Shown: one piece after another, positions 1 to 64,000 of the stretch
Position numbering within the stretch: position 1 is the first letter of the stretch
How the letters are laid out: every line of letters begins with the position of its first letter
Made by a program: the position numbers and the translations under genes
Origin: Physcia stellaris
Lineage: Eukaryota > Ascomycota > Lecanoromycetes > Caliciales > Physciaceae
DNA: 64,000 bases
Assembly (NCBI GenBank): GCA_018902385.1
Contig: JABSSW010000017.1
Span: forward strand, 682,001 to 746,000
Reading direction: 5' to 3'
The notes under the pieces: generated by a model
Seen by the model: only the letters and a program-made list of their open reading frames with translations
Databases searched by the model: none
Told to the model about the DNA's origin: nothing

Positions 1-219
1 GAGATTTACTCACGGTCTTCGCAGGAAGAAGAAACTCTTCTTTGCCGCGTCGCCCGCTCCCACGACCTCGCGGAAGGCTTCGAGCTCCTCAACACGCCGG
101 GATGGGCCACCCTGTTGGCGATATTGCAGGAAAGCGGTGAGCGTCCCCCTAAACGTCCCTCGCGATCTTCCACCGACGAAGCGCTTGCTAAGAGGTTCAA
201 GGGAGCTAGCATAGGCTAG
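1..219 (+). CDS. Partial 3' coding exon, product unknown
   Basis: Frame 1 of the plus strand is open from the first base to a TAG at 217-219, giving 72 codons of a C-terminal end. The peptide has ordinary composition, with an acidic start, a central helical stretch containing [15 protein letters not shown], and a basic Ser/Pro-rich tail. The 5' part lies outside the window, so the start and any introns cannot be seen. The complementary strand is also open over much of this span (212 back to 6), but it reads as a low-information Ser/Arg peptide, so I prefer the plus frame. I do not recognise the family. Confidence 0.4.
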
Positions 220-791
220 GATCGCTGATGTGATTGTTGATTTAAGTGCGTATTGCTTCGGGATGAGTGAGCGGGAGCGTTTAGAGCATTCATGGAGGGA
301 GCGATGTTAGATTCTTTCTTCGGTTCTCGTGATAGCTGCTTTTAGTGTAGTTTTGACAGCGAGTGGCGAAGGGTCTTCCACAGTCATGGAAAATAGAGAT
401 TAGACCGGCTTTTTCGTGCCAATCGGTGCGGCTCTAATATATCAAGTGACTGTGTTCAACTCCCCTGTTTTCAAGCTACACTTCATACACTCTCAAGGTG
501 CTCGAAAGGCTAAATAGTGATATCAATCGACTGTTTATGATCTATCATGCATCTGACTTAAACTCGAAAATGAGAGATGCTGAGTTGATCCAGGCCCAGG
601 AAAGGACGGATATGACTGCCTAGTATATTTGTTCCTGGCTCTAGCTGTCATGTTCATGCTACATTAGGTATCAAAAGAATCCTTGCGTCCAGAAATCGAT
701 AGCCGAAAGCATGGCTGATGCTTAAACGTCGACGAATTGAGATGGACGAGGGCAGATAGTGATTCAACAGTGAAAGCCGTCATCTCGCCTT
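220..791. other. Intergenic, nothing recognised
   Basis: This spacer lies between the partial plus-strand exon and the 3' end of the minus-strand membrane-protein gene, so it is 3' flank on both sides. A short open frame at 737-1045 (+) only shadows the opposite gene. I see no RNA gene or repeat. Confidence 0.5.
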
Positions 792-2068
792 TCAGCGAAT
801 CACGCCGTCATCTCGTTGAAGCTTGCCGTCTCGTACAACCCACACAACACCATCATGAGGGATCCGGCTCCCCTCGAGTCCACGGCCCCACCAGGCTCCC
901 TCCCGAAAAACTAATCCGAAATCATAGGATCCGAAGTCATACCGCCGGGGACTGCCAGAAGTGCTCTGGACCACCGCTCCGCCTTTGTTGGCTTCGATGT
1001 CTTGATCTTGACTGTTGTTTACTGGCCACACTCTGTGAGGTTTAGGGCCTGGAGCCTTCCGCTTGTCGATCCAGACCTTCATGACCGAAGCGATGACCGC
1101 GAAGAAAGCTCCGACGAGCACACCCCATTGACCCACGGCATCGATACCTTCCCCGAGCGGTACGTGGTGTGGCCCCAACATGATGAGTTCGGTGATAATA
1201 ATCTGGGCTAGGGCAAAGCCTAAGCAGACCGGAGGAATGAAGAATGCGCAGCAGTAGGTTTTCCCTGCATTCTTTTCCCTGAGTCGTTTGGACATATTGT
1301 TTTGATTGAGCTGCTTCACCGCCATCTCCCTCGGGCTTTGGCGGCCAGAGGCATACATTAGGCCGCAAAACGCGAACCATGTCCCGTATGCAGCAAAATA
1401 GCCGGAATAGTCGAAGAGCAGGTTTTTCCAAAGATACGGGACTGAGGTGACCGGTTGTCCACTTCGCATCGGCAGTGTCGCGTTGCACTGTAAGCCACAG
1501 CTTCCTTCTAGCAAGGATGTTGGATCACAGGGCTGCGGCCTTGGTACCGCCTTCAGACTCGCAACCGAAGCGATGACGCCCACCCACATAACGCCGATCC
1601 AGCAGAACACCAGCGCCCTCGCCGAAGTTGCGGCAGCCCGCAGCGTCGTCGACCAGATCATCATCGGTGCCCCAGCCAGCATACCCACGCCAGTGATGGC
1701 AAAAACAGGGATAATGTCCAAGTCCACGGTTCCCCGACCGCGGACAGCTGCGAGTGCAATGCCGTGGATAGTGGCGATCGAGCTGAAGAGCATTGAGGCG
1801 CCCAAGGTGCCACCGACGAGCCACTCGAATTTATGGAGGAGCATCGGGATGAGGAGGAAAGCGTAGTAGAGGTAGCGCGACATGGGCCCGTAGGCGCCCG
1901 AGATGCTGTAGGCGCATATTCCGTTCAGGGGGTCGGCGGACGCTGGAGTGCAGATACAGAGGATGAGGAGGAGGGGAAGGTGAGTTTTTAAGCTCTAGAG
2001 ATCGGTAAGCTTGGGATGGAAAAATGAGAATGGGCTGGGGTGAGAAGAGTAATGGGACATACCTTCAT
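792..2068 (-). CDS. Seven-helix membrane protein with signal peptide, uncharacterised
   Basis: Model: a 6-nt first exon at 2063-2068 (ATG AAG), a 68-bp intron at 1995-2062 with GTATGT donor and CTAG acceptor, then one exon at 792-1994; 402 aa. The intron is inferred because it adds a clear signal peptide (MKSLKTHLPLLLILCICTPA, then SAD) in front of an ATG at 1883 that otherwise starts directly before a helix. About seven hydrophobic helices follow. A loop with four cysteines (around residues 155-175) lies between helices 4 and 5, and a soluble C-terminal tail of about 80 residues contains two YDFG repeats. The layout is that of a plasma-membrane receptor or transporter-like protein of filamentous fungi, but I recognise no named family and no catalytic motif. 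Function unknown. If the intron is not real, the protein starts at 1883 (363 aa). Confidence 0.75.
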
Positions 2069-2990
2069 CCGAGATCGCGACCGGAGTTGAAGTGTTCTAC
2101 TTTGTCCAGTATTCGCTTTTGAGGATTTTGCACGACATAGGGTGCTCGGGATTGATATAGAGTTATATCAAAGGAAAACAGCCTTGTAGCTCGTTTGGGA
2201 CGAGGCTGATTCTGACGATGTCATGTCGTCCGAATCAAGTGAAGACAGCTTATCCAGGCAGCCACCCCGCATGCACAGCCACCGCAGAAACCCAAGAGTG
2301 GGGGACGCATTTTGACGAACGACAGTACCGAAGGCTGACTGTAGGTTTTTCAGTCATGTCCTATATCATCAATCATTCCCGCATTCAACAGCGTAGAAGT
2401 TGTGGGATAGTTCTGGTGGAGACGTACTCACAACAGAGTGGCATAGCCTTGTTTTGCCGCAATGGCTGCTCTCGAGCTTTTGAGGCAGCCAATGGCACTA
2501 CATATCAGCCGAAAAGAGTTTCTCGGCCTGATGCGAGCATCTTAAGTAAAAAAAAGATTAATCAAGACTTTTGACTAATATGAGAGATACCTTTCACTCA
2601 ATGTTTGTACCGTTAGATGTCAACATAACACTGACGCCCTACTAGCTATATTCATTCCTACTTGAGACGCCTTCGATGATACCCGTTGCCAGATCGGGTT
2701 AATTTAGAAACGTCTGCTGGTGATCAGGACTCAAAGCATGCCCGTTCCAAGTATCATGAACCAATAACCCAGACTGCATGAACGTGACGTCTAATCAAGT
2801 CTTATGTAAACGAAAACAAGCCTCGACATATTCCAAACGTTCGTAGAGATAGGACAAGCCGATGTGGACAGACCATCGACGTAGAATAGACATGTTGCGA
2901 CAGAGGTATTGAACCATTTATGATAAGCAATATTGTCAGGTTGACGACACGATCGTTCTGTTCTACGAGCACTCTTCCGCCTTCGAAGCA
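2069..2990. other. Intergenic, holds a degenerate gene fragment
   Basis: This is the 5' flank of the membrane-protein gene and the 3' flank of the small secreted-protein gene. It contains the duplicated fragment annotated at 2278-2430. An open frame at 2218-2574 (+) has no support: it crosses that fragment antisense and ends in a basic low-information tail. The rest shows nothing I can name. Confidence 0.5.
2278..2430 (-). pseudogene. Degenerate copy of the promoter and start of the CBM-like gene
   Basis: About 150 bp here closely matches 3610-3727, the start codon, first signal-peptide codons and 5' flank of the neighbouring secreted-protein gene. Shared blocks include AGCCACnGCAGAAACCC, GGGGACGCATT and, upstream, a stretch ending in TTGTGGGATAG. 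The copy keeps an ATG (minus strand, ending near 2313), but an extra T about 14 nt into its coding part shifts the frame after the first few codons, and no downstream exon is recognisable. The simplest reading is a partial tandem duplication that left a dead 5' end. The direct repeat could also support unequal exchange. Confidence 0.65.
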
Positions 2991-3639
2991 TTAAGCAGGA
3001 GTGATGACCACGTTGTCAACACCCCACTGTGCATTTACAAGCTTCGTAGTTCTGAACGTCACCTGAATTGGAACGGTCTTCGAGCTCGCCGTGAAGGTTC
3101 CGGAAAGTAGACGCCATACAACAGGGGGTCCCTGGATATAGGCTTCAGGTGCTTGTGCCACGAGAGCTTGGTCTGCATATAATTGCAACAATTGGTCTGA
3201 CTTGGGGCCTGTGATGAAGACCCGGGCCGAAATCTTGTACTTGCGACCAGGACACACGGGGACTTCAGTTTGACCGATATCGACTTCGACAAACGGTCCC
3301 GCTAGGTTGTCCGTCATGGTGAAGCCGTAATGCGAGTGATAGCCTGGGGATGTCACGTTATAGGAGAAATACTGGCCTGAATTTTGGATTTTAACGCTGT
3401 GGTCATGGAGTGTTGAAGGAGACATACTAACCTTGATCCTGAAGATTTGGCGCGCTGAAGAGTACTAGCCATGGAGCGAGTGACCCTGTCTCGAAGTCGC
3501 CGTTCGGAACAATGGTCTTCACGTCTTTGCAGGCCGGCGCTGCTTTCGTTACGGTCTTCGTTGCAGCGTAGACGTTTGTAGACTTAGGAGTTGCGGTCAG
3601 AATGCTAGCCACAGCAGAAACCCAGAGTTGGGGACGCAT
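2991..3639 (-). CDS. Small secreted protein with CBM4/9-like domain
   Basis: Two exons: 3432-3639 and 2991-3376, joined over a 55-bp intron (3377-3431, GTTAGT donor, TTCAG acceptor, phase 1); 197 aa. Residues 1-25 form a signal peptide (MRPQLWVSAVASILTATPKS start). The mature part opens with VPNGDFETGSLAPW and closes with WGVDNVVITPA. These are the usual first and last strands of the galactose-binding-like jelly roll found in CBM4/9-type and related fungal secreted proteins. There is no catalytic domain, so it is a stand-alone domain, probably extracellular and perhaps glycan-binding. The ligand cannot be told from sequence. A dead copy of its 5' end lies about 1.3 kb downstream on the same strand. 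Confidence 0.8.
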
Positions 3640-4399
3640 TCTGCAAAACGTTAGTATCGAACGCAGTTTGATTGATATTCGTTCTGATCAGTCTTCCCTC
3701 GTTCAATAGCGTAGGAATTGTGGGATAGCCTTAGCGGAGAAGTGAGGAGGGGTACTGTAACTATCTCGTCATCGTGTGATCTCGCTATGGTACCCCTCAA
3801 TTTGTTCAACGAGTCTGCCTTTAATATACTGCCATCAATATCCTATGGACCGATGTTCAGTGAGACCACAAACCTGTCTCACCTTTCGTACTTTTTCCAA
3901 CAGCCTCTGCACGGCTTCGAAAACCTCGCAACCGGCGATGCTCTCAAAAACTCAATTCTTAATCAACGTCACCCTCCATGCACTGACTGCGTTCATCCCG
4001 CATGATGTTGTTGTGTAGGAGGGTCTCGTTTTCCGTGGTTATGTGGGTGTTTGGAGAAAAAAAGGACATTGACCGCTTGCTATGAATGTCATTTAGTAGA
4101 AGTCTTCGTGGTCTCGCATATTGGAAGAAACTCTTTCAACTCAGAATGTTTTGATATCATCTAGCATACAATCCTGAGAGACTCTTCCGTCTCTTTTTGA
4201 GCAATGTTTGCTCTTGCAAAGACTTTAACCTTCGTGTCTGAGTCATGGTTGCTTGTGAAATTCCCGTCCCCTGTTGTTGGACACGACACTGTCCTCCTCG
4301 TCAAAAATCCGACTACCTCTTGTGTCTCTCCTTGCATGCAACGACTTTGGGCCTGCAATCGTCGTGAGATTTCCACCTCAGATATCGAGTTAGCAAGAT
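3640..4399. other. Intergenic, no supported gene
   Basis: This 760-bp stretch is the promoter side of the secreted-protein gene and the 3' flank of the DUF7730-like gene. The first ~90 bp upstream of 3639 are shared with the degenerate copy at 2278-2430, so they probably carry old promoter sequence. Overlapping open frames of 80-95 codons occur at 3718-4018 (+) but have no family signal and no sensible start context. Confidence 0.5.
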
Positions 4400-5416
4400 T
4401 TAGAACCCGAGTGTCCAGTCGTGTTCTCTCTCTGGCTTCCACGTTGATACCCTGATCAGCGCGACACTACCTTCGTGGACAGAGATGTACTTAGAGATGT
4501 CAATGCCGTCCTCCCCCATCTTGTCACCGCCAATTAGTGATTGGCATCGGAAGGCTTTGATTGTTGCTAGTGAACTTTCCAGTACACCGTAACCATCTCG
4601 TCCCTCTATCCATATACGCAGATTCCGTACACCTTTGATCTTGACGAGCTGTTTTAGACAAGGATGAGGAACTGAGCTGTGGTAAGTCCCAAATATTCCC
4701 AGACTCAACTCGCTCAATAGGCTGTCATTCCCTAATATCTCGCACAGCGCTTTTAGCTCCGGGCCATAATACCAGCTTTCTTCGACAAGCTTATCTCTAC
4801 TATTTCTACCCAAGGCGAGTCGAATGCTCTTCAAGTGTGCACGCGCATGCTTCGAGCGATCTTGTAGAAAGTCTGAGGCATTCCTCAGAGAAGCAGAATA
4901 GCCATAATTATTCCAGTAGCAAAAGTCGAACTTGTTACGAGAATAAAAAATCGCCGATGCCTCCTGATAGATCTGCCGGTTCGCCAGGAAAATGTTTAGG
5001 ATTCGCGGATCGAAATTAGTGAGCTTTTGAAGAAAGCCAGATACAGAATTGTCAATTTGGCTCACATCCGGCTGACCGTAAGATTCTTGTAAATTCGAGA
5101 TGAGTGTGCCAGTCCTATCCTTGAGAGATCTGTAGAACCTTAAATAACCTTCCGCAGGGACGTCACGGACAGAACGTTTGGTGTTGCGGCGGATGATTGG
5201 CAGCACAGCCGAATCAGTAATTGCGCAATTCTCACAATAGCAGTGCCACTGATTGCCACGTTTATCCGTTCTCTCTTCCGGTTCCACGTGACTTAGCGGG
5301 CCATAGCGTGTGTGAAGGAATCTGTCGCTAGTACCGATCGGTATAGTACCATGCACGAGGTTTATCACATAGATCTGGTCGCGGATCTCGCGGGGCAGAT
5401 CGAGGAAACCGAGCAT
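4400..5416 (-). CDS. DUF7730/F-box-like protein
   Basis: Single exon, 338 aa from the ATG at 5414-5416. The frame stays open 23 codons further to 5485 but has no ATG there. The N-terminus reads MLGFLDLPREIRDQIY. The LPxEIRxxIY motif is the hallmark of a large family of fungal proteins annotated as DUF7730, 2EXR or F-box-like, and in true F-box proteins it would contact Skp1. The middle contains FLANRQIYQEASAIFYSRNKF, the usual second motif of the family (a 'row of relatives' LxNRQIYxEA box). The C-terminal third is leucine-rich (LSELSLGIFG). These proteins are highly expanded in Pezizomycotina. A role as a substrate adaptor is inferred and untested. Confidence 0.8.
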   Translation of the reverse strand: MLGFLDLPREIRDQIYVINLVHGTIPIGTSDRFLHTRYGPLSHVEPEERTDKRGNQWHCYCENCAITDSAVLPIIRRNTKRSVRDVPAEGYLRFYRSLKDRTGTLISNLQESYGQPDVSQIDNSVSGFLQKLTNFDPRILNIFLANRQIYQEASAIFYSRNKFDFCYWNNYGYSASLRNASDFLQDRSKHARAHLKSIRLALGRNSRDKLVEESWYYGPELKALCEILGNDSLLSELSLGIFGTYHSSVPHPCLKQLVKIKGVRNLRIWIEGRDGYGVLESSLATIKAFRCQSLIGGDKMGEDGIDISKYISVHEGSVALIRVSTWKPEREHDWTLGF

Positions 5417-5745
5417 GATTGTTTTAAGGTAAATTGAATTTAATGTGGATGAGTGATTGCCAAAATTCTCATAGAGTGCCGGCAAGGCAGGTATGTTTGT
5501 GTGCCGGAAAGGTATTGGGAACTCAAAGAAATTTCGATTAGGCGTTCAAAATTCGATCGAGCTTCGTCACGGAAGTGAGTGAACAGTTCGGTATCATTGC
5601 GAGATCGAGGGTTAGAGCTCGTGAAGCTATGTTATTATTGATAGCGACACAAAACTCGCATCATATTCACATGCACTATAAATCTCAACACTAGGCTACA
5701 TCTTCCAATCACTCGACCACTCGAACGCACCGCAGCACACCCATC
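5417..5745. promoter_or_regulatory. Shared intergenic promoter of two divergent genes
   Basis: This 329-bp region separates the start codons of the minus-strand DUF7730-like gene and the plus-strand G-patch gene, so it must carry both promoters. The G-patch side is pyrimidine/CA-rich just upstream of the ATG, as is common for fungal 5' leaders. I see no defined operator. Confidence 0.5.
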
Positions 5746-6705
5746 ATGCCTACGAAAAATGCTCAACCCGCAATCTCTCCAGCACCCCAAAACTGCGCTC
5801 CAGAAGATGACCTGGACGACTACATGTCCATGCCCATCATCGAGCCTACCTCTAAGATCTACGAATCTTCCGCTCAACGCCGCTTGCGCAAACAACGCGA
5901 AGCCGAAGAGCGCTCCCGCCCTCCACCTGCCTCTGAAAAGGCCCTTACCGAGCCTGAACCTCTTGCCCCCACCTCCAAAGGCTTCAAAATGCTCTCCGCA
6001 CTGGGCTATAGGGCTGGGTCCACTCTGGGAGCAGAGGGAAATCCGAATGCGTTGCTACAGCCCATTGGCGTGGAGGTCAAGGAGGATAAGGGTGGGATTG
6101 GGCATGAGAGTGAGAAGAAGAGGAAGGTAAGGGAGGAGTGGGAGAAGGTTGAGGGAGTGGAGAAGAGGATCAAAGCGGAGGCGGGTGATTACAGGATAAG
6201 GGTTGCGAAAGAGAGGGAGGAGAGGAGGGCAGAAAAAATGTGGTGGGGTGCGATGAAAGTTCTGGAGGGATTGGATGACGGGGAGGCAAAGGCTGGGGCA
6301 TCGAATGGAGAGGGTGGTGAAGGAGAGGATGGAAGGAAGGTTGAGATGAAGAGACCCATCAAGACCGTGAATCTTATCTACCGCCCTCTGATCCGAGACC
6401 GTTTGGAAAAAGAAAGGGAACGCCGCATGCGCAATGATTTGTATCAATCTTTGACACGTAATACTACTTACGATGATCCTGAAGAAGACGAGCATGATAA
6501 GCAAGCATTTGGGAACGAGGAGGAAGAGCTCGAGGAAGAGGATGAGGAACTAGAAGGGTATGTGATGTTGGAGCCGTCAGAGCGATTGGACAGAGCTTTA
6601 AGGGAGCTTCGAGATAAATGGAGATATTGCTTCTGGTGCAAACATCGTTACGAAGATGAGGAAATGGAGGGTTGCCCAGGCACGGATGAAGATTCTCACG
6701 GTTGA
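5746..6705 (+). CDS. G-patch domain protein, GPATCH11-like
   Basis: Single exon, 319 aa, ATG in good context (ATCATGCC). Residues ~75-110 (GFKMLSALGYRAGSTLGAEG, then a conserved block ending in GGIGHESEKK) form a G-patch, the glycine-rich motif that binds and activates DEAH-box RNA helicases. A highly charged coiled-coil region follows (~110-190), then an acidic stretch (~245-270). The C-terminus has RYCFWCKHRYEDEEMEGCPG followed by TDEDSHG, the CxxC...C signature of the DUF4187 domain found with G-patch in GPATCH11/CCDC75. This architecture is diagnostic, so a nuclear RNA-processing role is likely. The helicase partner is unknown. It converges with the next gene, with only 58 bp between stop codons. 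Confidence 0.88.
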   Translation: MPTKNAQPAISPAPQNCAPEDDLDDYMSMPIIEPTSKIYESSAQRRLRKQREAEERSRPPPASEKALTEPEPLAPTSKGFKMLSALGYRAGSTLGAEGNPNALLQPIGVEVKEDKGGIGHESEKKRKVREEWEKVEGVEKRIKAEAGDYRIRVAKEREERRAEKMWWGAMKVLEGLDDGEAKAGASNGEGGEGEDGRKVEMKRPIKTVNLIYRPLIRDRLEKERERRMRNDLYQSLTRNTTYDDPEEDEHDKQAFGNEEEELEEEDEELEGYVMLEPSERLDRALRELRDKWRYCFWCKHRYEDEEMEGCPGTDEDSHG

Positions 6706-6763
6706 CCATCTGCACGCAGCCAACAATTCTCGGGATTTGGAAAATGACTCTTCGGCTCACGAT

Positions 6764-8362
6764 TTAAGGGGCTGCATTGGACGTACCAATAGCTCCGTCT
6801 AAATCAGCCCACACGCCAGTGGTATGCGAGCTCTCAATTGCATTCCAGAGGTCACCATCAGTATTATGATCATCGGACTCGGTATTATTGACGCCTATTA
6901 GCTCCTGCAACTCTCCTAAGGAGCTTTCTGCGGCGTACACATGCTGTTCTCCCCTCAGCAACCGCATTCCGAGATCCGCGTTGACTGCAGTCCTAGCAGC
7001 ATCGGCAGCAAATACCCATTCTTGGGCTTGTCGGGTTATATTAGACTCCATGGTGGTCTCTAATCTGTCACGGAAAGGAGAGGTGGTGGCCTGCGAACCT
7101 CCCAGTGCTGCAACATTAGCCTTGAAGCGTGGCGGTACTGCCGGCATTGGGTATCTAGCAAGGAGGTGGCTCTCGTCAGCCAATCTTTCAAGTGCCTCAT
7201 TTAATGACCTTTTTTGTGCGTTCAAGCTGTTCAAAAGGTGGTCTTTCTGGTGAAGCAGCGCTGTCTGAGCGTCAGCGACTGGCATCAAATGTTCAGTAAT
7301 GTATGGCAAAGCCGTCGAAGCGTAACCAATATGATTCCTCTCAACGCCCTCGGAGTCTTTTGGGTCTTCAGACCTTTTCCTGAGCCTCGAGTTGTCAACC
7401 TCGGGGAGGGTCTTTCGGTTTGACAGGAGATATACGATCGAACTCCGGGCTTCTAGATAATCCTGGTATGTCTTCTTGATTTTCTGGCTTTGCTGCTCGA
7501 TATGAATTGCTATTTGAGTCACGTCTTTTATCCCTTCCGTTGGCACTTGAATCTGGGGGTTGTCTTCTTTTTCATCAACTTTGGCCAAATGTTCCTCAAT
7601 CCAACCGACAAGCTCATCTCTGGTGCTTGCAAGTGCCTTTATCTTCACAGATTTTTGAGCAGCTGGTCTGTCATCAGATGCCTCCATGTTCCTCTGCTTT
7701 GCCTTCGCTTCTTCCAGAAGACGTCTCTCTCGCTTCAAGGATTCTTCTGCGCGGAGAACGGCTTTTTCAAGTCGTGTCATCAGCACTTGGGTTTGAGTGT
7801 CGTTCTTCAAGGAATTGAGGGAAGCTTCGCTCTCGATCAGGGGCGAATGTTTATCAGCAGCATCGGCTTCTTGTCTGATCGAGTCTATCGAGAAAAAGTC
7901 ACTCTTAACAGTCTCTTTCTGGCGGAGCAGGTCAAGATAGCTGTGAATGATCTTCAATTTTTCATATTGCTTCTGCATATGCGACAGGTCAAGTAGCGTC
8001 GAGACATAATGATTAGGAGTCTCTAATTGTTGAGGCTGCTGGGACCTCGCGTTATTTTCCAAGGTCTGGTCTAGTTGCCGAGCTGTGTTTTCATAGTTCA
8101 TTCGTGCTTCAACATTCGCTTGAAGTGCAATTAAATATTCTTTGCGAATGCCAGACAGTTCTAGTGGCAATAATTTCACAAAGACATCTCGTTCAGGTGC
8201 AGCAAGTGACATTGGCGATATAGTACACCCATTCGGACCTATCAAAGACGCTAGATAAAGAGACAGAGTCCGCCTGATTCGTAGAGTATCCTGACGATCC
8301 CTGATATACGGTCTCAGAGCATTTTTGATGCTTGAGGATACAGAGTTATCCTTGGTGGACAT
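6764..8362 (-). CDS. Conserved coiled-coil protein, function unknown
   Basis: Single exon, 532 aa, start ATG at 8360-8362. The N-terminal ~65 residues form a basic helical segment (IKNALRPYIRDRQDTLRIRR). Most of the rest is heptad-rich coiled coil, roughly residues 75-140 (ALQANVEARMNYENTARQLD), 195-330 (EKAVLRAEESLKRERRLLEE) and 365-400. The tail is acidic and short. There is no transmembrane segment, nucleotide-binding motif or signal peptide. The layout would fit a cytoskeletal, spindle or scaffold component such as an augmin-like or kinetochore subunit, but I cannot assign it to one and give no symbol. It is divergent from BRR2 across a 510-bp spacer. Confidence 0.8.
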   Translation of the reverse strand: MSTKDNSVSSSIKNALRPYIRDRQDTLRIRRTLSLYLASLIGPNGCTISPMSLAAPERDVFVKLLPLELSGIRKEYLIALQANVEARMNYENTARQLDQTLENNARSQQPQQLETPNHYVSTLLDLSHMQKQYEKLKIIHSYLDLLRQKETVKSDFFSIDSIRQEADAADKHSPLIESEASLNSLKNDTQTQVLMTRLEKAVLRAEESLKRERRLLEEAKAKQRNMEASDDRPAAQKSVKIKALASTRDELVGWIEEHLAKVDEKEDNPQIQVPTEGIKDVTQIAIHIEQQSQKIKKTYQDYLEARSSIVYLLSNRKTLPEVDNSRLRKRSEDPKDSEGVERNHIGYASTALPYITEHLMPVADAQTALLHQKDHLLNSLNAQKRSLNEALERLADESHLLARYPMPAVPPRFKANVAALGGSQATTSPFRDRLETTMESNITRQAQEWVFAADAARTAVNADLGMRLLRGEQHVYAAESSLGELQELIGVNNTESDDHNTDGDLWNAIESSHTTGVWADLDGAIGTSNAAP

Positions 8363-8872
8363 GTTTAGAACTGTAGATACTTTTCAATTGGCATATAAGG
8401 GTCTTGTGGAAGACTACATTCTCGATGGCTAGGGTTATCAATGGATTCGGAGTCACGACATATGTGATAGCTCAATAAAACGTAACATATATTATGTCTT
8501 CATCATTACTTCTCTTTGTGAAGTCTGCATGTGGATCTGTACTCGTAATTGAACAGGGAGTTCTCTTAGGGTTAAAGAGATAAACACATCGCGGCTACTC
8601 GTATCGAGCGCGGATAGCCCGCCTCGCCCGCTTAGTAACGTCAATGCGCCGCTGCTGGCCAGAACTAGTGCTTAAAACCGTGCTCGATTTTCAAGCTAGC
8701 AATTCAGTTTGAAGAGCACATCCTCGCCACTTTTGCTCCAAAGGCGCCCAGTCACCTCCATATACTCCGTACCTGAGGCCTAAGCCTATTGAGGTCTTCT
8801 TAAATTGGAGGCTCATTACATAAATATCGGTACAGCGCACTGGTCGCAAGAGAAACCTGCGACTTTTTCATT
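8363..8872. promoter_or_regulatory. Shared promoter region, coiled-coil gene and BRR2
   Basis: This 510-bp spacer separates two divergent start codons and should carry both promoters. It includes a GC-richer patch around 8590-8660 inside otherwise AT-balanced sequence. I see no recognisable operator, RNA gene or repeat. Confidence 0.45.
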
Positions 8873-11800
8873 ATGGCGGACCCTCAAAATATCCAGCAGT
8901 ACAAATATGCTGCTATGTCAAATTTGGTGCTTCAGCACGATAGAAGACTCACCACTCGCCGCACAGAGGAAGCCACAGGAGATCCAGAGTCTTTGGCAGG
9001 GCGCATCAATATACGGGACATGGGCTCTAGAAATGCAAGAGAAGATGCGCCTCGGCAAAAAAAGAAAACTACTGGCCCTAAAGATGTCGAGAGAGGGAGC
9101 ATTAGGGAAGGAGAAGATGTGCTGGAAAGGGAGCAAAGAAAGCGGAAGCGAGGCGAGCCGGCGCAGTCACGAGGAGCAGGCATCCTTTCTGCAGCAGATG
9201 CGCTTGTTGAAGGATTGAAATATAGACCCCGTACACCCGCAACGCGCCAGACTTACGACTTGATTCTCACGACTACCGCCAATAATCTAGGCGATGTTCC
9301 TCATGAGGTGGTACGAAGCGCTGCAGATGCCATTCTAGAGCTTCTCAAGGACGAAAATTTGAAAGACTATGACAAAAAAAAGGAAGTAGATGATTTACTA
9401 GGCTTATCAATGGGCTCGAAAGAATTTAATGAGCTGGTCAATCTGGGCAAAAAGATCACGGATTATGATGGACAGGATGAAGACGTCGACATGGATGGCG
9501 AAAATAACACCGCAGCTGAAGGTGGCGCTGAATTGGATGAACGGCAAGGTGTGGCTGTAGTATTCGATGAATCTGACGAAGATGAGGAAACTGCGGGAAG
9601 AACATTCGAAGTTCGGGACGAAGATGAGCCTTCATCAGATGAAGACGAAGACGCTGTTAAGGACCAGCCAAGGGATCAGGAAGAAGCGACGACCGGCCAC
9701 GATACAGACAAGAATTTCGTGGAGGAAGCTGAAGGCGGCGAAGGGGGTGAAGAAATGATCATTGATGGTGATCAGGATGGGATCGGCACCAAAAGAGCCC
9801 GGAAGGCAGACAAGAACATTGTCCCAGTTCGTGAGATAGATGCGTATTGGCTACAACGACAAATTGGTGCAATATACGAAGATGCTCATGTCCAGCAATC
9901 TAAGACCCAGGAAGGATTAGACATTCTTGGCGGCCAAACAGAAGATGGCGAAGCAAAGCCCCTTCGAGAAACCGAAAACGATCTAATGGAGCTCTTTGAT
10001 TACGAGCATCACGAACTTGTCGAGAAGCTAATCATGAACCGCGACAAAATTCTGTGGGTTACACGTTGGCGGAAGACGGCGGAAGATGCAAATACAAGGG
10101 CAGCTCTGGAGCGCGAGATGGTTTCTGCTGGGCATCGCAGGATCCTGGATGAGTTACATGGAAGGGAGGCTGCTGATGATGACGAAGCCGCCAAGCCTAA
10201 TAAAAAACTGAAACTTGATCTTATGGATATCGATGTGCCGAGGGCACCTACAGATGGGGACGAAAAGGCGAAAGATGGTGCACTGGTTGGAGGTTTGCAG
10301 CCAAAGAGATTGATCAATCTGGAAAACCTTGTGTTTGACCAAGGGAATCATCTTATGACGAATCCCAACGTCAAGCTCCCTCAAGGCTCTACCAAACGAA
10401 CATTCAAAGGTTATGAAGAAATCCATGTACCGGCCCCCAAAGCGCGTAAAGATGCCAGTGAGCGGAATAACATGCCAACATCTGAATTGCCAGAGTGGGC
10501 TCGTCAAGGTTTCGGGACATCGAAAGAACTCAATCGAATTCAAACCAAATGCTTTCCCACTGCTTTTGAAGACGATGGAAACATGCTGATCTGCGCTCCT
10601 ACTGGATCTGGAAAAACCAACGTCGCGATGCTTGCAATGCTACGAGAAATCGGTAAAAATAGAAACCCCGGGACTGGAGAGATCATGCTTGACGACTTCA
10701 AGATCGTCTATATCGCTCCTTTGAAGGCTTTGGTCCAGGAACAAGTTGGCAACTTTGGAAAACGCTTGGAACCTTACGGCGTGAAGGTCTCTGAGCTGAC
10801 AGGCGATCGCCAACTGACAAAGCAGCAGATCGCTGATACGCAGATTATCGTGACAACGCCTGAGAAATGGGATGTTATCACCCGCAAAGCCACGGATATG
10901 AGCTATACTAATCTCGTAAGGTTGATCATCATTGACGAGATTCATCTGTTACATGATGACAGGGGGCCAGTATTGGAAAGTATCGTCAGCCGGACAATTC
11001 GTAAGATTGAGCAGACTGGTGATCCTGTCCGCTTGGTCGGCCTTAGTGCAACGCTTCCGAATTACAGGGATGTTGCGAGCTTCCTGCGTGTTGATCCAAT
11101 CAAAGGTCTTTTTCACTTCGATGGCTCGTACAGGCCTTGTCCGCTGCGTCAAGAGTTCATTGGCGTCACAGATAAAAAAGCTATAAAACAGCTGAAGACC
11201 ATGAACGATGTTTGCTACACTAAAGTCATGGAGCAAGTTGGAAAGAACAGACAACAGATGTTGATATTCGTCCACTCAAGAAAAGAGACGGCAAAAACAG
11301 CGAAGTATATTCGCGACAAGGCACTGGAATTGGAGACAATTGGCCAAATCCTTAGGAGCGATGCAGGCACACGCGAAGTGCTTACAGAGGAGGCAAATAC
11401 CGTGACTGATAGAGACCTCAAAGACATCATGCCCTACGGCTTCGGGATTCATCACGCTGGTATGAGTAGGACTGATAGGACATCGGTTGAGGATCTGTTT
11501 GCCGATGGGATGCTCCAAGTCTTGGTATGCACAGCAACTTTGGCTTGGGGCGTCAACCTACCAGCACATACTGTTGTCATCAAAGGCACTCAGATTTATT
11601 CGCCTGAGAAGGGAAGCTGGGTCGAATTAAGCCCACAAGACGTTTTGCAAATGCTCGGACGAGCAGGACGGCCCCAGTATGATACCTTTGGAGAAGGTAT
11701 CATCATTACAACTCAGACTGAGATGCAGTATTACCTATCACTTATGAATCAGCAATTACCAATCGAGAGTCAGTTCGTCAGCAAATTAGCGGACAATCTG

Positions 11801-14800
11801 AATGCAGAAATCGTATTGGGCAATGTACGAAGTAGGGATGAAGCTGTCGAGTGGTTGGGGTACACCTACTTGTTTGTACGCATGCTACGTTCTCCCGGTC
11901 TCTATAGTGTAGGGGCCGACTACGAGGACGACGATGCTCTTGAGCAGAAGCGAGTCGATTTGGTGCACTCAGCCGCCACAGTGCTGGAGAAGTCTAATTT
12001 GGTCAAATACGATAAAAAGTCCGGAAAGCTGCAGTCAACTGAGCTCGGACGAATTGCTTCCCACTACTACATAACCCATACGTCTATGCTTACATACAAT
12101 CATCACATACAACCGATGATCACACCGATAGAATTGTTCCGCGTATTTGCGCTCAGCGATGAATTTAAATACATTCCTGTGCGGCAAGACGAGAAGCTTG
12201 AACTTGCAAAGCTCCTCGGAAGGGTTCCAGTTCCGATTAAGGAGAGCATTGAGGAACCTCAGGCTAAGATTAACGTTCTCTTACAAGCTTACATATCGCG
12301 ATTAAAGCTCGAGGGCCTTGCACTTATGGCGGATCTTGTGTATGTGACGCAGTCCGCTGGACGTATCTTGAGGGCTATCTTTGAGATCTGTTTGAAGAAG
12401 GCATGGGCTTCAGTTGCAAAAACGGCATTAGATCTATGTAAGATGGCTGAGCAACGTATGTGGCCAACAATGACGCCCCTGCGCCAATTTCCCAGGCCAA
12501 TGTGCCCTGCAGAGATCATTACGAAGACGGAGAAAATCGATGTCCCTTGGTCTAGCTACTTTGATCTCGATCCTCCACGAATGGGTGAACTCCTAGGAAT
12601 GCCAAAACAAGGAAAAAAGGTCTGCGAGCTCGTGCAGAAGTTCCCAAGACTTGAAGTCCAAGCACAAGTGCAACCCGTCACTCGCTCGATGCTCCGAGTA
12701 GAGTTGACAATTACACCAAATTTTGAATGGGACGAATTGCTCCATGGAACATCTCAGAGCTTTTGGATCATAGTAGAGGACTGTGATGGCGAGGACATAC
12801 TTTTCCATGATACTTTTCTGCTGCGCAAAGATTATGCTCTATCCGAGATGAATGAGCATCTTGTTGAGTTTACCGTACCAATCACCGAGCCTATGCCCCC
12901 TAACTACTTCATCACCCTCACTTCTGACCGTTGGTTACAATCAGAAACTAAGCTTGCGGTATCTTTTGACAAATTGGTTCTGCCAGAGAAGTTTCCTGCA
13001 CACACGCCTCTGCTAGATCTTCAAGCTGTGCCAGTATCAGCGCTCAAGAGACAAGACTATCAGGCTCTTTATCCGAAATGGCAGAAATTCAACAAAATCC
13101 AGACTCAAGTCTTCAGCTCCCTGTTTTCATCCAATGACAATGTCTTCATTGGGTCCCCTACTGGGACCGGTAAGACAGCTTGCGCCGAATTTGCCGTTCT
13201 GCGCCACTGGGCGTCTCAGGCTCAAGGGAGGGCCGTTTACATAGCGCCTTTCCAAGAACTAGTTGATCAGAGGTTGGCTGACTGGAAAGACCGGCTTGGA
13301 AAGGTGGCTGGTGGGAAACAAGTCCTTAAACTCACCGGGGAGACAACCGCAGATCTCAAAATCTTGGAGCGAGGGGACTTGATTTTGGCTACGCCTACGC
13401 AATGGGACGTACTTTCCCGGCAATGGCAGCGTCGGAAAAATGTTCAAACCGTTCAGCTCTTCATTGCGGACGAGCTTCACATGCTAGGCGGTCAAGGGGG
13501 CTTTATCTACGAGATCATTGTCTCTCGAATGCACTACATTGCACTTCAAACGGAGAACGACATGCGTATCGTCGGACTTAGTGTCTCGCTCTCGAATGCG
13601 CGAGACGTTGGTGAATGGCTTGGAGCTACGAAGCATACGATATTCAATTTCAGCCCTCATGTACGACAGGTACCGTTGGAACTCCACATCCAATCCTTCT
13701 CTATCCCCCATTTCCCCTCATTGATGCTTGCTATGGTAAAGCCCATGTACGCCGCCATTCTACAGATGTCAGCTGATAAACCGGCAATGATCTTTGTTCC
13801 AAACCGAAAGCAGACACGCGCAACGGCACTTGATCTTTTGGCTGCTTGCGTTACGGATGATGATGAAGATAGGTTTTTGCACGCCAGCATCGAAGACATA
13901 GCTCCTATTTTGAACGCCGTGCACGAGGGTACACTCGCGGACTCCATGTCTCACGGCATTGGCTATTTTCACGAAGCGTTGAGCAGCAACGACAAGCGTA
14001 TTGTATCTCACCTTTACTCTAGAGGAGCTCTCCAAGTCATGGTCGCATCACGAGATGTTTGCTGGGAAATAGACTGTACAGCTCACCTCGTGGTAGTAAT
14101 GGGTACACAATTCTACGAGGGCCGAGAACACCGATACATTGATTACCCCATCAGCGAAATTCTGCAAATGTTCGGCAAAGCTAGCAGACCACTGGAGGAT
14201 AAGACCAGTCGAGGCCTGTTGATGGTACCTGCAGTCAAACGTGAATACTACAAGAAATTTCTGAATGAGGCTCTACCAATTGAGAGCCATCTACAGGTGT
14301 ATCTGCATGACGCCTTTGTCTCTGAAATCAGTACGAAGATCATTGGCTCCACCCAAGATGCTGTCGATTGGGCTACCTACACTTACTTTTACCGACGCTT
14401 GCTGGCTAATCCCAGCTTCTACGGCCTGACTGATACCTCACACGAAGGTTTAAGCACACATCTCTCCGAGCTTGTTGAGAACACTCTAAAGGACCTCTCG
14501 GAAGCAAAGATCATCGAGCTTGACGAAGAAGATGACACGGTGACTCCTCTCAATGCTGCAATGATTGCAGCTTATTACAATGTCTCATTCATAACTATGC
14601 AGACGTTTTTACTATCCCTAACGGACCGTACAAAGCTCAAGGGCATTTTGGAAATTGTCACTTCTGCCACCGAATTCGAGACTATTCAAATTAGGCGGCA
14701 TGAGCAGAATGTTCTTCGACGCATATACGATCGAGTGCCGGTGAAAATGGCCCAGCCCGCCTATGAGTCCCCACACTTTAAAGCCTTCGTACTGCTGCAA

Positions 14801-15625
14801 GCGCACTTTTCACGCATGCAACTTCCTGCCGACCTAGCTAAAGATCAAGAACTCATCGTCTCCAAAGTGTTAAACCTTCTTAGTGGCTGCGTCGACGTCC
14901 TTTCCTCGGATGGGCACCTGAATGCTATGAGCGCGATGGAGATGTCTCAAATGGTAGTACAAGCTATGTGGGATCGTGACAGTCCATTGAAGCAAATTCC
15001 TCACTTCTCTCCAGAAGTCATCAAGGCTGCTAGTAGCTTCGGGTATGCATCCTCAAATCCAATATCTTGCGGCTTAGGTCCAAACGCTAATCTTGTCCCA
15101 AACAGTGCCAAAGACATCTTCGAGTTCCAGGAAATCATGTCCGACAGCGATAACTCGAAGAAGCTCATTGCTCGTCTTGGTTTGGAGAACAAACAGCTTG
15201 CTGAAGCTGCCAACTTTACCAATGATAAGTACCCCAGCATTGAGCTCGATTTTGAACTTGAAGATCCTGACGACCTTACCACCGGATCGCCTGCATACCT
15301 TAAGATTAAGGTCGAAAGGGAAGTGGATGAGGACGAAGATCCCGACACAGCCGTACATGCTCCCTTCTACCCACAGAAGAAAATGGAGAATTGGTGGCTC
15401 GTCGTGGGCGAAGAGAGCACAAACAACTTACTTGCCATCAAGCGCATAACATTTGGTAAGAAGCTGGAGACCAGGCTGGAATTTGCCGCGCCATCGACTG
15501 CTGGAGATCATCAGCTGAAGCTGTATCTGATGAGCGATAGTTATGTGGGAGTAGACCAAGACCCTTCGTTCAAAGTTAGCGTGGCTGAAGGCATGGACGA
15601 GGACGAAGAAGAGGACGAACAATAA
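8873..15625 (+). CDS. BRR2: U5 snRNP RNA helicase Brr2
   Basis: One uninterrupted exon, 2250 aa, close to the ~2140-2160 aa of yeast and human Brr2. Brr2 is the Ski2-like helicase of the U5 snRNP that unwinds U4/U6 during spliceosome activation. An acidic N-terminal region (~1-480) is followed by helicase cassette 1: Walker A APTGSGKT at ~575-582, DEIH at ~688-691, SAT motif GLSATLPNYRDV, then RecA2, winged helix and a Sec63 unit. Cassette 2 has GSPTGTGKT at ~1427-1435 and DELH at ~1533-1536. Its motif III is degenerate (GLSVSLSN in place of SAT), and the motif VI region reads FGKASRPLED rather than QMLGRAGRP. This matches the known pattern of an active first and inactive, regulatory second cassette. 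The second Sec63 unit ends in an acidic tail. Intronless, which is notable for a spliceosome component. Confidence 0.97.
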   Translation: MADPQNIQQYKYAAMSNLVLQHDRRLTTRRTEEATGDPESLAGRINIRDMGSRNAREDAPRQKKKTTGPKDVERGSIREGEDVLEREQRKRKRGEPAQSRGAGILSAADALVEGLKYRPRTPATRQTYDLILTTTANNLGDVPHEVVRSAADAILELLKDENLKDYDKKKEVDDLLGLSMGSKEFNELVNLGKKITDYDGQDEDVDMDGENNTAAEGGAELDERQGVAVVFDESDEDEETAGRTFEVRDEDEPSSDEDEDAVKDQPRDQEEATTGHDTDKNFVEEAEGGEGGEEMIIDGDQDGIGTKRARKADKNIVPVREIDAYWLQRQIGAIYEDAHVQQSKTQEGLDILGGQTEDGEAKPLRETENDLMELFDYEHHELVEKLIMNRDKILWVTRWRKTAEDANTRAALEREMVSAGHRRILDELHGREAADDDEAAKPNKKLKLDLMDIDVPRAPTDGDEKAKDGALVGGLQPKRLINLENLVFDQGNHLMTNPNVKLPQGSTKRTFKGYEEIHVPAPKARKDASERNNMPTSELPEWARQGFGTSKELNRIQTKCFPTAFEDDGNMLICAPTGSGKTNVAMLAMLREIGKNRNPGTGEIMLDDFKIVYIAPLKALVQEQVGNFGKRLEPYGVKVSELTGDRQLTKQQIADTQIIVTTPEKWDVITRKATDMSYTNLVRLIIIDEIHLLHDDRGPVLESIVSRTIRKIEQTGDPVRLVGLSATLPNYRDVASFLRVDPIKGLFHFDGSYRPCPLRQEFIGVTDKKAIKQLKTMNDVCYTKVMEQVGKNRQQMLIFVHSRKETAKTAKYIRDKALELETIGQILRSDAGTREVLTEEANTVTDRDLKDIMPYGFGIHHAGMSRTDRTSVEDLFADGMLQVLVCTATLAWGVNLPAHTVVIKGTQIYSPEKGSWVELSPQDVLQMLGRAGRPQYDTFGEGIIITTQTEMQYYLSLMNQQLPIESQFVSKLADNLNAEIVLGNVRSRDEAVEWLGYTYLFVRMLRSPGLYSVGADYEDDDALEQKRVDLVHSAATVLEKSNLVKYDKKSGKLQSTELGRIASHYYITHTSMLTYNHHIQPMITPIELFRVFALSDEFKYIPVRQDEKLELAKLLGRVPVPIKESIEEPQAKINVLLQAYISRLKLEGLALMADLVYVTQSAGRILRAIFEICLKKAWASVAKTALDLCKMAEQRMWPTMTPLRQFPRPMCPAEIITKTEKIDVPWSSYFDLDPPRMGELLGMPKQGKKVCELVQKFPRLEVQAQVQPVTRSMLRVELTITPNFEWDELLHGTSQSFWIIVEDCDGEDILFHDTFLLRKDYALSEMNEHLVEFTVPITEPMPPNYFITLTSDRWLQSETKLAVSFDKLVLPEKFPAHTPLLDLQAVPVSALKRQDYQALYPKWQKFNKIQTQVFSSLFSSNDNVFIGSPTGTGKTACAEFAVLRHWASQAQGRAVYIAPFQELVDQRLADWKDRLGKVAGGKQVLKLTGETTADLKILERGDLILATPTQWDVLSRQWQRRKNVQTVQLFIADELHMLGGQGGFIYEIIVSRMHYIALQTENDMRIVGLSVSLSNARDVGEWLGATKHTIFNFSPHVRQVPLELHIQSFSIPHFPSLMLAMVKPMYAAILQMSADKPAMIFVPNRKQTRATALDLLAACVTDDDEDRFLHASIEDIAPILNAVHEGTLADSMSHGIGYFHEALSSNDKRIVSHLYSRGALQVMVASRDVCWEIDCTAHLVVVMGTQFYEGREHRYIDYPISEILQMFGKASRPLEDKTSRGLLMVPAVKREYYKKFLNEALPIESHLQVYLHDAFVSEISTKIIGSTQDAVDWATYTYFYRRLLANPSFYGLTDTSHEGLSTHLSELVENTLKDLSEAKIIELDEEDDTVTPLNAAMIAAYYNVSFITMQTFLLSLTDRTKLKGILEIVTSATEFETIQIRRHEQNVLRRIYDRVPVKMAQPAYESPHFKAFVLLQAHFSRMQLPADLAKDQELIVSKVLNLLSGCVDVLSSDGHLNAMSAMEMSQMVVQAMWDRDSPLKQIPHFSPEVIKAASSFGYASSNPISCGLGPNANLVPNSAKDIFEFQEIMSDSDNSKKLIARLGLENKQLAEAANFTNDKYPSIELDFELEDPDDLTTGSPAYLKIKVEREVDEDEDPDTAVHAPFYPQKKMENWWLVVGEESTNNLLAIKRITFGKKLETRLEFAAPSTAGDHQLKLYLMSDSYVGVDQDPSFKVSVAEGMDEDEEEDEQ

Positions 15626-15899
15626 TTAGCATTAGATACCCCAACCTGAATGATTGTCATACTTCACAGATGAGCCTGTGCAGAGTCCAGCCTGTAAGTC
15701 CCACTTTTCTACTGAAGGACCGTCTTGAATACTCAGTACCTCGTAAACGTAGTACCTATGTACCCTGGCTCGCCTGGCTACCCCTTTCGAATGCGGAACA
15801 GCGCCGCAGTCGCGTTCACTAGTAAAATATTTCCGAGTCTTAGCTTCGTTGGATCTCTCCCCAAATGATGCCGCCACGAGGAAACTTTACCCTCCATTG

Positions 15900-18392
15900 A
15901 TGCTTCGGTCGAGTCCGCGTTTTGGTCGCTTATCTCTTAATCAACGATGCTGTCGCCCTGTATGGGTAACCGTCCAGCACATTCGCCACTGCCAGCGTCC
16001 ATTTGCATCTCGTCGCCAAGTCGATCAACCGGAGCAGCAGCCTCGCCCCGTCATCAGATGGTTCAAACAATTCCTTCCAGGGTCATCTCGCAGGAAAGAG
16101 ATAGATCCCGAGTCTGAAAATCCAGACGATGATCTGCCGGAAGCCCGCGTGCTACGCGCAAGAATCGATCAGTTGGAAGCAGAGATAGCTGAGCTCCATG
16201 GCAAAGACAAACCTACCCTCATTGAGCCATTAATAGCTACCCTCTCTGCTGAAGAGCAGGCTAAAGTCAGAAAGGCTTTAGCGGAGGAAGAAGAGGAGGA
16301 AGATGACCTGTACGAGAATGATATAGCCTTGCTGGATCTGCCAAAACTAGAGAAGCTTGCGCCCAAATTGGACCTCGAACTTGAACAGGCAGTATATTTA
16401 CGGAAATTGGATAAATCTCTTCGAGCAGCTGCAGACAACGTTTCGAGTGCCTCAACCCGGCTTGAGCTGTGGCACACCTATTGCGTCTGCAAGAACAATC
16501 TCCCTTCTTTCTTGCACTTGGTGCCTGTTAGCATATTCAGGGTCCTTTGGGAGAGTCAGCAGAGTGCTCAAGGCCCACACAGAGCTTCACACTTGTGTGT
16601 GCTAGCGCAAGACATTATCCATGGTGGGAACCAGCTGTCAGAACAACAAGTGCTCCTCTTCATTGATTCACTCATTCGCCAAGCACGCCCCAAAGATGCT
16701 CTACACCAGTGGCAAGAAGAAGTTCATCGCTTGGGCGACAACGACTTGACTCGACTAGAGTTCAACTACCTAGGCGTCCGCATATACTCTGCCATGGACA
16801 ACCCCGAGAAGGCTCAAGAAATCGCAATGAGCATTTTACCCATAGAAAAAGACATGATATCATCTGTCCTGATTCCAGTTATGATAGCATGGGTAAGGCG
16901 CGGAGACGAAAGGAGTCTGAAGAATGCCTGGGCACTATACTTACGCCTACGCACTGATCTGGGTGCAGAAATGGCGGTCAAGGATTTTGATAATATATCG
17001 TTGACTCTTCTCCACTGCGGCCAAACTGACATGGCATTGGCGGTATTCAAGGACCTCATGCTCTCGAACACTGATACTCCAGAGACGCATGATCAGCTCT
17101 ATCGGGCTTCTATCAGGCTTGTTGGGACAATGCATAGCCAAAGCGTTGATGCAGCACAGCTCGCCAAAGTATCTTTGGCTGCTTTGATCGCAATGCCCAG
17201 GCAATTTCAAAACAAATTCTTTTATGGAAGCTGGTTGAAACATCTCATCGGGAAGGGCGAAGTGGACGCTGCTGCAGCTGTCTTAGAACTCATGATGGAA
17301 CGTGGTGTTAAAACGGATGCAAGGCACTTGAACGGCATACTCGCAGCGTGGCTGAGGAAAGGAAGTGATACCGAGAGAGCCAAGGCTGAACAGTTGGGCT
17401 GGGCAATGATAGCCCAACGTCTGGAATTTGTCCAGGCCCGCCGAGGGCAAGCCCCTGATCCGAGTGCTCGTGAAGAGTTTCTTCGGGTCAGTCGCTGGCC
17501 TAGACACGTTCAACGCTTCATGGCACTAGCTACCACAGAGACTTTCTCAATTCTTTTGTTGGATTTTGACCGTCGTGGCAGGAAGAATTTCGTGAGGTTA
17601 CTCCAAAAGTACTTCATAGAGGCTGAGCTCAAACCAAATTCATACTACGTGAACCATATGATGTTTGCGCAACTTCGTCAAGGGCATTATCGAGAAGCGT
17701 TCGACGTTTACGAAACGATGTCACCGCACGTTCTGCTAGATCTACAGACTTTTGCTTGCCTGTGGGACTGCGAAAAGGGCCACCTGGACCGGATCAAATT
17801 GAAGCGTCCTGATTCTTTCCCGGGACCGCGAGTAATTATGGGTAAGATGATATCCTGGTTTTCCGGTTTAAGCAAGAGAGCACATGGTCAGGCGCGCGCC
17901 GAGTGCAGCAGATCTTTCTACAATCAAGTCTTACGTTGCATGTGTCTGAACAGAGACCTGCAAGGAACCATTGTCGCACTTTGGGTGATGAAAGACTTGT
18001 TCGGGCTTTATCCGGATCATGTGACAACTCGTATGATTACAATTGAAGTTGCCTGCATTGCAACAGGTCAACCTCGCATGCCTTCATCACGAGCACGCCC
18101 GAAACCATCAATTGCCGCCAAAAGCCAAAACAATATCGGCAAGATGAGCGAACTACTACGTCTTGTAACGGAACAACGAGGAAAAATACTTCAGCAACGC
18201 GGGATCAATGCAGCGACGCTGTCTGATGGCGAGCAAAAGGAGGAGCTTTTGATCAATCTCATAATATATCTTCAAACGGTTATGCGCCAAACAGTTCTCG
18301 AGCCCGATGATATCGAGAAAAGGATTGAACTTGCGGCGGGAGAGATGGGCGTCCCGGGTGTGAGCCAGGTAGTCAAACGTTTCACAGCCTGA
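15900..18392 (+). CDS. Mitochondrial PPR-like protein
   Basis: Single exon, 830 aa from the ATG at 15900. The frame is open 17 codons upstream but without an ATG. The N-terminus is Arg/Ser-rich with no early acidic residues (MLRSSPRFGRLSLNQRCC, then RPFAS), typical of a mitochondrial presequence. After an acidic coiled-coil linker (residues ~75-150, with a run of Glu), the body is all-helical with degenerate ~35-residue repeats (for example the unit starting VDAAAAVLELMMERGVKTDA and HYREAFDVYETM). This fits the pentatricopeptide-repeat proteins of fungal mitochondria, such as those like Cya5 that act on mitochondrial mRNAs. The RNA target is unknown. A 274-bp spacer separates it from BRR2 on the same strand, so it has its own promoter. 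Confidence 0.75.
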   Translation: MLRSSPRFGRLSLNQRCCRPVWVTVQHIRHCQRPFASRRQVDQPEQQPRPVIRWFKQFLPGSSRRKEIDPESENPDDDLPEARVLRARIDQLEAEIAELHGKDKPTLIEPLIATLSAEEQAKVRKALAEEEEEEDDLYENDIALLDLPKLEKLAPKLDLELEQAVYLRKLDKSLRAAADNVSSASTRLELWHTYCVCKNNLPSFLHLVPVSIFRVLWESQQSAQGPHRASHLCVLAQDIIHGGNQLSEQQVLLFIDSLIRQARPKDALHQWQEEVHRLGDNDLTRLEFNYLGVRIYSAMDNPEKAQEIAMSILPIEKDMISSVLIPVMIAWVRRGDERSLKNAWALYLRLRTDLGAEMAVKDFDNISLTLLHCGQTDMALAVFKDLMLSNTDTPETHDQLYRASIRLVGTMHSQSVDAAQLAKVSLAALIAMPRQFQNKFFYGSWLKHLIGKGEVDAAAAVLELMMERGVKTDARHLNGILAAWLRKGSDTERAKAEQLGWAMIAQRLEFVQARRGQAPDPSAREEFLRVSRWPRHVQRFMALATTETFSILLLDFDRRGRKNFVRLLQKYFIEAELKPNSYYVNHMMFAQLRQGHYREAFDVYETMSPHVLLDLQTFACLWDCEKGHLDRIKLKRPDSFPGPRVIMGKMISWFSGLSKRAHGQARAECSRSFYNQVLRCMCLNRDLQGTIVALWVMKDLFGLYPDHVTTRMITIEVACIATGQPRMPSSRARPKPSIAAKSQNNIGKMSELLRLVTEQRGKILQQRGINAATLSDGEQKEELLINLIIYLQTVMRQTVLEPDDIEKRIELAAGEMGVPGVSQVVKRFTA

Positions 18393-19043
18393 CAAATTGT
18401 ACAAATACCATTGAGAGGCGCTGCGGGCATTCTACTGCCAGGGATAGGGACCGGGTTCTGGCGGGAGTGATGTTATGAGAGGTCCCGCTGATATCCAAAC
18501 AACGCTTAGCTAGATGTCTAGTATGTAAGGGGATTGATTTGCTCTCCTCTTCTCTAATATCAGCGTCTATTGACATTGTACTGCCTTTCCTGGGTCGTGA
18601 AAGAGTAGTTCCATACCTTCGGTAGTTCCCGCTTTCTCCGCAATTTAATGAGCAACCTTATCATATTAGCTTCTCCGCGATAACGTAGGGCTGTACTCAG
18701 TATCAATTTTGGTAACAAGCCTTGGCATACATAAGTGACCAGAAAACTGCAGTCCACCGTCTGGAAGAAATTTTCATCCCCGTGTCATGCATGGAGCGCA
18801 ACAGTCAAACTTGAAGTGACGCACTCTAGACTGAACACATGCCTCAAATTGAACATAGAGAGAAGTCATAAATCGCCAATTGGCGTCAACACCTCACTCT
18901 TCTCCAAACAAGCTGTCCGATCGGTCTCTTTCCTGGCCCAATTGTCAAGCCCAGGGTGCCCGATGCACCCGGGCTGACTGTTTCCAAGTTGTTTCTCGAA
19001 ACAATCTTTTAATTGACCCTCCTGTGCCTGGTCATCGTCGGCC
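18393..19043. promoter_or_regulatory. Promoter region of the carbamoyl-phosphate synthase gene
   Basis: This 651-bp stretch lies downstream of the PPR-like gene and upstream of the arginine-pathway gene. I looked for the perfect Gcn4/CPC1 palindrome TGACTCA expected in amino-acid cross-pathway control and did not find it; only partial matches such as TGACGCA near 18817 are present. No uORF with an arginine-attenuator look is obvious, and that device is known from the small-subunit gene. Open frames here are short and unsupported. Confidence 0.4.
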
Positions 19044-22000
19044 ATGGCTATACACAGTAGGCTTCTGGGGCGTTCACCAAGATCAATCTCACTCCCGCGA
19101 ATTTCCCTTCATTCTTCCGCATGTCGCTCTCTGATCATCCCTCGAATAACTTCTTCCCTTCCGTTACGGACTTCAGTGCCTCTTCCCAAAAATTGTGTAT
19201 CGAGGAGGACATTCGTAATTTCCCCAAGGCGAACGATCACGGGTCAGGAAGCCCCCAGCGCCCAGGCTTACATTTCGAGTGGGGTCATTGGCGGAAAGCA
19301 GAAACTGGTAGACGTTAAGAAGGTGTTGGTCATCGGTAGCGGAGGGCTGAGTATAGGACAGGCTGGGGAGTTCGACTATTCTGGTGAGTAGACCCTACTG
19401 TGAGAAGAGGTGCACTGGAGACATTATGGTCCTCCCTCAATGAGGCCAGAACTGAAGCAAAGCTGACGAGTGGTGTGTTATTCCGCTATATAGGCTCTCA
19501 AGCGCTCAAGGCACTCAAGGAAGCCAACGTAGCATCTGTCTTGATCAATCCTAATATCGCGACGATCCAGACCGACCACAAGCTCGCTGATGAGGTTTAC
19601 TACCTCCCAGTGACTCCAGAATACGTTACGCATGTAATAGAAAAGGAAAGGCCCGATGGCATTCTTCTTACATTTGGCGGCCAGACAGCTCTCAATCTGG
19701 GTGTTAAAATGGAGGAAATGGGCATCTTTGAGCGTTACGGCGTCAGAGTGCTGGGGACCAGTATACAGACGTTGCGGACGAGCGAAGACCGCGATCTCTT
19801 CGCAAAAGCGCTCAAAGAGATCAATATACCTATAGCAGAATCGATTGCTTGTAACACTGTCGATGAGGCTCTGGCTGCTGCAAAGCAGATTGGCTATCCC
19901 ATCATTTCCCGTTCGGCGTATGCTTTGGGAGGGCTGGGATCTGGCTTTGCTAATGATGAAGAAGAGCTCAAAAACCTCGTATCTAGATCTCTGACACTGT
20001 CTCCTCAAGTGCTGATCGAGAAATCTCTAAAAGGTTGGAAAGAGCTGGAATATGAGGTTGTACGCGACGCCGACAACAACTGTATCACGGTCTGCAATAT
20101 GGAAAACTTCGATCCTCTCGGAACGCATACTGGAGATAGTATAGTGGTTGCACCAAGCCAGACACTGAGCGATGAGGAATATCATATGCTCAGGACTGCT
20201 GCGATCAAAATTATTCGTCATCTAGGTGTCGTTGGAGAATGTAATGTGCAGTATGCTCTGTCGCCTAACGATCTTGACTACAGAGTCATTGAAGTGAACG
20301 CTCGATTGTCTAGATCCTCGGCTCTTGCTTCGAAAGCCACTGGATACCCACTTGCGTACACTGCAGCGAAGATCGGACTTGGCCACACTTTACCGGAGCT
20401 ACCAAATGCAGTTACCAAAACGACCACAGCAAATTTCGAGCCCAGCTTGGATTATATTGTGACGAAAATACCTCGATGGGATCTGAGCAAGTTTCAGCAC
20501 GTGAGAAGAGATATTGGAAGCTCCATGAAATCTGTGGGAGAGGTAATGGCTATAGGGAGGACGTTTGAAGAATCAATCCAAAAGGCCATACGCCAGGTTG
20601 ACCCAAGATTTGTTGGTTTTCAAGGTGATAAATTTGACGATCTTGACCATGTTCTTCAAAATCCCACAGACCGAAGATGGCTCGCTGTAGGGCAAGCCAT
20701 GTTACACGAGAACTACTCCGTCGAGAAGGTACATGATTTGACTAAGATCGACAAATGGTTCTTGTACAAGCTGCAGAATATTGTTGATGTCTATCGTGAG
20801 CTCGAAGATGTGGGCAGCTTATTTGGTCTGAAGCAAGAGCTGATAAGTAAAGCGAAAAAGATGGGTTTCTCTGACCGACAGATCGCTAGTTGCGTTGGAA
20901 GTACTGAGGACGATGTTCGGGCGAGAAGGAAGAGTTTTGGGATACGTCCTTTCGTAAAGAAGATTGATACCCTTGCCGCGGAATTTCCTGCTGATACTAA
21001 TTACCTCTACACAACGTACAATGCGACATCTCACGATGTAACCTTCGATGATCACGGTACTATCATACTAGGGAGTGGAGTCTACAGAATAGGAAGCTCC
21101 GTTGAATTCGATTGGTGCGCCGTCAATGCGACACTTTCCCTTAAGGCTATGGGTAAGAAAACAGTTATGATCAATTACAATCCTGAGACATATTCAACCG
21201 ACTTCGACACTGCGGACAAGCTTTATTTCGAAGAGCTGAGTTATGAAAGAGTAATGGACATTTACGAGCTTGAGTCTGCAAGCGGTGTAGTGGTCTCAGT
21301 AGGCGGCCAACTACCTCAAAACATTGCTTTGAGATTACAGGAAACAGGGAAAGCTCACGTGCTTGGGACTGACCCGAACGATATTGACAAGGCTGAAGAC
21401 CGTCACAAGTTCTCGCAGATTCTTGACAGCATTGGCGTAGATCAACCAGCCTGGAAAGAATTGACATCGGTAGCTGACGCCGAAAGATTTGCTGATGAGG
21501 TCTCCTACCCAGTTCTGGTTCGCCCCAGTTATGTCTTGTCTGGAGCAGCGATGAGTGTCATCCACAGCCGAGAGGAGCTGAAGGACAAGCTGGAGTCAGC
21601 CAGCGCCGTCTCACCTGATCATCCTGTAGTGATTACTAAGATGATTGAAAATGCACAAGAGATTGATGTGGATGCCGTGGCTTCAGCAGGCAAATTAATA
21701 ATTCATGCCGTCAGCGAGCACGTCGAAGCAGCTGGCGTCCATTCGGGAGACGCAACGCTTGTCCTACCGCCCGCTAATCTGGACGAAAGAACGATATCGC
21801 GAGTCAAGGAAATTGCTGAGAAGGTTGCGAAAGCCTGGAGTATCACAGGGCCGTACAACATGCAGATCATTAAGGCAGACAACCCTTCAGGAGGCGAACC
21901 AGCCCTGAAGGTTATAGAGTGCAATCTTCGGGCTTCGAGATCATTTCCGTTCGTTAGTAAAGTCCTAGGTATTAACTTCATAGACGTCGCGACCAAGGCT

Positions 22001-22711
22001 CTCCTCGACCGCGACGTTCCTCAACCAATAGATCCCATGACCGAGAAACGCGACTACCTCGCAACTAAAGTCCCTCAATTTTCTTGGACTCGGCTCGCAG
22101 GCGCCGATCCCTTTCTCGGGGTGGAAATGTCCAGTACTGGTGAGATAGCTTGCTTTGGAAAGGACCTGATCGAAGCCTACTGGACATCACTTCAGTCGAC
22201 GATGAACTTTCGGATGCCGGAGCCTGGAGAAGGCCTACTCTTTGGTGGAGACACGTCCAAGTCCGAGCTTTCACAGATTATCAATTTCCTACGGCCTCTA
22301 AAGTACAAGCTTTTTGCTGCCGATCCTCATGTCAAGGAGCACTTGGAGTCTGCTGCGGACGGGGAGGTCTCTGTCGAGGTAATCGAGTTCCCTAAAGAAG
22401 ACAAGCGGGCACTGCGAGAAGTGTTCCAGAAATACGACATTCGGGGCGTCTTCAATCTAGCCAGCCAAAGAGCGAAGACATTGTTGGATGAGGATTACGT
22501 GATGAGAAGGAATGCAGTTGACTTTGGAGTCCCATTGTTCATGGAACCGAAGGTAAGATCTGAGGAACCTTCACCTTCTTATCACAATACTGACAAAGCT
22601 ATTTAGACTGCACTGCTCTTTGCTCAATGTATGAACGCGAAGCTCCCTCGGCCCGAAGGTATTCCGCCAGAGGTTCGACGATGGAGTGAGTTTATAGGTA
22701 GTCATAATTAA
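19044..22711 (+). CDS. CPA2: Carbamoyl-phosphate synthase, arginine-specific large subunit
   Basis: Three exons: 19044-19383, 19494-22552, 22607-22711; 1167 aa, the usual size. It makes carbamoyl phosphate from bicarbonate, glutamine-derived ammonia and two ATP for citrulline synthesis. Residues 1-65 are a Ser/Arg-rich mitochondrial presequence. Intron 1 interrupts the first ATP-grasp half inside IGQAGEFDYSGSQA. The first half also has LTFGGQTALNLG and EVNARLSRSSALASKATGYP. The second half opens with GSGVYRIGSSVEFDWCAV and has SVGGQLPQN and IECNLRASRSFPFVSK. The allosteric MGS-like domain follows. There is no fused glutaminase or aspartate transcarbamylase, which separates it from the pyrimidine enzyme. 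The end is uncertain: I read through to TAA at 22709-22711 (RRWSEFIG end), but a GTGAGT at 22686 with an acceptor at about 22763 would give a different C-terminus ending near 22833. Confidence 0.95.
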
Positions 22712-22858
22712 AAGTCGATAGTAATAAACGTTCAAAATGTCCGCATGACCTTTCTCCGACAGCTAAAGAGCGAGAGACTGACGATGATTTTGCGCAACAG
22801 ATTGCACACGTACCCGTTACCATCGTAGCTTAAGTACAGAGCCTACATACATATTCTA

Positions 22859-23087
22859 TCCCATGGTCTGGTGTGGTGCTATCCCTCCCCCAAGCATCGC
22901 CACCAATACATCCGATATGACAAGACGCGTACCCGTGTTTGGCACAAGGCATATGAAAACGATATGAAGATGATATGAAAACGACATGTAAGAAGCATCA
23001 GCTTCTGCCTTCGTCCTAAGTCGGGTAATCGTGGATCTCTCGGTATATTCAAAAAAAATTAGCACCAGTTGCTGCCAGACCATGACA
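22859..23087 (+). mobile_element. MITE copy 1, TA-flanked, ~229 bp
   Basis: This element is bounded by TA dinucleotides (22857-22858 and 23088-23089) and by short inverted ends (TCCCATGGTCTGG on the left, CCAGACCATGACA on the right), followed inward by an inverted GTGGTGCT/AGCACCA pair. It has no coding capacity. Inside is a short array of 11-bp units of the form ATATGAAAACG. A second copy in the same orientation lies at 26081-26308, and much of the interior (for example TACCCGTGTTTGGCACAA) is shared. TA target sites and short TIRs suggest mobilisation by a Tc1/mariner-type transposase, which is inference. Copy 1 sits in the 5' flank of the peptidase gene. Confidence 0.75.
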
Positions 23088-23301
23088 TACTCCGTACTTG
23101 TGCAGACTGCAGAGCCCCCTGACGGCAAGCTGTAGCTAGGGAATTGCTCCCCGCAGATCAGGGTTTAGGCGCATGAAATAGGGCCGCGGTACCCCGTGCA
23201 TCCACCCCGCAATTCGACAGTTTCCCGCCTTTGGCTCAGACCCATCCACATCACCACGACCCTCGTCATTCAACAGCTGCGGGCGGCTACGTCCCATATC
23301 C

Positions 23302-25734
23302 ATGGCATCTTCCAGACTCATAGCTTTCTCACTATTATCCACGCTGTGTCTTGCGACCTTACTGTACTACAGCTTCCTCCCACAATTTCAATCTCCTTTG
23401 GACTCGGCCCTCTCGGCCGCAGCTTCAGTCACGTCCGCCGAAATGACTATTCGTGCGAACAAGTTCACCCCCGAGTGAGTATTCATGAATCGACATATTC
23501 CTCCTTGCTGATTAATTTTAGTGTACTTATTTCTGCTCCGCGACGATCGTCTGCAGTTCCCAACGCCCAAGGAATTTTAGCACTCTATACAGTCTCTATA
23601 TATAGCTTCGAATCGCATAAGAAGACGACAGAGATCCGTACGATCAACATCAAGAATGGTCAATCAACGCTTATAACAAATGAAGAAAAGACCAGCGAAC
23701 CGAGTTGGCTGGGCAATGGGAACGAGGTATTATGGCTTAGAGGCAAAGAGGACGGCACGACAGAACTCGTCGTTGGATCAGCTGAGGAGATCGGCAGGAG
23801 CTACATCGCAGGTTCTGTTCCAGGTCCTATCTCAGACGTGAGGGTGAAGCCCTTGGGCAATGATAAGGTAGCAATTGCATTCACCGCCAAAACTAAACCA
23901 AATGGAACTTTGTTCAATCCGGAAACAGAGCCAAAGAAAATGTCCTCAGGAAAGCTGTACGATTCTCTAATGGTGCGTCATTGGGACACTTATGTTGCCC
24001 CAGATAGGAATGCAATCTGGTACGGGGTATTATCGAAAGTGAAACCACACATTACCGAGCCCAGCGGCCGATACTTTCTATCGCGGATTTCCAACGCACT
24101 GCAAAGATCCGACTTAGAGTGCCCAATCCCACCTTTCGGGGGCTCGGATCATTTCGATCTAAGTTCGCATGGTATCATCTTTGTGGCAAAAGATCCTACA
24201 CTTGACCCAGCGTTCAATACTAAGTGTGATTTCTATTATGTCTCTATACCCGACTTTTCCAAACCGTCTCCATCGCTTCCACAAAAGGCTGAAGTAGACG
24301 GTTTGGAAGGAGCAGCTTCCTCGCCCGCTTTTTCACCAAGTGGCAAAGGTGCCGCGTTCTTGAAAATGACACAAAATGGCTACGAGAGTGACAAAAACCG
24401 ACTTGTACACATCCCGGATCTCTCAAAGCTTCCAGCTACGAATGAAGTGATGATGTCCACGAATGGGAAAGGTCCATGGGATCGAAGCCCTAGTAGCGTA
24501 AGCTGGGGTGGTGATGAAGAAACTCTCTTACTGCAAGCCGAAGAGCACGGGAAAGGTCTGCTTTACACGTTGACCGTCTCAGCTGCTGCTTCTGCCCAGC
24601 TCCCGAAACCGATTACCAGCAGCGGCTACGTCTCTGATGCCCGGCCCTTGGCTGCCAATTCACCCTATCTTTTCATCTCAAGTAGCAATCTCATAGACAG
24701 CAGCCTTTATACGATCCTCGACCCTTCAGCTCCAGCCAGCGTTCGCCAAATTTCCTCAAACTCACGCAACGGCTCTTCTTTTAGCCTCTTCTCTAAACAG
24801 GTCTCCGAGATATGGTTCAAAGGCTCAGGAGATTATGAAGTTCATGCGTGGGTGATCAAGCCCTCGACATTCGACCACACCAAGAAGTATCCCCTTGCAT
24901 ACCTCATCCACGGAGGCCCGCAAGGCGCTTGGGATGATCAGTGGTCCACTCGCTGGAACCCAGCCGTTTTCGCCGAACAGGGTTACGTTGTCATAACGCC
25001 TAATCCGACAGGATCGACAGGTTATGGTCAGGCCTTTACTGACGCCATCAAAGAATCTTGGGGTGGTCGCCCGTACGAGGATCTGGTTGCGGGGTTTGAG
25101 TACATCAAGTCCAATCTCAGCTACGTCGACACTGATCGTGCTGTAGCTCTAGGCGCAAGCTATGGCGGGTATATGATGAACTGGATGCAAGGCCATGCAT
25201 TAGGGAAAGAGTTCAAAGCGTTGGTGTGTCATGATGGCGTCTTCAATATGGTGAATCAGATGAGCAGCGATGAACAGTATTTCCCGAATCATGATCTTGG
25301 AGGACCCTATTACAAAGCGATGAAAACGTGGGATAAATGGGATCCCTCAAGGTTCGTGGGAGAGTGGAAGACGCCTATGCTGGTCATACATAACGCGTTG
25401 GACTATCGATTACCTATCGCGTATGTACTTTTATTACTCGTCAAAACTTCCCCTACCGTTACTCGAGTCCGGTGGCGCAAAGAGCTAAATCATCTTTCTC
25501 CGTAGGGAAGGACTAGCCGTCTTCAACGTCCTCCAAGAACGTAACATCCCCTCGCGCTTCCTGACCTTCCCAGATGAAAACCACTGGGTGATCAAAGAGG
25601 AAAATAGCCTCTTATGGTATACGGTGGTACTGAACTGGATCAACAAACACGTCGGGCTGCCGCCGTATCGAGAAGACTGCGAAGAGGAATACGTGCAGAG
25701 TCGACCTTCGTCGGCGAACAGGGCCGAAGTGTAG
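23302..25734 (+). CDS. Dipeptidyl peptidase V-like serine peptidase (S9C)
   Basis: Three exons: 23302-23474, 23522-25420 and 25506-25734; 766 aa. Intron 1 (47 bp, GTGAGT) and intron 2 (85 bp, GTATGT) both restore frame. The N-terminus ([20 protein letters not shown]) is a signal peptide or signal anchor. A second in-frame ATG at codon 48 ([11 protein letters not shown]) would give a cytosolic form. [13 protein letters not shown] opens the beta-propeller, and HGGPQGAW and the nucleophile elbow GASYGGYM (Ser ~604) mark the alpha/beta-hydrolase domain. [11 protein letters not shown] carries the Asp and ENHW the catalytic His, so the triad is complete. Family members release X-Ala, X-Ser or similar dipeptides from peptide N-termini. 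Two MITE copies flank the gene. Confidence 0.93.
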
Positions 25735-26914
25735 ATTTAGTAGGAAAAAATTTATCGGAGCTGTCGATCCTCCCTGGTTGGATTCAACCGCTTGAAGCGT
25801 ATGAGATGAAATCTCTACCTCTTAAGCTATTGTCATGCTTCTGCCATCCAAGCTACCACAACGCCACGTGTAGAGCTCAAGAGTAATACACTGGACACCA
25901 TTGGGGTACGTGCACTAGGCAGCTTTGACCGTGGCACCGTTCGTGGATTCCAGCATCATGAAAGCGCCAGGTCTAGCTCTCCCCGTGTATAAATACCTAT
26001 AGCTTGGAGTCCGTAGGGTCTCTCCGACAGAGAAAACATTTGAAAGGCAAAATTACGGTATAAAAGCCTATGTATATATATCCCATGATCTGGTGTGGTG
26101 CTATCTTACCTTCCATGCATCGCCATCAATACACCCAATATGATAACACGCTTACCCGTGTTTGGCACAAAGCATATGAAGACGGCATGAAGACGGTATG
26201 AAAATGACATGAAGACAACATCATCTTGTGATTTCGCCCCAGGCCGGGTAATCGTAGATCTGTCGGTGTATTCTAATAATTAGCACCACTTATTACCAGA
26301 CCATGGGATAGATGCAATCCCCATGCGGTGGCAAAGATATCCAGATAGCTAATTCTCGGATTATCAGCGTGATGAGAAGCCCATTTCGGGGGCTGTCCAC
26401 TCCTGCTTTCATCTGGAAGACCGAGTTTGATAAAAAGAAAGGGGCTGTAGGAAACCAGTTCTTGAGGGGCGGGGGCGCATTTAACTCGAGGCTTGCTCGT
26501 TCTCTGCTACTTTTCCGGTATTGTTCCTCTCGATCGGTTTTATCTGTCTTTCAATAATCTATAGTATGTTCCTCTCTGGGCGCAGTAGTTTTTAAGTAAG
26601 TCTTGTAGGGATGTGCTGCTCTCAATGGAAAAGATTGTAGAACGTTTTGGACGCTCAGCGTGAGCACAGAGTTGGTGCTGCAAAGCCAAGGGAGGAGTTT
26701 TTAACAAAAAATGAGAAAAGTCCAATGCATTTCAGGGCGTAAATGTGCGTAAGTGCCGATCCCGGCAGAACCCCAAATGCATGGATTCAACATGGAAGTA
26801 CATAACGAGCGAACGAGGCTAGATAGCTCCAAAGCCTCTGAGTAGAAAATAATAACAAGAAGAGTATATCTATACGTAGCCCCACCCCACCCCAAACCAA
26901 CCACAATACCACGC
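25735..26914. other. Intergenic, contains MITE copy 2
   Basis: This 1.18-kb region lies between the convergent 3' ends of the peptidase gene and the minus-strand secreted-protein gene. Apart from the MITE at 26081-26308 I see nothing recognisable. The open frames at 26312-26557 (+) and 26540-27090 (-) are short or overlap real coding sequence, with no family signal. Confidence 0.5.
26081..26308 (+). mobile_element. MITE copy 2, TA-flanked, ~228 bp
   Basis: Second copy of the element at 22859-23087, in the same orientation, flanked by TA at 26079-26080 and 26309-26310. Its ends are the better preserved: TCCCATGATCTGG on the left against CCAGACCATGGGA on the right, a near-perfect 13-bp inverted repeat with one mismatch. 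It carries the same GTGGTGCT/AGCACCAC pair and the 11-bp GACGGTATGAA-type tandem units. It differs from copy 1 by scattered substitutions and small indels, so neither insertion is recent. Confidence 0.78.
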
Positions 26915-28363
26915 CTAACAGCTAAACCCAGTATCCCCCTGCCTGGACCCACTATCATACTTCCCAAAATTCGAATGATGCTCCTGATCATTGCTATTCC
27001 AGCTCTGATCCTTGAACCCGAACCACACAGGATCGTCATCAACAGCACCAACCTTGAAAGTGACAAAGGCCGGGAGCTGCGTGAGCACATTCTGCGGCTG
27101 GCCGTTGAGCGCGACGAAAGTCGACGAGCTGTCCGTGCCGATCATGATGTTCTTGCCCGCGCCGTCGAACACCGTCACCTCGAGCATGTAGTCCGGTCCG
27201 CCCGCGTTCGGGCCCGATTTCTCGTTCTTCTGGTACTGCACCACGTGGATGCCGCACCAGCCGGGCGTGTACGTGCCCTGCACGGGCGGCTGGCCGGTTT
27301 GGATCGGGAGGATGGACGTCGGGGCTGGAGTGCTTGCGGATATATCGCTCACCACGCCCGTGGGCGAGACGGCTGGGATGTCGCCGCCTGCGGTGATTTC
27401 TGCCACTGCGGCGACCTCGCTGGCCTCCACGGTGGGAGTGGGGTCGGCGACGGTCTGCACGACCGTCCCGCCGCCTGTGGAGTTGTCCGCGGCGGGAAGG
27501 GCGGCGAGGAAGGATTGGACGACGTCTCGGGGAGAGCAACGTCCGGGGAGCACCAGGCTGGATCTTGGATTGAGCCGTCGCCGCAGGGCAGAGGAGCGTT
27601 CGTGACGCAGTCGACGTAGACGAAAACGGTGACGCCCTGGTGTCTCTCCTCGCCGCTTGCGGATGTGGTTTTGACAAAATCACTTTCGCAGCCGTAGGTT
27701 GTGGGGTTGTAATGCTGGATGGGTCTTGGGCATCCGGTTTCATCACTTGGGTGTGCCATCAAACCACTGGAGAGTCAATCAGCAGATGAACCCTTTTGCA
27801 ATGGCTAAAACTTACCATGAGGTAATCAAATGTGGAATGAAGGAGAAATAGCCGCATTGGCCTTCTTTGGGGGTAACGCCGTACGATTGTGTGTTGGTCT
27901 TGGCTTGATTCCAATTGTAGGAATAAGACGCTCCCAATTTGAAGTTGTTGAGTAGCTTCTCGTCGAAACCTCCATTGACGGTAAATGTGTGGCCGGTCGT
28001 CTTTGTTACTGTCTCGGTAATGGTACAGGTAAATGGGTGGCGACAGATTGACAGAGGCATGATCACTTCTTGCCCATAGGTATATTTAACGTGCTGCTGA
28101 CAGAAGATATCGCAAGGCGCAAATGGGTCCCATCTGAGTTCATAGAGGGGGAAGCAGTCCCCATAGTTCGATGGATTTGGGGCGCGGCAGGCGTTCTGAT
28201 CGTAGTCTTTGTATAGCTCATATGACGCACCATCCTGGTTGCATGGGTCTCTCTTCTCCAGATCTCTCACCACAGACCGGGATATCAGATCACCAGATGG
28301 TGCTGAGAAAACAGAAGGGAGGAGGGGCAATACGCTCAGCAGTGATTGACGGGAGAGAAACAT
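26915..28363 (-). CDS. Secreted cysteine-containing protein, uncharacterised
   Basis: Start ATG at 28361-28363. Exon 1 is 27816-28363, then a clear 49-bp intron (27767-27815, GTAAGT...CCAG). The second splice is uncertain: a weak-donor 86-bp intron (27455-27540, GTTGCT...GCAG) keeps phase and gives exons 27541-27766 and 26915-27454, 437 aa in total. Without it the frame ends early, so the alternative is a one-base frameshift. Residues 1-20 form a signal peptide (MFLSRQSLLSVLPLLPSVFSA), followed by a KR site. The N-terminal half has many cysteines and a Thr/Ser-rich amphipathic section (TETVTKTTGHTFTVNGGF). That section is faintly like the membrane-inserting part of aerolysin-fold proteins, which is only a resemblance. 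A Pro/Thr linker leads to a C-terminal module starting GWCGIHVVQYQKNE and ending GDTGFSC. Function unknown. Confidence 0.65.
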
Positions 28364-30792
28364 GATGACAAGGAAGGAGTCGCGACACAAGCCTTACTGA
28401 ATGAAATGGTAATAGATAAAGACCAGAAACTTCGAGAGGGAGGATGATGAGAAGGTCACTGATGAATGGAAAAACAAAAGGTTTATAATCAGATTCAGAT
28501 GATTTGCATACCTACCAGAGAATTAGTGCGAATTGGTTTTGCACTTGTCACTGCGATGAAACATATCCAACAAAGTCGAAGAAAGCTAATGATAATTCAG
28601 CCCACGCTTGAGCACTGCCTCAATAATCATACTCGAGCTGGACAAGTTGGGCTGGAAATGACGGTTAGCTGCACAGTACTTGCTTCAAGTGCACCTCTTG
28701 AAGCAACGTCGGAAGGGTAAATTATTTCGTCAATCCAAGATAGCGTTGGTGTTGTGCAGATACAACCTCCCATATGGAATTGACGGCATCTTCTCAGGTG
28801 GGGTGCTTGTTGGTAAAGCATTCTCGGCAGAATCATCATGAAGCCAAGGTGCAAGCCGGAGAAGCAGATTGATGATGAGATAGTGCGAGATGTGAAACGA
28901 CCAACAAGCGCCCTGCGTCTGTTGTTAATATATCGGACATTACGGCGAGTCCAACGATCCATGGCTCGACCAATCACCAAAGTCAAGACCAAAGCTGATC
29001 TCTCTCTCAGCCTCACTCGTGCTCAACGGCTTGAGCTTCGGGCCTACTCGTAAATGCCGGTAGAGAATGGTATTGTTATACGAGATCGTCTTTCCGATCC
29101 ACTCAGCCTCACCCCGCATCTTAAGCAGCTCAATAGACTAGGCTTCAGGGTTTTTCTATGCTGAAGAAGCAATTCATTACCCTTTGGAGGTAGAGATATT
29201 CCAGAGTAGCAGTGGCTAATTAGCAGCATGTTCCGAAGATTGAACAGAGAAGCCGTGCTGTTAGCCTGTCAGGGTGCTATGTCGGCCTTTGAGAATGCAA
29301 AGATGGCAACAGGGTACCGTGTGAAAGTAGTTGTTGCACGATATGTTAGTTAGGAACCTTATGCAGGTCCAACGCAACCGAGTGGCAGAGCCGCAGAGCT
29401 CCAAGCTGAGGGCCTTCTTCAGAATCCGAGTGACACTGCCCGGGTCTTGGTAGGATAATTAGATCAGTGTCATCAGGCGCCCCATCATCTCGAGGAGAGG
29501 CACTCCGTCAGAATCCCAAGAACGGTAAGTCGTGTTGGCGTGGCATGGCTGAGGTTGAAATTACAAGGTGGCAGTGTTGCCGCTGACGATTCTTGGCATT
29601 TCCGGGCCGCTATTAGCCCGTACTCGTATCCCAACTGCCGAGTCTCCGAGCGAGTGTGCGAAAGAGTTCACCAACACGAAAAAAGAGATGAGATGAAAGC
29701 TTGGCTCTGTTTGAAGTGAAGAAATCCCCTTTTTGCTATTGCGTAACAAGTAGGTATGTAGGCAGCACGATTTTCAACCAACCTCTGTCCTTTCTTGCGC
29801 TATTTGGGTACACAGGGTTTCAATATCTATGTCTCCCTTCGCCGTGTAGTAGAGGACGTGTACAATCTCTCTACCTCGCGGCATTCGTGTTTCCTTGTAT
29901 TCGTACCGCCGTCCATCTCGTCTCTTGGGTTATATCAGACTGTCTGTTTATCAAAATGTCTTATAAGCCTTCCCATCTTAGAGCATTAGGGGCCGCGTAA
30001 AGTACCAATGAATAAGTTTCTGTCAGGTGGTATTAATATTACCTGGATCTCTCTTGAGTGGGCTTTGAATGGCAAAGATATCCTTCACTTCACTATGTGT
30101 CATTCGATGAGTCCCTCTGGACACCTTAGCAGCGGACTCTCTTTACTTTCGCGACTTTACGTAAAATTCTGAGTCCCACGGTCTGCTCAAGGATTTCCTT
30201 CCGATCAGATACACTACAGCGTGTTCACTGCTTTGAGCTCAAAAACCCCTACAATGCCTTATAGACATGAAAATGGTACAAATGCGTACTTTACAATCGC
30301 AACAAAGGAACCGGGAAGAAGAAAAGCCGACGAGGACTTCAGTCAAAGTCATCAACAAAGAGCGTAAACAGGAGGCGGCCACGCGATCACCACGTGGCTG
30401 ACGCTCGATAAAGAAACGAAGAACCGACATTGGAATAGTCCATTGTTCGATCAATTGAATCTAGATATGGCTCACTGGAATGGAGCTCGATAATAGCATC
30501 GCGAAAACCATCCACGCCCACATCTGTAAATTCAAATTCAAATTCTACCTACTTAGGCATATTGACCAAGACTCGTCTTCTGTTCCCAGCTTCTCGTACT
30601 CTTCCCTACCACTGTGCTGAGCACCATCTATAACCATCCTTACACGTCCGCTAACTTTCAGCATCTTCTCCATCTATATACACAAGATCTGCCAGGCGCA
30701 GGACTCTCCTCACACATCAATCGCACCCAAACTCCCGAAACTCCCCAAGCCTAACAGCACTTCACCACTCCAGCAGCACCACCACGCCCACC
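28364..30792. other. Long intergenic region, no supported gene
   Basis: These 2.4 kb separate two divergent genes, the secreted-protein gene (-) and a small conserved gene (+). Open frames of 60-130 codons on both strands (for example 28627-29016 on minus) have no family signal, no plausible splice extension and poor composition. I see no tRNA-like T-loop box, no repeat shared with the rest of the window and no AT-rich decay. The last ~150 bp before 30793 are CA/pyrimidine-rich and look like a 5' leader. Confidence 0.5.
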
Positions 30793-31302
30793 ATGTCCCC
30801 CAAAACCTTCACCTCGCGCCTCCAACACCTCCGCACCCCCCTCCGGCCCCTAATCAGCATAACAACCGGCCTCCCGCACCCGCTCTTCCCCCGCAGCCTC
30901 CTGCACTACCACCTCCTGACCGCCTCCGACCTCGACGAACTAGCGCACTACTACCACCAACGCACGCCCTCGGAGTTTTCCTTCGGGTACCCGCTCCCCG
31001 TCGTGCAGCGCTGGCACGTCCCCGCGCCCGCTCCCGCTACTGACGAGGAGATGGTGGCTATTCGGGAGCTTGTTTTCTCGGGGGAGGTGGCTGGCGAGGA
31101 GGCGGCGGAGGTGGAGGCGAAGAGGAGGCGGTTTGGGAGGTTTGTTGGGCTGAGGGGGTGTGAGAGCCCGTGTGCGACGGGGTCGGCGGCTGGGGAGGGG
31201 GAGATGAGGAGGGAGATGGAGGAGTGGATGGCGAGTGAGATGCGGAGGCGGGAGGAGAGGGATGCGGAGAAGAGGGTTTGGAGGGAGAAGGGGTGTTGGT
31301 AG
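30793..31302 (+). CDS. Small conserved protein, function unknown
   Basis: Single exon, 169 aa, ATG in a strong context (CCCACCATGT). The codon third positions are strongly C-biased in the first half and G-biased in the second, unlike the neighbours. The N-terminal half (residues ~10-75) looks folded and conserved (RSLLHYHLLTASDLDELAHY, then EFSFGYPLPVVQRW). The C-terminal half is charged and helical, rich in Glu/Arg (EMRREMEEWMASEMRRREE). There is no signal peptide or membrane segment. The opposite strand is also open here for ~130 codons, but it gives a Pro/His/Leu-rich peptide typical of an antisense shadow. I do not recognise a named family. Confidence 0.7.
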   Translation: MSPKTFTSRLQHLRTPLRPLISITTGLPHPLFPRSLLHYHLLTASDLDELAHYYHQRTPSEFSFGYPLPVVQRWHVPAPAPATDEEMVAIRELVFSGEVAGEEAAEVEAKRRRFGRFVGLRGCESPCATGSAAGEGEMRREMEEWMASEMRRREERDAEKRVWREKGCW

Positions 31303-31652
31303 GATGAGGAGTGGGGAGATGCTAGTTGAGGTTTTACAATTGTTATCATTGTTGTTCAAGGTGTTATTATTTCACTAAAGTATTTTATTGGAGGTACAAC
31401 ATGTTTCGTCCTTCAATTATCTGCTCAACTGGCTATCTCCGTGAATCTATGGCACTATGCACTGTGGATATGATGTTGTCTATCAGTTTATCGCCGACAC
31501 TGTTACATTTCTAGGTTTCTATGGAGATTAACATGCATATAACTGCAACCACCCTCTTTCAAGTGGATCGAGGGTCTGCTCGCTTGCTTGGTCCAAGCTC
31601 AAGCAGAATCATGAAACCGATGAAAGGATCGGTATTTTAACAGATACGGGAC
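31303..31652. other. 3' flanks of convergent genes
   Basis: This 350-bp spacer lies between the stop codons of the small conserved gene (+) and the DEAD-box helicase gene (-). It is moderately AT-rich in the first half, as expected for terminator and poly(A) regions. Nothing else recognised. Confidence 0.5.
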
Positions 31653-33930
31653 TCATCGCTTTGGCTTTCTTGGACCTCCGCGACCTTGCTTCTGCGACAC
31701 TTGTGCTGGTCTTACTATCGCGTCATTCGCACCATCGATAGAGCCTGGCATGCCCTGGTGCGCCGTCCGTCTCGTTGGTCGTGCGTCATGGTCCGGTTGC
31801 TCTTCCTCCCAGCCCCGCTTTGGTGCGCTCTTGTTGAGACCTCGACCATTGGCTCCGGAGCGTCCATCTGTGTTCTGAGAAGGCTGTTGGTAACGGAGGC
31901 CAGGCACACCTTTCAAACCCATTTTGCTGTAGAGAAGCCATATTAGCACGTACACTTCACAGCGATCATAGTCTTCAGGAGGAATTACCCAACAGTCTTT
32001 TTCTCCAATGCCGGAGCCTCTGGACAGCCCATACCCTTTATTGCCAGCTCATTCGCCATCTTCACTAACCCTGCACTATTGACCTGGAGTTTTTTCTCAA
32101 ACGACCTCATACAGCCTAAGTAAGCGGAATATGCTTTTCGCTTGATGTCCTCGTCAAGATTCTGCATTTTTGGTGGTACCGCCGCCGCTGCATAAGCGTC
32201 GCTAACGATAGCTTCTGCACCAGGATATGGCTTAATCGGAAATTGAGGATTTACTTTGATGTAAAACGATTCAGCATTGGTGAGTATGATAACGGCACGG
32301 CCGTCTTTGCCAGCTCGGGCAGTGCGGCCAACACGGTGAGTATAGGAGTCAGCATCCGCAGGCAATCCAGCTTGGACAACAAGAGATACATCGGGAAAAT
32401 CCATCCCACGGCCAATCACTAGATTCCAATTAGACTGAACCTAGAATAGGCTCTCTCCTAATGGTTGACTTACCATCCGTGGCAAACATTATACCACTGC
32501 TAGCCTCTTTGAATTGGTCTGTTGTTTTGGTCCTTAGGTTCTGTGATAGTCGGCTGTCTATTCGGGATTTTAAGTCAGCATATTGCACGTGAGTAGGCTT
32601 TGAGCTATGGGACATTATTTCTGTGCATGTTCTGTGCAATAGCATGACATATAGCGCCGATCGACAGTTAGGGGAACTGAAGGGGAGTTCCGAAGAGACA
32701 TACGTAATTCGAAAACCTTCAGTGGGATCAGCTCGCGGTAAAGCTCTGCATACAGCGCTACCATATTTGCCGTGATACCAAAAACGATGATCTTTGGTTC
32801 TTCCTTGCTAACCTCCGTTTCGCGACTAATCAAGGCCAACAGTGTTGTGAAGATATCCTGAGCGTGAGGTATTATGACGGAAAATTGTGGGACCTTTTCC
32901 AAAGTGGGCGGCTCTGATGCGTCGATTGTTGAGATAGATGTGTACTCCTTTGCTAAAACATGGGAAAGAACTTCCTTGACCTTGGGTGGCACGGTTGCCG
33001 AGAAACACATGCCTTGCCATCCAGACTGCTTCTTTGAGGGAAGTGTTCGGAGTATATGAAGAACGTCAGGGAGGAAACCTATCAAAGGGTCAGGATGAGC
33101 GTCAAGAACGCATGAACGGTAGGGTATCGAGGGCATCACGTTCTATTCTTACCGGCGTCAAGCATCCTATCTGCTTCATCTAGGATTAAAGTCTGCATGT
33201 TATTGAATCTGTGCCTCACATCTTCCTCTTCCAAGTAATCTTTGAGTCTTCCGGGAGTAGCAACGAGGATAGTAGGGTTGCCATTGCAAAACTTGTTCAA
33301 ATTGGAGGCTCGAGCAGTACCTCCAAAAGCGGTATGGACCTGGATTTGCCTCTTCTGACTTAAGGGAGACGCGACAAGTCGTTGCGCTTCGGCTGCAATT
33401 TGCAAAGCGAGCTCACGAGTTGGTGATAGAATCAGAATAGCAACTTGCCCATTCTTGATGGTAGTTGACAAGACTTTTTGGATTGCTGGGAGTAGGAAAG
33501 CAACAGTCTTGCCGGTTCCTGTTTTTGCCTGCACCAAGCTAAATAACACATCTAATCAGTTCTGATCGGCGTCCAAGAGTCTGGAACAAGCCATATACAC
33601 ATCAACATACCAGTCTGCCTGTAGAGAAGGCATGTTTAGTACTTTGCTCTGCACCGGCGTCATAAACTCCATTCCCATATCACGTAGATTCTTTAACAGC
33701 ATGGGATCAAGCTTCCCCTCCATTGTGGCATATGGCTGAGCGCCAGCTGCTTGGAGCGAGGTCGTTGAAAAGAGAGCAGTTGCACTGGCCATCTTGATTG
33801 GTCGCAGTAACGAGTATTTGGGCAAGTTTGATGATGGATGGGAGATCAGGGAACTGGTACGTGATAGAAAGCGGAGAAGGTTTGTTGACTGGTTGGAATT
33901 TGGCAATCGGGACAATGACAAAGGACCCAT
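31653..33930 (-). CDS. MSS116: Mitochondrial DEAD-box RNA helicase, MSS116/CYT-19 type
   Basis: Six exons: 33611-33930, 33153-33538, 32704-33078, 32474-32557, 31989-32418 and 31653-31926, all with GT-AG junctions that keep frame; 622 aa. MSS116/CYT-19 proteins are general RNA chaperones for mitochondrial group I and II introns. The N-terminus (MGPLSLSRLPNSNQSTNLLR...) is an Arg/Ser-rich presequence. Motifs in order: Q-motif region (GMEFMTPVQ), AKTGTGKT, PTRELALQ, TPGRLKDYL, DEADRMLDAGF, SAT (CFSATVPP), ATDVIGRGMDFP and HRVGRTARAGK. The C-terminal extension ends in a basic Gly/Arg/Gln-rich tail, as in MSS116, where it adds non-specific RNA binding. Start chosen at 33928-33930 because the longer open frame upstream lacks an ATG. 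A 359-bp spacer separates it from divergent ORC3. Confidence 0.93.
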
Positions 33931-34289
33931 GCGGTGAACCAGTTTCTGCACGGGTAGTCTGTTTTCATGAGCGTGGTAGCCATATAGGCTCAAGGGTTTA
34001 CGTCACTGCTTCAGAAAGGTATCACGGAGTAAGGAAAGAGTCACTCAGATTGTTCTTGATCGGTCTATGATGTAGATTCAATATTAATCTTTTTTCTACA
34101 GATCTCCGGACCCTGAGGCTCAAGTCAAGCTCATCTAGCTTCGTTCCTGCAGCCGCCGCACGCGACCTATTTTAGTATAAGCCGCTTGAGGGACCAACCA
34201 CCCTCAAGCCAATTCTCTGGATTGATACAATCTCAATTCTCCTATTGAGTCTTGAAAGGATCAAAATCATAGAAGGTATATGATACGTA
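33931..34289. promoter_or_regulatory. Shared promoter region of MSS116-like gene and ORC3
   Basis: This 359-bp spacer between two divergent start codons must hold both promoters. I see no distinct operator or repeat; a small A/T-rich patch lies at about 34078-34100. Confidence 0.45.
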
Positions 34290-36697
34290 ATGGCGGAGTA
34301 CGAGGTATGGAATCTCCATTCGTCATGTAGACGCCATATTCAGAGCAGGACAGTCATGCTTTGTCTATAGACCCGAAGACGTCAATCAGCACCCACCTTC
34401 TGGAAGACCCAAGAAGCGCAGGAAAATATCGGCTTCAGAAGATGCCACGCTTCATGGCGATGAAGCTCTGTTTTGCCCACTCTTGTCAAGGAAAGAAAGC
34501 GCCGACTTTGCTCACCTACGGTATCAATGCTTCAAAGGTAGTTGGGACTCACTAGAAACATCATTAAACGTATTACATACTCAGGACCTCATCAAAACCT
34601 TCCAGCTCCTGACGGTGAGTAGGATGTATTGACGGAGCATTACACAAGCGCTCTCAATGACATAGCCAGTTTTGTGGAAAAAGCCCATTTTAATGTGTAC
34701 GTAGCGTTTCTTCATTAGTAGATCAGACCAATTAACGTGTTCTAATCAGCAACTGTGAGAAGTTGCCCACAGGGCTTATTTCCGGTGCACCAAATGTATC
34801 AATTCAAGCCGGTTTGACCCACGCCATAGCTCAACGAATTCGGGCGAACGAAGATATTGTATACATTCGTCTTTTATCGACCCAACAGCCCAACCTCAAA
34901 GCTGTACTGAAACACATCAACCGGCAAGCCAAAAGCCAAGTTGGAAACACCGAAAACCAAAACCTAGCCGAACGTGATCATTATCTCAACTATGACTTGC
35001 AAATGCTTCACGATCATGTACAAAATCGATCGATCCAAAAAGTTGTTCTCTATTTCCAAGATAGCGAAGGCTTCCAGGAGACTTTACTTGCCGACTTAAT
35101 TGAGATTTTAAGGTATTGAACATCCCTCGCTGGGTGGATTCTTGCTAAACTATGAAGTTCATGGGTGAATCGTATACCCTTTGTTCTCCTTTTCGGAATA
35201 TCTACATCCGTAGGCTTTTTCCAGGAAAAGCTGTCTCAAGCTACTCTCAAACTCTTGCAAGGTACGCAATTCGAGATCAACCCGTTGAATATAGATGCTC
35301 TCTTCAAGGAAATCACAAGACCAGAGCAGCCATCAAATTTGTGGCTTGGAGCCGGCTTGAGCAGAATAGTTCTTCAGCGGCATCGAGACCACGTGCAGAC
35401 AGCTGCTGATTTCATCCTGACAATCAAGGTACTTCCGATTCTTGCGTACTACCGCTGTAGCTGACCCTCGTAGTACATATATATGACATACTTTTACTCC
35501 GATCCACTCAGTATTTTGGTCGAAAGGCCAGGTGCTCTCGACAAATCAGGCCTCACGTTTCAGCACGAGCACCTTGAAGCAGTTCGTACTCTTCCATCTT
35601 TCAAGAAGTACATATCCCTACGATTTCTAATGATCAAGCCAAAAATTGACTAATGATACACAGGTATGCTAGCGAGAAGCTTGATAATGATGAGATACAA
35701 TCTGTTCGAAGTCTCTTGGAGGACGACCAGGAACTTATTGGTACCTTGAAAGCCAGCATCAACGAGACTCAAAAGACTATCCGCAACTTGGTTGCAGGCA
35801 TTGAAGTCCTGGAAATCGTACAGTCGTGTCTCAGCCTGAAGAAATGTGCCACATGGCCTGAGCTATACATGCAAGCAATCGCCGGCGAGCTGGGTACTTC
35901 GGTCCTCATGAGAGAGATGCTCCTGTCCGTCAAAAAGATTTCATCAGATAGCATGCTTGAAATGCTTACGCAACTCTCAATTCATCTTCCTGCAATGGAG
36001 AAACTTCGGAAGGATCTCACGAGACTTCTTTCCGCCACAGCTGGTGACTCTACACCACTGCGTAGCGAACACGATGTGCACCACAAAATCCTGCGCACAA
36101 CAGTAGTCGCTCAGAAGGTGGAGCTCAGCAAGCAAACAGCGGCCTTGTCGAAGGAAGATAAGGACTATTCACGAATAGTCGACCGCGTGGATTCCGCGCT
36201 ACGAGAGTACTCTCAGCAAACGTTCATCAACCCACAAGACCTCTTCCTGCACGAGCTTTTTATCTACGATGCTAAATCACCTTATCGAGATGTCTTCACA
36301 CCTAGACCACGATTCGCTGTAGAACGGGCTCTAAGCTCTCCACACGATTATCTGGGCTGCAGTTGCTGTAGTAGCGCTGAGAATGGACTTTCCTCGACGC
36401 AACCTGCAACCGCTATCTTATACCAATTGTACCTTGAATCGGGCTCTCAGATCAATGTTGCAGATTTATGGTCGGCATTCAACACCATCGTGGGCGCGGA
36501 GGACCCCGAGGATGAGGAAGCTGATCAACAGAGGACTTTGTATGTACTATCGAGAGACTGCTGCAGAATTCGAAGCTGACGCAGACTCTAGAGCTTTATT
36601 TTCACAAGCACTTGCTGAGCTCAAGTACTTGGGTATGATCAAGAGCAGCAGGAAAAAGGCGGATCATCTCGTAAAACTAGCCTGGAAAGGTCTCTGA
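34290..36697 (+). CDS. ORC3: Origin recognition complex subunit 3
   Basis: ORC3 is the subunit of the six-part complex that marks replication origins and loads MCM. Hand-built exons: 34290-34304, 34354-34618, 34666-34696, 34750-35112, 35158-35428, 35474-35607, 35664-36539 and 36592-36697 (686 aa). Recognition rests on MAEYESCFVYRPED at the start, LPTGLISGAPNVS (degenerate P-loop position, no GKT), IPFVLLFGISTSV, and the C-terminal winged-helix end (ALAELKYLGMIKSSRKKADH, then LVKLAWKGL). A cysteine-containing insert (LGCSCCSSAENG) precedes the last domain. The exon 2/3 area is uncertain: an alternative with better donors (intron 34538-34584 plus GTGAGT at 34615) also keeps frame. It drops the conserved Trp that follows LRYQCFKGS, so I prefer the longer form. 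Confidence 0.9.
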
Positions 36698-36831
36698 TGT
36701 GAGCATACACCTATTCCTGCTACTATTTGTTTCGAATACAGCCAGGGTATCTTAAATCATAAACACAACGCCATAATTAATGCCGAATGATCAATGCAAA
36801 CTCATGGCATGCCCTGCAATTCGGGAGACCG

Positions 36832-38265
36832 CTATTCAACCCCAGCAACAGAAGTAACATCTTCCAAGTCTTCTAGAGCAGTAAATTGCTCGGCTACTGG
36901 CTCCACTCTTTGGGTAGCTAGGTCATCATCTGAGCCGTTCTCAGGATGCTGTATTATGTCGGCCAGAGCAAATGGTCTGCCTTCTCCACCAATGACCATG
37001 GCTTCGCGCCTCTGTCGTCTTAATAGCTGCTGCTCTTCCATACTTTCCTCCCGACCCCGTGGTGGCTGTCTGCCAAACGGTGGAGTAGTTTGATCCGCAT
37101 CATTCTCATGATTAGATCCCTCATTATCGTGTACATGTGTCAGGGGCCCATTCTTATCGTACATAGACCGCAATCGATCGTATTCACGCACAAATTCCTC
37201 ATCTACAAGTCCTCTTAGGTACAGTCGATGGAGCCCTGCTTGGGTGTGTTCGTATCTCTCACAGTCGTTGGCAAGTTTTCGAATAATCCATTGCATCACC
37301 GCATCACCGTTGGCTTCCTCCACCCTGCTTTTGAAGACCTAGTAGTGATCAATGGCTAGTTTATTACCACGACGTTTCGCATCTTACTTTGCGCCTTTTT
37401 AGGGGAGACTTATCCACACCGCCCCATGGGTACTCTGCTAGCCAGCGGTCGATGAGACCCGCGCGCATCGCAGTTGCAAGCCCCTCTCTGGTATCAGACC
37501 AGTCTTTGTTGAATACCGAAATTATCTGGCGAAGCAGCCGAAGCGTGTCGTCGTAATGTTGTGAGCGGTAGAATGTGGTGCCTTTCTGTAGTTCCTCTTC
37601 GTAGCTCATGGCTTCCTCCATCATCCTTCCGGTACAGAGGCAGTCGACGACGGCCCTGAATGTACCGTAGTGTGGCTTCAAGACGTCGCTCGACACTATC
37701 CCCAAAGCTGAGCGGCGCCCCTTCTCTAAAGATGCGAAGGGCACGCTCACCTTTTGTATGAAGATAGAGCAGGCTTGTTAAGGACTTGTTCCGCTTCTCT
37801 TCATCTTCACCTGTGATGCCACGCAACAGCAGTTCATAGGTAAGACCTCGAGCAGCTCGCTCTGCTACTATCCTTGTAGCTCTGAAAAATCCCGCGATGT
37901 AAGCTTGACATCTATCAGCGTAGAAAGTCTCCCATACGCATTCGCAATTTCTTGGTTCACGTTTGGCAACAGCTTTTCAAGCGAATCAAGCTTGATATCT
38001 GTAGGGTAATCAGCATTGAGACATCTCTTGTAGTGAGCCTGATTAGCTTCAAGTCAGCATACCATCTGCAGAGGGCTGCTTGGGACCCTTCTCTTCACTC
38101 GGAACCTCCGAGACCTTGCGAACCGCAAGGAGCTGCCGGTGCACGGCAAACGCCGCGAAATAGCCTAGGCCACCTGAACTTGTCAGCAGCTACGCTATAA
38201 TTCCACTTTCGGAGCTTACAGAGGGCGATTCCTAGCCATAGATCTTGATATTTGGAGGCCATCAT
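36832..38265 (-). CDS. Conserved protein with N-terminal membrane helix, unknown
   Basis: Six exons by hand: 38220-38265, 38063-38173, 37938-37998, 37751-37881, 37388-37707 and 36832-37338; 391 aa. The short fourth intron (37708-37750, 43 bp) is the least certain. Two ATGs stand in tandem at the start. The N-terminus MMASKYQDLWLGIALCGLGYF is followed by AAFAVHRQLL, a hydrophobic segment that could be a membrane anchor or presequence. The middle is helical (ERAARGLTYELLLRG), with a block LKPHYGTFRAVVDCLCTGRM and, later, DRWLAEYPWGG. The C-terminal third is acidic and Gln/Arg-rich. I see no catalytic motif and cannot assign a family. It is divergent from NOP14 across 247 bp and convergent with ORC3, with 134 bp between stop codons. 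Confidence 0.7.
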
Positions 38266-38512
38266 TACAGTTTGATTTCATACTTGGCGGAATTCTACGT
38301 TCGAATACTACTGAGGTATTGATGATTCCAGAATGGCAGACCATGAAGTAGCGTCCTTACGAGTAGCTGGGGGTGAATGGGAAACTCGAATTGGCATTTC
38401 CGCGCTAATGCCGGATGAGGAAACTGTCGCCGGTTTTCTCCACCATCTTTTGGCTACCGAAGGGGGAGATCTCAGTGCTATCCCAGCTTTTTCATCGATC
38501 CCAAGCACGTCA

Positions 38513-41370
38513 ATGCCTCCATCACAGCTCAAGAAGCTCAAAGCTTCCTTAAGAGAATCCGGAGTTGTCGGTCCCCAAAAATCCAAGAAGCAAAAGAAAC
38601 AAGCCAGCAAGAATGGATCACTTCGAGAAGGCCGGATACAGCGCAATGAAGCTTTACAGAGTATCCGTGAAACCTTCGCGCCATTCGAAGTAAAGGCGCC
38701 AGTACGCAACAAGTTCGATTTCGTGAGCCGCAATGGCGTCGCCGGCAAGGTTTCGAAAGGAGTTGTGGGACGCCCAGGGGTTACCAAAGGGCTGGGGGAA
38801 GAGAACGTTGGTTTATTTTTATGTGCTCAAGGAATCCTAGGCTGATGTGGCTATTTAGCGGCGACGTACCTTACTGCCTGAGATGCAACGGCGAAACAAA
38901 ACTGGTGGCATCCGAGATCGACGATTTGGCGAGAGCGATCCCACAATGACCCCAGAGGAGAGGAATTTAGAGCGATTCATGAGGGAAAAGCAACGAGGCG
39001 AAAAGAAGGCATCCCTGTTCAACTTAGAAGACGATGAGCTCACACATTTTGGCCAACCTCTAGCGGCAGACAATGATAGAAGCTTTGAAGATTTTAAAGA
39101 AGACGATGTTGCGCTTTCTGATGCTGGCGAAAGTGCATTGGACAACGAGGAGCGCCCATCGAAACGTCGAAGATTGTCCGATGATGACCAAGGTTCGAGT
39201 GAAAACGAGTTGGAGTTAAATGGCGTTTCTCAAAAGAGCCGGCATAGAACCAAAAATGAGGTCATGAAAGAAGTAATGGCTAAGTCAAAGCTGCATAAGT
39301 ATGAGCGCCAACAAGCTAAAGAGGATGACGACGATCTCCGAGCGGAGCTTGACAAAGGCCTGCCTGATCTGTTTGCACTTATGCGAGGAAAGCCCAAGCA
39401 GCCCCTATCAACTCCATCGAAGGACCTACCGAATGGTGCCATGAACCCTGACCGACTGGCTCTCTTGAATGGCAAAGATCGAGCGCAGGCTGACAAGGAG
39501 TATGATGAGCGGCTCAAAGAGTACACATTTGATCAAAGGTCACGACCAACAGTAAGGACATTGACGGAGGAGGAGAAACTCGAGCAAGAAGCAACAAAGC
39601 TCAAAGCATTGGAGGAGCAAAGACTTCGAAGAATGAGAGGAGACCCGGAGAGCGAAGATGAAGAAAGAAATGCAGAAGAAGAAGCGATGGCTGATGGAGA
39701 CCGAGATCCAGAAGATGTAGATCCCTTCGGCTTAGGCTCTGGTATACAAGAGGATCGTCCGCACAAAGAACTCGATGTTGAGGAAGAAGACGATTTTCTT
39801 ATCGAAGATGATCTCGTTGCTAGTGGTTCCGATATTGATGTGTCAGATATTGGGGATTCCTCCGCAGCATCTGATCATGAGGCTAGTGAAGACGAGGATC
39901 GTGAATTCGTCCAGGGCATCCTGTCTAAAGAAGATGCAGGCAGAGAGGAGCTCAACCTTTCGGCTCAAGAAAAAACAGCGACTGTCAAGAAAATAAGCAA
40001 CGACGTTCCATTTACATTTAGCTGTCCACAGACCCATGCTGAGCTTGTTGAGATCACCAAGGGCATCTCGATCACTGACCTCCCTACCGTGGTTCAGCGG
40101 ATTCGTGCACTCTACCAGCCGAAATTATCTGCGGAGAACAAGGCAAAACTTGCGGTCTTCTCCGCTGTACTCGTCGACCATATTGCTTACCTCGCCAATC
40201 AGCCCATGCGTCCACATTTCAGTGTTTTGGAGGCTCTGATCCGCCATACCCACTCGCTTGCGAAGACGTATCCAGAGGAAATTGGGCGCATCTTTCGCAA
40301 GCATCTGAAAGATATGAACGAAGAGCGGCCACTTGCTCCGACTCCAGGAGATCTGATCATTCTGACTGCGATCAGCACAATCTTTCCTACATCAGACCAT
40401 TTCCATCAGATCGTGACCCCTGCGATGTTATGCATGACTCGATACTTGGGTCAAAAGGTTCCACAAACCTTGAGCGACCTGGCTACTGGAACGTATGTTG
40501 CAGGCCTAACATTACAATATCAGAGGACGTCGAAGCGTTACATACCAGAATTTGTCAACTATATGTTTACTGCTGTTTACGCCATCATACCATCCAAATC
40601 CAAACTCTCTAGAGGACCAGCTCCTTATCATGCCCTGTCTACATCGTTACGTATGTCGTCGAGGCGCAACGAATCTATCACCTCTAGTAGACAATTGTCC
40701 TTCTGGGATACTGTTCCTTCGATTGATGCTTCAGAAGACGATAATGAGCTTCTCAAGGAATCATTGCTTAACGCTCAGTTGGTCTTCGTGCCTCTGATAA
40801 CGCAAATGTGGCGTTCGAAGTGCGCTTTACTGGAGATCATCGAGCCTATACTTGATTTATTAGCACATGTCAAGTCTAATGTTGTTCCTTTCAAGCTCTC
40901 TACTGTCACAAAGGTAAGTACAGCCTATATATCTGTCTCAATCAATGCTGACATGAGCTCAGGGGAATCTCCAGAAAGCTCTAATAGCTGCCCGTCAAGC
41001 CCGGAACGATGCTCAAGCCGCTCGCAAGCCCCTCGCACTGCACAATCATCGCCCCCTTGCCATTAAGACCTCCATTCCCAAATTCGAAGAATCTTATAAC
41101 CCTACTTCGCACTACGATCCCGACAGGCAGCGGTCAGAATTGAGCAAGCTCCAGGCTGAGCACAAGAAGGAACGGAAGGGCGCTCTTCGCGAATTGAGAA
41201 AGGATGCTAACTTTATGGCTCGAGAAGGCTTGAGAGAGAAGCGAGAACGGGACGAAGCGTACGAGAAGAAGATGCGTAGAGTTGTGAGCATGGTGCAAGG
41301 GGAGGAAGGCCATGAAGCGAAAGAGTACGAGCGAGAGAAGAGAATGAGGAAGAACGCAAAGAAGCGCTAG
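38513..41370 (+). CDS. NOP14: Nucleolar protein Nop14
   Basis: Three exons: 38513-38806, 38859-40913 and 40963-41370; 918 aa. Nop14 is a U3 processome component needed for 18S rRNA maturation and 40S assembly. MPPSQLKKLKASLRESGV is the classical start, and QRNEALQSIRETFAPFE with NKFDFVSR and the GRPGVTKGLGEE block is diagnostic. Acidic stretches (~residues 200-240 and 330-410) follow. The helical body contains LALCMTRYLGQ-like and ILDLLAHVKSNVVPF segments, and the Lys/Arg-rich C-terminus (AEHKKERKGALRELRKDANF, then MAREGLREKRERDEAYEKKM) carries nucleolar localisation. The frame is open upstream to an ATG at 38333, but those 60 codons do not resemble Nop14 and would overlap the shared promoter, so I start at 38513. 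Confidence 0.93.
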
Positions 41371-41533
41371 GCGTGAAGGGACCCTACCAAATGAGAATTG
41401 GATAGCATCAATCTTCATAATAAATCAGTCAAAAGACATGCTCAATGGGTATACCCAACTCCGAACACCAATGCCTCTCTCCATACACCTCCTCAAGCCC
41501 AACCCCTTGAATCACGCCCCATCAAGGACCGAC

Positions 41534-42238
41534 TCAATCCACCGCCTTCCCAGGTTTATTACCAGAGAAATTAAACTTAATCCTCTGCGGCCCCTTCTTC
41601 TCCCCCTCCTCCTCCTCCTCAACCCCCTTCTTCCTCTTCTTATCCCCCTTCCTCGCCACCCCTCCCCCTCCACCCCCAGTCGGCGTGCCCCCCTCCCCAA
41701 AACTCGTCGGCGTAACCCCCTGACTCTCCACCTGCGGACTACTCCCGGGGCTCACCTCCCTCGCAAACGCCGTCGAGCTCCTCGAGAACACCCGATCCTG
41801 CTCAACGACATGACTCTTCCTCCTACTCGCCGTGCCTGCGCTGGTATTCGCGGCGGCGCTGGAAGAGGGCAGCGACGCGCTGGTGGAGGAGGATTTGATG
41901 TAGTTGTCGAAGCCGCGGATGATGTTGCCCGCGGAGGTGTCCTCCAGGTAGGCGGTCTCGTGCCGGTAGATCTGGTCTTCGAGCGCGGCGAGGTTTTTGT
42001 CCAGCAGCGCTTTCTTTTGGAGCGTGTCCCGGAGGTCGCGTTTGAGTTTCTCGTAGTAGGGCACGCCGCGCGTGGAGTCGTTGGTGGGGGGATGTTTTCT
42101 GCCATTGTTGGGCGGTGCGGACGCGTGGGTTGGGTGATTGAATGGTTCGTGGCTCGTGGTGCAATTGGTCGATGTAGAACTAGGTGGCCAATCAGGGGCC
42201 GCCAAGAGCTTAGTCATTAATACGCACTTCAATGACAT
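41534..42238 (-). CDS. EAF6: NuA4 histone acetyltransferase subunit Eaf6
   Basis: Single exon, up to 234 aa from an ATG at 42236-42238. Eaf6 is a small subunit of NuA4 (Esa1) and NuA3 acetyltransferases. The core RGVPYYEKLKRDLRDTLQKK and DQIYRHETAYLEDT, then GNIIRGFDNYIKS, is the Eaf6 helical hairpin. A Ser/Gly/Pro-rich tail ends in a basic patch and IKFNFSGNKPG. The first ~55 codons are not Eaf6-like. A better start, ATG GCA GAA AAC at 42103-42105, lies one base out of frame, separated from the core by a run of six C; one more C would join them. So this is either a homopolymer indel (sequencing or real) or a start change. The gene's 5' side directly touches the AT-rich retroelement block. 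Confidence 0.85.
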   Translation of the reverse strand: MSLKCVLMTKLLAAPDWPPSSTSTNCTTSHEPFNHPTHASAPPNNGRKHPPTNDSTRGVPYYEKLKRDLRDTLQKKALLDKNLAALEDQIYRHETAYLEDTSAGNIIRGFDNYIKSSSTSASLPSSSAAANTSAGTASRRKSHVVEQDRVFSRSSTAFAREVSPGSSPQVESQGVTPTSFGEGGTPTGGGGGGVARKGDKKRKKGVEEEEEGEKKGPQRIKFNFSGNKPGKAVD

Positions 42239-42299
42239 TAGATGCTAGAAACGTGTAAATTAGCACTAAATAGAACATCATGCAATCAATGATTTACGA

Positions 42300-45200
42300 C
42301 TTCATGCAGTCTGACAGTTATGAGCTCGAATCACGTTTATTGTTGCATTCAATACGTGATTTAATTGATTATCGATATTTTCAACATTCGATTGTTTCGA
42401 CAAATTAACGAGAAATCAGAACATCGCGAGAACATTTCTGTGTTTACATTTTTTTACAACGAAAAAAACTCTTTTTACTTATTCGCTCGTTCAGCACGAT
42501 GACGAATACGAAGCGAAAACTCAAATTGAATTTTTTCAAAAATTGAAACGCGTGATTTTCGATCGTACGAATCAAAATCACAAAATATTCGATTTGAAAT
42601 TTCATCGATTCATTCAACGATACTAAATCAATAAAAAAATTCAATTTTTAAAATTCAATTTTGACACACAACAAGATGCGAATTTCAGCGAAAAACACGC
42701 TCGATACAAGATAACGACATCGAAATACAAAAAAATTTCAAAACTGAAATAAACAAAAAAATTTCATGACAAAAATAATCGATCACATTTACGATACAAC
42801 AACGATTACAAATTTCAATTTTATTCAAATCGTTGAAATTCATTCATGAATCGTTTTCGCGTTTTCAAAGACGTTTTGCACTCATCGATTCGATTAAAAA
42901 CTTGAAATTGAAACAAAAATACAATCGTTTGATCAAAAGTTCATTCAATCGTCAAAACATCGATGTCTGAATAAACGATTATTTGAAAATGTTGATTTTC
43001 GTTAAATAAACGAAAATTGCTGAAATCATCGATAACAAACAAATTTATCGTGATTTTTACACGCAATCGACAAAATCGCATTTATTTTCGTTAAAATACA
43101 ATTATTTCAATTAAACATTGTAACGAATCACGAAATTCAATTTTTCATTTTCATCGAAATCTTTCGACATCACATGCGCATGAAAAAAATTCAAAAAAAA
43201 AAAACGATATTCAATTCGACATTCGTTATTGACGAATGCAATTACACAAATCATCGAAATCATTTTGACATTTCGTCATTTCGAAATCAAAATCAATTTC
43301 GAAATTTTTGCATTTGCGAAAAAAACATTTTTACGACGATTGTTTTTATTTCAACGAGAAAATACGTTCAAATGATTTCAAATTGAAATCAGAAATCGTG
43401 ATTAAAATAAACGAAACAAAAAAAAATTCAAAAAAAAAAAAACAAATAAAACAGAACATCAAGCGAATTGACGAAAAACGTCAAAAGAAAAACGATAATA
43501 ACAAAAGCACAAAAGTCGAAATAGAATTTTTCGTCGTCATTCACGTCAATGTCATAAAGTCGTTTACAAGCGATTCGTTTTCGTCAAATTATTTTTTTTG
43601 TTCGTTGTGAATTATGAATTACGATTTCGACATTCACGTGATCAACAATACAATAAAACAACGTTTTCAAAAAAAACGAAATTGCACAAACGAATCGAAA
43701 ATTATGTTCGACATGAAATCATTTTTTATTTTGACATATGATCGAATGCGTATTAACGTCGATACGTTCAAAAAAAAAAATCAATGAAATTTTTAAACGT
43801 CAATTATGTATCAAATTTCATGATTAATATCATCGCGAAAAGCATTTTCGCAAACAAAAAATTGTATTTTGATACAATTGAAATGAACATTTGCACAAAA
43901 ACGATGTATCGATCGTTTTCGTGTCACGAATAAAAACACATTACGTTTTCGAAAATAATAAATTTGAAAAGATGAACATTTTCGCAATTATCGTGCGACA
44001 AAAATTTATTTTAAAATGACATCAATTTTTCGTTTATGCGAATAATGACGTCATACAACATTTACAAAAAACAATTGAAAAAATGAAATTTATCAACAAA
44101 AATAAAATGTCATTAATTAACAAATGCGAAAAATGTGCATTTTTCAAAATACATCGAATTGTATTCAAATTTTTTGTAAAATCAAAAATTTCGAACAAAT
44201 CGTTTTATCGTATTACATACGATTTCATCGATATGACAACGATTTTGAACAAACACAAATAAATATTACACGTAACATGTTTCGAAACAGATTTTCATGA
44301 TATACACGCACGAAAACAAAAAACAAATTACGAAAATATTTATTCGAATTATTCACATCATCGAAATCAAATATAACGACAAAATGATATTTGTACGTTT
44401 TGACGACGAACGTGCGTTAAACATTGTTTGAAATGATTATTGTGCATTCAAAAACATTACATATGAATTTTCGATCGTTGATATTTCAACACAAAACGAT
44501 CACAACGAACGATTAAATGACATATTGTTGATCAAATCACGAACAATGAAATTCGAAACAAATTTATTTGTTTATTTATGATCGTGAATCAATGAAATCG
44601 TTGATTACATAATGAATCGTATATTTTTCAAAAAACATGAATGAAAAACATCGTTCGAAATGATTATCGACAAAAAATCGAATTTTGTTCACATCGTTCA
44701 ATATGAAACAAAAACATATTTTTTGAATAAAAATATTTCGAAAAAAAAAAATGAAAATCAAAACACACATCGATTTTTTTGTAAAATATGACAACATCAA
44801 CATTTTTTTAATTTGAATTTTTAATCAACGAAAAATTATACGCACACGTGATGTCACATTTAACGAAAATTTACGTTATCGTTTTAACGAAATAAATTTA
44901 ATTCAATTCGTCAACGAGATTTTTTTGATTAACGATACGTTTGATATATCGCGAAACGATTTCGCGAAAATAGTGAACATCGAATCAAACAACGACGAAA
45001 ATGTATGAAAATTAGCATTTACAAAATCTATTATCGATCGCGATGCAAAAAAATCTCACAAACAAACGATTGAAAACGAATCTGAATCAAAATATTTATT
45101 TTCATTTGTTTCATTTTCGTCAAAAAATGAGAACACGTCAAATACGTTTGATTTTTCGTATTTTTTGTCATTTGTCGTTACAGAAAATTTCTCGTCATCT

Positions 45201-46721
45201 GTCGTTGCAAAAACAATAAAGAAATTATTTTCGTTTGCATCGTCGTTGAAAAAAAAAAATCGAAACATTGAACGAAAATAACGATTAACGAAATCAACAT
45301 TTAATTTGAAAAAATTATTCGCATTCGCAAATCAAATTCGTTTCGAAATTTCAATTATTACATTGTTTTGAAAAACGCGTTCGCAAAAAAAATGCATTCA
45401 TTTTACGAAACATTTATGATTTCATTAACGATAAAAATGAAATCGCATCGTGACAATTTTTTCGTCGAATTAAGATTTTATTATCAAATATTTAAACATA
45501 TTGAAATTGTCGATTTTTTACGAATTATTGACGTGAAAATCAAAACATTACAATCAAAACAAATTTGAAAAAAAATATTATAAAATCATGTCAAACAAAC
45601 AAAAAAAATTTTTATATTTATCACATGAATATTCAAATACAAATTCGACAATGAAAAATATTTGATAAAACACAAAATTAAATTGTGTGTTCGAAAAAAT
45701 TTTCAACAAATCGAACAAAACGTTTATGCAATTACATTAATTATTAAAATATTTCGAACATTAATGATCATAATTACAATTTTCGATTTGAATATTCGTC
45801 AATATAACGCAATCAATGCATTCGCAAATAACGATATCGACGAATTCATTTATTGCAAATCGTTTGACGATTGAAAAAAAACAAACAATGTGTTATTTTT
45901 TTTATTGAAAACATTATACGAATTGAAACAATTTTCAACATTATGATATCGACATTTTTCGATCATTTTTAACAATTTAAATTTGAAACAAATGTTCGAC
46001 ATCGAATGTTTATTTATGTGCGATTACATGATTTTATTTTTTTTCGTGAACGATATAACAATCATGTATTATTTTCAATATTTCAAACAAATCGACGTTT
46101 TCGAAAATTATTTTTTCGAAATTTACGAAATGAAAAACATGAACGAAATCGAATGATTTTTCAATATTCGCATTACACGCGATAAAAAACAACAAACAAC
46201 GTTATTTTGTCAAAACAATTATATCGATAAATTCATCAATAAATTCAATATCAATATGAACAAAAAAAGTCAAAATCATTTATAATCAATTATATTTCGA
46301 TGATAAAAAATGAAAATAATGTTATTTCACAAAAATTCACATGTATTAACAGAAAATCGATTCGATCAATTTCGTTGCAACAATCATTCGATCAGATGTG
46401 ATCGTTGTTGCATTATTATTATTTGAATATTTTACGAATTCATTTAAACATCATGCGAAACAAACGATTCGAACGTTAAAATATTTGACACACATCAAAT
46501 ATTACGTCATTGTTTACAAAAATCAAACAAATCATGAAATTATCATTTTTTTAAATTTTTCAAACGCGTCATTCGCAAACGATTTAAACACTCGTCAAAA
46601 TTCAAATGAATATTGTTTCATGTTTTTCGACGATTTCATCGATTGAAAAATCACAAAACAAAAAACAATCACAATTAATTTCATCGAAATCGAATTGTTG
46701 ATCATGTCAATGACGATCAAC
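42300..46721 (+). mobile_element. Copia-type LTR retrotransposon remnant
   Basis: A plus-strand Copia element whose domains follow the order expected for the family: gag zinc knuckle, protease, integrase, reverse transcriptase, RNase H. I could not define LTRs. The left edge is only approximate and lies between the border at 42,241 and about 43.2 kb. On the right the RNase H reading frame is cut off at about 46,720, where the inverted-repeat element begins, and I do not see it resume beyond 47,453. So the element is 3'-truncated, or its end was replaced. Fully dead. Confidence 0.75.
43290..46721 (+). pseudogene. Copia gag-pol remains
   Basis: Pieces in order: a zinc-knuckle-like segment at ~43,305-43,400 (CICEKKHFYDDCFYFNEKIR); protease near 43,610-43,650 (DFDIHVINNT, where DSGADxHV is expected); integrase at ~44,120-44,720 (CEKCAFFKIHRIV and a THNERxGG-like region); reverse transcriptase at ~45,660-46,150 (IRQYNAINAF, LYELKQF, FFFVNDI); and RNase H at ~46,440-46,700 (RTLKYLTH, NASFANDLNTRQNS). 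TGA codons at 45,944, 46,154 and 46,644 stand where Copia proteins have Trp. The catalytic YVDD is now VND, with the first Asp changed to Asn at 46,049-46,051. No functional protein can be made. Confidence 0.85.
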
Positions 46722-46840
46722 ATTGTTATAACGCAAAATCAAATTAAATGATTTGAATTTAGATCGAATATTTTTGCAAAACATTTGACAAGAATTCTGT
46801 CATCATTTCATATTAAATGAATGATGATCAGACAATTGAC
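46722..46840 (+). repeat. Left terminal inverted repeat, 119 bp
   Basis: Left arm of the element at 46,722-47,453. It begins ATTGTTATAACGCAAAATC, and its reverse complement matches 47,335-47,453 at about 87%. Confidence 0.75.
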
Positions 46841-47334
46841 TCGCAATTACTGTACATAAATTGACATTTTGACGTTCATAATTTTTAAATCAATCAATTC
46901 AAATTTTATTCATAACAATTGATAGCATCATTCAAACGATGATTTGTACGTAAACAAAACGACATCATTTTTTGTTTTTTAACGTATCAATTTTCGAACA
47001 GTTTTGCATTTTGTACGCAAATCATCTGTTCATCAATATTTTTCTCGCTGTCGCAATCGAAAATTTCGCTGTTTTCTCGATTTAGACGATCAATCAACTC
47101 ATTTCACTCAATTGAAAATTAAATTTTCAATCAAATCTTTTCAATTTTTTACAATTCTCAGCAGAAACGACTGATTTCTCATTCAAATATTCAAAGCATT
47201 TCGAATTTTCGTTGAAATTCGCATTGTCATCGCTTCAATGACGACGCATTTGAATGTCAATTCATATTTGAATTTTTGTTTGATTCGAACAATTTCAATT
47301 TAACGATTTCATTTGTCTTTTTCGCAATTACTGT

Positions 47335-47453
47335 ATCAGTTGTCTGATCATCATTCATTTAATATGAAATGACGACAAAATTCTTGTCAAAAATCATGTC
47401 AGAATATTTGATCTAAATTCATATCATTTAATTTGATTTTGTGTCATAACAAT
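47335..47453 (-). repeat. Right terminal inverted repeat, 119 bp
   Basis: Right arm of the element at 46,722-47,453, ending GTGTCATAACAAT. Fifteen mismatches to the left arm, clustered around 47,388-47,402. Confidence 0.75.
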
Positions 47454-47579
47454 CTGTCAATCAAAAAAAAAAAAAATCAATGTTTTCATTGAATTTCATG
47501 TTTTATCATCATGCGTAATCATATCATGCATCAATTTATTTTTTTTTCGTTTTTCGTTTGTCGTTGCGATCATCAAAAT

Positions 47580-48888
47580 TTTGCGAATGATTGAATTCGT
47601 ATTGTTCAATGAAATTCTGAAAATTTTGTAATTCGAAAATGAATCGTCATTCGTCATATTTCGATTCATAGTCGATTCATCTGACTAAATATTGAATTAC
47701 GAGAATTTTGTTGTACTTTTTAGTTCGCTTTTCGACTAGTTTTTCAATTTTATAAAACTTGTATTGATTCGTATCGTTTTCGATTTCAATGAAATCAAAA
47801 TAATGAAAACGCGAACGATTGTAAAAATCAATTTCGACAAATGTTGATTCGAGCTGTGCTATAAACATAACGAAATGAATTCGTCATGTTGATAACAATT
47901 TCAATTTGTACGCGAAACGTTCGATGCGTTCAAAAATTCGAAATGATTCGCAACGTTGTTGAAATAATTTCGAATTTGATTTGTTAAACAATTTGTAATT
48001 TTTGTTGAATTGTAAATAAATTTTTTTATTTTGTTTTAATCGAATAAAAATATGACGCGAATCATAATATATTTTGATTTTGACAATCGCAAAATTCGTG
48101 ATATTGACAGTTTTTCGCTAATATTTCATGCGTTGAATTGACAAGTTTTGTACGTTTGCTGTGTTAAATTCGATTAAATTTGATATCGCGTCTTTAACTT
48201 TGAATTCGTATATGATTTCATTGAATGATAAATCTGTAACGATGTTAAACGTGTTGTTTAACTGAATTTGAATTGCAAAAAAAATTAAAATGTAATCGAT
48301 GTTCGAAAATTCGATGACGAAATATTTGATAACAATTTCAACAATTTGATTGATTCGTTTTGACGAATCGTTCGTTTGCGAATGATATGTCATTGACATT
48401 AACAATTTCGTGTCTAATTTGATGAAAAACATCTGTCAAAAATTCGACATGAATTTGAAATCTCGATTTGAAATTATAATTTCAAACACATTTCAATCGA
48501 CTATTAACAATTTGTTCAATAATGCGTTGATTCATTTTTTCGTTTCATAAGTTTTTTTGTCGAAAATCAATGAGATTCGACGAAAATGTTTACATGTTGC
48601 GAACATAACAATGTTCATTTCGTCGAACATAATTAAAATGAAATCAATCGCAATAATGTGAAATAAACGCGAAACGAATGTGATAAACATGAATTTTTCA
48701 TACGATCGATGACGTTTGATTTGTGTTAACTGACAAATAAAACAATGTTCGATGTATTTTTTAATTTTTCGCGAAAATCGAAATATGTATAATGTATTGA
48801 AAATTTTGTTATAACATCGATGAATTTTTGAATGTTGATTTTGATCATGAATTAAACGAAATATTTCGCGTTTCATTGTAATCGATAT
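47580..48888 (-). pseudogene. Gypsy A integrase and chromodomain remains
   Basis: Read on the minus strand from 48,888: an HHCC zinc-binding integrase N-terminus (RLIHDQNQHSKIHRCYNK, then IEHCFICQ) at ~48,720-48,870, the catalytic core start (HIIAIDFI) near 48,655, and the core second half at ~48,118-48,432 (SMTYHSQTNDSSKRINQIVE, QIQLNNTFN). A chromodomain follows at ~47,580-47,770 (YKFYKIEKLVEKRTKKYNK, then a Trp-to-TGA change where R-W-x-x-Y is expected). A chromodomain after integrase marks it as a chromovirus, the clade that targets methylated-H3K9 chromatin through this domain. Multiple stops. Confidence 0.82.
48884..48888. other. 5' target-site duplication of Gypsy B (GATAT)
   Basis: GATAT directly precedes LTR 1, and AATAT (56,346-56,350) directly follows LTR 2. 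Five bases is the usual Ty3/Gypsy duplication length. The single difference is a G-to-A transition. Confidence 0.8.
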
Positions 48889-49085
48889 TGTAATGAAACG
48901 AAGTCGATCAAGCGAACGCTAAAACGTTGTGAATCTAACTGTCGCATCTCGTGCTTATATACTCGAAGTTTCACGAACTTCTTTCTGTTTCTTTAGCAAT
49001 TAATTCTATTATGTGTTTAGCATTTATCATAGCAATTCATACTATTATTCGCACATTTTAGTCACGCAATATTTACATTTTTACA
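48889..49085 (+). repeat. Gypsy B 5' LTR, 197 bp
   Basis: Starts TGTAATGAAACG, ends TTTTTACA (canonical TG...CA), 197 bp. It aligns to the 3' LTR without gaps, with 21 differences. It keeps many CpT/ApG sites that are TpT/ApA in the 3' copy, so it is the less mutated of the pair. It contains a GTGCTTATATACTCG stretch that may be the LTR promoter TATA region. Confidence 0.95.
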
Positions 49086-49122
49086 GTTTTAATTGTTTTA
49101 CATCAAGAACTGTTCGATTAAA

Positions 49123-50570
49123 AATGTTCAGTTCAACAAATGCGTTTCGTCGTCGCGAAATTCGTTCGCAAACTCGTGATCGTGCGATCGTATCGACTGC
49201 ATCACAATCAAACATCATTTTATCAAGCAATTTTTTTATTTTTTTTTTATCAATCGAGTTACTGAATTGCTCGATGATGTTCAGTTCGAAAATTTTGATA
49301 AAAACAATGATTTTGTCGATTTTGATAATGTCGACGTTTCAATTAAACACATTTCAATTTTCGAATCTTTGATTTCAAATGTTGATCAATTTTTCAATTC
49401 AGCATTTGTTACGCATTCTAGTCAGAATGAAACACAACGAAAAGATGATTTTGTTTCGTTGTCGTCAGATAGCGATATCGTTGTGTTTGTTGTTGTCGAT
49501 TCAAACGTGATTTTCAAGCAAATGAAAATGCGTATCAAAATGTTGAAAACTGAATCAAAATTCAATGATTTTAAGATATTTTTGATCAAAACAAAAACGA
49601 AACGTGATCGAAATCGTCGTCGTCGTCGCAACAACGATGATCAATATGAAAATTCGTTTTCGCATATCAAAAAACGAATCGCACGATCAAAAATTTCAAA
49701 CACGCAAAAATGTGAAAATTGAAACAATTTGAAAAATTGATTGCGTGATTGCGAAAAATATATCGCTTTCGATTTTGTTAATTTTCAAACAAAAAAAATG
49801 AAAACAAGTTGATCGACGTCGCTTTTGATGACGACAAAAAAAAATCAATGACGTAATTATGTTGATATTCAATTTGAAAAACAAACATGAAAACAATATA
49901 AAAATTATTTGTTGACGTTGTTTAGCAATTCGATGATTCGTGTCATGAACACGATTATTGTCATTGAAAATGTCAAGCAATTGTTTCGACAAAGCATTGT
50001 TGCGTTCAGTCAATATTTAATCAAATTGTGAAACAAATTGAAACGTCACGTCTCGAACGAAAAACGACAAAAAAATTGTTGATTAAAATTCATGTTTTCA
50101 TTCGCATCAAGTGCGTAAAAATGCGAAATCATAAAATCGATTTTTATTTCAAATTAATCGTCAATTTGTTGATTGCGAAACAATTGTTTGTCGACGATAA
50201 TACGTTAAATAAATCGTCGAACAATGTTACGAAAACAAAATAAAATAATGAAAATAATCAAAAAAATTACGAAAATGACAATAACGACGACAAAAATAAA
50301 AATAGAAAAATTTCGCGTAACAGATTTGCTGAATTTGACAACGTTCAAAAAAACAATCAAAATCAATTTTCGAAATCGCAGCAAAATCAACAAAATGAAA
50401 AAAAAAATGAAAATCGAAATCAAAATCACAATTTCGCATTTTCAGAATTCGAAAAACGCACATGTTTTTCATGTCATAAATCGAATCACATAGCAAGTGA
50501 TTTTGTGTGTGAAAATTGTGCGCAAATTCAAGAAAAACGCAATCAAAATCAAAATCAATCGTCGAAAAAA
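49123..50570 (+). pseudogene. Gypsy B gag remains
   Basis: An ATG at 49,123 starts a Ser/Arg-rich leader (MFSSTNAFRRREIRSQTRDR). After frame breaks, a basic helical stretch (KTKTKRDRNRRRRRNNDDQY, ~49,590-49,650) precedes a capsid-like region at ~49,700-50,000 with LRDCEKYIAFDFVNF, which resembles the WxRDCExAFxLxPxxF motif of fungal Gypsy gags. A degenerate CCHC zinc knuckle (CFSCHKSNHIASDFVC) is at ~50,462-50,510. The first ~600 bp keep more CpT/ApG than the rest of the element. Confidence 0.75.
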
Positions 50571-53500
50571 GAACGAGTTTGATGTTTGTCGCTAAAACAT
50601 TGAAAATAAATTTAAAACGAAATAAATTTCGTGTTTTGATAATCACGTTATCAATCAAAACATTTGTTACGCAAACAGACAATACAACAATTATTTGCTT
50701 GATTGATTTTGATGTCGAAACGAATTTTATATCACAAATTCTTGTCAAACAAATGCAATTGTCTGAATTAAAAAAAAATTGTTAAACAACATGTAAAAAC
50801 TGTTGACGATCGTGTGATTCAAATGTATGAACATTATAAAAACGTGCATATCATGACACGAGATAATGAAAAACATGTAAAAAAACAAAATGTTGATTTT
50901 TGAACGATTGACATGCGTGAATACGACATGATTTTTGAATATTCATGATTGAATGTTGTCGATTTTGACATTCGTTGACATGATCGTCGTTGACTATATC
51001 GTGATGATAATTATGAAAAATTCAAGCAAATTTCAGTCAGTCTCTGCTTTGCGAAAAAATTCGTTGATTTAATTATGATTGTCATTGCGAATCGCGATCG
51101 TGTTTATGTCGCAATGTCATATCAAATGCTTTTTTTAGCACAAAACTATCAATATCGAAAGCGAAATGTTGTTCGTTGTGATGCGTTACAAGTGAATCGC
51201 AACGATCACATTTTTGATGCTATCAAAAAAGTAATCGAAATATTTTTCAAAACGCTGTCGAACAGTTTGAATACGCATGATCAAATCGAGCATGCTATTG
51301 ATTTACAATCAAACAAAAAATCGCGTTTTGAATTTATATACAATATGTCACATGACGAGTTTATTGTTATACGCGTGATTATTTCGAAAACGCGTTGACG
51401 AAAAAATGAATTCGTTTTTTCAACGCATTTGCGAAAATATCTGTGTTGTTTGTCAAGAAATCAAATAACAATTTGCGTTTATGTGTGAATTATCGAAAAT
51501 TCAATGAAATCACGATCAAGAACAATTATTCATTGTCGTTGTTATTTGAAACGTTAAAACGTTTCGCGAATGTTAAACATTTTATCAAAATAAACATTCG
51601 AAATACGTATTATAAAATTCGTATTCGTCAAAAAAATGAATGAAAAATTGTTTTTCGTATTCGTTATGAACAATACGAATATCAAATTATGTTTTTCGAT
51701 TTTGTTAACGTTTTTGCTATTTTTCAATTTTATGTTAATGAAACATTAAAATTATACATTGACGTTTTTTGCGTGATGTATTTGAATGATGTGTTGATTT
51801 ATTTTGAAAATGAACAACAATATTGAAAACATGTTCGTTTGATGTTTAAAACGTTGTTACGTTATCGCTTATATGTCAAATTGAAAAATGCGAATTCAAA
51901 AAAAAAAAAAAATCAATTTTTTAAATTTCGTTGTTGAACGCAATGATATTCAAATGAAACGTTCGCGTATAAACGCAATCGTCGATTGATTTAAATTCGA
52001 AAATGCGAAAAATATCATGATTTTTTTAGATTTTGCTGAATTTTATAAACGTTTTGTTAAGAAATTTTCGCAAATCGTAACATCATTTACGAATTTGACG
52101 CGTGATACGAAAAAAAAAAATCGTTTTTCATTTGTTATGACAAAAAAAATTAAAATTGCGTTCAACGAATTCAAAATTAAATTCACGATTGTTTTTATTT
52201 TTACGCATTATGATTGAAAAACGAAATTACGCATGAAAATTGATGTTTTTGATCGCGAAACAAATAATGTGTTCAATCAAAAAAACAAAAACGATTAATG
52301 ACATTTCATTGCGTTTTTCAATTACAAATTCAAAAAAACAAAAATTAATTGAAATACGCATAACAAAAAATTGTATGCGATAATGTTTGATTTCAAAAAT
52401 TGAAAACATTATTTGCAAAATAACAAACATTTCATTCGCGTTATTTTTGATTACAACAATTTTCGATATTTTATGACAATCAAAAAATTAAATGCGAAAC
52501 AAATTTGTTGAATTGAAAAATTAATTGCGTTTGATTTTAATATAAAATATCGCAAAAACAAATTGAATTTTGCGAACGCGTCGTCGAAAAATTTGATTTT
52601 ATGAAATCGAACAATAACGACAAAAACAACGATAAATTTTTATTTTGTTTATTTTGCGAAACAAATTTCGCAATCAAAATTATCAATTTGATTTGCAAAA
52701 CGATCAACGTGTGTTTGTTTCAATCAAATTTGCAACATCGACAACGCGATTGCGTAACATTGTTACGACAAATATTCGAAATATTGTTTCGAATGAGAAA
52801 GTTTTCGATAAAAATGTTTGCAAAATTCTAAACATTGTCGCATTTCGATTTTTAATTCATCAAATTATGAAATCGAAAAATTTTATTTAAAATTGCGAAA
52901 ATCAATGATTGCGTGATTATTTCAAATTACAACAAAAAAACGTTTTTGTTGTTGAGAAATAATGACGTCAAAAATACGCAAACAAGCAAAACGAATTTTC
53001 GAAATGAAATGTTGAAAAAAATGAATTGTTTCGTCGTGATTTCGCAATCTATGTGTTTGAAAATTTCGTTACAAAACAAAAAAAATTTTTCGTATGAATC
53101 ATGACGATTCAAATGTTAAACATTTTGCGCAAACAAAAATCGAAAATGTTGTGCGACGCAAATATTTTTGATTTGACATAATTAAAAAATAACAAATTAT
53201 GTACGCATTTGTTCAAATTGTTAACGAATGCAAATTCATCGACATAAATTTTATGACGATATGATAACAATTTCATCAAATGAAAAACAATCATTTGATA
53301 CAGTTATTATGAACTTCATCACAAATATGTTTTTTGCTAGAAATTTTTATACGAAAAAAATTAGCGATTCAATATTAATATTGATAAACAAATTGACGAA
53401 ATACGCAACGTACATAACAATCACAAAAACGTTAAACGCAATAAATTTTGCGAATTTGTTATGACGAGAATTCGTATGTCGTCATAAACGAAATGATGCG

Positions 53501-54370
53501 TAACATTATTTCGAATCGAAAATTTTTTCACAAACAATTTTGATTTATTTTGTGCTGAAATTTGAAAGCGAAACGTAAATTTAATATTGTTTTTCATTCA
53601 CAAACAAATGAACAAACAAAAAAACAAAATGTTGTGCTCGAACATTATTTGCGTGTGTATTGCAATTTCAAACAGAATAATTGATCAAAATTGTTATTCA
53701 TGACACAATTTGTTTACAATAATAGCAAACATTCAAACATTGATCAAATTTTTCATGAATTTTTGTTTGAATACGTTGCGACTTTAAACAACGATTTTGT
53801 GAACAATTTTCAAAAAAAAAAACAACATTTGCAACAAACAAAGCAAAAACGTTGCGAAACAATCGAGCGCATTTAATGAAATTGTGAAAAACGATTTTCG
53901 AACAACAAATCAAATATTATAATGAAAATCATATAATGAAAAATTTTGAATTTGAAAAAAAATGTTGTTGCGTGAAATCAATATACGCACATTGCGTTTC
54001 AAAAAGAAAATTGATCATAAACAGTTGAATTTTTTTGAAATTGTCAAGAAAATAAATACGCAAATTTACGAGCTTGATTTGTTTAAACAATATAAATTCA
54101 TACATTTTGTGTTTCATGTTTTTTTATTCGAATTTTGATATAGTCGTGACGACGCAAATTCAAAATCGCAATCAATATTAATAAAAAACGAAAAAAAATG
54201 AAAGATATCGCAAATGTTAAACAAGCGCATTAGAAAAAATCAATTTGAATATTTTATTGCATGAATAAATTTATCGTCATATGAGAATTCGTGAAAGTCA
54301 ATGAAACATCTCGAAAATGCGAAAAACGCAATTGTCAAATTCGAAAATGCGCGCGAATTACGCAAATCTG
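50516..54370 (+). pseudogene. Gypsy B pol remains with chromodomain
   Basis: Protease at ~50,695-50,770 (CLIDFDVETNFISQILVKQM, where LIDSGAxxNFIS is expected). RT at ~51,440-51,890 (LRLCVNYRKFNEITIKNNYS, then YLNDVLIYF in place of YLDDVLIYS). RNase H and connection at ~52,020-52,480 (FLDFAEFYKRFVKKF). Integrase core at ~53,230-53,880 (LINKLTKYATYI, QFVYNNSKHSNIDQ). Chromodomain at ~54,225-54,360 (FEYFIA, then MKHLENAKNAIVKFENAR). TGA stops at 51,641 and 51,824 fall on expected Trp positions. The first RT Asp of YxDD is Asn (51,785-51,787). Confidence 0.88.
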
Positions 54371-54544
54371 AAAAAGTTGCGAAACGTCGAAAAACAAACA
54401 AATTCAAAACGAAATCGAGCGAGAAATTTTCAACAAAAAAGCAAACACGTCAATTTTTAAAATTGAAAAAACGTGAACGATTCAAAAAGCAAAAATAACA
54501 ATAATTGCGACGCAAAAACACAGACAATAAAATGATATTGTGAA

Positions 54545-55860
54545 TTGTTCTTGATTACATGCGCAATTTGCATACAACAAACAAACAACAAAACAACACG
54601 TCACAACAAAAAGCAAAACTCAACATTCAACGAAAAAAACACAACAACAAACAAAATCGTACGATCATTAAATCGAAAAAAACACGAAAATGTAAATCAA
54701 CGCGTCAATAAATTCATCAATCAAAATTCACATCACAACAATCAAATCGATTTCGATTGCGTCATGTTAATTGTTGTCACGTTTAATGAAATTTTGTTTA
54801 TTATTGATTACGCGATTTTGTTGAATCGAAATCGACGCAAAAACAAACGCGATAACAAACGAATTTGTTTGCGATACAAACGCAACGAAATCAACAAACG
54901 AAACAAACGCAAACGAGACGAAAACGAAAAAAAAAACGACGCGAAAGTCGAGAAACGAAACAGAAAAAATTCGAATTTTTTTTCGAACAAGAACAAAAGC
55001 AAAAAAAAAAAAAAACGACAAACAAAAAAATTTTTTTTTCAACGAATTTTGACGTGACAATCAACGCAACTTTGCGAAAAAAATCTTGATAAAAAACAAC
55101 GAATTTTTTTTTATGTCATTTTGTTTGTTTCATGTTAATCACGTTATGCATCAAAAATCGTATGCTATTATTTTTTCAATGTTGAAAAATCAATTTCAAA
55201 TTGTCGTTATTTTTGACAACGAAAATGCGAACGTTGTTTTGCAACTTGTAAAAAACATTGTTTTTTTCACAATAATGAGAATTTTTGTTGCAAAGTTCGC
55301 ATTTGTTTCGCTTGCTGTCGTCAAAAAAAACGCAAACGTGCTTTGAATCAAAACGAAACTTTCGAACGCAACGTTGACATCACATATGAATTGATTTTGT
55401 TACGCGTCAAATTGATATGAAACAACTGTGTGTGTTTATTTATTGAATTTGATTACAATGCGATCGCGAACATCGCGATTCGAATACATGTTTATCGTAT
55501 TGATTGTATTCAACAATTCGAACGTAAAAAGTTTATCAATTTAATACGCGTCAACAACGTCATCGCTATTTACAATACATTTACAACAAAAACAGCAAAT
55601 TGCGTGTTTTTGCGAAACGTAACAAGCAACGACGAAAAAAAAATGAAATTATGATTTGTTGCATCGTTAACACACGCATTGCATTGTCGACGTTCGAAAA
55701 TCAATTTCGTCGTTATTGAAACATCATTGCGACAACATCATCATTTGCAAAAGCGATGTGATAATTGTACAAACAACAATATATCATGTTGACATCATTG
55801 TCGCAATAATTGTTGTTATCGCAAAAACAAAAAAATCAAATGAAATATTTATTATGCTAT
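54545..55860 (+). pseudogene. Possible extra open frame of Gypsy B, cysteine cluster at its end
   Basis: Between the chromodomain and the 3' LTR lie ~1.8 kb that pol does not need. Broken plus-strand frames are seen at 54,545-55,057 (very Lys/Arg/Asn-rich), 55,086-55,346 and 55,430-55,850. The last, read through one TGA at 55,652, ends in a Cys-rich segment at ~55,757-55,822 (CDNCTNNNISC, a TGA, then HHCRNNCC). That Cys spacing recalls zinc-cluster motifs. The composition is heavily distorted by mutation, so coding status is unproven. No function is assigned. Confidence 0.4.
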
Positions 55861-56148
55861 GAAATAAAAATGTTAAAAAAAAAAATTCAAAAAATGAATT
55901 GAAAAATTGAAATAAACATTCATTAATACACGACGCGATTCATTTCGACTCGATTTCACAACACGAACGCGATATTTGAAATTGCATTACATTGTTATTG
56001 TTATTTCTATTTATTGAATTACAATGTTTCAAAATTACACGTCGAAAGCACAAAGTTATTTACAAAACAACATTGTTGCGATACATTTTTGATATGTTAT
56101 AAAAACATTGATAGCTGACGCGAAAAATCGATCATTCAAAAAAACAAT

Positions 56149-56345
56149 TGTAATGAGACGAAATCGATCAAACGAACGTTAAAACGTTGCGAATTTAATT
56201 GTCGCATTTCGTGCTTATATATTCGAAATTTCACGAATTTTTTTTTGTTTTTTTAACAATTAATTTTATTATGTGTTTAACATTTATCATAACAATTAAT
56301 ATTATTATTCGCACATTTTAATCACGCAATATTTACATTTTTACA
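56149..56345 (+). repeat. Gypsy B 3' LTR, 197 bp
   Basis: Starts TGTAATGAGACG, ends TTTTTACA. Same length as the 5' LTR. Of the 21 differences, in 18 this copy has TpT or ApA where the 5' copy has CpT or ApG, in one the reverse holds, and two are of other kinds (C/T at 56,190 and A/C at 56,298). Confidence 0.95.
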
Positions 56346-59300
56346 AATATACACGATCGACGCGAATCAATGTCAACGTGATATATAATATTATTCGTAT
56401 TTATCGCGAAATTGATTTTTGTTTTGAATTTTTTTGATATAAATTTTGTATCGTCATTTTTTTGTTCATTGACGTTTCGTTTCGTTACGTTGTTTTCGAA
56501 CGACGATGAAATTTGAAAATTTCGAATCGACAAATTTTTTTTTTTCGTGCATTCGAATCGTCAACGATTTTAATATCGTGATCATGTTTCGTCACGTTTT
56601 TTCGTTCTGATATTCGTTTTTGATTTTTTTTTCTTTAGATTTTTCGACATGACAATAAAAATGTTTTGAAAAACGTAACAGTCGAAATTATTCGAAAAAT
56701 CGATTATTTCGTCATGATATGTGTTCAAATCAAATTTATTTTTTGAATTTTTGTCGATTTGTTCATTTTCAAACGTTAATTTTGATAACGCATTCGAAAC
56801 AACATGATTTTTTTTTGATTTATATTTCATTTTCAATTTAAATTGTGACAAATAAACTGAAACACGAACAAAACGAAAATTGAATTTATCGATGTTGTTC
56901 GAATTCATCGTGATTTGTTTAACGATAAAAATATTGACGACATGATTCGTGAACACAACAATGATATTTTTGATTGTTTTTATCATATGTCGAATTTTTT
57001 TGACAATTCATATTAAATCACACATTTCGAATTCGATGAATCAATATTTGATTTCGATTTCGTTCAACATTCGATTTAAAAATAGAATAAATTCGATGTC
57101 GTTACGTTTGAATTTGTCTGAATTATTGTTTGTTTTGAAATGATAAATCATCGCGTCGAATTCGCGTCGTTTAAACGCGTCGATGTCGATGTACAATTGT
57201 TGATCGAAATTGAAATGTATCAAAAATGAAATTTTGTTAAAAATTTTTTGCAATAATCGATATGATTTTAATTTCTCAATTGAAAAATTGTTCATTACGA
57301 TTTTTTGCGAATAAATTTTGCGAATGATGTTTTTGTTGAAAAATGATTGACGTAAAAATAAAATTTTGCGACGTTGTAACGCGTTCGTTTTTTGAACATA
57401 AAACGCGACGAATTTTCGTAATCATTTTGTTAAATTTAAATAAATTTTCAAATTTTTCAAAATATAAAAAAAATTCAATTTGATTATTGTTTTCAATTTA
57501 TCGATTGCGATAATGAAATCAAAAACGTCAATTTTTTGATCAAGAAATGCGATCGTAAAATAGTCGAAAAATGATTTTTCGACGACAGATTAATTTCATA
57601 AATATTCAATCGTTCGAATATCGAATGTAAATGAATCATATGTTTTTCAAAAATATTGAAAAAAACGATAATGTCGTTTACGTAAACACGAACAAATTCG
57701 CGAAAATTTCGAAAAATGAAATCGATTCGTCGCTGTACGTATAATAATGAATTTTTGAAATTCATCACGACAACGTTAAATTGTTTTTGTTTTTTATGTG
57801 AAACGACGATAAATTTATGTTTGTTTGCAAACTTTATCAATCATTGATAAAAAAAATTCGCAACGTCAAAAACGAATATGAATTTGCATTCGACGACAAT
57901 TGAAATAATGTTTGATTAAAAAAACATAAAATAAAAATCGATTAAAATGATTTTGTTTAAATCACGTATATTCACAACGACGCGTTTTTTGCGTTTTGAT
58001 TCATTTGATTCAAACACGATTCGTCAAATTGCGAATATTGAATAATCGTGCGACGTAAATTGAATAATGTATTTCATACGTTTTTGTGCATGTAATTTGT
58101 CAAAAATTTCGTTTACAAATTTTTTGTTTGCGAAATCAAACGAATATATTTTTGTTGTTTCGATTTTGACGTCAAATTTCAATTCGATTGACATTCATTC
58201 ATTTTTCGAAATTTTCATCGTAAATTCATTGTCGTTTCACAATTTTGAATAGTTCAACGCAACGTTTGCAAACTTAATTCGAGCGTTAACGTCATCGTAA
58301 ACAATAATTTCAGCAAACAACATTTTTTTCGCATTAATATTAAAATTTACAGCAATAAAATCGTTAAAATTGCGTGCAAAATTGAACGCAAAATCGATAT
58401 TTGCATCGACGAAATTAATCGCGATCGCATCGTGCAAATTTTCATAATTAATCGTCATAATCGCGTCAATTGTTATGATCGAAACATCAAATTTCAACGT
58501 TTGTTTGAATCAATTTTAGAAACAAATTTATAAACATTAGCAATTAAATGAACGTATTTCGAGTTAACTAAATAGCATTTTTTTCGTATTTTTGTACGAA
58601 CTCAAGACGCGTATTTTTGAAAATGTAAACATTTTCAACGTTGATGTTGTGAATTTGAACGATTTTTGTATGTCATCGATAATATGAAAAATACGTTTTC
58701 ATTTTGATTTAATCGTTCAATTCGTGAAAACGTGAACATAAAATCGCGTTCAGTAAATAAATTATTCTTTTCACGTAATTTGAAAAGAATTGTAAAAATT
58801 GATTTAATTAAAATTTTAATAATTTCGTTGACACGAACAACGCGTTTGACTTGTGATTCAACATTAATGACATTTAATTTAATTCGTATATTTTTGCAAC
58901 TTTTTATAGTGACGACTTGTTTGTTTACATTTATATTCATTTGTTTGAATTCAATATATCATTGTCTAAAAGAATTTTTGTTTTCAATTTTTTCATTATG
59001 TAAATCTGTCGCGTAAATGTGACGATCGCATCGTCGTCATCAATCGAAATTTCAAAAACACGAAAAATTAATGAAATATGATCAATTGTTGTGACGACGA
59101 CGTTTTCGATATCGCGAATTTTGAAAAATTTCATGATTTGTCGCGCATGTGTTTTGTAATCAAATATTTTTTGCATCAGAAATTTACGATCGATTAAAAA
59201 TGCATCGCATTCGATATCGACGCACATATCAATAAAAAATTGTTTTATGTTTGTTTTCATCGTGACGTAACGTCACGAACGAAATTCGAAATTGAATCGT

Positions 59301-60964
59301 GTATTTGTTTTGACATTTGATTGTATGATAAATATTTGATAATTATGAGCATTTTTCGTCGATGATGTGTCAAATTTAATCGAAATTGTTTGACACGAAC
59401 GCAAATGTCGATGAAATTTGTTATTAAAATAAAATTTTGATTGATAACGTTTGCATGCATAAATTTTTGTTTGTTTGATTGAAATATTCACAAAATATTC
59501 GAATAATTCATGAATCACATAATTTTCATTAAATTTTTGAATTTCGAAATATTTTTCGTTATGATATTCATCATTTATCATAAGTATTTTTGACGCGTTC
59601 TCAATATTCATGCTGTGATCATTTTGATAATTTTTTTCATCGTTTGAATAATTGTTTTTTGTTTTTTTTTTCGCAAAATACGTTCGTCGATATGATGTTT
59701 CATTTTGATTAAACGTTTCATTTTGATTAAAATAAATATTTTGCTTAAACGAAAACGAAAATGAATTTGAAAAATCAACAAAATATTGATTAAAACGTAA
59801 AAATTGCGAATATTGAAATCGCGAATCGAACGTGTTTCGATTTTTTTGAGTTTCGTCTTGTTGCGTTTGTTGAAATCGATATTGTTGATTTGCGTATGAA
59901 CGTTTTTGCATATTTTGTGTCGATTGTTGTCGATTTGAATAATCTGATTGATACGAACGTTATTGTTGTTGAAAAACGTAAACGTTATTTTGTTTGTCAA
60001 ATTGATATGAAATTGAATATTGCGTTTGTCGTGATTGCGAAAAAAATTCATTGAAATTTTCGTAATCATTACGTTCATTGATGAAAAAAAAAATATTATA
60101 CGAATCGAATGAAACTGAAATTTGAAAACGATAAATGAATTGAAAACGACGATCGTTTTCGAATGAATGATAAAAACGATATCGATTTTCAATGTTTCAT
60201 TATATTTTTTTATCATCAAGTTGTTGAAAAAATTCATTCATGATAATTTTTTTTGTCGATTTAATTAAGTTTCGTCGAAATTCTAATTTCAACTCATTGT
60301 AAATAAAATAAAGTTGTGAATAAATTGACATCATAATCGATTTAACATTTCTGATTATTATTTCAACGAAATCGAATGATTTTTATGTTTGCGAACATTT
60401 TTCATAATGTATTTTTTTTGATAAATCGTCAACGTCGTGAACGACGATTTTTTATAACGTTTTAACAACAAACGTTTTCATTTTTTACGTTTTTTTTTAA
60501 TTTGATCAATTTTTTTTGATCGTCATTGACGATTTCAATATATTATCGTAATGCATAATCACGCATGCAATTATAAAAATTTGTTCGAATCACATCAACA
60601 TCTTTGAGCAATGTCATATTTTTAATTTTTTCAATATAGAAATGAACATTTCGAAAATATGTATTTTTGCTCGAACGCTTTCGATCGAATTGTCGATAAT
60701 AACGTTTTTTTTTTCGTATCACGAATCGAAAAATTTTGTTTTTGAACATTTCATTTGACGTCATCGTCATTGTCAAAAAATTCGATTGAATTTGATGATT
60801 CGACAAAATTTTGAAATTTTGTTTGAAATCGTTTCGAACATTGTTACGAACATGTTTGACAGATAAATCTGACAAATAGATAATTGATATGATATGTAAT
60901 CGAACAACGAATTATGCTTTAATTTTACGTTGAGATTAACGTGATTTGAAACTTGACGTCGCAC
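56346..60964 (-). pseudogene. Gypsy A gag to RNase H remains
   Basis: Minus strand, 5' to 3': gag pieces at ~60,964-60,540; a gag C-terminal part at ~59,911-59,390 with a C2H2-like finger (CKRYQSKFYFNNKFHRHLRS); protease at ~59,220-58,940 (FLIDRKFLMQKI, LLDNDIL); an RT upstream linker at ~58,240-58,500; RT palm at ~57,840-57,600 (QFNVVVMNFKNSLLYVQRRI, then YVNDIIVFF); RNase H at ~57,295-56,760 (LYIDIDAFK, SVYLSQFKL, VVSNALSKL); and a spacer to 56,346 where Gypsy B is inserted. The first Asp of YVDD is Asn (57,676-57,678), the second is intact. Not functional. Confidence 0.85.
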
Positions 60965-61229
60965 ATTGTTTGCAATTTCAACATTTTGTATTTATTTGTT
61001 TTTGCAGACTTATTGTTTTCGTTTAATTAATCAATAATACGTTTATTCAAACACGATTCATGATATTACAATAAATTTTCAATTTTATCGCTCGTCGTGA
61101 TACGCGAACGTTCAAAAATAAAACTTCAAATCGATCAAATTTTTTGACGAAACAAACGACGAAAAATTCTGTTGATCAAACAAACGATCAAAAGTTTTTT
61201 TGACGAAACATTTGACGAAAATCGTGAAA

Positions 61230-64000
61230 TAACAAATTGAATTTTCACGCAAACGACGATATTTTCGACGATAAAAAAAAAACTGATTCGATTAATTTTT
61301 TTCTTTTATCATTTTTCAACTTTTCATTTCCAATTATGATTCGAAATCATCACGAAACAACTTTTTTCGAATTTTTTACTTCGATGAAACAACGTTTCAA
61401 AACGCTACGTTTCAATGTAAATCGTATGTTACAAAAATCAATGACAATTTTTTCGACGAAAATTTCGTCGAACAATTCAAACGTCGTCGATTTGTTTCAA
61501 CGATCGAATTTCATAAAAATGAAAAATAACGAAATTATTCATTTTTTGAACATCGTCATCATCGATCAATTGAAATGATGAATCAATCAAAAAATCATCG
61601 ATTTTTTGAAAAAAATTTGATCGATTACGCATTGATCGTGACAACTATTTGAACGTCTTGATTCAATATCAGAATTTGTACAATATCGTCAACGTCGATC
61701 GTGACGAATTGATCAATACAAACGTTGAATTCGATAAAATTCGCAAAAAAATGAATACATTGAAAACTAATTACGAACAAACGCGTGATCGATTTTTAAT
61801 CAAACAACACGATTACATTTTTTTCAAGAAAAATCATAACGTTTTGTTAATCACGACTCGCGATCGTACACGAAATTCTGATGACGAAAATGAAAACAAC
61901 GACGACGAAATCAACGTAATTAATTTTTTCAATAAAACAAACGACGTTCAAAAATTCATTCAAATTTTCTTAAATTCATCGACGAAGTGAAATCTATTTG
62001 ACGTGTTTGAAAAACAAAAATGCATGATAAAATGACGATCAATGTTGATCATTACGACACGAACATGATCGCAATCATTATTGTGATTAATTGAATTGAA
62101 AATGATGTCGATAATCACATACAATCGATACGTAATATCGACATGAATCATTTCAAAAATTGACATATGATGTTGAAATTTTTGAATTTCATTTTCGAAA
62201 ATTTTGATTTCAAACGCAATATGCGTATTCAATTCCGAACATTGATAATGAATATTCAGAATTTTCAATTTTTTTATTTCATTTTTTTCGTTTTAACAAT
62301 TCAATCGATTATAACGAAATCATCAAAATCGAAAAATTGATAAACAAAATTTTTTGAAATTTGAAAAAGACGATGAATGTATATTCACGTAAATTCATCA
62401 CGTTCGATGAAATTCGAATCATTTTGCAACAAATTTACAATCGACAATCGAATTTTCGAAAAAAAAAAATCGCGACACGTCAACAACGATTTGAATTGTT
62501 TTAATTCAAATCAATTTTTGTCGTTTCGATTTCGATGTTCTTTACGAAATCTGTTATTTCGATTTTTTCGTGAAATTTGTCGTTCATTTTCATTTCAACG
62601 CTGAAATCAAAATTCATGATTCGATAACAAACAAATTAATCGTCACGAACAAATGTTTCACATGCGATAAAATCGATCACGTAAAAAAAAATGTTCGAAC
62701 GTTCACAAACATCAAAAACGTCATTGACACAAAATGCAAATGTTTTACATGAAATTTAATCAACGAATCGAACGAATTTGATTCGAAAAATTGATAATTC
62801 ACATCAAAAACGCGATTGATGAATGTTTAAAAATTTTTTTATTATCAACGACGAATTGTTTGATTTTTTTTGTCAAACGATTTTTAATCATCAATTGTAC
62901 GTTGTCATTCAACGATAATAAACATAAATTAGAAACTTTAATAAACATTGATGCAATTGATTATGCTTTCATTGATAAAGAAATTGCGCAATTTGTATGC
63001 AACATGCTGAACATGAATTTCGTATTTTTATTAAAATCGAAATTCATTATCGAATTCGACGATCGTCAATTTTTTCAATAATTCACGTCATTTATTTTAA
63101 GTTAACAATTGATTTGCATTTCGAATTGACAATTTTTTTGTTAATCATCGATTTGAACAATCATTCGATAATTTTAGAAAAATCGTGAATGAACAAACAT
63201 GAAATTATTTTGAATATAATTTACGATAAATTGATTTTCAAATCGTTCAAATGTAATTATTATGACAATATATTCATCAAAACAATTGCAAATTCGACGT
63301 TTGAAAATTTTGATTCAAATCGTCGATGAAACGTATTTAATTGACGTCGCGATATTTTTTTATCGAAAACAAATAACGCGAAACATATTGTTGCAATAAA
63401 ATCTCGATATACGATTTTATTTTGTTCAAAATCAAATTTAGTTTTTCAACGTTTTATGTACAGAACGAATCAAACGTATTCGATTCAAAATGTTTCGATT
63501 GTTTTATTTATTCGAAAGTCGATCAAAATGACGAATCGTTCGTCGCAAAATCAAATCATTCAAAAATTGATATCACAACGATTACGAAAACGACATTCGT
63601 CAAAAAAAAAATTTGAAAAAACAACGCAACAAGCGTTGAAAAATCAAAAACAACAATTCGAAATTTTTTCATTTTCGAAATTGAATTCAAACGATTCAAT
63701 GAATATCGCGATAATTGATGCAATTTTTTTGTTTATTTGTTGATTTCAAAAATCGAAAACAAAAAATGCAATGTTTTTTCATTACAATTAATCAAATCGA
63801 TTTCGCATTCAAAACATTGCGAACAAATTTTGAATCGTTGAAAATTGTTGTCATGATCAAAGAAATTTTGAAACATGAACAAATCAAATCGATTTTTGAA
63901 CGTATAATGAAAAAAATATTCAAATATTTCAAACATTTATCAAAAATATTCGATTTTCAAAAAACAATTGAATTGTCATCGTATCGATTTTACGATCACA
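61230..64000 (+). pseudogene. Gypsy C gag and protease remains, runs off the window
   Basis: A third Gypsy element on the plus strand. The gag N-terminal part at ~61,330-61,990 ends in an acidic linker (DDENENNDDEINVINFF). A capsid region follows at ~62,020-62,210 (KMTINVDHYDTN, HIQSIRNIDMNHF), then a zinc knuckle at ~62,655-62,720 (CFTCDKIDHVKKNV) and protease at ~62,880-63,190 (ETLINIDAIDYAFIDKEIAQ, where VDTGA is expected). A protease-RT linker runs to the end of the window, finishing in a block like the LPxHRPYDH motif that precedes Gypsy RT. RT and the 3' half lie outside. Stops and frame breaks throughout. The leader at ~61,140-61,215 has short repeated GACGAAACA-type units. The 5' LTR is not identified. 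Confidence 0.78.

What the first reader, a model, noticed from the sequence alone, without database searches (positions are those of the whole stretch)
42300..64000. RIP-like decay with CpT/CpC (CpY) specificity instead of CpA
Seen directly: in the retroelement block C is almost always followed by A or G, and G is almost always preceded by T or C; CpT, CpC, ApG and GpG are nearly absent. Two counted 60-bp lines (45,361 and 58,381) have no such dinucleotide at all. Known: classical RIP (Neurospora, Zymoseptoria and others) converts CpA to TpA, and CpG-methylation decay removes CpG. Both of those dinucleotides are kept here. Inference: the genome has, or had, a repeat-directed C-to-T mutator whose target is C followed by a pyrimidine. 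That would imply a deaminase or methyltransferase-like enzyme with an unusual 3'-neighbour preference.
Basis: partly seen in the sequence, partly recalled or inferred. Interest (0 to 1): 0.92.

Follow-up and report, generated by a model that had tools for sequence, protein, structure and literature searches.

The report
Repeat mutation targeting CpC and CpT
Transposons of a lichen fungus have been wrecked by C-to-T mutation that hits C before C or T and leaves C before A or G nearly untouched, roughly the reverse of the usual fungal pattern, so the standard test for such mutation misses it.

Summary
The window lies in a genome that matches the lichen fungus Physcia stellaris. From about 42,203 to 64,000, CpC, GpG, CpT and ApG nearly vanish (390 seen, 2,934 expected from shuffles) while CpA and CpG stay. 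Comparing decayed transposon copies with intact or less decayed copies in the same genome gives the direction. A Copia copy at 44,679-46,722, set against an intact copy, has C-to-T at CpC 185/189, CpT 236/253, CpA 39/275, CpG 17/230. All 16 polarised pairs counted show CpC > CpT >> CpA, CpG. One pair has 240 CpY changes beside 9 other differences in 1,579 sites: a burst, not slow decay. The classical RIP index is positive in 0 of 94 AT-rich kilobases. The genome has one DIM-2-like and two RID/DmtA-class methyltransferase genes; which of them acts, if any, is inferred. Related proteins on other, mostly unnamed contigs show the same loss of Pro and Gly, so the habit may be wider. The paper passages I saw report CpT beside CpA, never CpC first with CpA spared. 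Best reading: a RIP-like system with a switched 3'-neighbour preference.

The parts
42203..64000 (.). AT-rich block depleted of CpC, GpG, CpT and ApG; continues to the contig end outside the window
44679..46722 (+). Decayed copy of a Copia-type element of which three copies of ordinary composition exist (L026, L027, L028)
   Evidence: (match C17:726,679-728,722): CpC 185/189, CpT 236/253, CpA 39/275, CpG 17/230 changed
59200..60300 (-). Segment of a decayed repeat family with 41 matches in the genome, itself included; the related stretch in L015 carries an integrase zinc-binding domain further on, so probably an LTR element of the Ty3 kind
48887..49085 (+). 199-nt direct repeat, 89% identical to 56,147-56,345
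56147..56345 (+). Second copy of the 199-nt direct repeat
1..42202 (.). Flank of ordinary composition (GC 49%), the internal control

Best explanation
The genome has, or recently had, a repeat-directed hypermutation system that works like RIP but requires a pyrimidine 3' of the target cytosine. Shown: transposon copies lose C to T at CpC first, then CpT, on both strands, while CpA and CpG mostly stay; the change is fast compared with other divergence; the genic DNA sampled is spared. Inferred: the mutation comes from a cytosine-methyltransferase-type RIP enzyme, most likely one of the two RID/DmtA-class proteins (L006 with the EQT triad, or L001 with EET; about 0.6), less likely the DIM-2-like protein (L005), whose target recognition region favours CpY; and it acts around the sexual cycle as in other fungi.
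For: 16 of 16 polarised pairs counted: CpC 0.90-0.99, CpT 0.53-0.94, CpA 0.02-0.15, CpG 0.00-0.09 changed (pairs within a family are not independent). L036 to L032: 240 CpY changes, 4 CpA, 5 reverse, 0 transversions in 1,579 sites. 4 of 4 pairs of unmutated copies show no such bias. The 3' base decides: CCC centre 36/36, but the second C of CCA 6/64 and of CCG 6/45. L036 is lopsided between strands: GG 29 against CC 102. Stops in reverse transcriptase matches: TGA 401, TAG 3, TAA 101 (transcribed), as CpC change turns TGG into TGA. RID/DmtA-class and DIM-2-like genes are present.
Against: Elements with 95-98% identical unmutated copies exist (L026-L028; L038/L039), above the recalled Neurospora identity threshold, so the system may be inactive now, escapable or slow. 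CpA change is low but not nil (up to 48/321 in L062; 94 variable CpA columns in 16 copies). The 101 TAA stops are not explained by CpY change. Dependence on mating, on duplication and on any of the genes is untested.
Confidence: 0.78

Rival explanations
1. Slow deamination of 5-methylcytosine in silenced repeats: a DIM-2-type enzyme keeps CpC and CpT methylated and mutation builds up over many generations, with no RIP burst.
For: A DIM-2-like gene with methylase and DUF7893 domains is present. Decay varies in depth between copies (GC 0.24-0.32 in 8 copies).
Against: CpC is 96% changed while other differences are 9 in 1,579 sites (L036 to L032); strand asymmetry in L036; intact copies 2-5% apart show no CpY excess.
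Confidence: 0.12
2. The lesion lies on guanine: G after a purine is modified (O6-alkylguanine type) in repeats and read as A, giving the same spectrum as the alkylation signature SBS11 (C>T at CpC and CpT).
For: SBS11 has C>T at CpC and CpT and is reproduced in vitro by O6-methylguanine on the template (PMC12556801, passages). CpY on one strand is RpG on the other, so sequence cannot tell them apart.
Against: No known enzyme does this to repeats; chemical damage would not stop at transposon edges or saturate; RIP-type genes are present.
Confidence: 0.04
3. A DNA cytidine deaminase of another class, directed to repeats.
For: PF00383 has 8 matches in the genome; they were not analysed further.
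Against: 5'-neighbour preferences (AID, APOBEC, UV at TC/CC; recalled) are not met: TCA 4/54 and TCG 2/63 changed against ACC 50/53. Deaminase-domain proteins are common housekeeping genes (the family rings in 12 of 14 control genomes).
Confidence: 0.04
4. The elements never had CpC or CpT (composition), or the sequence is an assembly artefact.
For: None found.
Against: Copies of the same families with ordinary composition exist in the same genome (L025, L026-L028), and proteins from other assemblies show the same Pro/Gly loss.
Confidence: 0.01

Closest known systems
RIP of Neurospora, Leptosphaeria and other Pezizomycotina (mainly CpA)
   Same: C-to-T/G-to-A transitions saturating repeats, genes spared, sharp edges, RID-class gene present
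   Different: CpA and CpG spared, CpC and CpT hit; TpA/ApT falls instead of rising; stops are TGA, not TAG
RIP with a CpT component (Botrytis, Sclerotinia, Magnaporthe; PMC4352252; also Colletotrichum truncatum, Anisogramma)
   Same: CpT is a target; RID-class gene
   Different: There CpT goes with CpA, in the same genome or with positive classical indices; CpC is not named as a target in the passages seen; here CpC comes first and CpA is spared
CpG-directed decay (Tuber, Microbotryum, rusts; PMC4352252)
   Same: Repeat-associated C-to-T change with a 3'-neighbour rule
   Different: Here CpG is among the best kept dinucleotides
Alkylation signature SBS11 (PMC12556801)
   Same: Same context: C to T at CpC and CpT
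   Different: Drug damage across a genome, not directed to repeats, no saturation

Membership tests
RIP | C:G to T:A transitions dominate in repeated DNA | tested here: met
   16 of 16 pairs, e.g. L026 to window copy: 479 C>T/G>A, 27 reverse, 43 transversions
RIP | Repeats hit, genic DNA spared | tested here: met
   94 AT-rich and 168 other kilobases separate (sample not random); families of dozens of copies
RIP | Duplications above a length and identity threshold are mutated | tested here: inconclusive
   Three Copia copies 95-98% alike and an RVT_1 pair 95% alike are unmutated
RIP | CpA preference (usual, not universal) and positive classical indices | tested here: not met
   CpA 248/2,566 against CpC 1,874/1,946; CRI above 0 in 0 of 94 AT-rich kilobases
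RIP | Happens before meiosis in the sexual cycle and depends on RID or DIM-2 | not testable with these tools
   Needs crosses and gene deletions
RID/Masc1/DmtA methyltransferase class (L006, L001) | PCQ in motif IV, EQT or EET instead of ENV in motif VI | tested here: met
   L006 PPCQFFSDAH and EQT; L001 PPCQSFSPAQ and EET; criterion from PMC6709928, passages
RID/Masc1/DmtA methyltransferase class (L006, L001) | Mutates or methylates repeats | not testable with these tools
   No expression or deletion data
DIM-2 class (L005) | Methylase domain with ENV and a BAH domain | tested here: inconclusive
   Methylase and DUF7893 above cut-off, BAH 18.7 of the 30.8 bits required; ENV seen in the frame; no tree made
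Alkylation signature SBS11 | C>T at CpC and CpT | tested here: met
   Context only; restriction to repeats speaks against membership

The most novel reading that the evidence does not exclude
The repeat-directed lesion is not a modified cytosine but a modified guanine after a purine (O6-alkylguanine type): a genome defence with new chemistry that yields the same spectrum as SBS11.
Probability: 0.04. Interest if true: 0.97.

Novelty: new variant of a known kind. Interest (0 to 1): 0.83.

Why it matters
To my knowledge (recalled) how RIP enzymes choose the neighbour of their target base is not known. A natural system with the choice switched from CpA to CpC/CpT, in a genome where the search found only three candidate methyltransferase genes, makes that testable by gene swaps. 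It also shows a blind spot: the index built on CpA scores this block lower than the genic left part (CRI -0.93 against -0.61), so surveys that rely on it would report such fungi as free of RIP. Because CpY change makes TGA the main new stop, decayed transposons keep long frames that can be taken for proteins without Pro, Gly and Trp.

Tried and rejected
Rejected with evidence: compositional origin (intact copies exist); CpG-methylation decay and CpA RIP as the main process (both contexts mostly kept); 5'-neighbour mutators such as AID/APOBEC or UV (TCA and TCG kept; their preferences are recalled).

Led nowhere: a viral-contig scan with the decayed reverse transcriptase alignment (274 pattern matches, none a relative); rDNA as a second polarised test (the machine did not complete); a first methyltransferase tree (of 40 rows, 16 lost to my motif filter and 6 to a length filter) and a crashed script, replaced with 32 of 38 rows (3 without a PCQ match, 2 short fragments and the long-branched Pseudocyphellaria B row dropped).

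Literature: 10 searches. I opened 15 papers and saw an outline with abstract for one (PMC12543289) and otherwise only passages found by term; two gave no passage (PMC7493409, PMC10512270). Listed papers that hold the word CpC but that I did not open include PMC3017866, PMC4522978, PMC4014442, PMC8959702, PMC5496416 and PMC3688495. PMC8016269 (Dim2 loss lowers mutation in repeats) I saw only in a listing. Clutterbuck 2011 is recalled only, and not seen. That CpC-first, CpA-sparing RIP is not in print rests on those searches and passages alone.
Full report
What the window is. The window is G000:C17:682,001-746,000 of a genome of 43.97 Mb in 147 contigs. The best hit of its methyltransferase L006 (99% identity) is named as Physcia stellaris and lies on a contig of 1,184,035 bases, the length of C5 here. 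The naming rests on that one match; the published assembly is given as 46.57 Mb in 184 scaffolds (PMC7513301, passages), so the copy held here is not identical in size. P. stellaris is a lichen-forming fungus (Physciaceae, Caliciales), sequenced from an ascospore culture with Nanopore and Illumina. The passages I saw do not describe the mutation pattern.

Observation. Up to 42,202 composition is ordinary. From there on CpC, GpG, CpT and ApG almost vanish, CpA is kept, and CpG is 2.6-4.2 times expectation in each kilobase from 43,001, because the remaining C stands before A or G. Of 262 one-kilobase windows in the window and 20 fetched loci, 94 have GC under 36%; in these a median 6.6% (range 0-33%) of C on both strands stands before a pyrimidine, against 50.3% (34-62%) in the other 168; 64 of the 94 have no CC or GG at all. 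The 20 loci are not a random sample: five start at base 1 of a contig, three run on from the window to the contig end, and three were chosen for the methyltransferase genes.

Direction of change. Three Copia families have intact or less decayed copies. (a) L026 (C8) has ordinary composition and no stop in its reverse transcriptase match. Against it the copy in the window (44,679-46,722) is changed at CpC 185/189, CpT 236/253, CpA 39/275 and CpG 17/230. Seven further copies agree; the pool of eight is CpC 1,874/1,946, CpT 1,872/2,383, CpA 248/2,566, CpG 130/2,199. These are 8 of the 40 other matches, some of which are pieces of one copy. (b) L025 (C69), with an open reverse transcriptase frame of 571 aa, against three of its four other matches: CpC 0.94-0.98, CpT 0.84-0.92, CpA 0.06-0.11, CpG 0.06-0.08. 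(c) L036 (C20, GC 45%, itself partly decayed) against five of 39 other matches: CpC 0.94-0.98, CpT 0.60-0.93, CpA 0.02-0.07, CpG 0.00-0.03. Fisher tests of CpY against CpR in four pairs give odds ratios of 113-758.

Controls. In 4 pairs of unmutated copies (three among L026-L028, and L038/L039) 0.01-0.05 is changed at every dinucleotide, without a marked excess of C to T over T to C. In the window's other family (59,200-60,300) I aligned 16 copies, the window's and 15 of the 40 other matches. No column of invariant C stands before a pyrimidine; 104 stand before G and 68 before A, both strands counted. But 94 CpA and 49 CpG columns do vary, beside 114 CpT and 3 CpC, and per copy 3-17% of CpA sites differ from the least decayed copy; so CpA change is not nil.

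Anatomy of the preference. The 3' base decides: in L025 to L034 the centre of CCC is changed 36/36, the second C of CCA 6/64 and of CCG 6/45. The 5' base matters little, G being slightly unfavourable in most sets. The first C of CCC is hit less often (25/34, 16/20, 18/20, 16/18 in the four sets) than the first C of CCA, CCG or CCT (0.97-1.00), as expected if the middle C falls first and leaves the slower CpT (inference). In L036 GG is 29 against CC 102, and AG 84 against CT 104: one strand has been worked on, CpC before CpT. That is one copy only; strand bias within a copy is a recalled feature of Neurospora RIP.

Burst, not drift. L036 to L032: 240 CpY changes, 4 CpA, 0 CpG, 5 reverse changes and 0 transversions in 1,579 aligned sites. 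Slow decay is hard to fit to that. Against present activity stand the unmutated copies that are 95-98% alike.

Protein-level trace. TGG to TGA is what CpC change on the opposite strand gives; CpA change there would give TAG. The TAA share is not explained by CpY change.

Other species. A decayed 184-aa reverse transcriptase fragment without Pro, Gly or Trp found 51 proteins on other contigs. Two (P0258, P0269) have ordinary composition. In the other 49, positions that are Pro or Gly in those two keep it in 2/235 and 6/428 cases, while His, Gln and Arg are kept in 194/299, 128/304 and 300/598. The search favours such proteins, since the query lacked Pro and Gly and since frames broken by CpA RIP would rarely be in the library; so this shows that the pattern occurs elsewhere, not how common it is. 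None of the 51 bears a name. Only one, P0241, was checked against this genome and matches at best at 69%, so it is not a copy from here; the others were not checked. P0259 and P0278 also show Arg to Cys/Trp five times each, which suggests that CpG is hit as well in their source.

Candidate enzymes. PF00145 has four matches, in three genes: L005 (methylase, DUF7893 and a sub-threshold BAH; ENV), L006 (P0001, 932 aa; EQT) and L001 (512 aa as spliced by eye; EET). Of the 114 proteins found with L006 (only the 8,000 best candidates were scored) those that bear a name are, by genus, lichen fungi (recalled); most bear none. L001 finds Aspergillus and Blastomyces DmtA. In a tree of 32 catalytic domains L006 lies among lichen homologues and L001 on the DmtA side, with weak deep forks (82/86). 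PMC6709928 (passages) gives EQT/EET and a short TRD as marks of the RID/Masc1 group. None of this shows which gene acts. Deaminase-domain matches (8) were not analysed further.

Literature. All from passages. PMC4352252 reports CpA, CpT and CpG signatures; in its table CpT occurs only in genomes that also show CpA, and it suggests a RID motif linked to CpT. PMC2621366 finds strong CpT change in Neurospora Tad1 and in some Stagonospora repeats, beside CpA; PMC5555474 notes raised CpT change in N. crassa rDNA. PMC10998396 reports CpA and CpT in Anisogramma. PMC6180176 scores several Colletotrichum truncatum families as CpT-biased, but with strongly positive classical indices. PMC7882544 states that CpT to TpT dominated in its RIP-capable controls. 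So CpT as a target is known. PMC12543289 concludes that RIP-like defences share a CpA preference. Among lichens, Endocarpon pusillum has classical indices (PMC3897900) and Cladonia rangiformis strong RIP without a stated context in the passages seen (PMC12542154). In none of these did I see CpC as the first target with CpA spared.

Verdict. I file this as a RIP-like system with a new target preference, not as proven RIP, because dependence on the sexual cycle and on RID could not be tested and the classical indices are not met.

Noticed in passing
L026, L027, L028 (C8, C42, C7): Three Copia copies 95-98% alike, of ordinary composition and without stops in the reverse transcriptase match, have escaped the mutation although decayed relatives are common.
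   Followed up: partly
L038, L039 (C5:1,165,500-1,168,000; C12:59,300-61,800): A pair of RVT_1 elements 95% alike with no CpY bias between them, another apparent escape.
   Followed up: partly
L036 (C20:571,000-572,600): A half-decayed copy lopsided between strands (GG 29, CC 102), a possible snapshot of one round of mutation.
   Followed up: partly
P0259, P0278 (proteins from other contigs): Pro and Gly lost and His/Gln largely kept, but also five Arg to Cys/Trp each: perhaps a source where CpG is hit too.
   Followed up: no
L011 (C1:1-10,000): Contig C1 begins with TTAGGG-type telomere repeats (CCCTAA on this strand).
   Followed up: no
L008 and L009 (C17:754,000-762,000): Within the AT-rich block beyond the window a stretch of about 8 kb is less decayed (GC 0.30-0.35, CpT partly kept).
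   Followed up: no
window 46,722-47,453: 118-nt inverted repeat, arms 88% complementary and 496 nt apart, beginning where the Copia match ends.
   Followed up: no
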